Assembly (NCBI GenBank): GCA_017431345.1
Contig: JAFRLH010000055.1
Coordinates: 1 to 58,228 of the forward strand
Direction of reading: 5' to 3'
Length of the DNA stretch: 58,228 nt
DNA from: Lachnospiraceae bacterium
Lineage (GTDB): Bacteria > Bacillota > Clostridia > Lachnospirales > Lachnospiraceae
A program made the translations under genes and the position numbers. The notes beneath the pieces are model-generated. The model had not been told where the DNA came from, did not search any database, and saw only the letters and a list, made by a program, of their open reading frames with translations. Positions 1 to 58,228 of the stretch are shown piece by piece. Position 1 is the first letter of the stretch; every line of letters begins with the position of its first letter.

Positions 1-146
1 ATAGCCTCGATATAGTTGATGACTTTGTTGTAATGGCCGTCAACTTTCTGAGGATATTCAGCTTGTTCTTTTTCGTTTGTGTAGCAGCAAAGAGAAAAAG
101 TTTCCTTGTGTACATCCATTCCTACGTAGACTGTGCTATACTTCAT
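1..146 (-). CDS. IS110-family transposase, N-terminal part (runs off the window)
   Basis: The reverse strand encodes 48 codons beginning MKYSTVYVGMDVHKETFSLC and stays open to the window edge. The YVGMDVHKE segment is the first acidic motif of the RuvC-like DEDD domain of IS110-family recombinases, which also have a C-terminal catalytic serine region outside this window. The start is set by a strong SD (GGAGGTC, 152-158) a few bases before the ATG. It lies downstream of the polysaccharide operon in the same orientation and probably marks an insertion at its 3' end. The family call rests on a short but characteristic stretch. Confidence 0.85.
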   Translation of the reverse strand, partial: MKYSTVYVGMDVHKETFSLCCYTNEKEQAEYPQKVDGHYNKVINYIEA

Positions 147-244
147 TTGATGACCTCCATTTGTATGCGGTAATCCCTGTTACCATTTGTCTTAGCCGAC
201 TTGTAGTATACAGGTAAATCCACGAACCTACAAATCGGAGGTCA
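147..244 (-). ncRNA. IS110 upstream non-coding end with SD-sequestering inverted repeat; candidate bridge-RNA region
   Basis: Upstream of the transposase start there is no gene for about 170 bases. A near-perfect inverted repeat joins 151-165 and 229-244, so the transposase SD (152-158) lies in one arm. Smaller complementary pieces (GGTAA/TTACC) lie in the loop. IS110-group elements are known to encode a structured bridge RNA in the non-coding end preceding the recombinase gene. Position, length and pairing fit, but neither the element terminus nor guide loops were identified, so this is inference. Confidence 0.35.
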
Positions 245-315
245 TTACATATTGTCTAAAACTTCCAACATCATAAATATATTTCGCACCTTTTCGCTGT
301 GGAAAGTTTAGTAAT

Positions 316-1479
316 TTATTCTTTCCTTACAAGAAAAAGCCATCTTCCCACAATTGAAATTCGACTTAAAAGATGTACTGTTGCGAACGAGAGGAAAAAA
401 ACTACAGGAATAAGCACGAATGTTTCAGTCGATCTGTCTGAAATCTTTAGCGCCTTTTCTCTTAAAATATAGATAATCATTATATGTGTCAGATACATTC
501 CAAATGAATACCTTGATATTTTCTCCGTAAGCCTGTAAAGTATAGTCCTTTTCCTTATGGAAATCAGAGAAAAGAGGCATCCTCCTATGACCGGCATCAA
601 AAAGAAAGAATACCATACATTATAAGAATAACCTCTGTGATACAGAAAAAGCTGATACAATACTGTAAGCCAGAATGACAATAACCCTAATCCAAATATA
701 AATACTCTTGTACTAATACTCGAGAAGTACTTTTCTATCTCCCTTTTATATCGATTAAACACATAGCCCATTGCCAGATACAGTCCATATATCCCACCAC
801 CAAAATTCAGATTCAACTGGTTAATAAACTGATTGTTTGTCCCGACATGATTGGCTAGTTGAATCAGATTAAAACTTGGCACAACAAAATTATACATATA
901 GACAACTACCATCAACATAAGCAATACTTTTCCATTCATTTTAACAACCACCTGTGCCACGAATGGAAGAAACAGATAAACTCCTATTATTACTGGCATA
1001 TACCATGTATGAATCAATTCTGTATGCTCAATAAATAATGCGTTTCTTATATACATAAACACGTTAAAATCAGTATTGTTATATAACATGAGAAAGACAT
1101 TATATATTAATATCCATATTTCCCATGTTAAAAGAAGAGGGATCAGATGTTTCCCATAAAACAGCTTAATATTGTTTCCTGAATAATCCCGCTGAAGCAG
1201 CAGATATCCTGTCAACATAAGGAATAAAGGAACCCCGGCTCTTCCGGCGGTAAACCCCGCAAAGCAGAACAATTGCTGTTTCAAGGAAAAACAACTTACC
1301 GTGGAAAGATTGGGATTGTACACTAGTTCAAAACAATGATTTGTTATTACAAGAAATATTGCCACTGCCCTAATCTGGTCTAGTGTCACCAAACGTTCCC
1401 TGCGGCTACCGATATCATCCGAATTATGCTCGTTGATGGGTAATTCCGACTTCTTATTTTTCGGGACATTCACCATCAT
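316..1479 (-). CDS. Membrane acyltransferase (acyltransferase-3 family), last gene of polysaccharide operon
   Basis: This 387-residue protein is very hydrophobic, with about ten membrane segments. Near residue 33 it carries the family hallmark of the first helix, LDQIRAVAIFLVITNH, whose terminal histidine is the conserved putative catalytic residue. Such proteins O-acetylate or otherwise acylate sugars at the membrane. The start codon overlaps the stop of the upstream flippase (ATGA), so translation is probably coupled. The soluble N-terminal tail of about 30 residues is polar. It is one of three acyltransferases in the operon, which suggests a multiply decorated glycan. The acyl donor and target sugar cannot be read from sequence. 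Confidence 0.85.
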   Translation of the reverse strand: MMVNVPKNKKSELPINEHNSDDIGSRRERLVTLDQIRAVAIFLVITNHCFELVYNPNLSTVSCFSLKQQLFCFAGFTAGRAGVPLFLMLTGYLLLQRDYSGNNIKLFYGKHLIPLLLTWEIWILIYNVFLMLYNNTDFNVFMYIRNALFIEHTELIHTWYMPVIIGVYLFLPFVAQVVVKMNGKVLLMLMVVVYMYNFVVPSFNLIQLANHVGTNNQFINQLNLNFGGGIYGLYLAMGYVFNRYKREIEKYFSSISTRVFIFGLGLLSFWLTVLYQLFLYHRGYSYNVWYSFFLMPVIGGCLFSLISIRKRTILYRLTEKISRYSFGMYLTHIMIIYILREKALKISDRSTETFVLIPVVFFLSFATVHLLSRISIVGRWLFLVRKE

Positions 1480-2927
1480 ACTTTCATACCTTTAAGCAGC
1501 TTAAGTCCTGTTTTAATCATCGGATCTTTAGTGAGAATCAGTTCTGTCCCATATACTACTACACCCGTAAATACAATAACAATCATTACCCATATTTGAT
1601 TCTGCGGAAGCAAAATTCCGATACTCCTGCATATAATATACATCACTGTTCCAAACAAAGCATACCTTAAACCGGAACAAAGACTTTGAAGTATCGGCAG
1701 CTGTCCTCTAACAAACCAGCATTGCAAAATCATTACGGTCAATTCCGCAAAAACTGTAGCAATGGAAGCTCCTTTAGCATCCCATTTCTGAATCAGGATA
1801 TAGTTTAGAATGAAATTAACAACGGCCCCACCAATTATGGAATATGTAAATGCTCTCTGCTGATTAGTCGGCAAAAGATACTGCCTTCCAATCACATTAC
1901 TTGTTCCAATAATAACCAAGATTGGACTAATAATGATAATCAAAGAGATTACCGGTTCATACCCATCTCCAAAGAAAAAAGGTACAAAGCGGTGGCATAT
2001 TGCGCAGAGACCAAACATTAGTGCAAAGCTTATCATGTAAATAAACCGAAATGCCGTTTTTACGCTGCTTTTTATACCTTCCAGATCTCCTCTTGCGAAA
2101 TAGGCAGACATTGCGGGCAGCATTACGGTTCCCAACGATGTAACAATGGTCAAAATAACCTTAACAATCTTTTGCCCCTGTGAATAATAACCCACCTGAT
2201 CGATTCCAGAACCAAGCAAACCGATCATGGTTTTGTCAAGAACAAGGTAAACATCCATCGCTATCTGTGGAAGAAAAAGGACAAAAATAGGTCTTAATCT
2301 TCTCTTAATTCCATGTATAACCTCCGCAATTGACATCCCTGTATTTACCAGGTATTTATTCATCGAAAACCATAAGCTGATATTTCCCAGAAACAGCGGC
2401 AAGGTTACACATAAAGTATAGATTCGAAGATCACTCGCCTTTTTCACAAAAAGAAACACGCAGATAATCCCGGTTATTTTTATAATGGTATTCCTTATTA
2501 CTGTAAGTTTGAAATCCTCCATTCCCATAAACAGCCAGGAAATATCAACTGCAGTGGCCAGAATCTCCAAGCTTAAAATCACATAAATCTGATAATACGC
2601 TCCATGAGCGCAAAAAACCACCAGATAGATGGCCAAACACAGAGCAGTTGCAACGATCCGAAACAATTCTATTTCCCAGAAAGCCCGAGTCCTTTCCTCC
2701 GGATCATTCTGCAAATAGGCGATTTCCCTTTGACCATAAAGAGTAGTCCCGACAGCTCCCATCAAAACAAAGTAGCTGGCTATAGACTGTGAATACTGGT
2801 AGATTCCGATGTTTGTGACTCCCAGAATTCGTGATATATAAGGTGTTGTGATCAATGGTGCTATCAGCACAAGGATTTGATACAGCGTATTATATATATA
2901 GTTTTTTATCAGTTTCCTACTTTTCAT
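1476..2927 (-). CDS. Wzx-type oligosaccharide flippase
   Basis: This 483-residue polytopic protein has the MATE/MOP-type polysaccharide transporter pattern: an N-terminal basic segment, then YQILVLIAPLITTPYISRIL, where the TPYISRILG stretch is typical of Wzx/RfbX proteins. About 12-14 hydrophobic helices follow. It should translocate undecaprenyl-pyrophosphate-linked repeat units across the membrane. It overlaps both neighbours by 4 nt (polymerase upstream, acyltransferase downstream), so it is translationally coupled in the operon. Its pairing with a Wzy-like polymerase indicates the Wzx/Wzy route rather than ABC export. Substrate is unknown. Confidence 0.9.
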   Translation of the reverse strand: MKSRKLIKNYIYNTLYQILVLIAPLITTPYISRILGVTNIGIYQYSQSIASYFVLMGAVGTTLYGQREIAYLQNDPEERTRAFWEIELFRIVATALCLAIYLVVFCAHGAYYQIYVILSLEILATAVDISWLFMGMEDFKLTVIRNTIIKITGIICVFLFVKKASDLRIYTLCVTLPLFLGNISLWFSMNKYLVNTGMSIAEVIHGIKRRLRPIFVLFLPQIAMDVYLVLDKTMIGLLGSGIDQVGYYSQGQKIVKVILTIVTSLGTVMLPAMSAYFARGDLEGIKSSVKTAFRFIYMISFALMFGLCAICHRFVPFFFGDGYEPVISLIIIISPILVIIGTSNVIGRQYLLPTNQQRAFTYSIIGGAVVNFILNYILIQKWDAKGASIATVFAELTVMILQCWFVRGQLPILQSLCSGLRYALFGTVMYIICRSIGILLPQNQIWVMIVIVFTGVVVYGTELILTKDPMIKTGLKLLKGMKV

Positions 2928-4159
2928 GCACCACCAGCAACTTTCCCGAGGACTTGCCTTGCCAAACCTTCCGAAAGCGAACTCAGTTCAAATTTAAGTC
3001 GAAACTTATTTGCGGTGATTATCTTGTTAAGGACCAGCCAGAAAGTGTTATAATAAAGATACAGACTAAGGTCATCGATCATATTGCGAAATGCAATCAG
3101 CGACAAAATAATGATAATCAGATACTCGCCCTTTTTATACAGGCTCTTCATACATAATGTCATTAGCACTATATATACAATAGCAAGCAGTATTCCGTAA
3201 CTCTGAAGTACTTGTATATACATACAGTCTACATAATTATAATGTGCAAATACATCATTCTGTACCGCACCGTAAGGATCTAATCCAAACCCCACCCATT
3301 CAATTCTTCTTCCCAGAATAGAAACTCCGTTCTGCGCAAGTGACGCAGCTGCATATTGCACCCGGTTTCCCAACAAAGAATCAAGATTTCCAGCCCAGGC
3401 AGCTCCAGATGAGTATGCATAGATAACAAAGGCGGAAACCGCTGCGCAAATAATAAAAGAATACTGAAGGACCCAAAGCGAAAAGTGTCTTTTGTTTGTT
3501 TTTTTTATTCCGATTTTCTCAACTGCGGCAATAACGATAACCAGAAGTGTCAGACAAAAGGACAATCTGGAATTTGTTTTTAAGTATATCCAGTAATTTA
3601 AAAGTCCCAGACCTGTAATATCGATCCACCTTATCTTCGCCTGTTTCTCATAAAGTATCATAGCTGATATATTGAATAACAACGCAGATGGATATAATGC
3701 ATACCGGAACCCCAAATACTCTCTTGATCGTCCTGATGCAGTCTGAATAACGAAACTGTTTATCACTCCCAGTTTACTACTCACTATGACAAAGACAAAC
3801 AAAACAACCGATAATCTCAAAGTGTATCTGGATATCTTTGAAAATTCTATATTCCTTCCACAATAAACAAAAGCAGGTATCAATGCAACCGTACCAATAA
3901 TATTTCTGTTGGCAATAACAATCAGAATATAGATTGCAACACTTAATACAAATACAACTGACTTTTGAATAGTCAGACAACCACCGTTTGAAACTTCACC
4001 GACGATTAAAAGCAGCATGCAGCCAATCAGCATCAAAGAATATCTTGCGCCGTAATAATACTGATAATACAGGCTGGTACTTAAAATAGCCAACATCATA
4101 AAAATCCCATAAGCAAGGAAATACAGATACTCTTTTTTGATTCTGACAATCTGTCTCAT
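2924..4159 (-). CDS. Wzy-like polysaccharide polymerase (predicted from topology and context)
   Basis: This 411-residue protein has roughly 10-12 hydrophobic helices and one longer soluble loop around residues 245-310, consistent with O-antigen/capsule polymerases. Those are too divergent to carry a universal motif. It sits between the GT2 gene and the flippase, overlapping the latter by 4 nt, exactly where a polymerase is expected. I infer that it polymerises flipped repeat units on the outer membrane face. An O-antigen ligase-type function cannot be excluded. It is the only large multi-spanning protein of the operon not otherwise assigned. Confidence 0.65.
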   Translation of the reverse strand: MRQIVRIKKEYLYFLAYGIFMMLAILSTSLYYQYYYGARYSLMLIGCMLLLIVGEVSNGGCLTIQKSVVFVLSVAIYILIVIANRNIIGTVALIPAFVYCGRNIEFSKISRYTLRLSVVLFVFVIVSSKLGVINSFVIQTASGRSREYLGFRYALYPSALLFNISAMILYEKQAKIRWIDITGLGLLNYWIYLKTNSRLSFCLTLLVIVIAAVEKIGIKKTNKRHFSLWVLQYSFIICAAVSAFVIYAYSSGAAWAGNLDSLLGNRVQYAAASLAQNGVSILGRRIEWVGFGLDPYGAVQNDVFAHYNYVDCMYIQVLQSYGILLAIVYIVLMTLCMKSLYKKGEYLIIIILSLIAFRNMIDDLSLYLYYNTFWLVLNKIITANKFRLKFELSSLSEGLARQVLGKVAGGA

Positions 4160-4219
4160 AAACTCAATAATCCTGTTCCAAATGAGGTTTTTCTAAATGA
4201 TCGGCGGCAGTTTCTCTTA

Positions 4220-5215
4220 TCAGTCCAAGTTAATCAGTTTCCTAGGTACGGGGAGGAATAACCAGTACAATTTATAGTCAGTGGCTCTCAGGATTTTTAT
4301 TGCTTTTCCCATCCCTCCGATTTTTATGGCCTCAATATAGATATCCTCTGAGAGATTCTGCGTCATTCTTTCAAAATTTCGCAATTTCTTTAAAGATTTC
4401 CGATTTGTCGGCAAGAGAAGCAGTGCTCTTAATGCCCAGCAATAATAAGCCGCAGTCCTAAATACCAGATACTGATAATTATTACTGTTCTTATGAGTTG
4501 CTGTATATTTTATAAGGTAACTACATACCCGAAGTGTTTCATCTATATGTTTAATACGCGATTCAACACTAACACTCTGTCCGTCTCTTCCGATTCTGTA
4601 ACAATATACATGGAAATTAAAGAATTGTATAGTGGTAACACTATTGAACGGAATCGTTGAATACAACTGATCTGTGTATAAGGTCTTCTCCGGAAGTCGC
4701 ACCCCCGACTTACGCAAAAGATCTGTCTTATAGGTAAGAACCCACATCCCCAAAAGTCTGCGGCCGGTATAGGCTTGCATGGGAACAACAGTTCCTTCCG
4801 GGAAATCAAAAGCAGGAAGATTAATTAAACTGCTTTCTTCCGGGCCACGTTTCATCGGAGTGATGACAACGTCGGAATCGTTTTTTTTCAAAGATTCCAC
4901 CAATTTCTTTAATCCATCTTTATCAAACCAGTCATCACCATCCAGTAGTTTAAAATATTTACCCGATGCGTGCTCAATACTGTAGTTAACAGTAGAACCA
5001 TATCCTCCGTTTTCTTTATGTACAAGAACAAAAGACTGTGGATACCGTTCCTGATATCTGCTTGCAATTTCCATTGTCCCGTCAGTTCCACCATCGTCAA
5101 TAACAAAAATCTCAATATCATCCATTATTTCAGGTATAACAAGAGATTCCAGTGCATCTTCAATGTATTTTTCCATATTATAGGCGGCAATTGATACGGT
5201 AAGTATTTTATCCAT
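4220..5215 (-). CDS. Glycosyltransferase family 2
   Basis: This 331-residue protein starts MDKILTVSIAAYNMEKYIED, the usual beta-strand opening of a GT-A fold family 2 enzyme. It shows FVIDDGGTDGT near residue 40 (nucleotide-binding) and KLLDGDDWFD near residue 90 (DxD metal site). The C-terminal part is basic and aromatic and may contact the membrane. It probably adds one sugar to the lipid-linked repeat unit. A 60-nt gap separates it from the polymerase and about 54 nt from the cytidylyltransferase. Donor and acceptor specificity are not evident. Confidence 0.9.
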   Translation of the reverse strand: MDKILTVSIAAYNMEKYIEDALESLVIPEIMDDIEIFVIDDGGTDGTMEIASRYQERYPQSFVLVHKENGGYGSTVNYSIEHASGKYFKLLDGDDWFDKDGLKKLVESLKKNDSDVVITPMKRGPEESSLINLPAFDFPEGTVVPMQAYTGRRLLGMWVLTYKTDLLRKSGVRLPEKTLYTDQLYSTIPFNSVTTIQFFNFHVYCYRIGRDGQSVSVESRIKHIDETLRVCSYLIKYTATHKNSNNYQYLVFRTAAYYCWALRALLLLPTNRKSLKKLRNFERMTQNLSEDIYIEAIKIGGMGKAIKILRATDYKLYWLFLPVPRKLINLD

Positions 5216-5269
5216 ATGTTTCTCTCTTTCCTCATGTGGGGTTATAATACAGAATAATGGACTTTGCCA

Positions 5270-5986
5270 TCACTTCAACCAGTTATCCTTATCAGATTTC
5301 AAATAGGCTTTAAACATTTCCAAATCATCCTTTGTAGTAAGTTTAATATTCTTATCAGATCCGGCAGCAAAATAAAGTCGTTCGCCTAGTTCTACCATCA
5401 TGGTATTGGTATATGAAGAACCATGGATTCCTATACCTTTTTCGTATGCTTCATGATATCCCCAATCCAATTTCCCGAATCGGTATGCCTGTGGTGTAGA
5501 TACTCTCCTTAAAGTTTCTCTCGGTATATATTTCACAGTGCTGATTTCATTATCAACTACAAAGATCTGCTCATTATAAGGCAAGGAGGTAACTCCATTT
5601 CCATACCTTTCAGCTTTTAAAATCACATCTGTAAGCACCGTTTCATCCACCAGAGGTCTGATGCCATCGTGAATAATAATAATATCATCATCCGATACTA
5701 TTCCTTCAAGATTAAAGATTCCGTTCCGGATAGACTCCTGTCCTGTGTTTCCACCTGAAACAATCCATTTTAATTTACTTATGCCAAATTGTTTAGCATA
5801 AGCTTTAAGTACATCATGCCATCCATCTATACATACAACTTCTATAGCATCTATTTGAGGATGTTTTTGAAATCCTTCAAGCGTATAAATCAAAACTGGT
5901 TTGTCATAGACATTGATAAACTGTTTGGGGATATCCTGCCCCATTCGATGGCCTGAACCACCCGCAATGATAATTGCAACATTCAT
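5270..5986 (-). CDS. IspD/TarI-like sugar- or polyol-phosphate cytidylyltransferase
   Basis: This 238-residue protein has the glycine-rich CTP loop AGGSGHRMGQDIPKQF (residues 8-23) with conserved Arg and Lys, and later IHDGIRPLVDE, both diagnostic of the IspD/TarI family. TarI makes CDP-ribitol and IspD makes CDP-methylerythritol. Location in a polysaccharide operon favours a TarI-like role. It is separated by one nucleotide from a CDP-alcohol phosphotransferase gene, suggesting that its CDP-activated product is the substrate of that neighbour. No TarJ-type ribitol-5-phosphate reductase is visible nearby, so the polyol is uncertain. Confidence 0.88.
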   Translation of the reverse strand: MNVAIIIAGGSGHRMGQDIPKQFINVYDKPVLIYTLEGFQKHPQIDAIEVVCIDGWHDVLKAYAKQFGISKLKWIVSGGNTGQESIRNGIFNLEGIVSDDDIIIIHDGIRPLVDETVLTDVILKAERYGNGVTSLPYNEQIFVVDNEISTVKYIPRETLRRVSTPQAYRFGKLDWGYHEAYEKGIGIHGSSYTNTMMVELGERLYFAAGSDKNIKLTTKDDLEMFKAYLKSDKDNWLK

Positions 5987-5987
5987 A

Positions 5988-6719
5988 TTATTTCTCCTTC
6001 AGTATTGATCTTAGTGAAACAAGCATAACTAACATATTAAAGAAAAAATAGCATATCGTATAAAGATCTGTTATCCCTGCTACGATTGCAACTAACATCA
6101 GAGCCTGTGCTCCTCCGGTAACAGATTTAAGATTCAAAGCAACAATATGAAAGAGATCATAGTGTTCTCTGTCCATTAGATCCTCCCCGATGTCCTCTCC
6201 ACCGGTTGCGGTTTTTGCTTTATGAAGCACAAGCCGTGGAAACAAAGTAAAAATTCCCGAAAGCCCCCCCGCGATTATCAATAACTCTCTATCAAGATGC
6301 AAAATCTGTGAAAACACCCCCGGCATATGCGCTGCCGCTATCCCCATGGAGAAAAAGGTTAGCGCACAGGCCATGTAACCACTTGCTGCATCATATACAC
6401 TACCCAATCTGGAAAATTCTCTCTTAAATCTTGCAATATTTCCATCTACACCATCCAATAAATTCCATAGAAAGAACAGAAACCAGCCCGCAATTGCACC
6501 GGAGATGGAATGTGTCACGCAGAATAACACAAAACCGATAATCTGTGGAATAAATGATATCAAGGAGACTGTATTCGGCTTAATATTTGTATACAGAAAC
6601 GGAATCGTCAAGATATAAGAAAGCGGTCTTCCTATGTAAAAAGCAAAAATATCATTTTTTGCCGATCTTCTTTTCTCTTCAGTCATAGATTTTTCAGCAA
6701 TCTGTTTTATTGTTATCAT
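5988..6719 (-). CDS. CDP-alcohol phosphotransferase family membrane protein with altered active-site motif
   Basis: This 243-residue membrane protein has the signature DGVDGNIAR...G...D of CDP-alcohol phosphotransferases, which move a phospho-alcohol or accept a CDP-activated group at the membrane. The fourth aspartate of the canonical D-x2-D-G-x2-A-R-x8-G-x3-D-x3-D motif, normally the catalytic base, is a glycine here (GSVYDAASGY). I chose the ATG at 6719 because AAGGAG lies six bases upstream; a longer frame starting at 6743 would overlap the preceding gene. Together with the adjacent cytidylyltransferase it probably builds a phospho-linked substituent. The missing Asp makes its activity uncertain. 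Confidence 0.85.
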   Translation of the reverse strand: MITIKQIAEKSMTEEKRRSAKNDIFAFYIGRPLSYILTIPFLYTNIKPNTVSLISFIPQIIGFVLFCVTHSISGAIAGWFLFFLWNLLDGVDGNIARFKREFSRLGSVYDAASGYMACALTFFSMGIAAAHMPGVFSQILHLDRELLIIAGGLSGIFTLFPRLVLHKAKTATGGEDIGEDLMDREHYDLFHIVALNLKSVTGGAQALMLVAIVAGITDLYTICYFFFNMLVMLVSLRSILKEK

Positions 6720-6729
6720 GCCAGACTCC

Positions 6730-7755
6730 TTACCGTTTCTCAAACAGTTCCCGAATTCTCTTAGGTTTGAAGGGAATATCTAGAAGAATCCATTTTCCGG
6801 CTGCAACATAATATGCTATGGAACATATAGATGATCCAATAAAGAGCACAGGGATCCATATGGCAACTGACTTAATCCCTGTCCGCCATAAAACCACACG
6901 AATGGCATCAAGCACAATCGGATGCAGCACATAAATATATAATGTTATACTTCCTATCCATGCAAAGAATGTGTTATGGTTCACTTTATTTCTCAAAATA
7001 TAGAACCATTCTGCAAAAAACAAACTCATCATGATATTAACCATTCTGCAGAATACAATATTATCCATTACCGTATCAATATATTTAAGATGCATGAAAA
7101 GAAATAATAACGCTCCAGCAGTTGTAATCAATGCAGACTTTATACAAATTCGATTCTTCTTCTCATAGATAATCACTCCCATATAATAGTATAACGGATA
7201 CCATAAAATACGATCCAACAGTTTAATATCCGTGTTAATAAAAATCCTGGAGAGATTCATTGTTAACAATATCAGCAGGATGACAAATGATTTTTTATAC
7301 AGCTTTTTGTCCATAATAAAAACAAGAATCTGTACATAAAACAGAATATAAATAAACCACATAAAAGCAACTGGATTCAGGAACATCATAGCTAGATCCA
7401 TAAGTCCCACTTTGTTAGTAACCCAGTTTGAAAAGACAAACTTGCCTGCCCATACAGGTACTGCTATTATAATATAAGGAAGCATCAGATTCCAGATTTT
7501 TTTGACAGAATAATCCTTCACAGATGTATTCTCTGTCTTTTTTCTGTCTGCTAATGCATAGACATACCCAGATGCCAAAAAAAATAGGGGCATATAAAAA
7601 GATTTAAAGAAATTATCTGCTATAATATATCTGTAATCTGTAAGATCAAGACCTGCTATTGTCCTCATTAATGAATGTTCAAAGACAACACAAAGCATAG
7701 CAAATGCTTTTAATTCATCGATCCAATACTCTCTTTTCTGCACTTTTTTCTCCAA
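6730..7755 (-). CDS. Membrane acyltransferase (acyltransferase-3 family), second copy
   Basis: This 341-residue polytopic protein opens REYWIDELKAFAMLCVVFEH, matching the acyltransferase-3 first helix with its conserved His, and contains about ten hydrophobic helices. It probably transfers an acyl group to a glycan or glycerol-like substituent. It lies between the GT8 gene (5 nt away) and the CDP-alcohol phosphotransferase, and is oriented with the operon. It resembles the other two acyltransferases only in family features, not as a recent duplicate. Confidence 0.85.
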   Translation of the reverse strand: MEKKVQKREYWIDELKAFAMLCVVFEHSLMRTIAGLDLTDYRYIIADNFFKSFYMPLFFLASGYVYALADRKKTENTSVKDYSVKKIWNLMLPYIIIAVPVWAGKFVFSNWVTNKVGLMDLAMMFLNPVAFMWFIYILFYVQILVFIMDKKLYKKSFVILLILLTMNLSRIFINTDIKLLDRILWYPLYYYMGVIIYEKKNRICIKSALITTAGALLFLFMHLKYIDTVMDNIVFCRMVNIMMSLFFAEWFYILRNKVNHNTFFAWIGSITLYIYVLHPIVLDAIRVVLWRTGIKSVAIWIPVLFIGSSICSIAYYVAAGKWILLDIPFKPKRIRELFEKR

Positions 7756-7760
7756 ACCTT

Positions 7761-8777
7761 TTATTTTACTCTGTTCTTCTTTAGTTTCCTTTGTAAAAAC
7801 AGGGGCCGACTATCATTATACAGGAATGAAACAAGAATAATCATGAAGGAGCGCGGTAATACGTGACAAAGTTCTGTCCAGAAGCGTGTTCCGGCTTTTC
7901 TGGAATCTTTTGCAAGCGGAACACTTTTCCACGGTGATTTTTCTCTGTAGTAAAGGAAAGCTTTTAAATGCGGATGATCACTATTCTCTACCCACGGTCT
8001 GCGTCTAACAAAAAAATTACCTGTATAATGAGTGATTACTGGATTCGTTTTCGCATCTTCAAGTTCTTCTTTGGTATAAGAGTATTGATAAGGTCTCCTT
8101 AACTTCAGAAGTTCTTCATATTTATACAGGAATACAAGTGAATTTACATTGTAATTCTGAGGAATTATTTTTATTTCCCCGGCAAATAAAGAATTAATGA
8201 TCGATTGTTCGTTAAAAACGAAAAAACCGTTCTTTTCCACAAGCAGCTTTATGCATTTCCTGCAAACATCCTCTTCACGCCACTTTTTAACATTAATCAA
8301 CAAAACACCTGAATTCACATAAACCCCGTTTTCCGGTAGTTCAACAATCTTTCTGTAGTTTGAACTCAGACAGTCATCTACACCTGCCAGATAATATCCC
8401 TCAAGATCCTGCTCCCAGAACTCCTTCAATGACTTTTCAATTATAGTATCCGAATCCAAGTAAAGGACACGGTCAATTTCCTCGGGCAAATACTCGGTAA
8501 TAAAAAGCCGATTAAAACCAAATCCAAGCCACCCCTTTTTGCTGGATCTGATATTAATATTGAGTTTTTCCGACCAGTCAGGCATTACCATAAACTTCAG
8601 GGTTCTGCCATACTGATCTGCAATTCCCTTTAAGATCTCTTTATTCTCTTCAGACATTCCGCGTTCTATGCAAAGGACATGGATCTCATCTATTTCCCTG
8701 TTATTTTCAAACAGTGAGACCATCGATACTCCAGTGACGCTCGCAAAAGCATCACTGCTGTGATAGATCACATACAT
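7761..8777 (-). CDS. Glycosyltransferase family 8
   Basis: This 338-residue protein has the family 8 retaining GT-A layout: an N-terminal strand MYVIYHSSDAFA, the DxD metal motif in VLYLDSDTII (residues 108-110), an NSGVLLINVKKW stretch and a late HYTGNFFVRRRPW motif equivalent to HxxGxxKPW. Family 8 enzymes transfer glucose or galactose from UDP-sugars to LPS-, capsule- or protein-linked acceptors. It is tightly packed in the operon between two acyltransferases. The C-terminal region is basic and hydrophobic, likely for membrane contact. The donor sugar is not determinable. Confidence 0.92.
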   Translation of the reverse strand: MYVIYHSSDAFASVTGVSMVSLFENNREIDEIHVLCIERGMSEENKEILKGIADQYGRTLKFMVMPDWSEKLNINIRSSKKGWLGFGFNRLFITEYLPEEIDRVLYLDSDTIIEKSLKEFWEQDLEGYYLAGVDDCLSSNYRKIVELPENGVYVNSGVLLINVKKWREEDVCRKCIKLLVEKNGFFVFNEQSIINSLFAGEIKIIPQNYNVNSLVFLYKYEELLKLRRPYQYSYTKEELEDAKTNPVITHYTGNFFVRRRPWVENSDHPHLKAFLYYREKSPWKSVPLAKDSRKAGTRFWTELCHVLPRSFMIILVSFLYNDSRPLFLQRKLKKNRVK

Positions 8778-8801
8778 AAATCTTCCTCCATAACTACGGG
8801 A

Positions 8802-9851
8802 TCAGCAAAAATTCGCCAGCCAACTATGCCTTTCAGTTATTTTTATCAATACTGCCGATGTTGCTATTGAAAGCGCCAGCATTGTGAACCATCCAATATA
8901 TGGATTTCCTCTCAGCAGCTGTTCGAATAGGCTCTTTTGAAACAATTCCGGCAAAGCCGATAGATAGATCCTCTGACATAAAAATATATCGGTACTCATT
9001 TTCCTGAACCAGATCGTTACTCTTGTCGTCTTCATCCGTATTCCAAGGCACCACAGAAGGAAGAAATAGGTAAATGGTAACAGCATAATTAACGTATTTA
9101 CATTCACTGCTCCAAGTTTTTTTATCACCAACGCTTCAGCAATAAAAAACATTCCAAAAATACATGTTAGGACAAGATTTCTTATTACATTTTCAGAATA
9201 ACTATTTTCGTCTTTCATTGAGATCATATATCCGATCAAAACAAAGGGAAATCCATTAAATATCCCGTTGCGTGTAGTAAAAAAGATATAGTTGTAACAT
9301 TCAAGGATTTTGCTTCCTTCAATTCTAAAACTATAACTAGCCCCCAAACACCCCAGAATATAGAATATACATCCAAGAAAAGCAGTCCATCTGACACCTA
9401 CTTTTTGAGCAAAGAAGAATACCAGTACTGCGCCTACCACAGTAGCAGGTAAAAACCATATCGTTTTATAGGTTGAATAAGTTACACAGGTCAGAAAATA
9501 GTGCAACACATCTGTTCTTGAAGTTCCATATTTCATCCATGTCAACATAGTGAAACACACATAAACCAATGACCAGCCAAAATACATGATCAATAGTTTT
9601 TTGCAGTACGTCCATAATATTATTTTACTAAAGTTGCCGTCTTTCATTTTTCGAAATAAAAAGAATCCGCTGCATGCGAAAAAGAAAGGAACAACGATAA
9701 CATATATAGAAGAAGCGTAATCAATGACCGGATGAATACGCCCCGCAGCATTTTCGGAGATATAATGGGCCGAAACAATCAACAGTGCCAACAACAACTT
9801 TACGATATCGACTGCTCCATATCCGTCGTTTTTTGTCGTCACCCCCCTCAT
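8802..9851 (-). CDS. Membrane acyltransferase (acyltransferase-3 family), third copy
   Basis: This is a multi-spanning protein of about 349 residues beginning MRGVTTKNDGYGAVDIVKLL; the segment VDIVKLLLALLIVSAHYIS is the degenerate family first helix ending in His. I prefer the ATG at 9851, which has AAGGA nine bases upstream, over a TTG two codons earlier. It follows the hydroxyacid dehydrogenase gene after 47 nt. It presumably modifies the same glycan as the other two acyltransferases. Family assignment is good; substrate is unknown. Confidence 0.8.
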   Translation of the reverse strand: MRGVTTKNDGYGAVDIVKLLLALLIVSAHYISENAAGRIHPVIDYASSIYVIVVPFFFACSGFFLFRKMKDGNFSKIILWTYCKKLLIMYFGWSLVYVCFTMLTWMKYGTSRTDVLHYFLTCVTYSTYKTIWFLPATVVGAVLVFFFAQKVGVRWTAFLGCIFYILGCLGASYSFRIEGSKILECYNYIFFTTRNGIFNGFPFVLIGYMISMKDENSYSENVIRNLVLTCIFGMFFIAEALVIKKLGAVNVNTLIMLLPFTYFFLLWCLGIRMKTTRVTIWFRKMSTDIFLCQRIYLSALPELFQKSLFEQLLRGNPYIGWFTMLALSIATSAVLIKITERHSWLANFC

Positions 9852-9898
9852 ATTCAAGATTCCTTCCTATGCTATAATATTCTCGTGATTTCAGATAT

Positions 9899-10816
9899 TC
9901 AATCTATGTTTCTAACTGACCATTCCTCAAGAGCGTTCATCACAACTTTTCTCAATCTCCCTACATTTTCCGCTGATACATAAGCATTATGCGGTATGAT
10001 TCTTACCCGATCAGCATTCCATCCCCAATATTCTTCATCAAGTGGTTCATTCTCAAAAGCGTCCAAAATAACTTTTCTGAATTTTCCTTGGTCAAGACTA
10101 TTCATCAACGCATCTTCATCGATCAGGCCACCTCTCGCCACATTTACCAGCACGGCATCATCTTTTACATATTCGAGGAATTCCGTGTTGATCATATGAT
10201 ATGTCTCCTCAGAAAGCGGAAGAGTCAGGATAATGATATCGCAGGTTTGTACAATTTCTCTTGCAAAATCCGGTTCATATATTTCTTTAAAATACTTCCT
10301 TGGCTTCGTATCGATATCAATCCCAAAAATATTATCCGTAAATCCGGAAAATCGTTTTGCCGTCTCCATTCCAACACTTCCCGTTCCGAAAATACAGATC
10401 CTGCTACGAGATATTTCGTGAAGATTTCTGTTTTTCTCCCATTTTCGCTTTTTCTGATTTTCATAAAAAAAGGACGGTGTTTTATATGCTTCAAGCACTG
10501 CCATAACCGTAAACTCAGCAATCGGTATGCTATATACCCCTCTGGCATTTCTGACCTCTATTCCCTTTTCCGCAGCATAATCCATGGGCATACGATCGGT
10601 TCCTGCGCTTAAAAGCTGTACCGCTTTCAGATTTCTAAATTCATTGATATCATGATGAATAAAGAGAAAATTACAGACCACGATATCATAAATATTCGAA
10701 TCCGGGATATGTTCCGCATCTTCCCGTTCGATCTTTGTTATATGGTATCCACATCCCTTCAGCCTCAGTTCATCTTCGGGGGATAGGCTAAAACTTCCCG
10801 TAATAAGTAAATTCAT
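9899..10816 (-). CDS. D-isomer-specific 2-hydroxyacid dehydrogenase (NAD-binding)
   Basis: This 305-residue protein has a Rossmann dinucleotide loop GTGSVGMETAKR near residue 140, the arginine-containing VNVARGGLIDEDAL motif, a Glu in FENEP and the catalytic His in IIPHNAYVS. These are the R-E-H residues of the phosphoglycerate/lactate dehydrogenase family. It should reduce a 2-keto acid or oxidise a 2-hydroxy acid. In a glycan operon beside rfbFG and an aldolase-like gene, a role in making an unusual sugar or hydroxyacid substituent is inferred rather than housekeeping serine synthesis. The N-terminal part is short and divergent. Confidence 0.87.
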   Translation of the reverse strand: MNLLITGSFSLSPEDELRLKGCGYHITKIEREDAEHIPDSNIYDIVVCNFLFIHHDINEFRNLKAVQLLSAGTDRMPMDYAAEKGIEVRNARGVYSIPIAEFTVMAVLEAYKTPSFFYENQKKRKWEKNRNLHEISRSRICIFGTGSVGMETAKRFSGFTDNIFGIDIDTKPRKYFKEIYEPDFAREIVQTCDIIILTLPLSEETYHMINTEFLEYVKDDAVLVNVARGGLIDEDALMNSLDQGKFRKVILDAFENEPLDEEYWGWNADRVRIIPHNAYVSAENVGRLRKVVMNALEEWSVRNID

Positions 10817-10849
10817 AAAATATCCTCTTTACCTATACCCTAACAACAA

Positions 10850-11902
10850 TTATGGAAATGCAAGGAATTCTTCTATCTGCTTATCCATAATCGGTCTGAC
10901 ATCTTCTCCCTCTGCCCACGCTTTACTCCATTCAACCACCTTCTCCATTGCAGTTTCAAGATTCCAGCGCGGTTTCCAGCCAAAAGCATGTTTCAGCTTT
11001 GAGCAATCGAGTTTCAGAAAATTTGCTTCATGCGGGCCACCGTCATACTGATTGATCCATTGTATCCCGTTTCCCCAAAGATTTACGAACAAATCTACAA
11101 GGGCACCTGTCTCATAACAGTCTCCATCATCAGGACCGACATTATACCATGACTGAAGTTCTGGATGCCCATATTGCATTGCAGCTATCATCAGATAGGC
11201 ATAGACTGGCTCAAGCACATGCTGGTATGGACGAGTCGAATGAGGATTTCTTACGATAATATCCTCTCCCTTCATTGCTGCCCTGATACAATCGGGAATG
11301 ATTCTATCTTTCGCGAAGTCTCCTCCTCCAATTACATTTCCTGCCCTGGCTGTAGATACAGCTACGTAACTATTTAGAAAAGAAGCCTTGTAACTGTGAG
11401 TCACTAGTTCAGAACATGATTTGGAATTAGAATACGGATCATATCCGTCAAGCGGTTCATTTTCTCTGTACCCCCACTCCCATTCCCTATTCTCGTACAC
11501 TTTATCAGTAGTCACATTTAGAAAAGAACGCACAGAATCTGTAAGCCTGACTGCTTCACAGATATTTACGGTTCCCATAACGTTTGTACTATATGTATTC
11601 ACCGGATCCTTATAACTGATACGTACGATCGGCTGGGCTGCCATATGTATGACGATTTCAGGTTGGTATTTCTCAAACACTTGAAGGATATGCTCCAGAT
11701 CCCGAACATCCCCTTTTATATGTGTAATCTGATCCTTTACACCACATAGATCAAAAAGACGTGTTTCTTTTTTGCTGCAGGTCGAATATCCAATCACTTC
11801 AGCACCGTAATTAACCAAAATCACCGACATCCAGGAACCTTTAAAACCAGTATGACCGGTTAACAGTACTTTTTTCCCTTTATAAAAATTCAGATCCATC
11901 AT
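10850..11902 (-). CDS. rfbG: CDP-glucose 4,6-dehydratase
   Basis: This 350-residue extended short-chain dehydrogenase has TGHTGFKGSW near residue 15 (NAD loop), a VTTDKVYENREW stretch and the YSNSK active-site Tyr/Lys pair. Very high similarity in pattern to RfbG is evident, including the VLEPVYAYL and GWKPRWNLETAMEKV regions. It converts CDP-glucose to CDP-4-keto-6-deoxyglucose. It shares its first base with the stop codon of the upstream gene rfbF, which makes its substrate. No rfbH-type 3-dehydrase for the next dideoxysugar step is seen in the window, so the final sugar is uncertain. Confidence 0.95.
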   Translation of the reverse strand: MMDLNFYKGKKVLLTGHTGFKGSWMSVILVNYGAEVIGYSTCSKKETRLFDLCGVKDQITHIKGDVRDLEHILQVFEKYQPEIVIHMAAQPIVRISYKDPVNTYSTNVMGTVNICEAVRLTDSVRSFLNVTTDKVYENREWEWGYRENEPLDGYDPYSNSKSCSELVTHSYKASFLNSYVAVSTARAGNVIGGGDFAKDRIIPDCIRAAMKGEDIIVRNPHSTRPYQHVLEPVYAYLMIAAMQYGHPELQSWYNVGPDDGDCYETGALVDLFVNLWGNGIQWINQYDGGPHEANFLKLDCSKLKHAFGWKPRWNLETAMEKVVEWSKAWAEGEDVRPIMDKQIEEFLAFP

Positions 11903-12684
11903 TAATCATCCCATTTTTTCCACGGCGCATTACCGGATTCAAACATACTTTCAAGAATATCCATCTCTCTCTTTGTATCCATACACTGCCAAAAGCCTCT
12001 GTGCATATAAGACATGAGTTCGCCTTCAGAAGCCAGCTTTTCGAGCGGGTCACGCTCAAATATCGTTCGATCTCCTTCTATATAATCAAAAACCCGTGGT
12101 TCTAAAACCATATACCCTGCGTTTATTGGAGCTTCGTCACTCTTGCTTTTTTCTCGAAAAGATTTAACTGCGTTCTTTCCGTCAATATCAAGTATACCTT
12201 TCTGCTGTTCAAGCATTACTGCTGTCAGTGTAGCCGTTTTCCCGTTCTTAACATGATATTCGAGCAACTTATTTATATCCACATCACAGACACCATCTCC
12301 ATAAGTCATAAAAAATCTTTCATCGCCGATATAATGCCTGATTCGTTTAATCCTGCCACCCGTCATGGTATTTAAACCTGTATCTACCACTGTTACCTTC
12401 CACGGCTCCACGTGCCGTGAGTGAACAATAATGTCATTTTTTCCCTCTGTATAATCAAAAGTCACATCACTATTAATCAAAAAATAATCCGCAAACCACT
12501 CCTTAATCACATTCTGTTTATACCCGGCACAGATAATAAATTCATTATGTCCATAAAAGCTGTACTCCTTCATAATGTGCCAGAGTATCGGTTTTCCTCC
12601 AATCTCCACCATTGGTTTAGGTTTAAAGCGAGATTCTTCAGAAATCCGGGTTCCGAATCCACCTGCCAAAAGAACTACTTTCAT
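11902..12684 (-). CDS. rfbF: Glucose-1-phosphate cytidylyltransferase
   Basis: This 260-residue nucleotidyltransferase starts MKVVLLAGGFGTRISEESR, followed by KPKPMVEIGGKPILWHIMK, the signature of RfbF. It also has MTYGDGVCDV as the metal-binding segment. It forms CDP-glucose from CTP and glucose-1-phosphate. The ATG at 12684 is preceded by GGAGATTA and gives the normal family length; an upstream in-frame start would add nine residues. It feeds the overlapping rfbG gene. Confidence 0.95.
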   Translation of the reverse strand: MKVVLLAGGFGTRISEESRFKPKPMVEIGGKPILWHIMKEYSFYGHNEFIICAGYKQNVIKEWFADYFLINSDVTFDYTEGKNDIIVHSRHVEPWKVTVVDTGLNTMTGGRIKRIRHYIGDERFFMTYGDGVCDVDINKLLEYHVKNGKTATLTAVMLEQQKGILDIDGKNAVKSFREKSKSDEAPINAGYMVLEPRVFDYIEGDRTIFERDPLEKLASEGELMSYMHRGFWQCMDTKREMDILESMFESGNAPWKKWDD

Positions 12685-12745
12685 AGTTAATCTCCTTAAA
12701 TAATCATTCACAATCTCATCTACATAGTTATTTCATAAATATGTC

Positions 12746-13795
12746 TTACAAATGATCATTTGCAAGGCTATCCAAGACACTTTTGAGGTTTTCGTCAGTA
12801 TATCTATGCCTTAATTCGTTTGGAATATTCTGTAAAACATAGTTGATCTTCGGATAAGAAAATTTCATTTTCATTCTCATGATCATTGCATATTTGTAAG
12901 CAGTATTATACAGTGCTGGCAGAGAACGATCAACAGAATATCCCCACTGTCCGTAAGATGTAAGCGGTTCGATCAGATCGCAGACTTCAAGAATCTCATC
13001 AAAGACATATTGTTTACCGTAATGTCTATTCAAATGTGGAAGAATGATTTCTGTCTGAAGATTTCCAGCTCCCTGTCCCATACCTATAGCACAAGAATCA
13101 ACAATGACTGGCCTGTCGCCTGCTATTCTAATAAACTCTTTCGCATTTGAGAAAGCAAGATTTAAATTGTTATGTGCATGGAATCCAATTCTTATTTTTT
13201 TATCCAGCCTCTCATCGTAAAATCTGAAAAGTCTCTCTACGTCTTCTGGCTGCATATACCCAAAACTATCTACAAAGTATAGCGCATACGCATGCATTCG
13301 ATTAGCACGTTCAATCAACATTTCCAATTCATCTTCAGTATATCGCATTGTGAGCATCGGTTGCACAAACGTATTATACCCTTTTTGAGATAACATCTCA
13401 CAAAATGCGACTGATTTTTCCAGTTCTGAATATCTGAGAATCACACGTGTCCCATCTACTAAAGAAGGATTTCGCTCAGGTATCATGTTTGGATCTGTAT
13501 CTGGCCCGGTGAAAAGCGCAACATACATCTGTTTTGAATTTTTTTTAAACGGCAAAAAACGTGAAATATCCTCTATACTGAAATAATTTGCGAACGGACT
13601 TCCAATAAAGCGGCTTTTTTCTATATATCCAAGTTCTACAATATCTACATCAGACTTCACAAGATGATCTCTTGATTCTGATATGATCTCTTTTGTGAAT
13701 CGAACCTCTGAGATTCCCGCTCTGTAAGATGCCTCCAGCCCCTGTCCTCCATCTCGCAGGGTACAATCCAGTAATTGTATTTTTAGATTGTTCAT
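12746..13795 (-). CDS. DRE-TIM metallolyase (HMGL-like aldolase domain protein), first gene of polysaccharide operon
   Basis: This is a protein of about 349 residues with IQLLDCTLRDGGQ at the N-terminus, the DRE-TIM metal/substrate motif of HMG-CoA lyase, 4-hydroxy-2-oxovalerate aldolase and isopropylmalate synthase relatives. It also has IGFHAHNNLNLA, supplying the metal-binding HxH-N. These enzymes make or break C-C bonds using pyruvate or acyl-CoA-type substrates. I infer that it supplies a carbon skeleton for an unusual glycan component, perhaps with the 2-hydroxyacid dehydrogenase downstream. ATG at 13795 is used; a TTG two codons upstream is possible. The SD is weak. The exact reaction is unknown. 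Confidence 0.8.
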   Translation of the reverse strand: MNNLKIQLLDCTLRDGGQGLEASYRAGISEVRFTKEIISESRDHLVKSDVDIVELGYIEKSRFIGSPFANYFSIEDISRFLPFKKNSKQMYVALFTGPDTDPNMIPERNPSLVDGTRVILRYSELEKSVAFCEMLSQKGYNTFVQPMLTMRYTEDELEMLIERANRMHAYALYFVDSFGYMQPEDVERLFRFYDERLDKKIRIGFHAHNNLNLAFSNAKEFIRIAGDRPVIVDSCAIGMGQGAGNLQTEIILPHLNRHYGKQYVFDEILEVCDLIEPLTSYGQWGYSVDRSLPALYNTAYKYAMIMRMKMKFSYPKINYVLQNIPNELRHRYTDENLKSVLDSLANDHL

Positions 13796-13864
13796 GCACA
13801 ATTTCTTAACATGTCCTCGTCAAGAGTATCAGGTGTTTGTTAAGTTCCTCCCTATTTTTGCTCC

Positions 13865-13894
13865 ATTCTATCACAAAAAGATGTCTATTGTCGA
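13865..13894 (-). promoter_or_regulatory. Predicted sigma-70-type promoter of polysaccharide operon
   Basis: On the reverse strand TCGACA (13889-13894) and TAGAAT (13865-13870) are separated by 18 bases. This places a start near 13858 and leaves a leader of about 60 nt before the aldolase gene. A related sequence occurs at 14420-14448. Confidence 0.6.
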
Positions 13895-13900
13895 TACAGG

Positions 13901-14597
13901 CAATCCTGAGGTAAATATCGTTCCAACCATTTCAAATATCTATTACCGCTAGCCTTCCAGATCCACTTAAATTCTCAATGTCTCTGAATATTTTTAATCA
14001 ACTAAAACTTCCCACTCCGAAAAGGTGTGTTGAGCCTTAAAACTCAATTATTCAGGCAATTTAAAAAGCATAGCCCCTGTTCCTCTGGTCTAATTGAATT
14101 GTCCAGAAACAACCACACCGAGGAGGTTTTCTATGCCAATTTCAGTTCTACCACAGGACAAGGATGAACAGGCACTTTTTAATGCGATTTCTTCCTTTCT
14201 TCGCATATTCGATCAACCCACAATAATACCAGATACTGTAACTACCAAAGAATTTTCCTTGATGATCAATAACGACATCAGTGAAAGTTTTTCTCCGGTC
14301 TCTGCTTCGACAGAATGGTTCCTACTTCCGTGAATGATCGTTTGGGTTTAGCCTCTCTTCCGGACATCCTTCAATTTATACTTACTTCGATTAACGGAAC
14401 CTCTTCACTCTTTTCGTCTATTCTATCACGAAATGAATATTATGTCGATACGGCATTTTCCGGGCATTGCTTTTCCTTGCTCCGGGGTCTGACTAAAGCC
14501 GCTGCAAAGAGCGGTGGATCCTTCGTCGCCGGCGCTCCTCCGGATGACAGGAACGGGGCAGCTGACAAAGTCACGGCATCCTGAAGTTCATCCGCCC
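13901..14597. other. Decayed intergenic region upstream of the polysaccharide operon
   Basis: No convincing gene is seen. A second promoter-like pair on the reverse strand (TCGACA 14443-14448, TAGAAT 14420-14425, 17-base spacer) resembles the operon promoter. On the forward strand an AGGAGG SD (14121-14126) precedes a 66-codon frame at 14133-14333 of no recognisable family; it may be a remnant. Around 14514-14550 lies a GGATCCTTCG...CGGATGACA palindromic sequence, also found near 16870 and 50660. The stretch is probably a graveyard of insertions. Confidence 0.5.
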
Positions 14598-15012
14598 CTA
14601 CATGATTCCTTCGAACAGTATTTTCCCATCTGTTTCGAACCGTTTTATCCTGTTTTCCCTGTTCATATTAAAGTTAACAACTCAGTATTTAACCCATACT
14701 CAAGCTAAAGTACTACAGATATTCGCTGATCTGTTTCTCGTCTGCTTTGTTGTATCTCGGCCCGAGCCAGATCTTCAGCTTCATGATATACTACTGACCC
14801 AAACAGTCCACGATCATATCTGTGCAGGTATCCGCAAGCAGATTTTTTAAAACCGTCAGCGTTTTGGTCTTTCCGTACTGTCTGGCTCTGTTAATTCAGA
14901 AATACTTTCCGTCATCAACCAGCCTTTTGATCTCCTTCACCAATTCAGCGAGATCCGCCATAAAATGCTTTGATGGTGCACACATTCCTGTTGTATTGAA
15001 TGCTTTAGCCAT
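14598..15012 (-). pseudogene. AAA-ATPase-like / PD-(D/E)XK-type protein, internally deleted remnant
   Basis: The reverse strand from 15012 reads MAKAFNTTGMCAPSKHFMAD, then a stop, then INRARQYGKTKTL. This is the N-terminus and P-loop region of the AAA-ATPase-like family (DUF1703-associated) common in Clostridia and Bacteroidetes. After NLLAD it jumps into a frame reading LKIWLGPRYNKADEKQISEYL, the nuclease-like C-terminal part, and a shifted frame ends FETDGKILFEGIM. Family members are several hundred residues long, so most of the middle is lost. Several in-frame stops and a frameshift show decay. Assignment is from remembered family motifs. Confidence 0.75.
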
Positions 15013-15218
15013 TTGCTCTGCATAATATCAGTCATGCTTTACAAATCGTTTACACAGATATATTTTGTCGGGATATTATAACATGAAGCAAAAGTATTGT
15101 CGATAGATCAGAACAGTACGTACGAAAAAGGGAAGAATAATGCCGACTGCTTTGTTTACGGCCGCCCAGAATATATTCTATTTTGCTTTTTCCAGTCTGT
15201 TTTCCATTAAATTACCGT

Positions 15219-16835
15219 TCACATTTTCACTGTTTTTATCCGCTCTCTCCCAGCCAGTCCAGCGACATGCAAGCCGCTTTGGAGCGCTTCGATGAGCACT
15301 TCGATAATTCGACTGGTGATCTTCTCTCCCGGCACGATCACAGGTATACCCGGAGGGTAGACAGTGACAATGCCGCCGGCGGTCTTTCCTTCTGCATCCC
15401 TTAAGTTAACCGGTTCACTGTCTCTATGGAAGGCTTCCGCCGGGGTCATGGACTTGTTCATACGGGACGCCGCAGCTGTTTCCCACACCGGATTGTTTTT
15501 CTTTACTTCCCGCTCTTCTCCGGTCCTGCATTGAAAGGATTCCTTTTCGGGCATTCCGGATCCATGATCTTCTTCGCAGCCGGTCCAGGCAGCATGGATT
15601 GCTTTCAGCGCCTCCGCAAGTCGGTCCAAGCTTTCCTTCGTATCTCCGGCGCCAGTCATCGCGATCACATAGGATCCTGCAGCCATCTCTGTTTCGATAT
15701 TGTATTCTTCTCTTAACACTGTCATCAGATCATTCCCGGTGCGACCGGTTCCGGCTGCAGAAATCACGATCTTCGAAGGATCTCTGTCAAAGAAAATGCC
15801 AGCGCCACCGGGCGGAATGATACGAAGCGTTTTCAGGTTCCCCGTTTTTTTGTAAAAACGGTTCAGACTCTCCAGCCACTCCCCGTCCCAGTCAGGCCGC
15901 GATCTGAATCTTAATGCGTTTTCTATGCCGCACAGCAGAACATAAGACGGACTGCTGGTCTGGTAAATGTCCAGGTACCGCTTGATTTTTTCCGGTTCAA
16001 CGAATCCTGCGCGACAGTGCAGGATGCCTGTCTGGGTAGGAGCGGGAAGCGTTTTATGCAGGCTCTGGACAACAATGTCGGCGCCGAGCGAAATGGCACT
16101 GAAAGGAAAATACGGGACGGCTGTTCCGGCATCTTCGACAGTTCCGCTCTTCCGGTTTTCTGTTCCGGGACGCTCTCCCAGGACGGTTTTTCCTGAACAG
16201 GCAGTCTCTGCAGTTTCCTTCCCTTTTACCGACAGATGAGCGCCGTGGGCTTCATCCACCAACAGCGGCACATTATACGCATGGCATATTTCCGAGATCT
16301 GACGGATGTCTGAAATGACACCTTCGTACGCAGGAGATGTGACAACAACGAGAGAATGCTGCTCCCCTGCCTGTTCAGCCGCTGCAAGCGCTGCCTCGAT
16401 ATCACGCGGCTTTATACTTCCTGCGAATCCATAATCCGGATGGACCGGCGGAAAAATATAATCCGGCCGCAGTGCATTAAGGATCACGGCATGATATACC
16501 GACAAATGACAATTCCTTGCCATCAGGATCCGGTCTCCCGGCTTTACACAGGCTGAAATACCCGCAAGAATACCGACGGTGCTGCCATTTACCAGATAAA
16601 AGCTCCGGTCAGCGCCGTAGAGCGCAGCGGCGGCAGACTGACTGTCTTTCAGGATACCGGATGGATCATGGAGGTCGTCAAAGCCATAGATCTCCGTGAT
16701 ATCGATATCCTGAAGCGCGGACATATGGAAAACACCGCTGTTGCGCTTGTGCCCGGGCATGTGCATGGGAAGGGCATCGGAGGCGACGTAGGTATGCAGC
16801 TGTTGTTCGAGATTGAAATCGTAGTCTGTGCTCAT
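15219..16835 (-). CDS. PLP-dependent Orn/Lys/Arg decarboxylase (Gram-positive type)
   Basis: This 538-residue fold-type-I PLP enzyme has PMHMPGHKRN near residue 22, DIDITEIYGFDDLH, LVNGSTVGILA (phosphate/PLP pocket), VDEAHGAH (residues 193-200) and the Schiff-base lysine K261 in QSLHKTLPAPTQ. These are hallmarks of the YaaO/SpeA-like arginine, lysine or ornithine decarboxylases. A polar insertion of about 40 residues (205-245) lies just before the lysine motif, which is unusual. The C-terminal domain ends with a PPGIPVIVPGE motif. It likely makes a polyamine precursor. It is monocistronic by spacing. Which amino acid is used is undecided. Confidence 0.92.
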   Translation of the reverse strand: MSTDYDFNLEQQLHTYVASDALPMHMPGHKRNSGVFHMSALQDIDITEIYGFDDLHDPSGILKDSQSAAAALYGADRSFYLVNGSTVGILAGISACVKPGDRILMARNCHLSVYHAVILNALRPDYIFPPVHPDYGFAGSIKPRDIEAALAAAEQAGEQHSLVVVTSPAYEGVISDIRQISEICHAYNVPLLVDEAHGAHLSVKGKETAETACSGKTVLGERPGTENRKSGTVEDAGTAVPYFPFSAISLGADIVVQSLHKTLPAPTQTGILHCRAGFVEPEKIKRYLDIYQTSSPSYVLLCGIENALRFRSRPDWDGEWLESLNRFYKKTGNLKTLRIIPPGGAGIFFDRDPSKIVISAAGTGRTGNDLMTVLREEYNIETEMAAGSYVIAMTGAGDTKESLDRLAEALKAIHAAWTGCEEDHGSGMPEKESFQCRTGEEREVKKNNPVWETAAASRMNKSMTPAEAFHRDSEPVNLRDAEGKTAGGIVTVYPPGIPVIVPGEKITSRIIEVLIEALQSGLHVAGLAGRERIKTVKM

Positions 16836-17073
16836 AGTGTTTCAGTAAAGCCGCGGTTTCCAGGGCGTGGATCCTTCGGCAAGCTCAGGATGACAAGTTG
16901 AGGAAGGGCTCTTTACAGTTTTTGTAAACCCGCAACCTGCAGAGCGGAGGTCCTTCGGCTGCAGGTTCCTTAAGGATAGCAGCGCTGAAAACCCTGCCGA
17001 AAGCAGGGAATTTATGGTGTCGAAAGCAGTCCCTTTTTACGGGAAAAAGGCCGGCGCAAAAGCCGACCTTTTT
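16836..17073. repeat. Hairpin-rich intergenic stretch with terminator of the NlpC/P60 gene
   Basis: The stretch holds a GGATCCTTCGGCAAGCTC repeat copy (about 16870-16895), a hairpin with perfect arms AACCTGCAG/CTGCAGGTT (16931-16965) and a CCCTGC/GCAGGG hairpin near 17000. At about 17043-17073 the reverse strand forms AAAAGGTCGGC...GCCGGCCTTTTT, a good intrinsic terminator for the gene at 17085-18029. No coding sequence is apparent. Confidence 0.65.
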
Positions 17074-17084
17074 ATTTTCTGCTT

Positions 17085-18029
17085 TTAGTTTCCAACGATA
17101 TTCCTGAACTTCACAGCGGAAGGGGAACGGTAATCGATCCTGGAGATCCGGATCCCGCCTGAAGGATATTTGCTGCCCTGGTGTCCGGAAGCATTGATGA
17201 TATATCCGTTTCCGATATAGATCGCACAGTGACCGATGCTGCGATCACGGGAATTATGCGGATAAAACAGCATATCTCCGGCCTTCAGCTGGGAACGTTT
17301 TATCGCTTTCCCGCAGTTGGAAAGGCGCCATGCGGTTGCGTCAGATGGTACCATAACGCCGGCATTTCGGAATGCCCTCCTTGCAAAGGTAGAGCAATCG
17401 ATACCCTGTGTAAGGGAATTGCCGCCCATTTTGAATCTGGTACCCATATACGGAAGTCCGTACTGGCAGATCTTGATTCTTTTACGGTTCTTTGCTGATT
17501 TTGTGCTCAAACCGAATGTTTTGGTATCAATTATATTAAGCTTTACGTTTTTGAGCAGAATATATCCCTTCTTATTGCTCTTGTTGGGCATATATACTCT
17601 GATCCATTTGTAATTTTTTCCTTTTGTAGCATGGGTAAAATTACAGACGATGCAGTTATTCTTTGTAAACTTACCGATGGCTTTGCCGCGATTATTTCCG
17701 CCCTTTTTATAGACATAGGTCTTTTTCTTTGCGGTAGCGATGATCCAGTATCTTTTATCAAGCCCGAAATATTTATCCAGATTCCCGGCCTTCTTTTTTT
17801 TCTTTTTTGCGGCTTTTGTCGTCTCCTCTTCAGCAGCCTTTTCTGCTCCAGAGTCTTCAGCAGCATCCTCTGCTGTGGTCTCCTCTTCCGTCAAGGTTAC
17901 TTCCGGAGTGGATTCAGTACTTTCCTCAACCATCACATCACCTTCCGTTGCCATTACCGGTTCCGCCGCAGAGGCGAACCCGATCACCGCTGCCAGAAGC
18001 AAGGCTGTCAGTCTCACGCTTATCTTCAT
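17085..18029 (-). CDS. Secreted NlpC/P60 (C40) cell-wall endopeptidase
   Basis: This 314-residue protein has a clear signal peptide (basic start, hydrophobic core, cleavage near AAEPVMATEG at residues 21-30). A low-complexity Glu/Thr/Ala linker follows, then a run of lysines near residue 75, an SH3-like region (about 90-165) and a C-terminal NlpC/P60 domain. Catalytic residues are visible: Cys212 in GIDCSTFARR, His267 in SIGHCAIYIG and His283. Such enzymes cut gamma-D-Glu-diaminoacid bonds in peptidoglycan peptides. It has its own promoter and terminator, with AAGGAGG before the ATG. Its place beside the Tad operon may relate to wall remodelling, but this is inference. Confidence 0.93.
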   Translation of the reverse strand: MKISVRLTALLLAAVIGFASAAEPVMATEGDVMVEESTESTPEVTLTEEETTAEDAAEDSGAEKAAEEETTKAAKKKKKKAGNLDKYFGLDKRYWIIATAKKKTYVYKKGGNNRGKAIGKFTKNNCIVCNFTHATKGKNYKWIRVYMPNKSNKKGYILLKNVKLNIIDTKTFGLSTKSAKNRKRIKICQYGLPYMGTRFKMGGNSLTQGIDCSTFARRAFRNAGVMVPSDATAWRLSNCGKAIKRSQLKAGDMLFYPHNSRDRSIGHCAIYIGNGYIINASGHQGSKYPSGGIRISRIDYRSPSAVKFRNIVGN

Positions 18030-18127
18030 AGTGTCCTCCTTGTATATCCCCTTTTATCTTATTGCATGCGATCATTCCTGTAGAAGCGAACGCGGTCCGC
18101 AAGCGCGGACTTCGCATCGTATCAGCC

Positions 18128-18156
18128 AGTATATACTATTCTTTTAATTATTGCAA
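18128..18156 (-). promoter_or_regulatory. Predicted promoter of the NlpC/P60 gene
   Basis: On the reverse strand TTGCAA (18151-18156) and TATACT (18128-18133) are separated by 17 bases. A leader of about 90 nt follows, holding a GTCCGC-AAGC-GCGGAC hairpin before the start codon at 18029. Confidence 0.6.
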
Positions 18157-18312
18157 GAGTATTAACTCGCTAAATATTTTTGTAAAATCTGACAAATCAG
18201 GGGGGCAGTACCGCAAGGCAGATGATCCGGACTGCACCGATCAGAAGAACTGCTGAAGACACAGCAGCGGGACAGCGATATAATGACCATGCTCCTTTGC
18301 GTGAGCATTATT

Positions 18313-19068
18313 CTATCTCCGGATCATATAATTTGTCAACCGCGGAATGAGGCTTCCAGCCGAAGCCGCCAGACACACAAAGGAACCCAGCAGAAGTCTT
18401 GGTTCGCCGTCTCCGATTCCGGTGAAAAAGAGCATATAAAGAAGAAAAGCCAACAGCAGAAAAGCAGCCGGGAGCAGCAGCGGATGTTTCTTCTTCCCCG
18501 GATCATCCGAGGCTGCATCCGCCAGGGTTTCCTGCTTTTTTACCGATGATTCACTTAGTACACGCAGAAGTTCTTCAAATCCGAATATCTCCTCCTCTGC
18601 TTTTTCTTTCAGTCTGTCCATCACTGCCTGTTCATCCTCTTTTCCGGCGAAATTTTCACAGCAGAAATAAACCAGCCTGCGCAGTCCGGCAAAAAGATCT
18701 TCCGTCATGCCGGGGTGGGCAAGGAATACGAATGCGCCCGTTTCCCGCTCCAGGATCAGCTGTGGTCTCAAAAGGATGTTTTCAGGCATTAACAGACAGT
18801 TCCGGCTTTCGGTGAACGCCTGATCCAGATCAAAGAACAGTTTCCTGACAGCTGAGATCGTCATCACTTCTTTCCGGTACCTGTATTCCAGTGTATTTCC
18901 TCCGTTTACAATAAAGGCGCATCCTTTTTCCGGATGGATCTCCGGTTTCATCAGATGCGCCTGCGGATGATCTGACATGATCCTGAACGCCGCCTCATTG
19001 ATCGTCCCTTCGGGCAGCACCAGATACGTTTCATTCAGATCCCGTTTTATGCTTATTTCCATATCCAT
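18313..19068 (-). CDS. DUF6382-type protein with C-terminal membrane segments, end of Tad operon
   Basis: This 251-residue protein has an N-terminal domain beginning MDMEISIKRDLNETYLVLP, with the strand/helix pattern of DUF6382 as I recall it (early beta-strands, then QAFTESRNCLLMPENILLRP and a FLAHPG segment). A lysine-rich stretch near residue 195 is followed by two hydrophobic helices (about 197-215 and 222-240). DUF6382 proteins often carry a C-terminal FHA domain; none is seen here. It is the last gene of the leftward Tad operon. An accessory role in pilus assembly or signalling is inferred only from position. Confidence 0.6.
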   Translation of the reverse strand: MDMEISIKRDLNETYLVLPEGTINEAAFRIMSDHPQAHLMKPEIHPEKGCAFIVNGGNTLEYRYRKEVMTISAVRKLFFDLDQAFTESRNCLLMPENILLRPQLILERETGAFVFLAHPGMTEDLFAGLRRLVYFCCENFAGKEDEQAVMDRLKEKAEEEIFGFEELLRVLSESSVKKQETLADAASDDPGKKKHPLLLPAAFLLLAFLLYMLFFTGIGDGEPRLLLGSFVCLAASAGSLIPRLTNYMIRR

Positions 19069-19112
19069 TTTTCAATACCTGTTCTTCATTCTGCGAAGGA
19101 AAGCAATGCTGT

Positions 19113-19556
19113 TCAGGACGCTTTCATAAGTGCCTTGATCCTTTCCAGTTTCCGCAGCAGTTTCACGGGCTTTCTCCCGGTCAGATGGGATTCCGATTCC
19201 GCCTGCACAGAAAGAATACCGATCTTTCCTTTATAAAACAGTTTTGTCTCTGCTTCAGTGCCGGCATTGCTTACCTCCCTGTCTTCAATATTAATAAAGA
19301 AAAAACCCGACGGGCTGTTTACCGATACTTCTTCGCCTGCTGCCAGCAGGGAGGTCTCTTCTGCCAGCACCGCCTCTGCACGCGTCCTGTCACAGAGATA
19401 TTCACTCATAAACAGGCACATCACAAGCAGCGGGATCAGGACAGCCATGATCAGGGAGGCTTCGACCGAAAAAGACGCCTGCAGTTCAGAACGTCTCCAG
19501 CAGTTTATCCGCTGCAAAGGCAAACAAGATAAACGGGATGAACGCGTAACTTTCAT
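19113..19556 (-). CDS. TadE-like pseudopilin/minor pilin
   Basis: This 147-residue protein has a short basic cytoplasmic head, then ASFSVEASLIMAVLIPLLVM, the TadE-type transmembrane segment with a Glu near its start, followed by an extracellular domain. TadE-like proteins are processed or anchored pseudopilins of Tad systems. The frame overlaps the prepilin peptidase gene by 71 nt; the ATG at 19556 has a GGAGG sequence upstream. A shorter product from an internal TTG is possible and would reduce the overlap. Confidence 0.8.
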   Translation of the reverse strand: MKVTRSSRLSCLPLQRINCWRRSELQASFSVEASLIMAVLIPLLVMCLFMSEYLCDRTRAEAVLAEETSLLAAGEEVSVNSPSGFFFINIEDREVSNAGTEAETKLFYKGKIGILSVQAESESHLTGRKPVKLLRKLERIKALMKAS

Positions 19557-19911
19557 CTGCTTCTCTCCTCCCTTTTCTGATCAGAACAGAACCTGCAAAA
19601 ATCCCTGCCATAAAAAAGCTCATACACATGGCAGCTATCAGTTTTTCAGGTTTCATACCAAATCCCAGCGCCATGAAGCACATGGCGTCACCGGGGCCGA
19701 TCCTGTTCCCCGATATATGGGAGAGAAGGAGCAGCATCGCTCCCGGAAACAGGGATAGAAATATCTCCGGAGAGAAACTCCCTGAGAGAATACTGTCGAA
19801 AACTCCTGCCGCCGCCAGCATCACCAACAGACTGCCGCTCACCTGTTTTTTGCTGAGATCTTCCGCTGCAGCGGCCGCCAGAACAGCCATGCAAATAATA
19901 TCTTTCATCAT
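19486..19911 (-). CDS. Prepilin peptidase (A24 family, TadV/CpaA-like)
   Basis: This 141-residue membrane protein has about four to five helices and the two aspartates of A24 peptidases: the first in AAAEDLSKKQ (near residue 18) and the second in the GxGD-type motif RIGPGDAMCF (near residue 73). It lacks the N-methylation domain, as in TadV/CpaA. It should cleave the leader of the Flp pilin and pseudopilins encoded in the same operon. It lies between two TadE-like genes and overlaps the downstream one. Confidence 0.88.
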   Translation of the reverse strand: MMKDIICMAVLAAAAAEDLSKKQVSGSLLVMLAAAGVFDSILSGSFSPEIFLSLFPGAMLLLLSHISGNRIGPGDAMCFMALGFGMKPEKLIAAMCMSFFMAGIFAGSVLIRKGRREADESYAFIPFILFAFAADKLLETF

Positions 19912-19963
19912 TTTCTGTACAGCCCTTCCGGCGGCCTGTTTTCCTCAGGATGCGTCAGCCGCA

Positions 19964-20965
19964 TCACTTCCCACAGTTTGAGCATGGAGGAAGCCCGCAT
20001 TCGGACAGCGGAACACATTTCAGGGATCGTTTCAGACCGGAACAGTCTCTTGTCACATGGTACCGGTCTCCTTCCGGCGTTATGAACACGATCCTGCCTG
20101 CCTTTGCAGCGGAGGCGCAGTGTTCACACGGCTTATACCTTCCGCCGCCGTTGTTTCTTGCCGCACCGACTGATCCCGAAGAAACACTTTTTACAGTAAC
20201 ATTCAGATGATAACATCCCGGATCCCTGTGGTAGACGGAGCCGGTATCTGCTATATAGACAATAGTATCCTTTTCTCCGGCACTGTCAGAAGGCACATTG
20301 CCGGTCTTTCCCGTCCAGCATTTCCTTCTGGAAGTCTGACACAGCTTGATCGTGATCTTTTTCCCGGGCAATCCGGGCAGCAGGATCCTGTAAGACGCCT
20401 GCAGAAATACATCGCCATCCGTTTCAAAGCTGCTGCCTGTCATGCGCAGGCCTTTACAGCCGCCTTTGACATGGGCTGCTTCCCACAAAGCACTGTCCGT
20501 ATAACTGAGTATCTTTCTCTTCGCATAGGCGGCAAAGACAGTATCTTTTACAATGCCCGAAGGAAGCGGATCACTCCCTTCCGCCCGCACACCGCTTTCT
20601 GTCATCTGAAGGAGGGGTGCACTCACTGCGATCCTCCCTCCGGTTTCCTCCATGGCATTCTGCAGTTCTGTCTGCAGCTGCATGACAGGAAAGAGCAGCC
20701 AGATGACGTAAAAGAAGAGAAAGAACATGGCACAGATGAGAGCTGCCTCGACAGTCAGGGATGCCTGCTGCAGGACGTCTGAACCTCTTTCCCGGAGGTC
20801 ATGGATCCGGCTATTCTTTCCTTCCGTATGCAGGGATCTCTCTCCGCCGGAACCTGAAAGATCTGCCCGGGGTCGTGGGAGAGTGACTGTGTTCTTTACA
20901 GGAGTCATATCTTGTGATAAGTCTGTTTCACTAACAGATCCTGTCAGATTCCGGAGAGGAGACAT
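19964..20965 (-). CDS. TadE-like protein with duplicated C-terminal His/Cys modules
   Basis: In this 333-residue protein a polar cytoplasmic region of about 65 residues precedes QASLTVEAALICAMFFLFFY, a TadE-type membrane segment. The extracytoplasmic part ends in two similar modules, VYHRDPGCYHL...YKPCEHC and RYHVTRDCSGL...LPPCSNC. These match the YHxxxC...PCxxC unit often appended to surface or competence-type proteins and are suited to bind metal or form disulfides. AAGGAGG precedes the ATG at 20965. It is probably a minor pilin or pilus-tip component. Confidence 0.75.
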   Translation of the reverse strand: MSPLRNLTGSVSETDLSQDMTPVKNTVTLPRPRADLSGSGGERSLHTEGKNSRIHDLRERGSDVLQQASLTVEAALICAMFFLFFYVIWLLFPVMQLQTELQNAMEETGGRIAVSAPLLQMTESGVRAEGSDPLPSGIVKDTVFAAYAKRKILSYTDSALWEAAHVKGGCKGLRMTGSSFETDGDVFLQASYRILLPGLPGKKITIKLCQTSRRKCWTGKTGNVPSDSAGEKDTIVYIADTGSVYHRDPGCYHLNVTVKSVSSGSVGAARNNGGGRYKPCEHCASAAKAGRIVFITPEGDRYHVTRDCSGLKRSLKCVPLSECGLPPCSNCGK

Positions 20966-21010
20966 CCCTGCATACCTCCTTGCCTGCTGCCATTTTCAGC
21001 CGGCGTCTTT

Positions 21011-22588
21011 TCAGTCTTTCAGCAGCGAAAAAGAGGCGTGTTTTGTAAAACCGGCATATCCGCTGCTTCCTGCCATGCGTCTGTACATGTGCGGAAACAG
21101 AAATCGGCCTCCGCCATTCACTGTGAGCCTGCCTTCCACCATACATTTGCTGCAGGAAAACCCTGCATGCAGTTTTCTGACATTCCAGTCGATCACATCC
21201 ATCCCCCTGTAGCTGAGCACGGTGTCCGAAGCAAAATACAGAAGGATACGCAGATGATCGCCGTAAGACAGCCCGTCGCTTTCATCCTGCACTCCTGCAC
21301 TGCCGGAGACAACAGAATCAAATCCGGCAAAGCCAAGTCTCCATTTGTCTGCCGTTTTGATCAGCGGGATCCTGCCGTCCGCCAGCAGGCTTCTGATATC
21401 TGCAACGCTTTCTGCAGATGCCCAGGCAGCGGCAAGCAGTCCGGTCATACCGGCCGTAAGCGTCGGATTACCGATCCACCCCACACACAGCAAAGCAGCT
21501 TCTCCGACTGCTGTTCTCATCGACGGCGTTTTCATGATGGTCATCGTATTGCAGGATACCCGCATCAGGAACAGTCTGGTCAGTACTGCCTTCAGATTCC
21601 TGTCATCGCTCTTCTTTCCCGCGATCAGATATTCAATTTCATAAGCCGGGAAGCTGCTGCTTTCCGTAGTAAAGCAGGACATGTTCCTCATAAGATATTC
21701 CCTGAAAAGGATCGGGTTCCCGCTCCCGCCGGAAGACCTGACATGTCTTCCTTTGACGCCTGACGGGAGCGCGGAAGGAAGTCCCCCCGACGGAACAGAT
21801 GCTGCGGAGATCGTTTTTCCCTCCGGTACCAGCAGACCTGCCAGTCCGCGGGAAAGTGCCCTCTTCAGATTTTCCAGACGTTCCAGGATCTTCAGCCCCT
21901 GGTCACTGATCTCTGCAGCAGGGGCATCCTCTCTGCTGCCGGCATCCACTTCCCCGTCTTCTGCAGCCGCTCCTGATCCGGCTCCGCCAGTCTGCTCCGC
22001 TTCCTCTTCCGTTTCCATCAGGCTGTCATAATCTTTCAGCACATCTGAAACACGGAACGAATCTCTATGTGCATTTTCCTCTGCCGCTTTTGCGGCCTCG
22101 CCATCCTGTAACCCAAGCCGTTCTTTCCAGGAGGAGACCAGGACCTTCCCGGCTCCGTCCAGCATCGCACGGGAAGCCATTCCCCGGAATACCGCGCCGT
22201 TTTCATCCGTCATGTATACCCGGTCTGACCAGTCTGCGGAAACAATGCTGAAAGCTGTCAGATCTCCGTAGTTTTTATGCCCTGAACGTTCCGGTTTCAG
22301 GTATTGCAGCGTCTCTTCTTCCAGCATTTCTTCCGATTCAATATTTCTGCCGAGAAGATGATATCTGCCCAGCAGTGCTTTGGAATAGCCGGCAAAGACA
22401 GACTCGCAGGCTGAGACCGTTGCAGCCATAAGTCGATAAGAGACGCATTGCGCTCTTGCGAAATCCAGCAGGACGCCGGTAACGGCAAGAAATAACGAAA
22501 GTGTAAGCGCCATCCATACTGTGATCACGCCGCGAAAACCGTCTGCATCACGTTTCATGAACGCTGATGAAAGAGCCCTTTCTTTCAT
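21011..22588 (-). CDS. DUF5702-type TadG-like surface protein of the Tad operon
   Basis: This 525-residue protein begins with a basic head and DGFRGVITVWMALTLSLFLAVTGVLLDFAR, a TadE/TadG-type N-terminal membrane helix, followed by a large extracytoplasmic domain. The domain includes an acidic low-complexity linker near residues 190-225. Similar proteins (DUF5702) accompany clostridial Tad loci and are thought to be pseudopilins or assembly factors. It sits immediately downstream of the Flp pilin gene. The exact start is uncertain because no strong SD is visible at either candidate ATG. Confidence 0.7.
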   Translation of the reverse strand: MKERALSSAFMKRDADGFRGVITVWMALTLSLFLAVTGVLLDFARAQCVSYRLMAATVSACESVFAGYSKALLGRYHLLGRNIESEEMLEEETLQYLKPERSGHKNYGDLTAFSIVSADWSDRVYMTDENGAVFRGMASRAMLDGAGKVLVSSWKERLGLQDGEAAKAAEENAHRDSFRVSDVLKDYDSLMETEEEAEQTGGAGSGAAAEDGEVDAGSREDAPAAEISDQGLKILERLENLKRALSRGLAGLLVPEGKTISAASVPSGGLPSALPSGVKGRHVRSSGGSGNPILFREYLMRNMSCFTTESSSFPAYEIEYLIAGKKSDDRNLKAVLTRLFLMRVSCNTMTIMKTPSMRTAVGEAALLCVGWIGNPTLTAGMTGLLAAAWASAESVADIRSLLADGRIPLIKTADKWRLGFAGFDSVVSGSAGVQDESDGLSYGDHLRILLYFASDTVLSYRGMDVIDWNVRKLHAGFSCSKCMVEGRLTVNGGGRFLFPHMYRRMAGSSGYAGFTKHASFSLLKD

Positions 22589-22594
22589 ACCCCG

Positions 22595-22804
22595 CTACTT
22601 CAGCACCTGTTTTGCATTTTTCGTAATGGTCTTAAAGATCGTTCCGGTGAGACTGGTAAGCTGGGTCTTGAAAATAAGAACGAGCGCAATGAGAACAACG
22701 AGGATCAATATGACCTCCACGACCCCCACCCCGCGGTCGTCTTCGTGAAAATCCGCCAGGCCTCCGAAGAGCCTGAGCATGAACATGTTAAACCAAAGTG
22801 ACAT
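22595..22804 (-). CDS. Flp1-like type IVb major pilin
   Basis: This 69-residue protein has a short N-terminal leader with acidic residues, then GVGVVEVILILVVLIALVLIFK, the hydrophobic pilin helix with the Glu after the cleavage region, followed by a short tail. This is the Flp1-like layout of Gram-positive Tad pilins. AAGGGGG precedes the ATG. It is followed after 6 nt by the DUF5702 gene and preceded by tadC. It is probably the main pilus subunit cleaved by the peptidase at 19486-19911. Confidence 0.85.
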   Translation of the reverse strand: MSLWFNMFMLRLFGGLADFHEDDRGVGVVEVILILVVLIALVLIFKTQLTSLTGTIFKTITKNAKQVLK

Positions 22805-22828
22805 GATATTTCCCCCTTTTCTGTTCTT

Positions 22829-24187
22829 TTAAAACGTCATCAGTGCAGGGGCGACGAGCAGTACGAGGACCACCAGCAGAAGGAGCATCATCGGCGCAAG
22901 CAGTTTCGATGATGCTTCCTCTCCGTATCTTCTCGCATTCCGCATCCGTTCCTCCAGCGCCTGATCTGCTTCAGCCTTCAGCAGCGGCAGAAGGCCGGCA
23001 CTTCCGAGTTTCACGTTTGATGACAGCAGGCCTGCAAGGCGCATATAGGCAGTCAGCCCGCATCTCCTGCCGAATTCCGTATACACATCTTCCTCCCGTT
23101 CACCCTTTTCAAAGGACCTCACGGCGTAGGTCATTTCTTCATATACTGCTTTCTTTTCCATTCCCTGTGCCAGCATATCCCGGTAGCCTGCCGCAATATT
23201 GATCCATGCACCGCGTACCGTCATTCCCGCGCCCATCAGTACTGACAGCATGCTGACAATCTCCGGATATGTCCGGATCAGTTCCGTTTCGCGTTCCCTG
23301 ATCTTTTCCGCTCTTTTCTGTTCCGGCAGGATCACCAGGCAGGCTGCTGTTAAAATGCCAAGCGCGGCAAATAGTACCGGGGAAACGCCGTCTTCCCCCG
23401 GATATCTGATTTCTTCTCCGTCATATCTGTCCGGCAGCTGCAGTTCTTCTTCCGTACGTTCTTTCTCCGCCTCGGAAACCGCGTCCGACAGCTGCTTTAT
23501 GATCCGTGCATCCGGCGTTTCTGCAGAAGGTATTCTGACCGCCTCGATCTTTGTCTTCCATTCAGTTCCTTCGTGCGCGATCGTTACATACAGATCTGTC
23601 TTTGCGGGAAGAAACGCTTCATCGATCGCAGGAAGGCTTCCGTCAAATGATATGATTTCCGGATCTCCGCTCTCCCATTCCGCCGTAATTCCCGGTATGC
23701 CGGTCTCTTCCGTGAGCGTCAGTTCTCCGGAAATATGCTGCCAGTCAGGATTATCTGCAAGAGCCTCCTGCGTCACATTTCTGTATGCCGTCTGCTTCAG
23801 CGTTTCCCATTCTTCTTCAGAATATCTCCTGCTTCCGACAGTCACGGGGATCTCATATTCCTTTCCTCTGTATTCTGTTTTAAGCAGGTGTAATTCTTCC
23901 TCTTCCCCATAGTCCGGCCGGGGCAGAGAAGTCAGATAACCGGTTCCTGAAACAACGCATGAAAGTGCTGCCAGTACGACACCTGCAGCGATACAGTACA
24001 GAGCATGCTTCAGTCTGTCGTTATCTTCTTTTCTGACGATCTCTGCAGCATCACATCCCGGATCCAGTCTCCGCACACGCAGCAGCCTGGATTCCGACAC
24101 CGCCGGCAGGCCGAACTTCCTGCGGAAGCCATACCACAGATCCGCGAAGAAATACTGTTTCTGTCTCTTTCTCCGCCTTCTTTTCAT
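22829..24187 (-). CDS. TadC-like pilus assembly platform protein with extracellular Ig-like insertion
   Basis: In this 452-residue protein the C-terminal half is a type II secretion F-type domain (MLSVLMGAGMTVRGAW, then helices ending LLLLVVLVLLVAPALM) typical of TadC inner-membrane platforms. Between a first membrane helix (about 60-85) and the next (about 268-285) lies a segment of about 180 residues resembling an atrophied bacterial Ig domain (EWESGDPEIISFDG). This would face outside and is absent from ordinary TadC. It follows tadB immediately, with the stop of tadB just before its ATG. It works with TadB and the TadA ATPase. Confidence 0.8.
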   Translation of the reverse strand: MKRRRRKRQKQYFFADLWYGFRRKFGLPAVSESRLLRVRRLDPGCDAAEIVRKEDNDRLKHALYCIAAGVVLAALSCVVSGTGYLTSLPRPDYGEEEELHLLKTEYRGKEYEIPVTVGSRRYSEEEWETLKQTAYRNVTQEALADNPDWQHISGELTLTEETGIPGITAEWESGDPEIISFDGSLPAIDEAFLPAKTDLYVTIAHEGTEWKTKIEAVRIPSAETPDARIIKQLSDAVSEAEKERTEEELQLPDRYDGEEIRYPGEDGVSPVLFAALGILTAACLVILPEQKRAEKIRERETELIRTYPEIVSMLSVLMGAGMTVRGAWINIAAGYRDMLAQGMEKKAVYEEMTYAVRSFEKGEREEDVYTEFGRRCGLTAYMRLAGLLSSNVKLGSAGLLPLLKAEADQALEERMRNARRYGEEASSKLLAPMMLLLLVVLVLLVAPALMTF

Positions 24188-24188
24188 A

Positions 24189-24935
24189 TCAGACCTCTGT
24201 TCTCATGATCTTCTCCCCCATCAGGAATGCAGCTGCATACACGATCAGACAGACGGTCATGATGATCCTGCCGGCAGCCGTCCTGTACAGCGGATCCGTA
24301 AATCCCGGATCTCCCAGATTGATATAGATCAGTATTCCTGCTGGCATGATGCACATGATCCTTTGTTCCAGCCGTTTTGCGGCGATCAGCGTGCGGATCT
24401 CTTCCTGTACGGCGATCCTCCTGGCGATCCAGTCGGCGGTATCCCTGAGCACAGGAGCAATCTGTCCGCTCGATCGTTTGGCAGCCGCGAAAACATCCGC
24501 GAACTGCTGGATCTCTCTGCAGCCGCTCCTGTATGCCAGATCCCTGACGGCATCCTCTGCCGTTTCATTCAGTTCGATCTTCCGGCAGATCTGCCGGAAT
24601 TCCTTTGTGATGATCCCGTCATCCCCGTACAGCAGGCCCATCTCCCCGGCTGCGGTCCGGAACGCATTTTCGACCGAATAGCCGGAGGTCATCGCGGCAG
24701 ACACAGACAGTGCGCCGTCCCTGAACTGTACGGTAAGCCTCTGTCTGCGTCTCTCCCCCTTGATCCTGCGGGCATAACGCAGCACCGCAATGATCAGCGG
24801 GGACATCAGTGCTGCGGCAAGATTGCTCCTGTAAAACAGCCATCCTGCCGCATACGCGAGCAAGGTTCCTGCCGCGGCTGTAAGAAGAAACTCAACCGGT
24901 GTCAGCGAACAGTTCCTGTAATCGTTCCCTGTCAT
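24189..24935 (-). CDS. TadB-like pilus assembly platform protein
   Basis: This protein of about 248 residues has the T2SS-F fold: two N-terminal helices, then FRDGALSVSAAMTSGYSVENAF, ADVFAAAKRSSGQIAPVLRDTA and two C-terminal helices, as in TadB. The ATG at 24935 overlaps the 3' end of tadA by 44 nt. A longer frame from 25049 would overlap more and has no SD, so I prefer the shorter form. It forms the membrane platform with TadC. Because tadA upstream is interrupted by a 6-kb element, its transcription may now depend on element sequences. Confidence 0.85.
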   Translation of the reverse strand: MTGNDYRNCSLTPVEFLLTAAAGTLLAYAAGWLFYRSNLAAALMSPLIIAVLRYARRIKGERRRQRLTVQFRDGALSVSAAMTSGYSVENAFRTAAGEMGLLYGDDGIITKEFRQICRKIELNETAEDAVRDLAYRSGCREIQQFADVFAAAKRSSGQIAPVLRDTADWIARRIAVQEEIRTLIAAKRLEQRIMCIMPAGILIYINLGDPGFTDPLYRTAAGRIIMTVCLIVYAAAFLMGEKIMRTEV

Positions 24936-25317
24936 CACCGCTGCCGTTCCGTATAAGCTTTCCCTTTCTTCGGAGACACTGCCCCGTCCTGATGAGCCGG
25001 TTTTTTTCTTCCGACCACTGAAACAGGGGATATGTAAGGATACGGCCATCCCGATATTCGCCTACCTCTCTTATTTCCATTACTTTCCGGCTGCCGTCAT
25101 GGAGCCTGGCAAGGTGCACCAAAATATCTATGGACGAAACGATCTGCCCTCTGACCGCTGCCAGCGGGAGTTCGCCGGCCATCAGGACCATTGTTTCGAG
25201 ACGCGAAAGAAGATCTTCCGGGGAATTCGCATGGGCAGTGCTCAGTGAGCCGTCATGTCCGGTATTGAAAGCCTGCAGCATATCCAGTGCTTCTGCGCCT
25301 CTCACTTCTCCGACAAT
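24892..25317 (-). pseudogene. tadA: tadA/cpaF ATPase, C-terminal fragment separated by mobile element
   Basis: From 25317 leftward the frame reads IVGEVRGAEALDMLQAFNTGHDG, then STAHANSPEDLLSRLETM, the conserved C-terminal half of the Tad secretion ATPase after the Walker-B-like region. The missing N-terminal part is at 31388-32193. The frame continues about 28 codons into the element to a TTG at 25401 with no convincing SD. An N-terminally lacking protein would have no P-loop and could not be an active ATPase. Confidence 0.92.
25313..25317. other. Left attachment core of the tadA-inserted element
   Basis: ACAAT at the boundary between tadA codons (25312 and below) and element sequence. It matches the right core at 31388-31392. 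Flanks outside this core differ between the two ends, as expected for attL and attR made by a large serine recombinase. Confidence 0.8.
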
Positions 25318-25430
25318 GATATTAGTGTATACAAAAAAGTACGCTCGAAATAATTGTTTTCCATTGCTCTTATTATCTACTACACAAAGTGTGGAATACA
25401 AAAAAATTTAGTATATTGTCAGATAATATC

Positions 25431-25531
25431 TTGACTTATACATAAATATACTATATAATATCAATAGATATAAACACTCCAAACACTCCAGAACAGCAAA
25501 TATTACAAACTACTGTTCTCGGAGTGTTTTT
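25431..25531 (+). promoter_or_regulatory. Promoter and leader terminator-like hairpin upstream of the excisionase gene
   Basis: TTGACT (25431-25436) and TATAAT (25454-25459) with a 17-base spacer form a near-consensus promoter. The transcript leader then contains a hairpin with arms AACACTCCAGAACAG and CTGTTCTCGGAGTGTT (about 25481-25530) ending in a T-run, immediately before the SD AGGAGG at 25539-25544. The ACACTCC arm sequence is also present as a direct repeat just upstream. This layout suggests attenuation or antitermination of the xis-like gene. Confidence 0.65.
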
Positions 25532-25548
25532 GTATGCAGGAGGTTATT

Positions 25549-25737
25549 ATGGAAAGTTACTATTATACAGTTGAACAGATGCAACAGTATCTACATTTAG
25601 GGCGAACACAAGCATATTCTTTATGTCATGAGCCGGGCTTTCCTACAATTCGAGTTGGCAGACGTATTTTGATTAATCGTGAACGATTAGAAGAATGGTT
25701 GCTCGAACAGGAAGAGAAAGAGGAACTTAATAAATGA
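25549..25737 (+). CDS. Excisionase-like helix-turn-helix protein
   Basis: This 62-residue protein contains YTVEQMQQYLHLGRTQAYSL, followed by PTIRVGRRILINRERLEEWL, the winged-helix HTH_17/excisionase pattern. AGGAGG lies shortly before the ATG at 25549. Such proteins direct recombinase-mediated excision. It is the first gene inside the left end of the element, and its stop overlaps the next start (ATGA). A regulatory-only role is possible. Confidence 0.85.
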   Translation: MESYYYTVEQMQQYLHLGRTQAYSLCHEPGFPTIRVGRRILINRERLEEWLLEQEEKEELNK

Positions 25738-25994
25738 AGACTAAACAGAAAAACGTAAACAGGATTCCCGTGGTAAATCTTCTTGGATATAATGGACATG
25801 AAAAAGAAGCCGTTGATACTGCTTTGATTCCGCTGATTGAATCTGGCGTTAAATTCGCTGTTCTTCGTTATGAAGATGGCTTTATGCTCCAAATGTATAG
25901 CCTATCTGAACATGAGCAGTATTCAATCTTGGAAGAAATCAAAGCAGAATATGATTTTTCCATGGGTGGGTATGATGAAACATTCTTTACGTGA
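25734..25994 (+). CDS. Small conserved-looking element protein, unknown function
   Basis: This 86-residue acidic protein overlaps the excisionase gene by 4 nt and the following gene by 23 nt, so all three form a coupled unit. It contains VKFAVLRYEDGFMLQMYSLS and a C-terminal SMGGYDETFF stretch with no family I can name. There is no signal peptide or membrane helix. Its position between an excisionase and a possible Rep suggests a replication or maintenance accessory, which is only inference. Confidence 0.6.
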   Translation: MKTKQKNVNRIPVVNLLGYNGHEKEAVDTALIPLIESGVKFAVLRYEDGFMLQMYSLSEHEQYSILEEIKAEYDFSMGGYDETFFT

Positions 25995-26520
25995 GTTGGA
26001 ACTGATAGGAAAAGCAGAGAAGGAAGAAGCAGCCAAATTAAATGCCGGTTTGCATTTCGTTAAAGCAGATGCAGAGAACAAGAAATTCTACCATACTAAC
26101 GAGACAGTTTACAGAATTGAGTTCCCGCATCAATCATATGAACAAGCCGTTTCTTTGTTCAATAGAATGGATCGGTTTTGCAGGCGAAATGTAGACATAA
26201 GTCAAACTGCTGTGATACTTGGCTTTAGTTGTCACAAGCACTGGACACCGTTTACCACAGTATCGACAGGAGGCAGACCGAAGAAAGTATTTGATGCCAT
26301 GCCCTACTATCGTGCTGATCCTCATGTTCATTTGTACCTGATTGGCAAGAATGCACGTTCACTATCAGAACGAATCTATAAGACACAATCACGAAAGATG
26401 AAGCTAAAGCCATTCCGTCAAGTCGTTTTCTCCGAACATACTTTGTGTCCAGACTATGTGAGGTGGCAATCTACTTTATACAGAGAGTTCGGAAATGTGG
26501 AATCGTACCTTATCAAGTGA
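25972..26520 (+). CDS. Possible compact HUH-type replication/relaxase protein
   Basis: This protein of about 182 residues starts at one of two adjacent ATGs (25972 or 25975) and overlaps the preceding gene. It contains YRADPHVHLYLIG, where His118-Val-His120 flanked by hydrophobic strands resembles motif II of HUH endonucleases. At the extreme C-terminus it has NVESYLIK, resembling the Y-x-x-K catalytic motif III, about 60 residues later. The middle has SCHKHWTPFTTV. These spacings are compatible with small rolling-circle Rep proteins, but similarity is limited to short motifs, and it could be unrelated. The start codon choice is uncertain. Confidence 0.5.
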   Translation: MMKHSLRELELIGKAEKEEAAKLNAGLHFVKADAENKKFYHTNETVYRIEFPHQSYEQAVSLFNRMDRFCRRNVDISQTAVILGFSCHKHWTPFTTVSTGGRPKKVFDAMPYYRADPHVHLYLIGKNARSLSERIYKTQSRKMKLKPFRQVVFSEHTLCPDYVRWQSTLYREFGNVESYLIK

Positions 26521-26797
26521 GACTTTAATTCACATTTTTCTTGAACGAGTAATGCTTGGAACGCTCGTGTTTACTTGATTTGTGCCGTTTTTCAAGTCAG
26601 AAAAAAGTGTAGTAACAAGAGTAATCAAGCATACCCAGACCAGCTATAATACTGTCAAACAAATAGCAGTAAAAACAGCTATTATATTGTATCTGTATAG
26701 CAATCAATACAATATATTTATCTGATAATTAAACATTGTATATGCTATTGTATCTAAATATTACACAATTCATTTTTTCAAAAAAAGGAGAAAAAAC
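26521..26797. other. Non-coding, hairpin-rich gap inside the element
   Basis: No reading frame of note. AT-rich with several imperfect inverted repeats (for example AATAGC/GCTATT near 26660-26680) and repeated TTGTAT pieces around 26680-26755. It could hold an origin or termination signals downstream of the possible Rep gene. Confidence 0.35.
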
Positions 26798-26959
26798 ATG
26801 AAAAATATAATCAGCCGAATCTTGTTTCATAGTGATTTTGATGAAATTTCACTTTCTAAAGAAATCTGGATTGACCTCAAAGTGAGAAATGTAATGCTCT
26901 TCTCCTTGATTGTGCTGTCAGTTGTTCTTACTGCTTTTATAGTCTCATTGATTTTTTAA
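26798..26959 (+). CDS. Small single-pass membrane protein, unknown
   Basis: This 53-codon gene has a strong AAAGGAG SD eight bases before its ATG. The product is MKNIISRILFHSDFDEISLS, then a polar stretch and one C-terminal hydrophobic helix (VMLFSLIVLSVVLTAFIVSL). It is therefore a tail-anchored or single-pass protein. Nothing like it is recognised. The SD and clean hydrophobic helix support that it is real. Confidence 0.55.
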   Translation: MKNIISRILFHSDFDEISLSKEIWIDLKVRNVMLFSLIVLSVVLTAFIVSLIF

Positions 26960-27153
26960 GAAAAATAAATTTTATCATTGTAGTCCGATGATATATTTAG
27001 TATTTATATGCTGTTATATGTAAATTAAATAGTTAAACTCCTCACCCCCTACCCCGTCTATTTTCAGACTAATTAAACGCAAAACGTAGTCTGATAACCT
27101 TGATTTTTTCAAGTGCGTATTTTGAAGTGAGTGTTTAACAATGGTGATCATTT

Positions 27154-27546
27154 ATGAAAAAGAAACTTGATGATTATACTCTCCTCTCTCTTTGCCTTGC
27201 CGGTAAAACACAAAGTCAGATTGCAGAGGAGTACGGCTTGACACTTTCGCAAGTGTGCCGAAGAATTAATGCCCCGAAATTTCAAGAACAGTTATCACAG
27301 CACAGGAAGGCAATTCTGGATTCCGTATTGAGTACACTAACCCATGCAAGTTCCGAAGCTGTACAGACATTAGTTGATTTACTGCATCATGATAATGGGT
27401 ATTTACGATTCTCGGCAGCCTCTCGCATCTTGTCACTTGTCCAAGACCTCTGCATCCAAAATGATATGTTACGAGAAATTGAAGCGATAAAGAAAAGTCA
27501 AAATATCGCAAATCAAGACAGGGGGGGTATGGATCGTGAACTCTAA
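27154..27546 (+). CDS. Helix-turn-helix protein, terminase-small-subunit-like
   Basis: This 130-residue protein has an N-terminal HTH (SLCLAGKTQSQIAEEYGLTL, then SQVCRRI) and a helical C-terminal half with a coiled-coil tendency. The layout of an HTH followed by helices resembles phage terminase small subunits and other sequence-specific DNA binders of mobile elements. It starts a second forward gene cluster. A dyad TCAGACTA/TAGTCTGA about 60-90 bases upstream may be an operator. The phage-satellite reading is inference. Confidence 0.6.
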   Translation: MKKKLDDYTLLSLCLAGKTQSQIAEEYGLTLSQVCRRINAPKFQEQLSQHRKAILDSVLSTLTHASSEAVQTLVDLLHHDNGYLRFSAASRILSLVQDLCIQNDMLREIEAIKKSQNIANQDRGGMDREL

Positions 27547-27718
27547 TCTTCGACACGTCAAAAGAGAACTTGACCGACTGAATAAGGCAGATACCGATTA
27601 TAACAAAGTGACTATAAATGTCGTTCTTGACTTCTCACGAAATGGTATTCCCGGGAAGAAATATGTTCTGGCCAGGATACGTTGCAGTAAAAAATTATTA
27701 CAGAAAATACAATTTTGA
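27536..27718 (+). CDS. Small hypothetical element protein
   Basis: This 60-residue basic protein starts at GTG 27536, overlapping the preceding gene by 11 nt, with a G-rich SD just before it. It includes TINVVLDFSRNGIPGKKYV. No family recognised. Overlap and spacing suggest that it is translated with its neighbours. Confidence 0.5.
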   Translation: MNSNLRHVKRELDRLNKADTDYNKVTINVVLDFSRNGIPGKKYVLARIRCSKKLLQKIQF

Positions 27719-27733
27719 TTAAGGAGCAAAAAA

Positions 27734-28435
27734 ATGTCCAATAGATATGTTTCTATGATGAAAGATTATGTCCGCAACTATCAAAAGAAAGAAATGCAGT
27801 ACCAAGAACAGCGTCTGGATGCTAAAAGAAAATACTCTGCTGAATTTGCCCAGAGCGAACTTGCAAAGATTCAAGAACAGGCGACAGCTTCATATTTTCA
27901 TTACAAAAGCGCCATCGGAAATGTCTTTAATGAAATTCGGGAAAATCTCTCTGCCGCCTGTTATCCCGATATTGATATGATTCCAGAAGCTGAAAGAAAT
28001 CTATTCAGCGCCAACTCTCCCATCAAACTTACTCCGAATGAAATCAAGATGAAGATTTCACAATACAAAAATAATTTTATGGTTCAGCGGATGATTTCGG
28101 ACTATATCGATAGACAGAGACAAATCCAAAATAGAGAAGCAGAAAGCACCTCTTCCGCTCCTGCGGATATATATGCAGATTGTAAAGTATTTACTCCCGA
28201 GGATCACCTGAAAATTTACAAGCAGTTCGCCGATAGTGCTTTATCCATGATTGATAGTATTCATTACGCTCCACAGAACTCTTCCGCTTCTTATGTTGAA
28301 GCGTTTGCAGATGAAAACTTTGCTTCGGAATTGTTCGAGGTAATTGGGGATGGTGAGAGCCTGAAGCAGTACAAAAACAAGCCTTATTATTCTATTGCTT
28401 CTCACTCTTTTGACAGCGTTAATGTGAACGAGTAG
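27734..28435 (+). CDS. Coiled-coil-rich element protein, unknown
   Basis: This 233-residue hydrophilic protein has a charged helical N-terminal half (YQKKEMQYQEQRLDAKRKY...) and no membrane segment or signal peptide. AAGGAG precedes the ATG. It is the last gene before a hairpin-rich non-coding stretch. Possible roles include a scaffold, replication accessory or capsid-size modifier, but there is no recognisable motif. Confidence 0.6.
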   Translation: MSNRYVSMMKDYVRNYQKKEMQYQEQRLDAKRKYSAEFAQSELAKIQEQATASYFHYKSAIGNVFNEIRENLSAACYPDIDMIPEAERNLFSANSPIKLTPNEIKMKISQYKNNFMVQRMISDYIDRQRQIQNREAESTSSAPADIYADCKVFTPEDHLKIYKQFADSALSMIDSIHYAPQNSSASYVEAFADENFASELFEVIGDGESLKQYKNKPYYSIASHSFDSVNVNE

Positions 28436-28681
28436 AACGCTTTCTAATGCGTTTTAGAGCGTCATATACGCATTTTAGACACGTTCTAGTATAAATACAC
28501 ATTGAACTTATAAACTCGCTTAAAACGCTTTAAACAGCGTTTTAACACAATATATGGTAGTTGTAATTCTCCTGCTTCCACCATATATTGTGCCATATAC
28601 TTCCTTTACTTGGCAGTCGAATGATTCGCTATCATGCAGTCATTCGGCTGTCTTATTTTCTTGTAAAGAATAGCAGTATCA
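28436..28681. repeat. Iteron-like repeats, 13-bp inverted repeat and terminator inside the element
   Basis: This stretch has repeated ACGCNTTTTAGA-type words (about 28440-28490), a TAAAACGC...GCGTTTTA dyad near 28520-28543, and a perfect 13-bp inverted repeat CACAATATATGGT/ACCATATATTGTG at 28546-28558 and 28580-28592. A 10-bp stem at 28615-28624/28640-28649 follows, with a T-rich tail that looks like an intrinsic terminator for the forward genes. No gene is seen. The repeats resemble replication-origin or recombination sites. Confidence 0.55.
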
Positions 28682-28774
28682 AATCTAACGTTATGTGAAT
28701 TAGTATTAAAACTGATTGAAAAAGCATCTAATCTGTGCTATATTAGATGTAGCAAAAATAACGTTCGTTAGATT
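28682..28774 (+). promoter_or_regulatory. Resolvase promoter embedded in a res-like set of dyads
   Basis: TTGAAA (28716-28721) and TATATT (28739-28744), with a 17-base spacer, precede the resolvase gene. Around them are four ATCTAA-type half-sites: AATCTAACG (28682), CATCTAAT (28725), ATTAGATG (28742) and CGTTAGATT (28766). The first pairs with the last and the middle two pair with each other. This looks like an autoregulated resolvase binding region or res site. Confidence 0.65.
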
Positions 28775-28795
28775 AAATACAGAAAGGAGTTAATC

Positions 28796-29506
28796 ATGAT
28801 TTACGGATATGCAAGAATAAGTAGAAAAACACAGGACATTAACAGACAGATAAGAAGCATCAATGAAGCCTATCCCAATGCAATTATTTTTCAGGAAGCC
28901 TTTACAGGGAGAGTGAGAAGCACATCCAGACCTGAATGGAACAAGCTATATAAAAATGTTCGCTCTGGCGATACTCTTGTATTTGATAGCGTTTCCAGAA
29001 TGAGCAGAAATGCCGAAGATGGGATCAGGGTTTATTTTGAATTATTTGATAGGGGTGTTAATTTAATATTTCTCAATGAACGTCACATTGATACAGATGC
29101 CTATAAGAAAGCACTTGAAAACTCAGGTATTAAAGTAGCTTTTTCAGATGAGAATGAAACAGCCGAAAATACTTTGATTAGAGATATTATTGAAGCCCTC
29201 AATAAATTTATGAGAGCAAAAGCCAGTGATGATATTATCAAAGCGTTTGAGCAGTCTGAAAAAGAGGTCGAGGATAATTCAAAAAGAACAAAAGGGGGAA
29301 TTGAAACAGCACGCATTAATGGTAAGCAGATTGGTCAGAAGCCAGGGGCAAAGCTGACAACCAAGAAATCTGTTGAAGCCAAGAAGCAAATCGAGAAGTA
29401 CAGCAAAGATTTTAACGGAACTCTTTCTGATGCTGATGTGATGAAGTTGACAGGATTAAGTAGAAACACATACTACAAATATAAAAGAGAATTAAAAGAA
29501 GCGTGA
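28796..29506 (+). CDS. Small serine recombinase (resolvase/invertase type)
   Basis: This 236-residue protein has MIYGYARISRKTQD at the N-terminus with catalytic Ser9, followed by the resolvase core (LVFDSVSRMSRNAEDGI with conserved Arg residues). A C-terminal HTH reads SDADVMKLTGLSRNTYYKYK. Such enzymes resolve plasmid or replicon multimers or invert segments. AAGGAG precedes the ATG. It sits just before the large recombinase (small gap) and just after a res-like region, which supports a multimer-resolution role in a circular form of the element. Confidence 0.92.
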   Translation: MIYGYARISRKTQDINRQIRSINEAYPNAIIFQEAFTGRVRSTSRPEWNKLYKNVRSGDTLVFDSVSRMSRNAEDGIRVYFELFDRGVNLIFLNERHIDTDAYKKALENSGIKVAFSDENETAENTLIRDIIEALNKFMRAKASDDIIKAFEQSEKEVEDNSKRTKGGIETARINGKQIGQKPGAKLTTKKSVEAKKQIEKYSKDFNGTLSDADVMKLTGLSRNTYYKYKRELKEA

Positions 29507-29526
29507 TTATACGAAAGGATAAGACT

Positions 29527-31347
29527 ATGAACACTCCAAAAACAGACAAAAGACGTGCGGTGGCATACTGCAGAGTGAGCACCGACAAAGAAGAACAGAG
29601 AACTAGTATTAAGAATCAGCGTATCGAACTAAAAAGAATATGTGAGCGTGAAAATTGGGTAATGCCAATAATCAATGTCAAAGGCTTATGTGATGCCGGT
29701 GTTTACTATGACATTGAAAGCGGTACAAAAATTATACGGCCTGCTCTGCATAGATTATTGCTTGACGCAGGACTGACACCAATTGTTGATGCTGATACAG
29801 GAAAAGAGACTTCTCAATATAAAATCGACAGGCAGCCTAAATTTGATTTAATTGTTGTGAAGGATGCCTCTCGTTTTTCTCGTAACATAAATATCAATAG
29901 CATAATGCAAGCATTAAAAGATAATGGTGTATATGTTATTTTTCCGGAAATGAATAACATGACAACAGAACGAAATGAGGATTGGAGTGTTATTCAGCAG
30001 TACATTATATTTGCGGAAGGTGAGAGCCGGCGAAAAAGTAAAGCTGTATCTTTTGGATATGAAGCTGGCTTAAAGCAAGGCAAGATATATTTTGGCGGTA
30101 AAATGTTCGGTTATGACTATGACAAGAAAAATAACCGTCTTATTATCAACGAAGAAGAAGCTAAAGTTATCAGACGTGTTTTCGCTATGTATACCGAAGA
30201 AGGTCTGGGACAGCACAGGATCTGTAATGCTTTAGCAAATGAAGGCATTTATACAAAACGTAGAGACAAAGATGGAACGCCTGTCAAGTACGGAAGAAGC
30301 ACTATCAAAAGATGGTTGGAGAATGAAAAATACTGTGGCATCACCACAGGAGGACGCTATCATAAAATCGACTTGTTTAGTGGGAAGAGAATTGAGCGTG
30401 ACTATGATGACAGATTGAGAGTAGAAGCACGTAAAGCACAGCAGAAACTTGCAGAGCAAGGGATTATAAAAATTGAGCCTATTATTACTGTTGAGCAGTA
30501 CGAAAAAGCACAGCAGATAACAGCCAGAAATGCTGAAATGTATAAAGTCAGTAAGGAGTGGAAGGGAACAACTGACTATGCAAAGAAAGTAGTCTGTGGG
30601 TGCTGTGGAGCATATTACAGAGCATCTGGAAAAAGAGAATATGCAAAGTATGATCATCAGAAGATTACTCGTTATGTCTGCAGGCACAGAATTACTTTTG
30701 ATGAAGCACACGGTATCCCTAAATGTGAAAATCCTGCTATTCTGGAGCCGGAATTAGATAAAGCATTATTTGGACGCAGTTATTGGATACACAGAAGAAA
30801 CAATATTGAAGAACTGATCAGCACAGGAGACTTTTATATTTCTGTTCTTAAGAGTGCAATTAACAGAGATAATGCACAGGCAATAAAAGAAATTGAAGAA
30901 CAGATAACAACTATCAGCTTAAAGCGTGAACGGCTGTTGGATCTATATGCTGATGGCATCTATAGCAAGGATGAACTCGAAAAACGTACTGTAGCATTTA
31001 CCGACCAGATTAGTGAACTGTCTGCAAAGAAAGAACAGCTTTCAAAGGGTAATGAAGCAATTTACAAAGATATTGAGCAAATCAATACCATGATTCAGTC
31101 TGCAAAAGAAGCACAGAAAGAAGTGGAGGAGATTCTTTCTAAAAAGAAATATCCCAAACAAACACGTAAGGAATTATTGCGTGATGTTGAGCAGATAACA
31201 ATAGATGCACATGGCAAACCACATATCACTTTCAAGTCTTTAGAGAATATAAAGAACATGATAGCAAGTATGGGTATCGCTATTGAAAACTATGCAGATG
31301 CAGAGGAAGCCGGTTGGGAAGAAGAACTATCTGAAGCTGAAAAATGA
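29527..31347 (+). CDS. Large serine recombinase (site-specific integrase of the element)
   Basis: This protein of about 606 residues has RAVAYCRVSTDKEEQ with catalytic Ser18, a resolvase domain, a recombinase domain (GYEAGLKQGKIYFGG..., RRVFAMYTEEGLGQHRI), a zinc-ribbon domain (CGCCGAYY...CRH...C) and a C-terminal coiled coil. This is the full architecture of large serine integrases. AAGGA lies before the ATG at 29527; an upstream frame start is less likely. The stop at 31347 is only 41 bases from the right junction, the usual place of an integrase next to its attachment site, so it very probably catalysed insertion into tadA. Confidence 0.95.
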   Translation: MNTPKTDKRRAVAYCRVSTDKEEQRTSIKNQRIELKRICERENWVMPIINVKGLCDAGVYYDIESGTKIIRPALHRLLLDAGLTPIVDADTGKETSQYKIDRQPKFDLIVVKDASRFSRNININSIMQALKDNGVYVIFPEMNNMTTERNEDWSVIQQYIIFAEGESRRKSKAVSFGYEAGLKQGKIYFGGKMFGYDYDKKNNRLIINEEEAKVIRRVFAMYTEEGLGQHRICNALANEGIYTKRRDKDGTPVKYGRSTIKRWLENEKYCGITTGGRYHKIDLFSGKRIERDYDDRLRVEARKAQQKLAEQGIIKIEPIITVEQYEKAQQITARNAEMYKVSKEWKGTTDYAKKVVCGCCGAYYRASGKREYAKYDHQKITRYVCRHRITFDEAHGIPKCENPAILEPELDKALFGRSYWIHRRNNIEELISTGDFYISVLKSAINRDNAQAIKEIEEQITTISLKRERLLDLYADGIYSKDELEKRTVAFTDQISELSAKKEQLSKGNEAIYKDIEQINTMIQSAKEAQKEVEEILSKKKYPKQTRKELLRDVEQITIDAHGKPHITFKSLENIKNMIASMGIAIENYADAEEAGWEEELSEAEK

Positions 31348-31387
31348 CAGTTAAATAGCTGTCAATCTTAAGAACTTTTTTGTCTGC

Positions 31388-31392
31388 ACAAT
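31388..31392. other. Right attachment core of the tadA-inserted element
   Basis: ACAAT, matching the core at 25313-25317. Sequence to the right encodes the tadA N-terminal half up to RPDRIIV; sequence to the left is element DNA that gives the tadA fragment a short foreign tail (QTKKFLRLTAI) before a stop. Confidence 0.8.
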
Positions 31393-32193
31393 AATCCTGT
31401 CCGGCCGCATCCGGAGCGCTGTCCGGATCAGATCGCGGATCGTGATCTCCCCCATTCCTTCGGCATTTCTGTTCCTGGTCTCCAGCCTGACCAGATTCGG
31501 GATGTTCTGGATCTGCAGTTCAAGAGAATCTTCAATCGTGATGATCCGTTCGTGCTCCGGGATAAATGCTGACAGCGCATTTAAAAAAGTAGTCTTACCG
31601 GAACCTGTACCGCCCGATATGAACAGGTTGTACCCGCACCGCACCAGAATCTTCAGAAACCCGGCCGCCTCCGCAGAAATACTGTTCCTCCGGATCAGCC
31701 CCTGCATGACCAGCGGATCTTTCGGGAACCTCCTGATGGTCAGGATCGGTCCGTCCGGCGCGACAGGAGGCAGCACCGCGTTTACCCTGGAACCGTCTTC
31801 CAATCTGGCGTCGACTATCGGAGATGCCGTATTGACTGCACGGTTCACACGGCTCACGATCTGCTGTATCACATCAGACAGCCGTTCTTTTCCTGTGAAG
31901 GTCTTATCCCAGCGTTCAAGCCTGCCGGAACGTTCCACAAATATTGTGCCGGGTCCGTTTACCATGATCTCTGTCACCGACTCATCTTCGATGAGCTGCT
32001 GGAGGATGTCCAGCCGCCGGAGTGAATCGAACAGTCTCTTTCTGAGCATCAGCCGCTCTCTGACGGACATCCGCAGAGCATCCGGATCTTCCAGAAGCAT
32101 TCTGTCGATCTGTTCCATTACATCTGCGTCGGTCACTTCCTTCAGCGGGCTGATCCTTCGCTGAATGCCTGTCCTCAGTTCATCCTCTGTCAT
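31388..32193 (-). pseudogene. tadA: tadA/cpaF ATPase, N-terminal fragment
   Basis: From the ATG at 32193 (AGGGG SD seven bases before) the frame encodes the N-terminal domain and the ATPase core. Visible features are EIMVNGPGTIFVERSGRL, the arginine-rich VNRAVNTASPIVDARLEDGS region, the Walker A loop SGGTGSGKTTFLNAL and LRMRPDRIIV. The sequence is cut there by the mobile element and terminates 11 foreign codons later. Rejoined with 24892-25317 it gives about 410 residues, normal for TadA/CpaF. A longer start overlapping the protease gene is less supported. Confidence 0.93.
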
Positions 32194-32209
32194 GTGTTTT
32201 CCCCTGCCT

Positions 32210-32686
32210 TTACTCAGCCGTTTTACCGTTCGCACGGTTTGCTTTATCATCCGCACAGTGTCTTTTAACGGCAGTACGGCCGTTTTTCACAGCAGAAAGG
32301 AAACCGCTCAGATCTGATCCGGGAAGGAACGGACAATGGTTCGTAAAAAGGAGTACAAAAAATACAGCGGTGCTGATACCGGCATAAAATCTGTCCAGCA
32401 CTGCCGGCAGCGCAAGCTGCATCAGAAGCCCTGCCATGGTACCGCCTTCAAAAAAGAACAGTTTCTGCAGGATCCCTTTCTCTGCCAGATCCTCTGCGGA
32501 CACCTCCGTATATCCTCCCGTCATCCAGAGAGCAAATGCATATTTCCCTGCTTTAAATACTGTTTCACCGCCGCCGATCTTCACACTGAGGACATGGACG
32601 CCGATCAAATGCGCTGCCGCTGCATGCCCGATCTCATGAACGCACAAATGCAGCAGGATCAGCAGCCAGGTATACAGCAGGATCAT
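32210..32686 (-). CDS. Small HEIGH membrane metalloprotease (M50 site-2 protease-like)
   Basis: This 158-residue protein has four or so hydrophobic helices and CVHEIGHAAAAH near residue 16, giving the HExxH zinc motif (His17, Glu18, His21). A later CPFLPGSDLSGF stretch with an Asp could supply the third ligand, as in NxxPxxxLDG of site-2 proteases, though degenerate. It is squeezed between tadA and a pair of ABC transporter genes, overlapping the latter by 4 nt. It may process an exported peptide or regulator. Substrate unknown. Confidence 0.75.
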   Translation of the reverse strand: MILLYTWLLILLHLCVHEIGHAAAAHLIGVHVLSVKIGGGETVFKAGKYAFALWMTGGYTEVSAEDLAEKGILQKLFFFEGGTMAGLLMQLALPAVLDRFYAGISTAVFFVLLFTNHCPFLPGSDLSGFLSAVKNGRTAVKRHCADDKANRANGKTAE

Positions 32687-34563
32687 GCTTCCGCTTTCTG
32701 CATAGCCGAAACGGCCAGGCCGGCTATACGGGTCACAAGAATACCTGCGGAACAGGCGCCGACCGCAGCAGCAAGCGGAGCAGCAATACTGCCGGCGGCG
32801 ATCGATACCGCAAGAAAAACACAGATGCTCAAAATATCCGGCAGGACCTGCATAGCGCCGAAAGCAAGAATGACCTTCTTTTCATTCGCTATGATATGCG
32901 ATTCACAGAAATCTCTGATCCGGTCACGCTCGGCAGACGCTGCCTTTGACTCCACATATCTGCGCCAAAGCCCGAACAATACCGCCGCAGCGGCATTTGC
33001 TGCAATGAGTATACCCATCAGTTTTCTGTTGTGCGCAGCGTCCCATCTCTCCCCGAAAACCCGCGATGCGTAATTGGCTGCCGGATACCTGCTGATCATC
33101 TGCGCCAGCACCTCTTCTTCCCGGGCAGGATCACACAGAATCAGAATGTGATCCATGGTCTGGATATCAATATAGTCAGCCGCTTCCCGTTCGGCAGCGA
33201 TCTTTTCTTTTACTTCCTCATAGCTGTTCCTGTCATACCGGTAATACATTCCCTCTGTTTCCTTCTCAAAGGAACGCCAGACAAAGTCATATTCCGTGAT
33301 CCCGGATATTCTGCAGGTCTCCCCAAAGACCGCGACCGTCTGTCCCACAGCTTCCTCTGCGTTTGTATCAGGCAGATAGTACTCTGCGATCGGCGCTGAC
33401 ATGGCGATCTGATGGCTGTTATTCTCCGGCGCGGTTCCGTACACAAGCGAGAACAGGTTCCCGTAGCCGCTCACATCTGCAAAATCCTCCGTGATTTCCG
33501 CCGGAAGGGCTATCTCCGGCGCGCTGTACGCCTCCCGTCCGTCCGGATCATCATACGCGGCGATCTCATCCAGGATACTTTCCGCCTCTGTTTCATCCAG
33601 GATATACACTTCCCTGACGCCTGTCAGATCAGCGATATCCGGGATGTCCGCCAAAGTGATGTTCCTTTCCGGATCAATTCCCTCTGTATCGATTCCTGCT
33701 TCCTTTGCGTATGTCCGGTTCAGTTCTCCAAGGATATGTTCTGCATTATAAGCAAGGATACGGCCCGGCGCCGTTTCTTCACTTTTCGCATAGTATCCCG
33801 CAAGCACCAGATAATCTGCCATAAACGCCGTCAGTATAAAGAGGACAGTTATCAGAACACATAATCGCCTGTACTTTCCTGTGACAAGCTTTGCGGAAAA
33901 CCCGGCAATCTCCGGCTTTCCGGAAGCCGCCGGCTGTTCCGTATTCGGCAGTCCGCCATTTTCAGTCTCGCGCACACAGAAATCATCCACACAGATCCGA
34001 CTGCAGTTCTCGAATCGGACTCTCGGATCGTGCGTAATGATGACCACGGTACAGGAACAGGCTTTCTCCTCCAGCAGCGCCGTGAGCCGATTCGCCGTAC
34101 CGTCATCCATATGATTCGTCGGTTCGTCCAGAAAGATATACGGCGTTTGTTTCATAAACGCTCTGATCAGTGCGCATTTCACCCGCTCGCCGCCGCTTAC
34201 AGCGTCCAGGTGAGAAGAAAACAGACTGATATCGAAAGCAAGACGGCCTGCAAGATCATAGACCGCTTCATTCCTTTCTGCTGCTGACTCCATGCCCAGA
34301 TATTTATAGATGGGTATGTCAAACGCCGGGATCTGCTGTGGAACATAGGCAAACAGACTGTTCCTGTTCTCCTGATAGGCAGCCCTCTGCCGGTCAGATT
34401 CAAATCTGACGTCATTATTCCCGAATACCAGAGAGCGCATCAGGGCAGTCTTGCCGCTGCCGTTCGCACCGGTGATCAGATAAATGCCTTTGTTTTTGAA
34501 GGAAAGTCCACCCGGACAGAGAATCCTTTCGTATCCCCTGTCTGTAAAATGAATGATCTGCAT
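32683..34563 (-). CDS. ABC ATPase fused to MacB/FtsX-like permease (half-transporter B)
   Basis: In this 626-residue protein the N-terminal 210 residues are an ABC ATPase: Walker A GANGSGKT (32-39), VPQQ Q-loop, VSGGERV signature, FLDEPTN Walker B and IITHD switch. After a membrane helix near residue 235 comes an extracytoplasmic domain of about 270 residues, then three helices at the C-terminus. This is the type VII (MacB/LolCDE-like) topology but with ATPase and permease fused in unusual order. It directly follows a second, similar fusion gene with no gap, implying a heterodimer. It may extract or export a cell-surface lipoprotein or peptide. Confidence 0.85.
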   Translation of the reverse strand: MQIIHFTDRGYERILCPGGLSFKNKGIYLITGANGSGKTALMRSLVFGNNDVRFESDRQRAAYQENRNSLFAYVPQQIPAFDIPIYKYLGMESAAERNEAVYDLAGRLAFDISLFSSHLDAVSGGERVKCALIRAFMKQTPYIFLDEPTNHMDDGTANRLTALLEEKACSCTVVIITHDPRVRFENCSRICVDDFCVRETENGGLPNTEQPAASGKPEIAGFSAKLVTGKYRRLCVLITVLFILTAFMADYLVLAGYYAKSEETAPGRILAYNAEHILGELNRTYAKEAGIDTEGIDPERNITLADIPDIADLTGVREVYILDETEAESILDEIAAYDDPDGREAYSAPEIALPAEITEDFADVSGYGNLFSLVYGTAPENNSHQIAMSAPIAEYYLPDTNAEEAVGQTVAVFGETCRISGITEYDFVWRSFEKETEGMYYRYDRNSYEEVKEKIAAEREAADYIDIQTMDHILILCDPAREEEVLAQMISRYPAANYASRVFGERWDAAHNRKLMGILIAANAAAAVLFGLWRRYVESKAASAERDRIRDFCESHIIANEKKVILAFGAMQVLPDILSICVFLAVSIAAGSIAAPLAAAVGACSAGILVTRIAGLAVSAMQKAEA

Positions 34564-36414
34564 TCAAAGATCTCCTGTTATTATCGTTTTGATCATGATC
34601 CTGTCAGCTGCACACAGCAGGGCTGTAAAGATTTCAGATATTGCGCCGAACGGGAGTACTGCTGATGCGGCACCTGTTGCAGAACCGCCGCAAATTCCAA
34701 CACAGAGCAATCCCCCGGCTGCAATGCAAAGCGCTCTGACAGTTCCTGTACGATGTGACTGACCGGCAAGATCCCGTACCGTTTTCTCCGTATAGCCGGC
34801 ATCTCGCATGATCAGGATCAGTTTCTTTTTACTGGCCAGCACCACTGTATAGGAGAGCAGAAAGATCAGCATAAGAACAGATTCTCCCGCCGCTGCTGTA
34901 AGCGCTGTCTGCGTTATTCTCGTTCTTTCCCGGAGGAGTTCTGAAAGCTCTACCGTCTCACGGGATTTGATAAAGACATCCGTCTCTGCCAGCTCCCTGC
35001 ATGTCTGTGAACCGGAAAAGTCTGACAGGCCGCCGTTTTCATTTGTCATAAGAACCAGATAAGTGATTCCTGCAGCGGGGTTCTCTTTTTCCGTCTGATC
35101 TGCAGCATTCCGCAGCAGGACAGCATCTGCAGGAACAGTGTTCTCCGGGAAAGTCTCCTCTTCTGCTGAAAAAAGGGCAGACAGATCCGCGCCGTCCTCC
35201 GGTGCATACTCCTCGCTGTAACGTTCAATAATGTTGATATAAACACGTTCTTCCGGAATCAGATATTCCAGCGGATAGGCTGTAAATTCATCCGGCAGTT
35301 CCATGAGACTCTCATGATTGACCGGTACTTTCCCAATGTTTTCCTGTGCCTCCGCAAGGAGTTTCATCTTCTCCCGGACAGGGAGATCACCGTTAAGTGC
35401 TGCCAGCATCTTCAACGGTACTGCACCGCCGGTCAGTGCTGCTGCGCCGTAATCGGAATCGGGAAGGATCAGATCTATTTCATTCTCTTTCGGCATTACA
35501 CATCCGCTTCCCGGATCCGATCCGCCATAGCAGAAAATGCACGCCAGCAAAGCGGCCAGTGCCATCACTGCATAAAACACTGCGAACATTCCTTTTTTCA
35601 TCATTCTCTTTCTGAAAAACGATGTCCGCTCCGTCCCGCACCGGTTGATTTCCATCCCGCCCCTGCTGCTGGTTTTTACCGCAGCCGGATCGCTTTCTGT
35701 CACCGCCTGCCTGCCCACGCACGCAGCCGCGGCGCGGATTCTGTCCGCGGCTTCCTCTTCCGTCTCTGTCAGCGGAAACGTCAGAATCTCATCTGCCAGT
35801 CCGGTCAGCCGGTCATCGTGGGTTATGATAATGATCAGTACCCCGGTCATGCTTTCAATCAGGCGGATCAGATGTGCTGTCTGATCAATGTCCAGATCGT
35901 TCGTCGGCTCATCCAGGAAAAGGACGCCGCCCGTGGGGATCAGAAAGAGTGCTCGCAGAATTCCCGCGACTCGCTTTTCTCCTCCTGACAGTTCATTGCA
36001 CTGCCTGTGCAGCGATCCTTCAAAAGCGAATGTGCTGACAAGTGCTGCAAGGCGCTCTTGTTCTTCTGCCGGATCTCTTTCACTTGCACTGCCTGCCTTC
36101 TCATCCTGCAGCATTATGTTGACAAGCGCTGACTCTTTTTCAAGCAGGAATTCATTTTGCTGTGCAGCGTAGGCAGTCTTTATTCCTGCTTCCTTAAAAC
36201 CTGTGAACAGCCGTCTCGCAAAAGTCGTCTTTCCACTGCCGCACGCTCCGGAAAAGAGTATCACATGCGGCGTGTTTCCTGTTTTTTCCGTTCTTCCGGT
36301 ATATGCGCCATCCGGGGAGAGACGTCTCATGTTTTCACCGTCTCCCCTCCGGGCTCCCATGCAGATTCCGCAGCCACCGCCGTATGGCATATTACCGTTC
36401 GATGCACCGGACAT
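34564..36414 (-). CDS. ABC ATPase fused to MacB/FtsX-like permease (half-transporter A)
   Basis: This 616-residue protein contains Walker A GACGSGKT (56-63), LSGGEKRV, FLDEPTND and IIITHDD. One membrane helix follows around residues 275-295, then an extracytoplasmic region and a C-terminal helix bundle. It mirrors its neighbour half-transporter B in layout though not in close sequence. The N-terminus (MSGASNGNMPYGGGCGICMG) is unusual; a later start at the Met before RRLSPDGAY, with GGAGGGGAG upstream, may be the real one. Its stop abuts the next start directly, so the pair is co-translated. The export substrate is unknown. Confidence 0.85.
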   Translation of the reverse strand: MSGASNGNMPYGGGCGICMGARRGDGENMRRLSPDGAYTGRTEKTGNTPHVILFSGACGSGKTTFARRLFTGFKEAGIKTAYAAQQNEFLLEKESALVNIMLQDEKAGSASERDPAEEQERLAALVSTFAFEGSLHRQCNELSGGEKRVAGILRALFLIPTGGVLFLDEPTNDLDIDQTAHLIRLIESMTGVLIIIITHDDRLTGLADEILTFPLTETEEEAADRIRAAAACVGRQAVTESDPAAVKTSSRGGMEINRCGTERTSFFRKRMMKKGMFAVFYAVMALAALLACIFCYGGSDPGSGCVMPKENEIDLILPDSDYGAAALTGGAVPLKMLAALNGDLPVREKMKLLAEAQENIGKVPVNHESLMELPDEFTAYPLEYLIPEERVYINIIERYSEEYAPEDGADLSALFSAEEETFPENTVPADAVLLRNAADQTEKENPAAGITYLVLMTNENGGLSDFSGSQTCRELAETDVFIKSRETVELSELLRERTRITQTALTAAAGESVLMLIFLLSYTVVLASKKKLILIMRDAGYTEKTVRDLAGQSHRTGTVRALCIAAGGLLCVGICGGSATGAASAVLPFGAISEIFTALLCAADRIMIKTIITGDL

Positions 36415-36416
36415 CG

Positions 36417-36878
36417 TCAGCAGAGAAGCACATCCAGCCGGATCTTGGAAGATTTCTTCTTCCCAGCCGTCTTCGTAAGCAGAATGTTATACTTTGTTCT
36501 GCCGTTCGAGTTCGCCATTTTATATAATCCTTTATACACACCGTTCTTCGAAAAGCCGGTATTGGATCTGGCCGTCGTATAACGGGAAGATGTGCTTGCT
36601 TTATACTGAAGGGTATATCTGCACGTCTTATCCCCCGCGATCTGCGACCACCCGTATTTCATCTTTCCTTTTGAAAGAGAGACTGTGCCATAGCCTGACT
36701 GAGGCGATCGTTTGGTAAATGTAAACTGCATTGTCTTGCCCGTGTCTATGCTTGTTGTGTCATAGCGCACCCGGTAAAGCGTAATTCCCAGATTGATCAC
36801 CGTTACCACCAGGCCTACAAGTGATATGACCAGCGCGGCGCTGATGGCTCTGGCCCGGATTCCTGATTGTTTCTTCAT
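36417..36878 (-). CDS. Small exported or membrane-anchored basic protein, first gene of the Tad-linked operon
   Basis: This is a protein of about 153 residues starting MKKQSGIRARAISAALVISL; a hydrophobic helix follows the basic head, so it is secreted or anchored. The remainder is Ser/Thr/Lys/Tyr-rich and beta-rich (repeated short strands such as TYGTVSLSKGKMKYGW-like units) with no named domain. I chose the ATG at 36878 because AAGGAGG lies seven bases upstream; earlier in-frame ATGs lack one. It ends two bases before the ABC gene, so it belongs to the operon. It may be the cargo of the ABC pair, by inference only. Confidence 0.6.
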   Translation of the reverse strand: MKKQSGIRARAISAALVISLVGLVVTVINLGITLYRVRYDTTSIDTGKTMQFTFTKRSPQSGYGTVSLSKGKMKYGWSQIAGDKTCRYTLQYKASTSSRYTTARSNTGFSKNGVYKGLYKMANSNGRTKYNILLTKTAGKKKSSKIRLDVLLC

Positions 36879-37137
36879 CTTCTTTCCTCCTTTTATCATG
36901 GCGCCCATGATGCCCTGGTCCTTTTGTCAGCGCCTGCTGTGCGGATCTTCATGAGAGACAGCGATGGTGATTAAAGGATATTCCCGGGGAAGCCAGAAGT
37001 CCACAAACTATTTGCGACAAATTTTGTGACAAAAAGTGTGTGACATATTCTGACGCTATAGAGAATTTGGCAGCAGAAACTCTTTTCCTTTTCTTTCTCC
37101 GGGACTCGGTGTATAGACTTCACTCCCCAGTTTCTTT
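36879..37137. promoter_or_regulatory. Upstream region of the Tad-linked operon with paired TTTGYGACAAA words
   Basis: Two direct copies TTTGCGACAAA (37011-37021) and TTTGTGACAAA (37023-37033) are spaced 12 bases apart, with a third GTGTGACA nearby. They suit an operator for a regulator of the leftward operon. No unambiguous -35/-10 pair was found. From 37072 a degenerate half-unit of the adjacent 126-bp repeat begins. Confidence 0.45.
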
Positions 37138-37880
37138 ATGGTCCCTCAGCAAGCTTGCTATAGACCATAATTTCCTGCCTGGCCGCTTTTTGTGCACAGA
37201 AGCTCTACTTTCTCTTGCTTTCTATCAGAGATCGGTGCACAGACTTCACTCTCCGGCCTGTTTATGGTCCTTCAGCTAGCTTGCTGCGGACCTTAATTTC
37301 CTGCCTGGCTGCGTTTTATGCACGAAAGCTCTGCCTTCTCTTGCTTTCTTCCGGGGATCCGTGCACAGGCTTCACTTCCCTGCCTCTTTACGGTCCCTCA
37401 GCAAGCTTGCTAAAGACCATAATTTCCTGCCCGGCTGCTTTCTGTGCACAGAAACTCCCCTTTCTCTTGCTTTCTATCAGAGATCGGTGCACAGACTGCA
37501 CTCTCCGGCCTGTTTATGGTCCCTCAGCTAGCTTGCTAAAGACCATAATTTCCTGCCTGGCTGCGTTTTATGCACGGAAGCTCTGCCTTCTCTTGCTTTC
37601 TTCCGGGGATTCGTGCACAGGCTTCACTTCCTGGCTTGTTTATGGTCCCTCAGCTAGCTTGCTAAAGACCATAATTTCCTGCCTGGCTGCGTTTTATGCA
37701 CGGAAGCTCTGCCTTCTCTTGCTTTCTTCCGGGGATCCGTGCACAGGCTTCACTTCCCTGCCTCTTTACGGTCCCTCAGCAAGCTTGCTAAAGACCATAA
37801 TTTCCTGCCCAAATGCTTTCTGTGCACCGAAATTCACTTTTCTCTTCCTTTTCGCCAGGAAAGTGCAGACTGCGCACAAA
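37138..37880. repeat. Array of six 126-bp tandem repeats, each with an internal palindrome
   Basis: Units start at 37138, 37264, 37390, 37516, 37642 and 37768 with an exact 126-base period; the last is degenerate at its end and a partial unit precedes the first. Each begins ATGGTC or ACGGTC, followed by AGCAAGCTTGCT or AGCTAGCTTGCT and GACCAT, an interrupted dyad, and each has GTGCAC words. Unit 2 changes both arms (GGTCC/GGACC), preserving pairing. Units 1 and 3 share one 3' variant and units 2, 4 and 5 another. The period is a multiple of three so a repeat frame stays open, but no SD or proper start supports a protein. Confidence 0.9.
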
Positions 37881-38073
37881 TCAAATTGCCAAAAGACAAA
37901 ATTTCACAGATAAAGTTATCCGCACGCAACTGGCACCATAGAATCTTTAAAAACTGGTCGTTTTGGCAAATCCAATTATGTGCTATCTTCTTTACAGAAA
38001 AGGACGGAATGCCATTGTCCCTTACAGCGGCGCATAAAACAGGAACCGGTCCTTTCAGACAGGAGGTTTCGCA

Positions 38074-38892
38074 ATGAAAAGAGTGCTTACAATACAGGAT
38101 ATCTCATGTCTCGGCAAATGCTCGATCACGATCGCGCTGCCGGTCATTTCGGCGATGGGAACGGAGACCGTAATACTCCCGACAGCTGTACTGTCGACGC
38201 ATACAATGTTCAAAAATTTTACCGTGAAGGATCTTTCCGACCAGATCGCTCCGATCTGTGATCACTGGGCCAGTGAAGGCGTAAAATTCGATGCGATCTA
38301 CACCGGCTATCTTGGGACAGCGGAAATGATCGATCAGATGAAGCAGCTGTTTGCGCGCTTCAAAACGGATGACACGCTCATCTTCATCGATCCGGTCATG
38401 GCAGACAACGGGAAACTCTATCCTGCTTTTGATATGGCTTATGCAAAGAAAAATGCCGAGCTCTGCGGCATGGCGGATATCATCGTCCCGAATATCACAG
38501 AAGCTTCTTTTATGACAGGAATGGAATACAGAGAGGAATATGATGAAGCCTATATAAAGGAAATGCTTGGAAAACTCGCTGCGCTTGGTGCCAGGACCGT
38601 AGTGCTGACCGGCGTATCCCTTTCTCCCGGGAAGACCGGTGTCATGGGATACGACACGGTGACCGGCCAGTATTTCAGCTATCAGAACGACAGGATCAAC
38701 GCTTCCTATCACGGCACGGGCGATCTGTTCGCAAGCGTATGCGTCGGCGGGATCATGAAAGGATTGAGTCTGGAAGAGGCGCTCAAGAAAGCCTGCGATC
38801 ACACAGCCCATACAATTGCCGTGACGCTTGAGAATCCCGGCAAACCGTGGTACGGTGTGGATTTCGAGGCGACCATGAAAGAACTCGTATAA
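38074..38892 (+). CDS. pdxY: Pyridoxamine/pyridoxal kinase
   Basis: This 272-residue ribokinase-like enzyme has MKRVLTIQDISCLGKCSITI, LIFIDPVMADNGKLY, VPNITEASFMTG and the catalytic GTGD in SYHGTGDLFASV. These are typical of pyridoxal/pyridoxamine kinases of Firmicutes. It phosphorylates B6 vitamers to PLP or PMP. AGGAGG precedes the ATG by seven bases. It is a lone rightward gene after the repeat array, ending at a strong bidirectional terminator (38919-38959). PLP made by it would serve enzymes such as the decarboxylase at 15.2 kb, though that is general metabolism. Confidence 0.92.
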   Translation: MKRVLTIQDISCLGKCSITIALPVISAMGTETVILPTAVLSTHTMFKNFTVKDLSDQIAPICDHWASEGVKFDAIYTGYLGTAEMIDQMKQLFARFKTDDTLIFIDPVMADNGKLYPAFDMAYAKKNAELCGMADIIVPNITEASFMTGMEYREEYDEAYIKEMLGKLAALGARTVVLTGVSLSPGKTGVMGYDTVTGQYFSYQNDRINASYHGTGDLFASVCVGGIMKGLSLEEALKKACDHTAHTIAVTLENPGKPWYGVDFEATMKELV

Positions 38893-38918
38893 CAGAAACG
38901 TACTTCTCAGAGTGCACA

Positions 38919-38959
38919 AAAAAATCCGAAGCAGTTCCTTTTTCTGCTTCGGATTTTTT
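38919..38959. terminator. Bidirectional intrinsic terminator
   Basis: AAAATCCGAAGCAG (38921-38934) pairs with CTGCTTCGGATTTT (38944-38957) around a 9-base loop, with A-rich and T-rich flanks. It sits between the convergent pyridoxal kinase gene and the large leftward secreted-protein gene. Confidence 0.9.
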
Positions 38960-38975
38960 GTTCCTTCAGACCCGG

Positions 38976-41795
38976 TCACTTCACGGTCAGATAAATGGTC
39001 TTATAAATACCATTCTGGGCATAGACGTAAATACTGCATTTACCAGCTTTCTTTGCCGTGATCTTCCCCTTTGCGCTTACTGATGCAATCTCGCTGTCGG
39101 AGCTTTCAAAACATACCGCACGGTGTTTTGCGACCTTCACTTTTTTCGGCCTTGCAAGCTTCACCTTGATGGTAAACTTCTTTTTCACCTTCAGGGTGAG
39201 CTTGTTCTTTTTCACGTTTTTCAGCGTGAGGGATTTGTAATTGCCTTTCTTCCCTCCTGCTGTCGCTGCGTGTATGCTCTTGCTGGCGGCAAGCACTTTT
39301 GTCTGCCCGTTATATTGTGCAGTTGCTGCGATAAAGAACTTATAGTATTTGTTCTTTTTCAGTTTCTTCACCGTATATGTTTTCGCTGTTCCCTTATTGA
39401 CAGCAGCGATTTTTTGGTATTTCGAGCCGCAGGGGCTTCCGTAGATCACATAGCCCGATGCGCCTTGCACCGTATTCCACTGCAGTTTGACAGAATTCTT
39501 CTTTACCTTCGAAGCACGGAGCCTCAGCAGACTGAAGGACGAGTCCGCAGGCGCTTCATCCCCTTTCATGGCCAGGACGGTTTTTTCTGTCTGTTCAAGC
39601 GCAGGGGCATATTCCGGGGAAGCCGGCTCGCCGGCCTTACGTTTGGCAAGTGCCTCTGTCTTTGTACCTCCGCAGACAGTACAGGTGTAAGTCCTGACGC
39701 CTTCTGCTTCCACTGTGGGCGCTTTTGTCACAATACCTGCATTCCACGTATGCGCTGCTTTTTCGATATGCGATTTATCATTTGCACAGACGCGGGAATG
39801 GGAGGATGCATCCTTGTACGTCCAGGGGCCGAATTTATGGCCCAGGGCAGCAGTTGTCTTTTTGGTTCTGGAAATCTCCGCCTTGCAGACAGAGCAGTAA
39901 ACGACAGAATCATAACTGCCGGCGGCGGTACAGGACGCCTTGATTTCCTTCTCGGTAACTGCTTTGGCAGGACTGTGGGCAAGCTTCGCAACTGTTCTGG
40001 TCTCAATGTGTTTTTTATCATGAGAACAGACCCTCTTCTCTTCTCCCTCTATGCTGCATGTCGCCTTCCTTGAGACCATCCAACTGCCGTAATCATGGCC
40101 CAGCGCAGGGATTTCTTTTGCTTTTCTGCTGATCTCTGTTCCGCAGACTGTACAGTAAACCACTGCATCATAACTGCCGTCCTCTGTTTCTGTTGCTTCC
40201 ACCCTGTTTTCTTCTGCCGGTTCTCCCGGAGTATGCCCGATAAGTCCTAATTCTACCGTTTCACGATTTAGTTCTTTGCCGCACGCAGTGCAGTAAATGA
40301 CCCGATCATATCTTCCTTTTTGAGAGCATGTTGCTTCTTTACGGTTTTCCTCAGCTGCCTTCCCTTGCTTATGACCGGCCGCCTGAATTGCAATAGCACT
40401 GTGATCCTCGATCAGCGTGCTTTCGTCTTTCGCTGAAAACCATCTTTCACTGCCCTCATAGGAATAATAATCCATGATGCCGTCTTCCGTGCATGTGACA
40501 GCTTTCCCGGGATAAAGGTCCAGGTCCGGGATATAAGTGCCAAGACTGAAATTCGTCTCTGACAAACGGCGTTCGGCATCGGTATAGATTCCCTTCGTCT
40601 CGTCGTCATATGTAAAAGCAACACGGCCGAACGTATAGGACAGATGAGTATTGCCGGACTTGCCGGCCATGAATAAACTGCCGTCAGCGCCGACCGTTCC
40701 CGTATCGGAATTCGTCACATCGACAAGATAATTCTTCCCGCCGATCTGCAGGACATTCCACATGTGACCGCCGGCGCCGGTACCGCCGGACATAGTTCCG
40801 GTAACCGTACGGCAAATGACTTTCGCATTAAATGTACTCAGATCACAAAGATGCTGAAACGCTTTTGCATAGCCCTCGCAGACGACCTCTGTCTCCGGGT
40901 TTTCGTCGAAGACCCAGATCAGCTGCCAGGGATCGCCGTATTCACTGTGATACAGATTTCCCGCAGCATCGTCATTATAACTTGCCGCATTGCAAATATA
41001 CTGTTTATACTGTTCGATCTTCCCGTAATCCTGCCGGTTTTTATTATTCTCTACAACCGCTTTCGCGTTTGCGGCGGCTATGGCGGTGGCGGAAGTTTTA
41101 ACAGGATCTGTTGTAAAGCCTTCAGCGGCGCCTTCGGCAGCATAATCCTCTGCAACAGCAAATCCGGCCGTATAACTGATGCTTTCGGTTTTATAATATA
41201 CTGCATCTTCCCCCCCGACCGTGGTTGCGCGGGGGAACGCAGCGATATAGTACCCTGCCGTCTTGTCGAACCAGTACAGATCATACGGGCAGTCGATCAT
41301 CAGACACTGTACGACCTGCTCCTGAACCAGGCCGCATTTTATCATGATGGCCTCCGTCGCTTCCCAGGAAATTCTGCCATCCTTCAGAATAGAATCAATA
41401 CCCAGATCTGCCGCTGTAAATGTCTTGTTAACATATTCGGACGGTACAGTAATCGTTCCGGAAAATTCGGTATTCGTACTTTCCCCTGCCGCAACTTTCC
41501 TGATCTGCGGCAAAAGGGAAGAATACACATCCGCGGCCATTCCCGTGAGACGATTTCCGGCTGGCCGCTGCGCTGCCTTCAGCATCCCCGGCTTCGCCGT
41601 CTTCTTCCCGTAGAACTGTTCTTCAAAATATCCCCGGAACAGTTCCGCGTTATCCGGCAGATCTTCCAGTGCCGCCGTTTCCGGAACAGGCGCCTCCGCA
41701 GCATACTCCGCAGCAGTATTTTCTGCAGCAAAAACGCCAGCCGGCAGAACTGCGGCCATCGCTGTCACTATTGCTGCAAGGAATAATTTCTTCAT
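38976..41795 (-). CDS. Large secreted transglutaminase-like protein with CxxC repeats, FN3 and Ig-like tail
   Basis: This 939-residue protein has a signal peptide (MKKLFLAAIVTAMAAVLPAG). A transglutaminase-like domain at about residues 260-390 has a Cys in VVCEGYAKAFQHLC, a His in GGHMWNVLQ and an Asp in YLVDVTNSD. About six modules with YCTxCG and LGH motifs follow (about 465-720), then a fibronectin-III-like unit and a lysine-rich C-terminal Ig-like (BIG2) region ending KAGKCSIYVYAQNG. Proteins of this build are surface-associated in Lachnospiraceae. The transglutaminase fold may be a cysteine protease or cross-linker. It is transcribed leftward, converging on the terminator at 38.9 kb. Confidence 0.85.
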   Translation of the reverse strand: MKKLFLAAIVTAMAAVLPAGVFAAENTAAEYAAEAPVPETAALEDLPDNAELFRGYFEEQFYGKKTAKPGMLKAAQRPAGNRLTGMAADVYSSLLPQIRKVAAGESTNTEFSGTITVPSEYVNKTFTAADLGIDSILKDGRISWEATEAIMIKCGLVQEQVVQCLMIDCPYDLYWFDKTAGYYIAAFPRATTVGGEDAVYYKTESISYTAGFAVAEDYAAEGAAEGFTTDPVKTSATAIAAANAKAVVENNKNRQDYGKIEQYKQYICNAASYNDDAAGNLYHSEYGDPWQLIWVFDENPETEVVCEGYAKAFQHLCDLSTFNAKVICRTVTGTMSGGTGAGGHMWNVLQIGGKNYLVDVTNSDTGTVGADGSLFMAGKSGNTHLSYTFGRVAFTYDDETKGIYTDAERRLSETNFSLGTYIPDLDLYPGKAVTCTEDGIMDYYSYEGSERWFSAKDESTLIEDHSAIAIQAAGHKQGKAAEENRKEATCSQKGRYDRVIYCTACGKELNRETVELGLIGHTPGEPAEENRVEATETEDGSYDAVVYCTVCGTEISRKAKEIPALGHDYGSWMVSRKATCSIEGEEKRVCSHDKKHIETRTVAKLAHSPAKAVTEKEIKASCTAAGSYDSVVYCSVCKAEISRTKKTTAALGHKFGPWTYKDASSHSRVCANDKSHIEKAAHTWNAGIVTKAPTVEAEGVRTYTCTVCGGTKTEALAKRKAGEPASPEYAPALEQTEKTVLAMKGDEAPADSSFSLLRLRASKVKKNSVKLQWNTVQGASGYVIYGSPCGSKYQKIAAVNKGTAKTYTVKKLKKNKYYKFFIAATAQYNGQTKVLAASKSIHAATAGGKKGNYKSLTLKNVKKNKLTLKVKKKFTIKVKLARPKKVKVAKHRAVCFESSDSEIASVSAKGKITAKKAGKCSIYVYAQNGIYKTIYLTVK

Positions 41796-41864
41796 AAGGG
41801 GATCTCCGCTGCGGAATTCTCCGCTTCCCGGCCGGCCTGTTTTACCTGTCGTCAGCCTCCGCCG

Positions 41865-42740
41865 TCAATATCCCATCGCGTTGGTATACTGCGCCAGATT
41901 CATTGTCTTTGATTTTCCCGTCTTAATGGTTGTTCTGTAAAAAGTACTCTTATAAACGCCGTTCTTATAGGTGCCTTTGCGATGAAAAACATACTTGCTT
42001 GTCACCATATCGATCATATACGCTTTCAATTTCTTTTTCAGCGTCTTCTTTTTGCCGCGCTTTATATCATACCGAAAGATCTTGTATTTCGCTTTGCTCG
42101 ACTCCGGATACTTATACTTCGGCATCTGTGCAATATACAGTTTGCCCTTCTTATAACTATAAGCCGCAACATTTTTCGCAGTGGCAACCGTCTTCCCGGT
42201 CTTCGTATTATAAATATGGACCGGATAAGTCACAAAAGAACCGTGTACTTTCCTGGAATCGCAAACGATATATTTCTTATAGCGGAATGCATAGCCGTCT
42301 TCCGCCGCCGCAGTCAGTTTCTCCTTTTTAATATTCCAGCGGTAAAGTGCGGTATCATCCGACGGGGACCAGCCTGTCAGATATACCGATCCGTCGTATA
42401 CTTCATTCACATCATAAAAAGGAAACGTCGACGGCAGCGCTTTAAGCTGCACCTGCTTTTTTGTTTTGTAATTATATGCATAAAGGCTGTTCGAATACGA
42501 ATTGTCTGCGTTCACATACCCTGTGAAATAGATCAGGCTGCCCTTCACGGCGATCTCCTGGTTCACCGTCCCCAAGCGAAGTGAAAGGGTCGCAAGCACT
42601 TCATCGGTATCACTGTTTACGACTCTGACGCTTCCGTCATCCAGTCTTTCCGCTTCATAATCCGCAGCCCGGGCAGTACCCGGCAGCAGAACGAAGAACA
42701 GCGCAGCCAGCAGAATAAGACCTGATACTCTCTTTTTCAT
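41865..42740 (-). CDS. Secreted beta-propeller-like protein (DUF5050-like)
   Basis: This 291-residue protein has a signal peptide (MKKRVSGLILLAALFFVLLPG, then TARA). The mature part has repeated short strands such as NSLYAYNYKTKKQV, ALYRWNIKKEKL and KYKIFRYDIKRGKK, each a blade-like unit, as in DUF5050/prolow-density-lipoprotein-type propellers. The basic C-terminus suggests wall or polymer binding. It lies between two secreted transglutaminase-like genes transcribed in the same direction. Confidence 0.65.
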   Translation of the reverse strand: MKKRVSGLILLAALFFVLLPGTARAADYEAERLDDGSVRVVNSDTDEVLATLSLRLGTVNQEIAVKGSLIYFTGYVNADNSYSNSLYAYNYKTKKQVQLKALPSTFPFYDVNEVYDGSVYLTGWSPSDDTALYRWNIKKEKLTAAAEDGYAFRYKKYIVCDSRKVHGSFVTYPVHIYNTKTGKTVATAKNVAAYSYKKGKLYIAQMPKYKYPESSKAKYKIFRYDIKRGKKKTLKKKLKAYMIDMVTSKYVFHRKGTYKNGVYKSTFYRTTIKTGKSKTMNLAQYTNAMGY

Positions 42741-42772
42741 GATAACCTCCTTTATAAACAGGGCATTCCCTT

Positions 42773-43591
42773 TTATGAGCCTTTTTTCCAGACAGCTTTT
42801 CCGCTTTTTATTTTCAGTGAATATACTCCATTCCGCACGATATTATGGCGTGTATTCTTCCAGGTGTTGTAGAAATGATTCCAGCTGATCTTCCCGAGAT
42901 CCCTGGCGCTGGACCACCGCTGACGTGATGCGTCATAGACATACCATTTTCCGTCCAGTTTTACCTCTGCCCATCCATGGCTGACGGCGCCCTTCCGCTT
43001 TCCTCCGACAGCCACCCTTACCGGACATCCGATCACTTTGGCGCAATACGCTACCGCGGCTGCGCTCATATAGCAGTGTCCTCTTTTTGCGACATACATG
43101 TTATAGGCAAAAGAGGACAGCCTTTTTACAGATGGCTTCAAGGGTCTGGACTGGTATCTGCATTTTCTGACAACATACTGAAAACACGCTTCGACTTTTT
43201 CCTCCCGGCTCATGCCCTTTTTTGTGCAGGACCGGACGATCTCGACCGCTTTTCTGACGGTCTTGTTTTTCACCCTCACGCCGTCGCTGCCAAAAAAGTA
43301 GTATCCCTTCTTTTTGTCTCCGGCGATCGTATTGACCGCCATTACCTTTGTCTTCTTATTAAAATAATACCATTTCTTTTTTATCTTATGCCACCCGGAG
43401 TACGGTTTATGGTTTTTGCCGTAGTAATAGGTCTTTTCTCCCTTTTTTACCCAGCCTTTAAGAGCTGTATTGTTTTCAGAAGAAACAACGACGTTGTCTG
43501 CCGCATAAACAGCAGCCGGAAGGCCGGCGGCCATCATTGCTGTTACCATAAGAATCATAGCGAAATGTGTGAATCTGTATCCCGCTTTCAT
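42773..43591 (-). CDS. Secreted transglutaminase-like protein with cell-wall-binding repeats
   Basis: This protein of about 272 residues starts at ATG 43591 (GGAGG seven bases before), with a signal peptide cleaved near AAVYAAD. Two choline/cell-wall-binding-type aromatic repeats follow (GWVKKGEKTYYYGKN and GWHKIKKKWYYFNKK), then a transglutaminase-core domain with Cys in KRGHCYMSAAAVA, His in AVSHGWAEVKL and Asp in WYVYDASRQ. It is probably a wall-bound cysteine protease or cross-linking enzyme. A TTGACA...GAAAAT promoter lies at about 43636-43664. Confidence 0.85.
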   Translation of the reverse strand: MKAGYRFTHFAMILMVTAMMAAGLPAAVYAADNVVVSSENNTALKGWVKKGEKTYYYGKNHKPYSGWHKIKKKWYYFNKKTKVMAVNTIAGDKKKGYYFFGSDGVRVKNKTVRKAVEIVRSCTKKGMSREEKVEACFQYVVRKCRYQSRPLKPSVKRLSSFAYNMYVAKRGHCYMSAAAVAYCAKVIGCPVRVAVGGKRKGAVSHGWAEVKLDGKWYVYDASRQRWSSARDLGKISWNHFYNTWKNTRHNIVRNGVYSLKIKSGKAVWKKGS

Positions 43592-43635
43592 AGATTTTCC
43601 TCCGTGATCTTTTTCCCGGTATTCGGGCAACAATA

Positions 43636-43664
43636 ATTTTCTCACGTCTTGCTATATTTGTCAA
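43636..43664 (-). promoter_or_regulatory. Predicted promoter of the wall-binding transglutaminase gene
   Basis: TTGACA on the reverse strand (43659-43664) with a GAAAAT at 43636-43641 after 17 bases. The -10 box is imperfect, so confidence is moderate. Confidence 0.45.
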
Positions 43665-43771
43665 AAGAAATGTGAATCTGCCAGGAATCCGGTCAAAATG
43701 GGGAATCACATCCATTATCGAAGCAGTTTTTGCCGTAAAGTGGGGTTTTTCAGCCGGAAATCCCTTTTGTT

Positions 43772-43800
43772 TTGACATGTATGCGTCTTTGGTGTATGAT
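43772..43800 (+). promoter_or_regulatory. Predicted promoter of the DUF1461-carboxypeptidase fusion gene
   Basis: TTGACA (43772-43777) and TATGAT (43795-43800) with a 17-base spacer, giving a start near 43807 and a leader of about 60 nt before the ATG at 43866. Confidence 0.75.
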
Positions 43801-43865
43801 TACGCTATTAAAGTATGCTCTTCCGCGGATATGCTGCAGGAGCGCATAGGAAACAGGAGAAAGAC

Positions 43866-46067
43866 ATGAAGTTCGGTTATCGTATCATTTCAGCCATATC
43901 GGCCTTCGCGCTGATCATTATCCTTCTGATCACGGCAGTCGATATCGCAGCATACAGTGATTACGGTTATTATGAAGAGGAGTACAACCGTCTCGGCGTC
44001 CTGAACAATATCCCGATGGAAATGGATGACCTGATGGATGTCACCAAAGAGATGATGTCGTATCTTCGGGGGAACCGCGAAGATCTTGTTGTCATCACCA
44101 ACATCGACGGCGCACAGGCGGAATTCTTTAACGATCAGGAAAAATTCCATATGGCAGAATGCAGGAACCTGTTCCTCGGCGGGATCATGATCCGCAGGAT
44201 CTGTCTGGCTGTATTCGCGGCAGGCTTAGCCGTTCTCCTGCTTGCCGGCAGGAAAGAAAAAAAGAAACCTTCCCTCATCACCCGCACCTTTCCATCCTCT
44301 TTTATTCTGTGCACCGTGCTGTTCCTTCTTGCCACCGGCATACTCACGGCGCTGATCTCCTCTGATTTTACAAGGGCTTTCACGATATTCCATCATATAT
44401 TCTTTGACAATGATCTCTGGCTTTTTGATCCCGCGACAAGCCTGATGATCAATATGCTTCCCGAACAGTTCTGGGTCGACATAGCGATCCAGATCGTAAA
44501 ATGGTTCATCGGCCTCTGTGTACTGGCGCTCGGCCTCTGTATCGTGTGGAGAAAGATCGGCAGACAGTCTGCCGGCATGTTCCCGGCGCGTGCTGCAGCA
44601 TTTATTACGGCAGCGATCCTGATCCTCTCACCTGCTGTTCCCGCGAAGGCGAACACTTACGCTTCACCGCTGACTGACTACTCTTCCCTTTCATCCTGGC
44701 CGGAAGCACCTGAGATCGAATCCGGCGCTGCATTCCTGATGGAAGCAAAAACCGGTGCCGTTCTGTATGCAAAGGATCCGGACGGAAAACACTATCCCGC
44801 CAGCATCACGAAACTGATGACGGCGCTGCTTGTACTGGAGAACTGCAATCTGGACGACACGGTAACATTCTCTTACCGCGCCACACACGAACTGGAGGAA
44901 GGCAGCACACATATCGCCCGTACGGAAGGAGAGGAACTGTCGGTCCGCGACTGTCTGTACGCGCTGCTTCTGGCTTCCGCCAATGAAGTTGCCCAGGCGC
45001 TTGCCGAGCATGTTTCCGGGAGCATCGAAGATTTCGTAGCGCTGATGAATGAACGGGCTGTGCAGCTTGGCTGTCAGAATACGCATTTCATGAATCCTTC
45101 CGGACTGAATAATTCCTCTCATGTGGTAAGCGCGAAAGATATGGCGATCATCATGCGCGCATGTATCCAGAATCCGGCATTCATGGAGATCGAGACAGCG
45201 ACGACTTATACGATCCCTGCCACGAACAAGAACGAGGAGCCCCTTGTCATTGCCCAGAAGCATAAACTGGTGAAAGACGGCGGCGAACATTATTCCGGCG
45301 CAAACGGCGGAAAGACCGGGTACACGTCCCTTGCGGGAAATACGCTTGTCACATCAGCCGAACGCGACGGCATGCAGCTGATCTGCGTCGTCATGAAGAG
45401 CATCGGCACCCATTATCCCGATACGATCGCCCTGCTGGATTACGGTTTCAATAATTTCAAGATGATCCATCCTGCCGAGGCAGGTACTGTGGAATATACC
45501 GATGCAGACGGAAATACTGCAGCGCTCTCTGAAGATTCCTTTATTCCGGAAGATGAATGGCTCCTCCTTCCGGCATCCATGGATATCTCTGATCTGACCG
45601 CTTCCTTCTCGGAGGAAGTCACCGACGGTGATGCAAAAGCAGCCGGTGAGCTGAAATATTACGCCGGCGATACGGAAATAGGGACTGTAAAAGTGATGGG
45701 GGAAGCGCCGGAAGAAAGCACCACGGCCGCTGCGGACGAAACGGAAGAAAGCGAAGAAGAGACCGGTGTATTCCCCGGCGCAGGCATCGGCGGGATCGAA
45801 GGTCTGAAGACTGGCGTCAAGAAGCAGCTGAAGAAGATCTCCCAGCCTGATCCGGAAAAGGTCGACTCCGCTGTGAAAACAGTGAAAGATTACTGGTTCT
45901 TCATCCTTGGCGGTGCAATCATCATCCTGCTGATCATCCTGATCATCATTCTCAGCATAAAAGACCGGAGCTACCGCAAACGCAGGAACTACCGTTACGG
46001 CGGCAGTACCAGCACCAGACGCTCACGGAAGAAAAAAGGCAATAAATATACGATGCGGCTGAAATAA
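43866..46067 (+). CDS. Fusion of TIGR01906/DUF1461 membrane protein with D-Ala-D-Ala carboxypeptidase
   Basis: In this 733-residue protein residues 1-230 match the TIGR01906/DUF1461 membrane family by NNIPMEMDDLMDVTKEMMSY, then LRGNREDL, HHIFFDNDLWLFDP and several helices. Residues 238-262 look like a buried signal peptide (MFPARAAAFITAAILILSPA, then VPAKA). Residues 285-530 are a serine DD-carboxypeptidase with SITK (313-316), SAN (371-373) and KTG (483-485). A PBP5-like C-terminal domain, a Glu/Thr linker and one C-terminal helix follow. The carboxypeptidase removes the terminal D-Ala of peptidoglycan stems. AGGAG lies six bases before the ATG. No stop separates the halves. Confidence 0.88.
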   Translation: MKFGYRIISAISAFALIIILLITAVDIAAYSDYGYYEEEYNRLGVLNNIPMEMDDLMDVTKEMMSYLRGNREDLVVITNIDGAQAEFFNDQEKFHMAECRNLFLGGIMIRRICLAVFAAGLAVLLLAGRKEKKKPSLITRTFPSSFILCTVLFLLATGILTALISSDFTRAFTIFHHIFFDNDLWLFDPATSLMINMLPEQFWVDIAIQIVKWFIGLCVLALGLCIVWRKIGRQSAGMFPARAAAFITAAILILSPAVPAKANTYASPLTDYSSLSSWPEAPEIESGAAFLMEAKTGAVLYAKDPDGKHYPASITKLMTALLVLENCNLDDTVTFSYRATHELEEGSTHIARTEGEELSVRDCLYALLLASANEVAQALAEHVSGSIEDFVALMNERAVQLGCQNTHFMNPSGLNNSSHVVSAKDMAIIMRACIQNPAFMEIETATTYTIPATNKNEEPLVIAQKHKLVKDGGEHYSGANGGKTGYTSLAGNTLVTSAERDGMQLICVVMKSIGTHYPDTIALLDYGFNNFKMIHPAEAGTVEYTDADGNTAALSEDSFIPEDEWLLLPASMDISDLTASFSEEVTDGDAKAAGELKYYAGDTEIGTVKVMGEAPEESTTAAADETEESEEETGVFPGAGIGGIEGLKTGVKKQLKKISQPDPEKVDSAVKTVKDYWFFILGGAIIILLIILIIILSIKDRSYRKRRNYRYGGSTSTRRSRKKKGNKYTMRLK

Positions 46068-46073
46068 AGAGAA

Positions 46074-46102
46074 GACCGGAGGCGCGCCTCCGGTCCATTT
46101 TT
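46074..46102 (+). terminator. Terminator of the fusion carboxypeptidase gene
   Basis: A perfect 22-base palindrome GACCGGAGGCGC/GCGCCTCCGGTC (46074-46095), followed by a T-rich tail. It lies between the convergent carboxypeptidase and exonuclease-fusion genes and could serve both strands. Confidence 0.85.
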
Positions 46103-46113
46103 ATTTCCTGATT

Positions 46114-49100
46114 CTATTTCTGTTTCCATGCCGCAGTCATGACGATACAGTCGCCCGCTACATCGCTGAAGGCTTTCAGCTGTTTTCCTTCTTTGATCAC
46201 ATAGACCTTATATCCGTCGGGCTGCTTCCCGGATTCGAACCATTTTACTTTTTTCGTGTTCTTATGCCGGTAGCATGCCTTCCCGTCACTTACACGGAAG
46301 GCGGTATAACCCCTGAACTCACAGCCTTCATTCTGGAACCCGCACGCTGCAGCCGTAAAGCCCCTGCCGGTCTTTATCATTTCAGAATGCGCTGTCCCTG
46401 TCCCTTCTCCGGGAAGATATTTCACCTGATAATACTGCTTCATTGCAGTTTCATAGACCTGGCCGCCGTCATATTCCGAATTATTGCTGGCAATATAGAA
46501 CTTGTTCTTTACATGGAACAGACTCTCCGCTTCACGCCTGCCGTTCAGATTGATCGTCGTATAGTAAACGCCTTTCCATGTGTAGACCAGTACCCTGGCC
46601 TTTGCCTCCGAAAGATTGCTCTGCAGGATATAGATATATTTATTATCCGCATCGATTCCCTGATGAGTAAACGATTCTCTGCGGAGCAGCGAAAAAGTCT
46701 TTACTGTATGAAATGCTTTGTCTTTGATCACGATCTGTTCGGTACCGGATATGCCGAAGGCGAAACGATCCTTTTTTGCATTATATGCTGCAGCGTAGAC
46801 TTTTTCATCCAGCTGGAATGTCTTTTTGATCTTCAGCTTTTTGGGGCTGATCAGAGAGACGGACTGCCCGCCGCTGCTCCCCTGATAAGACGCATGCACT
46901 GCTACTAACTGTTTTCTCTTCGAATCATATGTCAGATCATTGCCATGGCCAAGGGGCAGTTTCGTCTGTTTTTTTACGATTTTCCAGTCCTTCAGACGGA
47001 CCTTGATCAGTGCGCATTCATTTCCGTAATTCCGGTCTCCGAGAAGGAAATAGGCGTTTTCCCCGTCCGTACAGCTACCCTGCAGGAATCTGTACTTGGA
47101 CTCATGTCCCAGATAACGGTCCCGCAGGGAACCGATTCCGGCATTTCGCTGCGCGGCAGTCTGTCCGAAGATTTCAGCTGCTTTTTTCTTATCCACCGTG
47201 ACATAACAGGATCTCACGCTGTCGCCGTAATGCGCTTTTATCATGGTTGCGCCGCTTTTTACGCCTGTAACGATTCCGTCTGCAGAGACTTTCGCGATCT
47301 TTTCATCCTCTGACGAATAGCTGTCCGGAACAGCCTTTCCTTTCCGCTTGATCCCGGCGGTCTGGCCTTCAGCCACCCGTATACTGCCCGAAGCGAGACG
47401 TCCGCGCAGCACTTTCAGCTTGCAGACGATGTCTGTTTTATTGGCTCTGAAAATGATCTTCGTCTTACCTGCCTTTCTGGCTGTGATCAGTCCTGATGAG
47501 GAGACTTTTGCGATCTCACTGTTCTTTACGGACCATTTTGCCGATCCGGAATATTTTTTTGCCTTCAGCTGAAAGGAATCTCCCTCAAGCAGTGTAACGG
47601 ACGTGCGGCTGAGCGAAGGATCGACCACCGTGACCTCGCAGGTGAACTTCATACTCCCTGCCGTTGCGGTAATTACCGTTGTTCCGTATTTTTTGGCGGT
47701 GACCGTCGCTTTGCCGGTCTTTTTATCAAGGCTTACGGAAGCCCTTTTTTTCTTTGAGGACTTCCATTTGCCGGGGATTCCTGCGCCTTTCAGGGAAAGC
47801 TTCTTTTCCTTTCCTTTGACGATCGTCAGACTGCTTTTGGAAATCGTGACTTCCGGTACAGTAACGGCCGCCTTGATCTTCTGCCCGTCGGAAAGCGCTG
47901 CACTGATCTTTGCCTTGCCGGATTTCAGCGCTTTCAGCTTTCCTTTCGGGGATACGGAAACGATTTCCGGGCTCCCGCTTTCATATCCGGTCACTTTTAC
48001 TCCCTCAGGCAGGTGAACGGTCTTGAGGGTATATTTTTTACCGAGTTTAAGCGTGATCTCTGTTTCCTTAAAAGAGGGTCCCGGCGTCTGCTCCTGTGTT
48101 TCCTGCATCTGCTGCGATTCAGGGTCCTGCGTCCCGGACGCCAGTACACGGCCGGGCAGGAGTACGGACAGTGTCAGGATCAGAAACAGCATCATCATTG
48201 CACTGTGCGATCTTCTGTTCTCGCTCTTCCGGTGCCTTCTTTCCTTTCTCTTTTCCTTGACAACTTCCTGCTTCTCCCGGATGCTGCTTACTGATTCGGC
48301 ATCAGCGGATTTGATCGTCTTTACGGCGAAACATCCTCCGTCCGGCGCTTTCTTCAGCCGGATCTTGCCTTTTGTATAGCCGTGTCTGGGACATTGCACG
48401 AGCGACAGATACATATTCGCGCCGGCAGAGAACCATTTCACACGCTTGAATACCGGCAGCCCGCAGTGAACACAGCGCATGGCTGTTACTTTTTTGTCCG
48501 CCAGCACTTCTTCCTTGGAAGAGAATTCTCTGGATACATATTTCCGGTATGTCCCGAAATCGATCTCGATCTCCGCCGCACGGTCCTGCGGGAGACGGTG
48601 ATAGTCCACCGATTCATACCGGCAGACGCTCTTCATATCCATCCGCTTCATGATCTCCGCGGTGTAATAAGTGTCGTCGAAGGCGCGGTGGAAAGCATGA
48701 TCCTTCGGCACATGCAGGAACTCGACCGCATCCTCCAGCGAACTGCGGCTCTTGCCGTCATCGTACAGAAGACTGAACATTTTCTGCAGATCATAGTAGT
48801 AGAGCGGCAGCGGCAGCGGATTCTGTATGCGGTAATAATCCATATTGCGCTGGAGTTCGGTAAGATCCAGGCTCCCCCAGGTAACGAATTCGAAATCCTC
48901 TCCGCACCATTTGAAGAAATCTCTTATGACCGGTGAAAAAGTACGCTTATGCACCAGTTCCGCATCATTCAGATGGATCACTTCCTGCGTCTTTTTATGA
49001 AGCCTGTGATAGACCAGCGGACGGATCAGCTCATGGAACCTTCCGATCTCTTCCATATTTTCATTAAGCTTTATAGCGCCGATCTCAACGATCTCAAAAG

Positions 49101-49173
49101 GAAGCCTGGGATTCTCCCGGGCTTTTCCCTGCGGACACTGATTCCATTCCAGATCAAAAACGATATAATTCAT
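46114..49173 (-). CDS. DEDDh exonuclease fused to a secreted Ig-like/beta-propeller protein
   Basis: In this 1019-residue protein residues 1-180 form a DEDDh 3'-5' exonuclease like KapD: Asp7 and Glu9 in FDLEWNQ, Asp103 and the HRAFDD motif (His162, Asp167). A cysteine/histidine region follows (CVHC 234-237). Residues 325-347 are a hydrophobic signal-like segment (MMMLFLILTLSVLLPG). After that come several BIG2-type Ig-like repeats (about 365-675) and a C-terminal propeller-like region with repeated strand units. The first part should be cytoplasmic and the rest outside. The downstream AI-2E gene overlaps it by 4 nt at the 5' side. No internal SD suggests a separate start. Confidence 0.85.
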   Translation of the reverse strand: MNYIVFDLEWNQCPQGKARENPRLPFEIVEIGAIKLNENMEEIGRFHELIRPLVYHRLHKKTQEVIHLNDAELVHKRTFSPVIRDFFKWCGEDFEFVTWGSLDLTELQRNMDYYRIQNPLPLPLYYYDLQKMFSLLYDDGKSRSSLEDAVEFLHVPKDHAFHRAFDDTYYTAEIMKRMDMKSVCRYESVDYHRLPQDRAAEIEIDFGTYRKYVSREFSSKEEVLADKKVTAMRCVHCGLPVFKRVKWFSAGANMYLSLVQCPRHGYTKGKIRLKKAPDGGCFAVKTIKSADAESVSSIREKQEVVKEKRKERRHRKSENRRSHSAMMMLFLILTLSVLLPGRVLASGTQDPESQQMQETQEQTPGPSFKETEITLKLGKKYTLKTVHLPEGVKVTGYESGSPEIVSVSPKGKLKALKSGKAKISAALSDGQKIKAAVTVPEVTISKSSLTIVKGKEKKLSLKGAGIPGKWKSSKKKRASVSLDKKTGKATVTAKKYGTTVITATAGSMKFTCEVTVVDPSLSRTSVTLLEGDSFQLKAKKYSGSAKWSVKNSEIAKVSSSGLITARKAGKTKIIFRANKTDIVCKLKVLRGRLASGSIRVAEGQTAGIKRKGKAVPDSYSSEDEKIAKVSADGIVTGVKSGATMIKAHYGDSVRSCYVTVDKKKAAEIFGQTAAQRNAGIGSLRDRYLGHESKYRFLQGSCTDGENAYFLLGDRNYGNECALIKVRLKDWKIVKKQTKLPLGHGNDLTYDSKRKQLVAVHASYQGSSGGQSVSLISPKKLKIKKTFQLDEKVYAAAYNAKKDRFAFGISGTEQIVIKDKAFHTVKTFSLLRRESFTHQGIDADNKYIYILQSNLSEAKARVLVYTWKGVYYTTINLNGRREAESLFHVKNKFYIASNNSEYDGGQVYETAMKQYYQVKYLPGEGTGTAHSEMIKTGRGFTAAACGFQNEGCEFRGYTAFRVSDGKACYRHKNTKKVKWFESGKQPDGYKVYVIKEGKQLKAFSDVAGDCIVMTAAWKQK

Positions 49174-50477
49174 TTCTCTCTCCGCAGCCGTTTCTGCAGT
49201 TTCTGCAGCAGCAGCCTGTCTTTTCTAGTCTGTGTCCTGCTTTCCGTCTTCATGATCATCCGTCCGTTCTCCGGATCAACATGGTCTAACTCCCTGTAAT
49301 CTGCAGACGCCTTTGACAGCCCCCTGTTTTCCGCAAGCTTCCCGATTCCTTTGGTGGCAAGATCATACAGCACCGCAAATACCGGCACACCGATGATCAT
49401 GCCGATGATGCCGAACAGTCCGCCGAAGAGCAGGATCGAGATCAGTACCCAGAAGCTGGCCAGTCCGGTGGTATCGCCCAGAATCCGCGGCCCGATGATA
49501 TTGCCGTCTACCTGCTGCAGGATCAGCACGAAGATCAGGAAATACAGCGCCTGAAGAGGGCTCACCGTAAGGATCAGGATGGCACTGGGGATCGCGCCGA
49601 TGAACGGTCCGAAATAGGGAATGACATTGGTCACGCCGACGATCGTGCTGATCAGGATCGCGTAAGGGAGTTTCAGGATATTCATAACAACGAAACAGAT
49701 CAGCCCGATAATCAGGGAATCCACGATCTTCCCTACCAGGAATCCGGAGAAGATGTCCCTCACGTCCCTTAACAGAAATACAAGATAATTCGCCGGTTTT
49801 GCCGGAAGCACTGCATAAATGACTTTCTTTGTCTGACCGAGATAAAGTTTGCGGTTTGTCAGTACATAGAAGGAAACAATGATACCGATGAGCAGATTCT
49901 TGATGACAACGATAAAATCAACCAGTCCGGAAGACAGGCTGTTCAGGAACTGCTGAAATCGCGGCAGAAAGGTATTTTGCACCCAGTTCATGAACATGTC
50001 TCCAATGTTCGTATAGGTATTCAGTACCTGGGTCTGCAGTTCCGGATTATTCTGCAGGAGTTTTCTCACCCATGCCGTCGCCTTCGCCGAAACCACCGGT
50101 ACGCTGTTGACAATGCTCATGATGGTCGTAAACAGCTGCGGAAGCACCAGAACAAGAATGACTGCCACCAGAATAAGCGCTGCGATCACGGACAGCCCTA
50201 CGCTGATGCCCGTGATGATGTTTGTTCTCAGTCCCTCATTCTTCATCGGCGGGATCCACTGTTCAAGATGCCTCTCGATCAGATCACACATCGGTCCGAG
50301 GATAAAAGCAATGACGAATCCGTAAACGACCGGCATCAGTATATTGACCACCCTGACTGCCTCGCCGAATATCTTCCCGATATTCAGAATAAAGAAATAG
50401 AACATGATGGCCAGTGCCAGCGAACCGAAGCCCGTGAGGCTCTGAAGAAAATATTCCTTGAATCTGTTCTTGTTCAT
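49170..50477 (-). CDS. AI-2E family transporter (PerM/YhhT-like)
   Basis: This 435-residue protein has about eight membrane helices in two groups. It shows LVGKIVDSLIIGLICFVVMN, VGVTNVIPYFGPFIGAIPSA and the late GPRILGDTTGL motif typical of the AI-2E exporter superfamily. Substrates include autoinducers, sodium/protons or undecaprenyl phosphate in different members. The basic C-terminal tail ends RTQTRKDRLLLQKLQKRLRR. AGGGA lies eight bases before the ATG, and the stop overlaps the start of the exonuclease fusion gene. Confidence 0.9.
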   Translation of the reverse strand: MNKNRFKEYFLQSLTGFGSLALAIMFYFFILNIGKIFGEAVRVVNILMPVVYGFVIAFILGPMCDLIERHLEQWIPPMKNEGLRTNIITGISVGLSVIAALILVAVILVLVLPQLFTTIMSIVNSVPVVSAKATAWVRKLLQNNPELQTQVLNTYTNIGDMFMNWVQNTFLPRFQQFLNSLSSGLVDFIVVIKNLLIGIIVSFYVLTNRKLYLGQTKKVIYAVLPAKPANYLVFLLRDVRDIFSGFLVGKIVDSLIIGLICFVVMNILKLPYAILISTIVGVTNVIPYFGPFIGAIPSAILILTVSPLQALYFLIFVLILQQVDGNIIGPRILGDTTGLASFWVLISILLFGGLFGIIGMIIGVPVFAVLYDLATKGIGKLAENRGLSKASADYRELDHVDPENGRMIMKTESRTQTRKDRLLLQKLQKRLRREK

Positions 50478-50587
50478 ATAAATGTCCCTGTATTCTAAAT
50501 CATTTCATTAAAAATATGTATAGATATTGTAATTATATCATAAACCGTATGAAAATAAAACACTGAAGTAAAACGGTCCTTCAGAAA

Positions 50588-50695
50588 ACACCGGAGCCGG
50601 AGAAAGAGATCCGCTTCGTCAGACTTTCGGTCTTGCACAGAACCGCCTGTGTCAGGGCGCAGATCCTTCCTCCGGCTCCGCCGGTGTCAGAATGA
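50588..50695. repeat. Large hairpin with dispersed GGATCCTTC-type repeat downstream of PFOR
   Basis: ACACCGGAGCCGGAG (50588-50602) pairs with CTCCGGCTCCGCCGGTGT (50670-50687) with a three-base bulge. The right arm lies in an AGATCCTTC...GTCAGAATGACA sequence that resembles those near 14514 and 16870. It may terminate the PFOR operon transcript and is a repeat family member. Confidence 0.6.
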
Positions 50696-50704
50696 CAGTA
50701 TTAT

Positions 50705-53700
50705 TCAGTTCTCTGAAAGCTTTTTCAGATGTTCATATCTTTCCTTCGCGAGCTTCGCGCCCTCTGCAAAGAGCTTTTCGGCGTTCTCCGGGAACGTGCG
50801 CTTCAGCGAGGCGTATCTGACTTCTCCGTCCAGATATTCTTCATACGGCATCGCCGGTTCTTTGGAATCCAGCGTAAATTTATGCGCTGCATCCGGATTG
50901 TATCTGTACAGGAACCAGTAGCCGGAATCCACGGCACGCTTCATTTCATCCTGCACTTTGCCCATGCCGCATCGTAATCCGTGCTCCTGGCAGGGCGCAT
51001 AGGCGATAATGACGCTCGGGCCGTTAAAGGCGGATGCTTCCTTCACAGCCTTCAGCAGCTGCGCGTTGTCCGCGCCCATGGATACCTGTGCGACATACAC
51101 ATTGCCGTAGGTCATCAGCATGCCGCCGAGATCCTTCTTCGGGCTCTTCTTGCCGGAAGCGGCGAACTGCGCGACCGCGCCGAGCTGCGTAGCCTTGGAA
51201 GACTGGCCGCCGGTATTGGAATACACTTCGGTATCCACGACCAGGATGTTCACATCTTCGCCCGTTGCGATTACATGGTCCAGACCGCCGAAACCGATAT
51301 CATAAGCCCAGCCGTCTCCGCCGTACATCCAGAATGTCTTCTTCGACAGCTGGTCTTTATAGCGCAGGATCACCTCCGCCTCCGCATCGTCCTGCTTTTC
51401 AAGCGCTTCGATAAGTTCGCGGCTTGCAGTGCCGTTCGCTTCAAAATCGTCATAGGTCTCAAGCCAGCGGTCAATGGCTGCGGCGGCTGCACCGTCCGTC
51501 AGCGTTTCACGATATTTTTCCACGCGCATTCTCTCCGCTTCACGCTGATGTCTTACGGAAAGAAGCATTCCGAGGCTGAGCTCGGCGTTGTTCTCAAAGA
51601 GGGAATTCGTCCACGCAGGGCCGTGTCCGCGGCGGTTTGTCGTATAAGGAATGCCCGGCATGGCAGATCCCCAGGCCTGCGAACAGCCTGTGGCATTCGC
51701 CCAATAGATCCGGTCGCCGTAGAGCTGTGTGAGCAGCTTCGCGTAAGGCGTCTCGCCGCAGCCTGCGCAGGCAGCAGAGAACTCAAGCAGCGGCGTGCGG
51801 AACTGGCTTCCCTTGACCGTATAAGGATCGAACAGGTCTCCCTTTTCGGAAGTCTTCAGCGCATAATTCCAGGAAACCGCGGAATCCGGCGCCTCGTCGA
51901 TCGGCACCATGGCAATCGCTTTCTCTTTCGCCGGGCAGACATTCACACAGCTGCCGCAGCCGGTGCAGTCGGCTTCGCTGACCTGCATGGTATAGAACAG
52001 GCCGGCAGCGGCGCGGCCTTTCGCCGGCACCGTGATCATTCCATCGGGACGCGCTTCGTTTTCAGCCGCATCCAGCAGATACGGACGAATGACTGCATGC
52101 GGACATACATAGCTGCACCTGTTGCACTGCAGGCACTTTTCAGGATCCCATACAGGCACTTTGGTGGCAATGCGGCGCTTCTCGAAAGCGGTCAAGCCCA
52201 TGTCCATCACGCCGTCCTTATAGCGGAGCAGCTTGCTGACCGGCAGATCATCGCCTTTCTGCGCGTTGATCGGATCCAGGATCTCGGTGACCACGGCAGG
52301 TACATCGCGTTCCGGGGCGGGCTCATCTTCAGCATTTGCCCACGCTGCAGGGACTTCAAAGGGTACCAGCCCGTCCTTGCCGGCGTCAATGGCAGCGAGA
52401 TTGCGCTTTACAACATCTTCTCCTTTTGCAAAATACGTCTTTGTCGCGGCGTTCTTCATGCATGTGACCGCTTCTTCCTCCGGAATGACCGGCATCAGAT
52501 GGAAGAAGGCAGACTGCAGTACCATGTTGAAGTGCATGCCCAGGCCGAGTTCGGAGGCGATCTTCACAGCGTCGATCGTATAGACTTTGATCTTCTTCTC
52601 CGCCAGGATCCGCTTCGTGAACGCGGGGATATGCTTTCCGAGTTCTTCTCCTGTCCAGGGACAGTTGATCAGCAGCATGCCGCCGGCCTTGATCTCGGAA
52701 GCAAGATCATATTTCTCAATGTAAGTGGAATTGTGGCAGGCAACGAAATCGGCGGATTTGACATAGTAAGACGAACGGATCGGATGATCCGCGAACCTTA
52801 CATGGCTCTTGGTCATGCCGTAGGATTTCTTTGCGTCATATTCGAAATAGGCCTGCGCGTATTTTTCGGTATTGGAATTAATGATATCGACGGTATTCTT
52901 GTTCGCCCCGACGGTTCCGTCCGAGCCCAGTCCCCAGAATTTGCAGGCGACGACATTTTCATCGTCCGGATAAAGCGGACCGGCTTCCGGCAGTGACAGA
53001 TGCGTGACATCGTCCACGATGCCGATCGTGAAACCGTTCTTCGGCTGCACCACCTTCAGATTTTCAAATACCGCGGCGATCTGAGCAGGCGTGGTATCCT
53101 TTGAGGAAAGGCCATAACGGCCGCCGACGACTGTCAGATCAGAACGCCCGCGCAGCGCCGTGCACACATCCTGATACAGCGGTTCTCCTGTGCTGCCGCT
53201 TTCTTTCGTACGGTCCAGCACAGCGATCGCTTTGCAGCTCTCCGGAATAGCGGTAAGGAATCTGCTGACATCAAACGGTCTGTACAGATGGACCTGGATA
53301 AAGCCGACTTTCTCTCCCTTTGCGTTCAGGTAATCGACCGTCTCTTCAACACAGCCTGCGACAGAGCCCATGGCGATCACGACACGCTCTGCATCCGGCG
53401 CGCCATAATAATTGAAGATATGGTATTCCCTACCGGTGATCTCACTGATCTTTCCCATATAATCTTCAACGATGTCCGGGAGAGCATCATAGTCCGCATT
53501 GCTGGCTTCCCGCGCCTGGAAGAAGATGTCGGGATTCTGCACAGTAGCTCTGACCATCGGATGTTCGGGATTCAGCGCGTGGGCGCGAAAAGCATCCAGC
53601 GCTTCATAATCCACAAGCCCTTTCAGATCTTCGTAATCCATCTGCTCGACTTTGTCCAGTTCGTGGGAAGTACGGAATCCGTCGAAGAAATGCAGGAACG

Positions 53701-54202
53701 GGACGCTCCCCCTGATAGCGGAAAGATGCGCGACTCCTGCCAGATCCATGACTTCCTGCACGCTGCCTGTCGAGAGCAGCGCAAAGCCGGTCTGCCGGCA
53801 GTTCATGGCGTCAGACTGGTCTCCGAAGATGGAAAGCGCATGCGCGCCGACGGTACGGGCGGCAACATGCAGCACACCGGGCAGTCTCTCGCCGGCGATC
53901 CTGTGCATGGTCGGGATCATCAGCATCAGGCCCTGGGAAGAGGTAAAGCTTGTGGAAAGCGCTCCGGCCTGCAGGGAGCCGTGGATCGCGCCGATCGCGC
54001 CGGCTTCCGACTGCATTTCCACCAGATGCACTCTCTGTCCGAAGATGTTCTTCTTGCCCTGGGCGGACCAGAGATCTGTCTTTCCCGCCATCGGGGAGGA
54101 CGGCGTGATCGGATAGATGGCCGCGATCTCGGTAAAAGCATAGGCGACATACGCCGCTGCTTCATTTCCGTCTACTGTTACAAAAGTCTTTTTACTGCTC
54201 AT
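50705..54202 (-). CDS. nifJ: Pyruvate:ferredoxin (flavodoxin) oxidoreductase
   Basis: This 1165-residue single-chain enzyme has domain I/II starting VDGNEAAAYVAYAFTEIAAI, then ITPSSPMAG. Two 4Fe-4S motifs are visible near residues 695-765 (CLQCNRCSYVCPHAVIRP and CTGCGSCVNVCPAKEKAI), along with the proximal cluster cysteine in AACAGCGETPYAK. A thiamine-diphosphate-binding domain carries GDGWAYDIGFGGLDHV and DTEVYSNTGGQSSK. It oxidises pyruvate to acetyl-CoA with ferredoxin, central to anaerobic energy metabolism. It is the last gene of a leftward operon. GAGGAAG precedes the ATG. Confidence 0.97.
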   Translation of the reverse strand: MSSKKTFVTVDGNEAAAYVAYAFTEIAAIYPITPSSPMAGKTDLWSAQGKKNIFGQRVHLVEMQSEAGAIGAIHGSLQAGALSTSFTSSQGLMLMIPTMHRIAGERLPGVLHVAARTVGAHALSIFGDQSDAMNCRQTGFALLSTGSVQEVMDLAGVAHLSAIRGSVPFLHFFDGFRTSHELDKVEQMDYEDLKGLVDYEALDAFRAHALNPEHPMVRATVQNPDIFFQAREASNADYDALPDIVEDYMGKISEITGREYHIFNYYGAPDAERVVIAMGSVAGCVEETVDYLNAKGEKVGFIQVHLYRPFDVSRFLTAIPESCKAIAVLDRTKESGSTGEPLYQDVCTALRGRSDLTVVGGRYGLSSKDTTPAQIAAVFENLKVVQPKNGFTIGIVDDVTHLSLPEAGPLYPDDENVVACKFWGLGSDGTVGANKNTVDIINSNTEKYAQAYFEYDAKKSYGMTKSHVRFADHPIRSSYYVKSADFVACHNSTYIEKYDLASEIKAGGMLLINCPWTGEELGKHIPAFTKRILAEKKIKVYTIDAVKIASELGLGMHFNMVLQSAFFHLMPVIPEEEAVTCMKNAATKTYFAKGEDVVKRNLAAIDAGKDGLVPFEVPAAWANAEDEPAPERDVPAVVTEILDPINAQKGDDLPVSKLLRYKDGVMDMGLTAFEKRRIATKVPVWDPEKCLQCNRCSYVCPHAVIRPYLLDAAENEARPDGMITVPAKGRAAAGLFYTMQVSEADCTGCGSCVNVCPAKEKAIAMVPIDEAPDSAVSWNYALKTSEKGDLFDPYTVKGSQFRTPLLEFSAACAGCGETPYAKLLTQLYGDRIYWANATGCSQAWGSAMPGIPYTTNRRGHGPAWTNSLFENNAELSLGMLLSVRHQREAERMRVEKYRETLTDGAAAAAIDRWLETYDDFEANGTASRELIEALEKQDDAEAEVILRYKDQLSKKTFWMYGGDGWAYDIGFGGLDHVIATGEDVNILVVDTEVYSNTGGQSSKATQLGAVAQFAASGKKSPKKDLGGMLMTYGNVYVAQVSMGADNAQLLKAVKEASAFNGPSVIIAYAPCQEHGLRCGMGKVQDEMKRAVDSGYWFLYRYNPDAAHKFTLDSKEPAMPYEEYLDGEVRYASLKRTFPENAEKLFAEGAKLAKERYEHLKKLSEN

Positions 54203-54211
54203 GATACTTCC

Positions 54212-55027
54212 TCACATCTCTATGCCGTACAGCTGCGCGCAGTTGTCATGGAATATCTTCCGGTATTCTTCGTCCGTCAGCTTCAGCTCTCTCATATTTT
54301 CAAGTTCGGACGGCAGTGTCCACATCGGATAATCCGTCCCGAACAGCACTCTGTCCGCGCCGTAGGCCCGGATGATCTCCCTGGTCTTTTCCGGCTCCAT
54401 ATAGAACATGGAGGACGAAGTGTCCGCCATGAAATTCGGATAGTCTGACAGCAGCCGCACTGCATCGTCCCAGACACTCCATCCGCCCAGATGCGCGCCG
54501 ATGAATTTCAGCTTCGGGAACGCCTCCAGCACCCTTGTTACCCGTTCCGGATTGGAATAATCATACCTGAAATCGCCGGTATGGACAAGAACGGGGATGC
54601 CTTTTTTCTCGATCAGGCCGAACATCCGCATCGCTTTATCGTCATCCGCATGAAATTTCTGAAAATCCGGATGTACTTTGACGCCCTTCAGTCCGAGTTC
54701 CACCAGATGGTCGATATCCGCTTCCAGATCCGGCGAATCCGGATGCATGGCCCCGAGGCCGGTGAATCTCCCGCCGGAACGCGCGACGGCATCCGCGATG
54801 AACTGATTGATCGACTGTACCTGGTGCGGCACTGTTGCCACCGAATGGACCACAAAATGCACCACACAGTCCGCTGCGCCGGTCGTTAAAAGCGTGCCCG
54901 GCGTGCCGTCATACTGGCACGCCGTGGGAAGGCCGTCATAGAACCTGTCAATCGATTCGATCGCCTTGTGCGCGATCCTGTCGGGATAAATATGACAGTG
55001 ACTGTCTATGATCCTGTATTTGCTCAT
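54212..55027 (-). CDS. Amidohydrolase-superfamily metal-dependent hydrolase
   Basis: In this 271-residue TIM-barrel protein, DSHCHIYPDR provides the first two metal ligands, KVHPDFQKFHADD and PVLVHTGDF the next histidines, IGAHLGG another, and VLFGTDYPMW the catalytic Asp. This is the layout of the amidohydrolase-2 group (decarboxylases and lactonases). It overlaps the acyl-CoA synthetase fusion gene by 4 nt and is followed by PFOR after 9 nt, so all are co-transcribed. Substrate is unknown. A role in degrading an aromatic or keto acid is possible but not shown. Confidence 0.88.
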   Translation of the reverse strand: MSKYRIIDSHCHIYPDRIAHKAIESIDRFYDGLPTACQYDGTPGTLLTTGAADCVVHFVVHSVATVPHQVQSINQFIADAVARSGGRFTGLGAMHPDSPDLEADIDHLVELGLKGVKVHPDFQKFHADDDKAMRMFGLIEKKGIPVLVHTGDFRYDYSNPERVTRVLEAFPKLKFIGAHLGGWSVWDDAVRLLSDYPNFMADTSSSMFYMEPEKTREIIRAYGADRVLFGTDYPMWTLPSELENMRELKLTDEEYRKIFHDNCAQLYGIEM

Positions 55028-57522
55028 GCTGTCTCGATGCTGGCGTCTTTCTGCAGTCCCAGCTTCTCCACCGCCTGTTCTCTCATTTTGTACTTCTGGA
55101 TCTTTCCGGCGTCGTTCATCGGGAATCCGTCCACAAAATCCACATACTTCGGTACTTTGTGCTTCGCCATGTGATCCCGGACGAACTTCTTCATCTCCTC
55201 TTCGGTCATCTCCTCGCCTTCCTTCAGGATAACGCAGGCCATGATCTCTTCGCCCATTGCCTTGTCCGGCACACCGATGACCTGCACATCACTCACTTTC
55301 GGATGCGTATAGATGAATTCCTCGATCTCCTTCGGATAGATGTTCTCACCGCCGCGGATGATCATATCTTTCAGACGCCCGGTGATCCTGTAGTTGCCTT
55401 CCGGTGTCCGGCAGGCCAGGTCTCCTGTATGCAGCCAGCCGTCCTTATCGATAGCGGACGCCGTTGCTTTCGGCATCTTGTAATAGCCCTTCATGATATT
55501 GTAGCCGCGGGCAACGAATTCTCCGATCACTTCGTCCGGGCAGTCCTCTCCGGTCTCGGGATCGACGATCTTGCACTCGACTTCCGGGAACGCGCTGCCG
55601 ACCGTTGTGACGCGGACTTCCAGGGAATCCGTGGTGCGGCTCATGGTACATCCGGGCGCGGCTTCGGTCTGGCCGTATACGATGACGATCTCCTTCATAT
55701 TCATCTTATCCACGACATCCCGCATCACGGCAATCGGGCAGGGGCTGCCGGCCATGATGCCTGTACGCATGAACGAAAAATCGGTCTTCGGGAAATCCGG
55801 ATGTTCGAGCATCGCAATGAACATCGTCGGCACCCCGTGGAACGCCGTGATATGCTCATGATTGATGCACGCCAGCGAAGTCTTCGGGGAGAAATACGGA
55901 ATCGGCAGGATCGTGCCGCCGTGGGTCATGGTCGCTGTCATCGCCAGCACCATACCGAAGCAATGGAACATCGGCACCTGGATCATCATGCGGTCCTCGG
56001 TGGAGAGGTCCATGCCGTCGCCGATGCTCTTGCCGTCATTGACAATATTGTAATGCGTGAGCATAACGCCTTTCGGGAAGCCTGTGGTCCCGGAGGTGTA
56101 CTGCATGTTGCAGACGTCATTTACGTCAATGGCTGACTGCATGCGGCGGATCTCCTCGACGGGCGTCTGCGGCGCATATTCCAGTGCTTCTTCCCAAGTG
56201 AGGGCACCGGGCATCCGGAAACCGACGGTGATCACATTTCTCAGGAAAGGAAGCCGTTTCGCATGCAGCTGCTTTCCTTCCTCTTTTTCCGCAAGCTCCG
56301 GGCAGAGCTCGCTCATGATGGCTTTATAATTCGAATCGCGGTAGCCTTCGATCATGACCAGCGTGTGCGTATCGGACTGGCGCAGCAGATATTCGGCCTC
56401 GTGAATCTTGTAAGCGGTATTCATCGTGACCAGGACCGCACCGATCTTCGTAGCTGCCCAGAAGGTCAGGAACCACTGCGGCACGTTGGTCGCCCAGATC
56501 GTCACCTTCGAGCCAGCGCGGACGCCCATTGCGACCAGCGCTCTTGCAAATTCATCGACATCGTCGCGGAACTGGCTGTAGGTGCGGGTATAATCCAGTG
56601 TCGTGTATTTGATCGCGAGCTGATCCGGGAATTCCTCGACCATGGTGTCCAGCACCTGCGGAAACGTTTTGTCGATCAGATCGCCTTTCTTCCAGACATA
56701 TTTCCCGATCCCGCGGTTGCTGCGGTACAGATGTCTGCGGCGGCGCCTTAAACTGATCACGCGGCTCATCATTTCCTTGTAATGGGTCAGGATGATCTCC
56801 GGATCGGCGATCTCCGGCGCCCAGTCGGGATCCCATTTAAGCGAAATGTAACCGGCATAGTTGACGGAACGCAGTGCGTTCATCAGGCTGGCAAGCGGAA
56901 GATCGCCTTCCCCGATCAGTTCGGGAACAGGCTCGCCGTTTTCCATCCTGTAGTCATGGATATGCACATAGCAGACATACGCGCCAAGGTTGGTGATCGT
57001 GGTTTCTGCGTCTTCCTTTGAAATCGCGGAGGTCGTATACATGTTCCAGAGCGCACAGAGCCTGTCGTCCGCAAAATGATTCAGGAAATCCCGGAGACGG
57101 CCGGTGTCGGCAAACGCGCCGGTAGTTTCGACGAGCAGACGGACGGGATATCCGTTGACCAGTTCGATCAGTTCCTGCATGACATTGACGCACACATCCA
57201 TATCCTGATTGTCCGTGCGGATACCCACATTTTCCACGCCGAGATTCACGGCTGTCTCAATGCAGTTCTCCAGTTCTTCCCTGAACACAGGATCCGTAAA
57301 ATCACCCACCGCGCAGACGCAGGGAATCGTGAGGCCCGCCTTCGCCAGTTCACGCCTGGCTGCAGCCGAAAGCCCCGGGTTCGTTACACTGCTTTTGCCG
57401 GAGAACATTTCGCTTCTGATATCGTATAATTCTATTCCCGCCATGCCGGTAGCGGAAGCGACCCCGCAGAATTCCTCCCAGCGGATGCCGTCCCAGTTGC
57501 GGATGGAAAATGATAATTTCAA
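55024..57522 (-). CDS. Sugar-phosphate isomerase-like TIM barrel fused to AMP-binding acyl-CoA synthetase
   Basis: In this 832-residue protein residues 1-255 are a xylose-isomerase/AP-endonuclease-2-type TIM barrel (FSIRNWDGIRWEEFCGV; metal-type positions in LVETTG, HIHDYR, LIGEGDLPL). An arginine-rich linker (258-270) leads to an AMP-forming synthetase with YTSGTTGFPKG (475-485), YGQTEAAPGC, GWLHTGDLA and GRLKDMIIRGGENIYPKEIE. The second part activates a carboxylic acid as an acyl-CoA. Start is a TTG at 57522 with AGGAGG eight bases before. It follows the leuA-type gene by 15 nt. The fusion suggests channelling of a keto or sugar acid, which is inference. Confidence 0.85.
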   Translation of the reverse strand: MKLSFSIRNWDGIRWEEFCGVASATGMAGIELYDIRSEMFSGKSSVTNPGLSAAARRELAKAGLTIPCVCAVGDFTDPVFREELENCIETAVNLGVENVGIRTDNQDMDVCVNVMQELIELVNGYPVRLLVETTGAFADTGRLRDFLNHFADDRLCALWNMYTTSAISKEDAETTITNLGAYVCYVHIHDYRMENGEPVPELIGEGDLPLASLMNALRSVNYAGYISLKWDPDWAPEIADPEIILTHYKEMMSRVISLRRRRRHLYRSNRGIGKYVWKKGDLIDKTFPQVLDTMVEEFPDQLAIKYTTLDYTRTYSQFRDDVDEFARALVAMGVRAGSKVTIWATNVPQWFLTFWAATKIGAVLVTMNTAYKIHEAEYLLRQSDTHTLVMIEGYRDSNYKAIMSELCPELAEKEEGKQLHAKRLPFLRNVITVGFRMPGALTWEEALEYAPQTPVEEIRRMQSAIDVNDVCNMQYTSGTTGFPKGVMLTHYNIVNDGKSIGDGMDLSTEDRMMIQVPMFHCFGMVLAMTATMTHGGTILPIPYFSPKTSLACINHEHITAFHGVPTMFIAMLEHPDFPKTDFSFMRTGIMAGSPCPIAVMRDVVDKMNMKEIVIVYGQTEAAPGCTMSRTTDSLEVRVTTVGSAFPEVECKIVDPETGEDCPDEVIGEFVARGYNIMKGYYKMPKATASAIDKDGWLHTGDLACRTPEGNYRITGRLKDMIIRGGENIYPKEIEEFIYTHPKVSDVQVIGVPDKAMGEEIMACVILKEGEEMTEEEMKKFVRDHMAKHKVPKYVDFVDGFPMNDAGKIQKYKMREQAVEKLGLQKDASIETA

Positions 57523-57537
57523 TACTTTATCCTCCTA

Positions 57538-58228
57538 TCAGTTCTCCTCATACACGATCTTGTTCAGCGCACTGATATAAGCCCTGATCGACGCTCCGAT
57601 TATATCCGTCGAGATACCATTCCCGGAGCACACCCTTCCATTCGCGCGGATCTTTACGAGTGCGCTTCCCATGGCGTCGCGTCCCTCCGCGACTGTCTGA
57701 ATCTGGAAATCATCCAGCTCATAGCGGTGTCCGGTGATGGATTCGATCGCTGCAAAGGCCGCATCGATCGGGCCGTTTCCCATGCCGAGCCCCTGGACAG
57801 CAGTCCCGTCTTTTTCCAGCGTGAGATTGGCCATCGCTGAAATCACATTTCCGCTGGTGAACACATAATTGACGAGCCTGTAGGTCGGGGGGACCTGCAT
57901 GGAAGTGGTCGCGACGATCGCCTCCAGTTCCCTGGTGCCTACAAACTGCTTCTTCGCCGCAACACGGGTAAATGCCTCGTAGACCCTGGACTTATCCTCA
58001 TCCGAGAGGTCGTACCCCAGCTGGGCAACGACATTCATCACATCGCCGATGCTGTCATCTTTGTCCAGGCAGACATTCGCGATATCTCCGATCCCGATGT
58101 TGGAGAACCGGTCCTCCTCTTCGGGCATAAGCAGTTTTTCAAGCTGGTCAACAGTGCGGTTCAGTTCTGTCACACGCATGCCGGTGGCAATGTCCATATC
58201 CACGCCCTTGATGCGTACAAAGTTCGCA
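57538..58228 (-). CDS. 2-isopropylmalate synthase-like C-terminal part (cut by window edge)
   Basis: The frame is open to the window edge and lacks its start. It reads FVRIKGVDMDIATGMRVTEL, then a linker and a C-terminal domain with GIGDIANVCLDKDDSIGDVM and GRDAMGSALVKIRANG. This is the regulatory (allosteric) domain of LeuA-type isopropylmalate synthases, which condense acetyl-CoA with 2-ketoisovalerate; related citramalate or homocitrate synthases share it. It begins the operon that continues with the acyl-CoA synthetase fusion. Without the catalytic half the exact reaction remains open. Confidence 0.88.
   Translation of the reverse strand, partial: ANFVRIKGVDMDIATGMRVTELNRTVDQLEKLLMPEEEDRFSNIGIGDIANVCLDKDDSIGDVMNVVAQLGYDLSDEDKSRVYEAFTRVAAKKQFVGTRELEAIVATTSMQVPPTYRLVNYVFTSGNVISAMANLTLEKDGTAVQGLGMGNGPIDAAFAAIESITGHRYELDDFQIQTVAEGRDAMGSALVKIRANGRVCSGNGISTDIIGASIRAYISALNKIVYEEN

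Follow-up and report, generated by a model that had tools for sequence, protein, structure and literature searches.

Among the closest described systems is SpST71A, a 44-kb prophage in comGA of Staphylococcus pseudintermedius, which splits, in mid-frame, a gene encoding a secretion ATPase of pili or pseudopili from the superfamily that includes TadA, while relatives carry the gene intact (PMC7029219). Elements in comK, comYC, comFA and comM likewise use conserved coding-gene insertion points across genera, and comFA is struck at separate points by integrases that differ widely from one another (Croucher et al., 2016, PMC4774983). Diverse large serine recombinases (LSRs) have also been found to use a single conserved site within a coding gene, with competence genes enriched among the targets (Durrant et al., 2022, PMC10083194). 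The main text of the former contains no word starting with "tad", and that of the latter lacks the terms tad, pilus, ATPase and secretion system. An LSR element of gut bacteria that inserts mostly elsewhere (PMC12904643) was set aside. The locus described here lies in a window (the whole stretch of Lachnospiraceae DNA analyzed, 58,228 nucleotides) in which a 6-kb LSR element splits tadA, and several unrelated elements occupy the same gene across the family. SpST71A, in contrast, concerns a single prophage, a single gene and a single species, and the targets in comK, comYC, comFA and comM are competence genes. What is new here is the target, namely tadA as the landing site of several unrelated kinds of element.

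The reading we favor, with a probability of roughly 0.85, is that an LSR drove the insertion of a small plasmid-like element at tadA, truncating the only TadA found, and that this insertion is one of many at a tadA hotspot. The gene is cut at RPDRIIV|GEVRG. Its N-terminal half (31393..32256, minus strand) runs to Walker B, ending RPDRIIV, and its frame continues into the element as far as a stop at 31351, while the C-terminal half (24892..25320, minus strand) resumes with IIVGEVRG and extends through the His box to the end. Both halves match the T2SSE and TadA models (PF00437, E 6.7e-35 and 5.7e-16; TIGR03819, E 1e-62 and 5.5e-24, respectively). When aligned to the intact 465-aa TadA of a congener (L073), the N-terminal half reaches residue 275 and the C-terminal half begins at residue 273, and thus tadA is interrupted without loss of a codon. 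An earlier note had described a serine-recombinase insertion at this conserved secretion-ATPase motif, with the tadA halves in these positions, and both the interruption and the assignment of the recombinase hold.

The same note had drawn attention to ACAAT as a core common to both junctions, and this is borne out, with copies at 25313-25317 and 31388-31392 that define a period of 6075 bp. Past ACAAT there is one mismatch (G at 25318 vs. A at 31393), followed by AT at both junctions (25319-25320 and 31394-31395), so that on the coding strand the shared identity reads AT-n-ATTGT. The left and right junctions thus span 25313..25320 and 31388..31395 (both plus strand). When the ends of the element are joined, the resulting attP shows 17 palindromic pairs out of 24, a value reached by none of 2000 shuffles, while the attB has 10 of 24, equaled by 1876 of 2000. 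Since the attP palindrome is centered on the shared AT, crossover may lie there rather than within ACAAT; under either choice the Ile codon is preserved. We therefore placed the limits of the element at the shared AT (25319..31394, no strand assigned), on the basis of the junction sequences, the attP palindrome, the empty site described below and a GC content of about 0.37 vs. 0.50-0.54 in the flanks, although the limits are uncertain by a few bases. The empty site, which the note had proposed seeking in relatives, is present in a congener (G003, contig L069), where both flanks map to a single unbroken stretch and overlap in register at contig positions 3477-3484. Because the flanks are contiguous in this congener and the element ends are coherent, misassembly of the window was rejected. 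The prediction that excision would restore the tadA frame is supported as well.

Neighboring tad genes lie on the minus strand: a tadB-like gene (24189..25049) and a tadC-like gene (22829..24187), both intact open frames with dN/dS values of 0.13 and 0.11 against G003, and a small Flp-type pilin-like protein (22595..22804), an open frame with 97% identity in G003. All three were named by eye. A TadA query on the whole genome matches a single place. Other secretion ATPases in this genome match PF00437 (one on contig C62 and two on contig C65) and were rejected as a compensating second tadA in view of this single TadA match; the ATPase on C62 appears PilT-like by eye. Since TadA is the assembly ATPase and the element truncates the sole TadA found, Tad pili are likely lost while the element is integrated, as had been suggested earlier.

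All genes of the element lie on the plus strand. The first (25534..25737) encodes a 67-aa excisionase-like helix-turn-helix (HTH) protein, which scores 37.1 bits against TIGR01764 (cut-off 28.8; E 2.9e-9) and also exceeds the cut-off of PF12728 (E 1.9e-11), confirming the earlier assignment. Such genes are ordinary equipment of integrative elements. An 86-aa protein (25734..25994) without a match in Pfam, NCBIfam or PHROGs is followed by a 182-aa protein (25972..26520), possibly a replication initiator, for which the same collections give no convincing family. Its HVHLYL stretch presumably recalls an HUH motif, and it could conceivably be an unrecognized relaxase; plasmids, viral contigs and PDB sequences contain no match to it, and its predicted model is of low confidence (pLDDT 53), with no match at E ≤ 0.001 in a fold search. 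Among the listed open frames of the element, scans against Pfam, NCBIfam and PHROGs found no relaxase. Further along are a 53-aa protein (26798..26959) with one membrane helix by eye and no PHROG, a 130-aa HTH protein (27154..27546), a 60-aa open frame (27536..27718) and a 233-aa protein (27734..28435), the last two without a convincing match in Pfam, NCBIfam or PHROGs; viral contigs yielded nothing for the 233-aa protein.

A block of direct and inverted repeats (28671..28780, plus strand) lies 5' of a 236-aa small serine resolvase (28796..29506; PF00239, E 8.9e-21) and is likely its res/operator site. The resolvase is 60% identical to those of two gut plasmids, pRGI00069 and pRGI00071, whose repeat block, also 5', has the same AGTATCAAA-type repeats as the element; these repeats occur more loosely in 4 of 14 aligned IMG/VR loci. 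The plasmids differ from the element in being 8.4 kb in size and typed non-mobilizable, and DNA similarity covers only 10-14% of the element. A replicative nature of the element would depend on the resolvase together with the family-less 182-aa protein. The 614-aa LSR (29503..31347), whose gene adjoins one end of the element, contains Resolvase, Recombinase and zinc-ribbon domains (PF00239, PF07508, PF13408), each scoring over its Pfam cut-off, and matches the phrog_95 integrase (E 1.4e-79).

From these features, a probable sequence of events emerges. A small integrative plasmid-like element inserted by attP x attB recombination, through its own LSR, where tadA encodes Walker B, as shown by the palindromic attP, the empty site in the congener and the position of the LSR gene beside one end. 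While integrated, it truncates the sole TadA found, and Tad pili would not be assembled. The LSR and the excisionase-like protein could excise the element and restore the tadA frame, and the resolvase acting on the repeat block may keep the excised circle as monomers. The attP junction is absent from the assembly when searched with up to two mismatches, and no exact match to the circular form was found in IMG/VR.

The element looks recently acquired, as judged by comparison of genomes. A tadA match is present in nine of ten congeners, all nine reading through the insertion site, and a close LSR was found in none of the ten congeners and in none of the 298 other family genomes (at most four candidates scored per genome). 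Among the matches listed for 299 family genomes, the window's own included and with the same limit of four candidates per genome, the best relatives of the LSR reach 38% identity across a portion of the protein, or 33% when most of it is covered. Pattern-seeded scans of genome contigs and viral contigs gave no close relative, and every match to plasmids or phages is below 60%, with identities of 25-28% among the 40 matches listed. The first-listed phage match, a 6.4-kb fecal record (MT838016; 26% to the LSR), showed no further resemblance by eye and was dismissed.

Foreign DNA splits tadA in 17 of the 277 family genomes examined, the window's genome included; the halves lie on separate contigs in eight of the 17, and a single half was read in three. 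In four further genomes, contigs end at or near such sites and are probable insertions. Candidates in three other genomes were not counted as insertions, G226 having a one-base shift at the site, G239 a frame shift and G234 a tadA that departs at residue 250. The breaks lie at or near the nucleotide-binding motifs of the ATPase, and the integrases associated with them comprise three divergent LSR groups (20-30% mutual identity where alignable at all), Tn554-like elements and a classical tyrosine integrase, with no integrase identified in two cases. The earlier note had proposed a search for recombinases at the same codons in other genomes; LSRs other than that of the window are present at this motif in G207 and G298, with an LSR fragment in G195. 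Together, these observations indicate that tadA is an integration hotspot for mobile elements in the family, with unrelated integrases striking the motifs that bind nucleotide, and disruption of the gene may turn pilus formation off. A split tadA need not leave the cell devoid of TadA: at least one of the split genomes, G266, retains a further TadA-like gene (39% identity) with an unbroken frame.

The Tn554 family provides a further comparison. Its target, attTn554, lies in radC, while the His-box elements of G172, G189, G266 and G273, which resemble the family in having a tyrosine recombinase and a TnpC-like protein adjoining the tadA junction (DUF6262 was scanned in G266 only), lie in tadA. 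The element of G266 shows part of the features that define the family and that of G229 shows DUF6262 alone. The window's element does not belong to the Tn554 family, as both of its recombinases are serine recombinases rather than a Tn554-type tyrosine recombinase with a TnpC-like protein.

As to why tadA is struck, the somewhat better-than-even explanation is that integrases simply follow whatever DNA is best conserved within a dispensable gene, TadA loss being a tolerated side effect; tadA would then be favored for its motif codons. The location of the breaks at or near conserved motifs fits this explanation, as does the known targeting of conserved coding-gene sites by LSRs (PMC10083194). 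However, the enrichment of competence genes reported in that study indicates that LSRs do not draw their targets at random from among conserved genes, and a control gene of the same superfamily, pilT (named by eye), is split in 0 of 59 copies vs. 7 of 89 for tadA in the same 80 genomes, with a Fisher p of only 0.042 for a small control that consists of a single gene present in 48 of the 80.

Alternatively, the elements may target tadA for self-protection, loss of the Tad pilus blocking the DNA uptake by which they are removed through transformation, or blocking pilus-dependent phage or conjugation, which would make tadA a new target alongside comK, comYC, comFA, comM and comGA. We regard this as a tentative and rather doubtful possibility. 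Several unrelated integrases occur at several motifs of tadA, two tadA copies of G191 are hit, the tadA halves of G091 carry two different elements, and ComEC was found in the window's genome, although it is common, with matches in 10 of the 14 control genomes. When unrelated integrases converge on a gene, this is recognized as a hint that mobile elements gain from its loss, as argued for competence genes in PMC4774983, and the prophage reported to lie in comGA, which encodes a pilus ATPase (PMC7029219), and the link between the Tad motor CpaF and DNA uptake in Liberibacter (PMC8513845) point the same way. On the other hand, conserved motifs of a dispensable gene would attract attB use without any benefit. 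That elements have convergently disabled a pilus with a possible part in DNA uptake or phage entry is a plausible hypothesis, and a gain from disabling the pilus might add to the drive for insertion. The fullest version, in which tadA is a battleground gene, unrelated lineages have independently evolved insertion into its nucleotide-binding motifs for protection by pilus loss, Lachnospiraceae Tad pili take up DNA or admit phages, and excision occurs reversibly in part of the population, appears improbable. We know of no DNA-uptake role for TadA in these bacteria.

A reading of the element as a minimal phage satellite, made up of an integrase, an excisionase, a replication gene and a terminase-small-subunit-like gene, is unlikely. 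The 130-aa protein does match the terminase small subunit family phrog_2538 (E 6.2e-8), but Pfam assigns it only generic HTH models below cut-off, and its phage relatives, among the best 20 of 33 records, are mycobacteriophage genes annotated as DNA-binding, RNase E or hypothetical. In G015, tadA carries a 7-kb element whose genes are broadly comparable, among them one with a very faint resemblance to a terminase (E 0.012), but only the resolvases of the two elements match (29% over 100 aa), and they were not joined as one family.

A switch, as the earlier note had suggested, is very unlikely. In this reading the element would stay in tadA as a reversible device, and condition-dependent excision would turn Tad pili on, as with the Listeria comK phage or skin in sigK. 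Exact restoration of the frame upon excision, the excisionase-like gene and the undecayed tadA halves and neighboring tad genes would fit it. However, a recent insertion equally predicts undecayed halves, the assembly contains neither an excised form nor a second TadA match, and the recombinases of those other tadA elements that allowed comparison are unrelated to the window's LSR, so that no shared switch design is seen. Nor do the congeners share the interruption, and a programmed switch is not supported. The tadA sites add several att candidates, including that of the window's LSR, for which no close relative was found in the genomes searched, and where tadA is truncated in these genomes, the cause is often an inserted element rather than random decay.

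The tadA gene, encoding the ATPase for Tad pilus assembly, is split on the minus strand by a 6075-bp integrative element. The N-terminal half ends in RPDRIIV near 31388 and the C-terminal half restarts with IIVGEVRG at about 25320, as the earlier note had claimed. Both halves match the T2SSE and TadA models, and on an intact 465-aa congener TadA they align without a gap, the first to residue 275 and the second from residue 273. This split copy is the single TadA match in the genome. The ACAAT core reported previously is indeed found at both junctions with a 6075-bp period, and one mismatching base after it an AT is also common to both. The joined element ends (attP) are strongly palindromic (17/24 pairs, matched by 0/2000 shuffles), and the empty tadA target (attB) is not (10/24 pairs, a value that 1876/2000 shuffles reach). 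Because the centre of the attP palindrome is the AT, the crossover is probably located there.

Close relatives, to which the earlier note had pointed, do carry the empty site. In G003, a genome of the same genus, both window flanks map onto one unbroken stretch with 78-83% DNA identity, and all nine of the ten congeners with a tadA match read through the insertion site; the tenth, G010, has no tadA match. A close relative of the large serine recombinase (LSR) of the element was found in 0/10 congeners and, among the matches listed with at most four candidates scored per genome, in 0/298 other family genomes, where the best relatives listed reach 38% identity over part of the length and 33% over most of it. 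The element was most simply acquired recently. Relative to G003, dN/dS is low (0.01-0.13) for both tadA halves, tadB, tadC and the small pilin gene, but dS for the tad genes is 0.9-1.9, close to saturation, and the low ratios therefore show only an absence of visible decay.

In gene order, the element encodes a helix-turn-helix (HTH) protein of the excisionase-like type mentioned in the earlier note, two unknown proteins of 86 and 182 aa, a 53-aa peptide judged by eye to be membrane-associated, an HTH protein of 130 aa with weak similarity to terminase small subunits, an ORF of 60 aa, an unknown protein of 233 aa, a small resolvase with a repeat block upstream, and finally the LSR, whose 3' end adjoins the tadA N-half. 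The resolvase shares 60% identity with its counterparts on the gut plasmids pRGI00069 and pRGI00071 and 48-59% with those of 14 IMG/VR loci. Both plasmids also have the repeat block, as do, more loosely, all four of the IMG/VR loci aligned. These likenesses suggest that the element may undergo multimer resolution as a circular, replicating form. No relaxase was recognised in the element. The 182-aa protein contains an HVHLYL stretch that we take to resemble HUH enzymes; its single-sequence structure model was poor (pLDDT 53), and a fold search with this model gave no match at E <= 0.001.

Insertion into tadA is not confined to this genome. Among 277 family genomes, 37 (including this one and the ten congeners) were searched with the window N-half and 240 with full TadA; genomes G301-G332 of the LSR survey lie outside this set. 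With the N-half query, breaks past Walker B are visible only via short open frames, as in G014. At the thresholds used, 270/277 genomes have a tadA match, some of them distant paralogues only, and tadA is split by foreign DNA in 17/277. The halves lie on the same contig, 6 to 39 kb apart, in six (our genome, G015, G172, G266, G273 and G298) and on separate contigs in eight (G088, G091, G189, G191, G195, G217, G229 and G282); a single half was read in three (the C-half in G076, the N-half in G207 and G014). Contigs of four further genomes (G168, G231, G294 and G300) stop at such a site, flush except for one G300 end that runs about 130 bases past it, and these are probable further insertions. 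The contigs of G168 (L109, G168:C57), G294 (L127, G294:C56) and G231 (L114 and L115) stop at the presumed att core in tadA with at most a trace of the element, and such ends may stem from populations in which occupied and empty sites coexist. In a class-level search of 196 genomes (at least six of them from the family, with 87 of the non-matching genomes absent from the listing, at most eight candidates scored per genome), 89 had a tadA match. Besides our genome it gave one further case, outside the family, where search matches place the tadA halves of G390 38.5 kb apart (G390:C6:82623-122233), an interval of prophage size. In a set of titled records, 75/80 tadA loci read through, two are split (L164 and L153) and three meet contig ends (L152, L157 and L206).

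As a control, pilT (identified by eye) was searched in 80 of the family genomes (G141-G220) and matched in 48. In these 80 genomes, split copies numbered 7/89 for tadA vs 0/59 for pilT (Fisher two-sided p 0.042), with rows counted by hand at E below 1e-70 and G168 entered as unsplit, which lends modest support to tadA as a hotspot. Among the matches listed from the open-licence PMC literature, titles and abstract openings do not describe such a hotspot; tadA may figure in such LSR target-gene lists as the supplement of PMC10083194 would contain.

All the breaks are in or close to one of four motifs with which the ATPase binds nucleotide, and which we take to be Walker A, Walker B, the Asp box and the His box. 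Walker B (RPDRIIVGEVRG) is broken in our genome, G195, G207, G298, G229, G076 and G091, and probably in G168 and G294; the His box (NTGHDGSLSTGHAN) or its edges in G014, G088, G091, G172, G189, G191, G217, G266, G273 and G282, and probably in G231; the Asp box (ITIED) in G015; and Walker A probably in G300 and, outside the family, in G390. The Walker-B junction of G091 and its His-box junction, the latter with an LSR, are on different contigs, so this genome has either a single tadA carrying two elements or a pair of tadA copies. In G191, two different tadA copies (L097, C34, and L098, C87) are split at the identical residue by elements with similar ends, and just one C-half was found. In G266, an additional TadA-like gene (39%) is uninterrupted. 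In G226 (L120, G226:C119), the tadA frame shifts by one base at about 1066, on the Pro-Asp codons used by the LSR group with a GA crossover (below); the shift could stem from a sequencing error, from decay or from a past excision.

The elements responsible are diverse. The earlier suggestion to look for recombinases at the same codons elsewhere was fruitful: other LSRs do sit at Walker B. Those of G207 and G298 and the G195 fragment, like the G191 fragment, do not match our LSR at E 1e-3. G207, G298 and the G195 fragment form one group (G207 vs G298 42%, the fragment about 30% to both), whose crossover is read from sequence as GA, six bases from our AT. G091, G282 and the G191 fragment form a second (32-46%), and G014 has the junction sequence of G282 with a serine-recombinase-like ORF (by eye). 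Our LSR is 24-30% identical to those of G091, G282 and the Tn554-like elements described next. Tyrosine recombinases 95-99% identical to one another occur in G172, G189, G266 and G273, with a DUF6262 protein as neighbour (scanned in G266 only), and their elements are Tn554-like; G217 is placed with them because its junction is near-identical. Blautia luti MSK.16.34 (L164) has tadA split at the same residue, and its serine recombinase is 99% identical to one within the G266 element. G229 has DUF6262 near a junction sequence common to the G091 Walker-B junction. The G015 element encodes a tyrosine integrase, a small resolvase and an excisionase-like HTH; it spans 7 kb (L070, G015:C37, about 4461-11510), also encodes a 334-aa unknown protein and shares CTATTGAA at the Asp box. 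The far end of the 38.6-kb G298 element (L122, G298:C86, 4727-6409) encodes a protein that starts like a phage lysin (by eye), and the element is thus probably a prophage. No integrase was identified in G076 or G088.

We infer directly that Tad pili are lost while the element is integrated. Neutral use of the conserved DNA of a dispensable gene as a landing site is more likely than self-protection, whereby integrases would converge on tadA as on competence genes. The latter is modelled on published cases: divergent integrases converge on competence genes (PMC4774983), comGA, which encodes a pilus ATPase, is interrupted by a prophage (PMC7029219), and DNA uptake is influenced by CpaF, the motor of Tad pili (PMC8513845); ComEC is present in our genome, but also in 10/14 control genomes. 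The evidence does not support a programmed, reversible switch of the kind proposed earlier, and no attP junction occurs in the assembly.

Elsewhere in the window, positions 1-13800 hold an AT-rich cluster (GC 0.36-0.41) that encodes, by eye, sugar-nucleotide enzymes, glycosyltransferases, and acyltransferase-like and flippase-like proteins, and looks like a surface polysaccharide locus.
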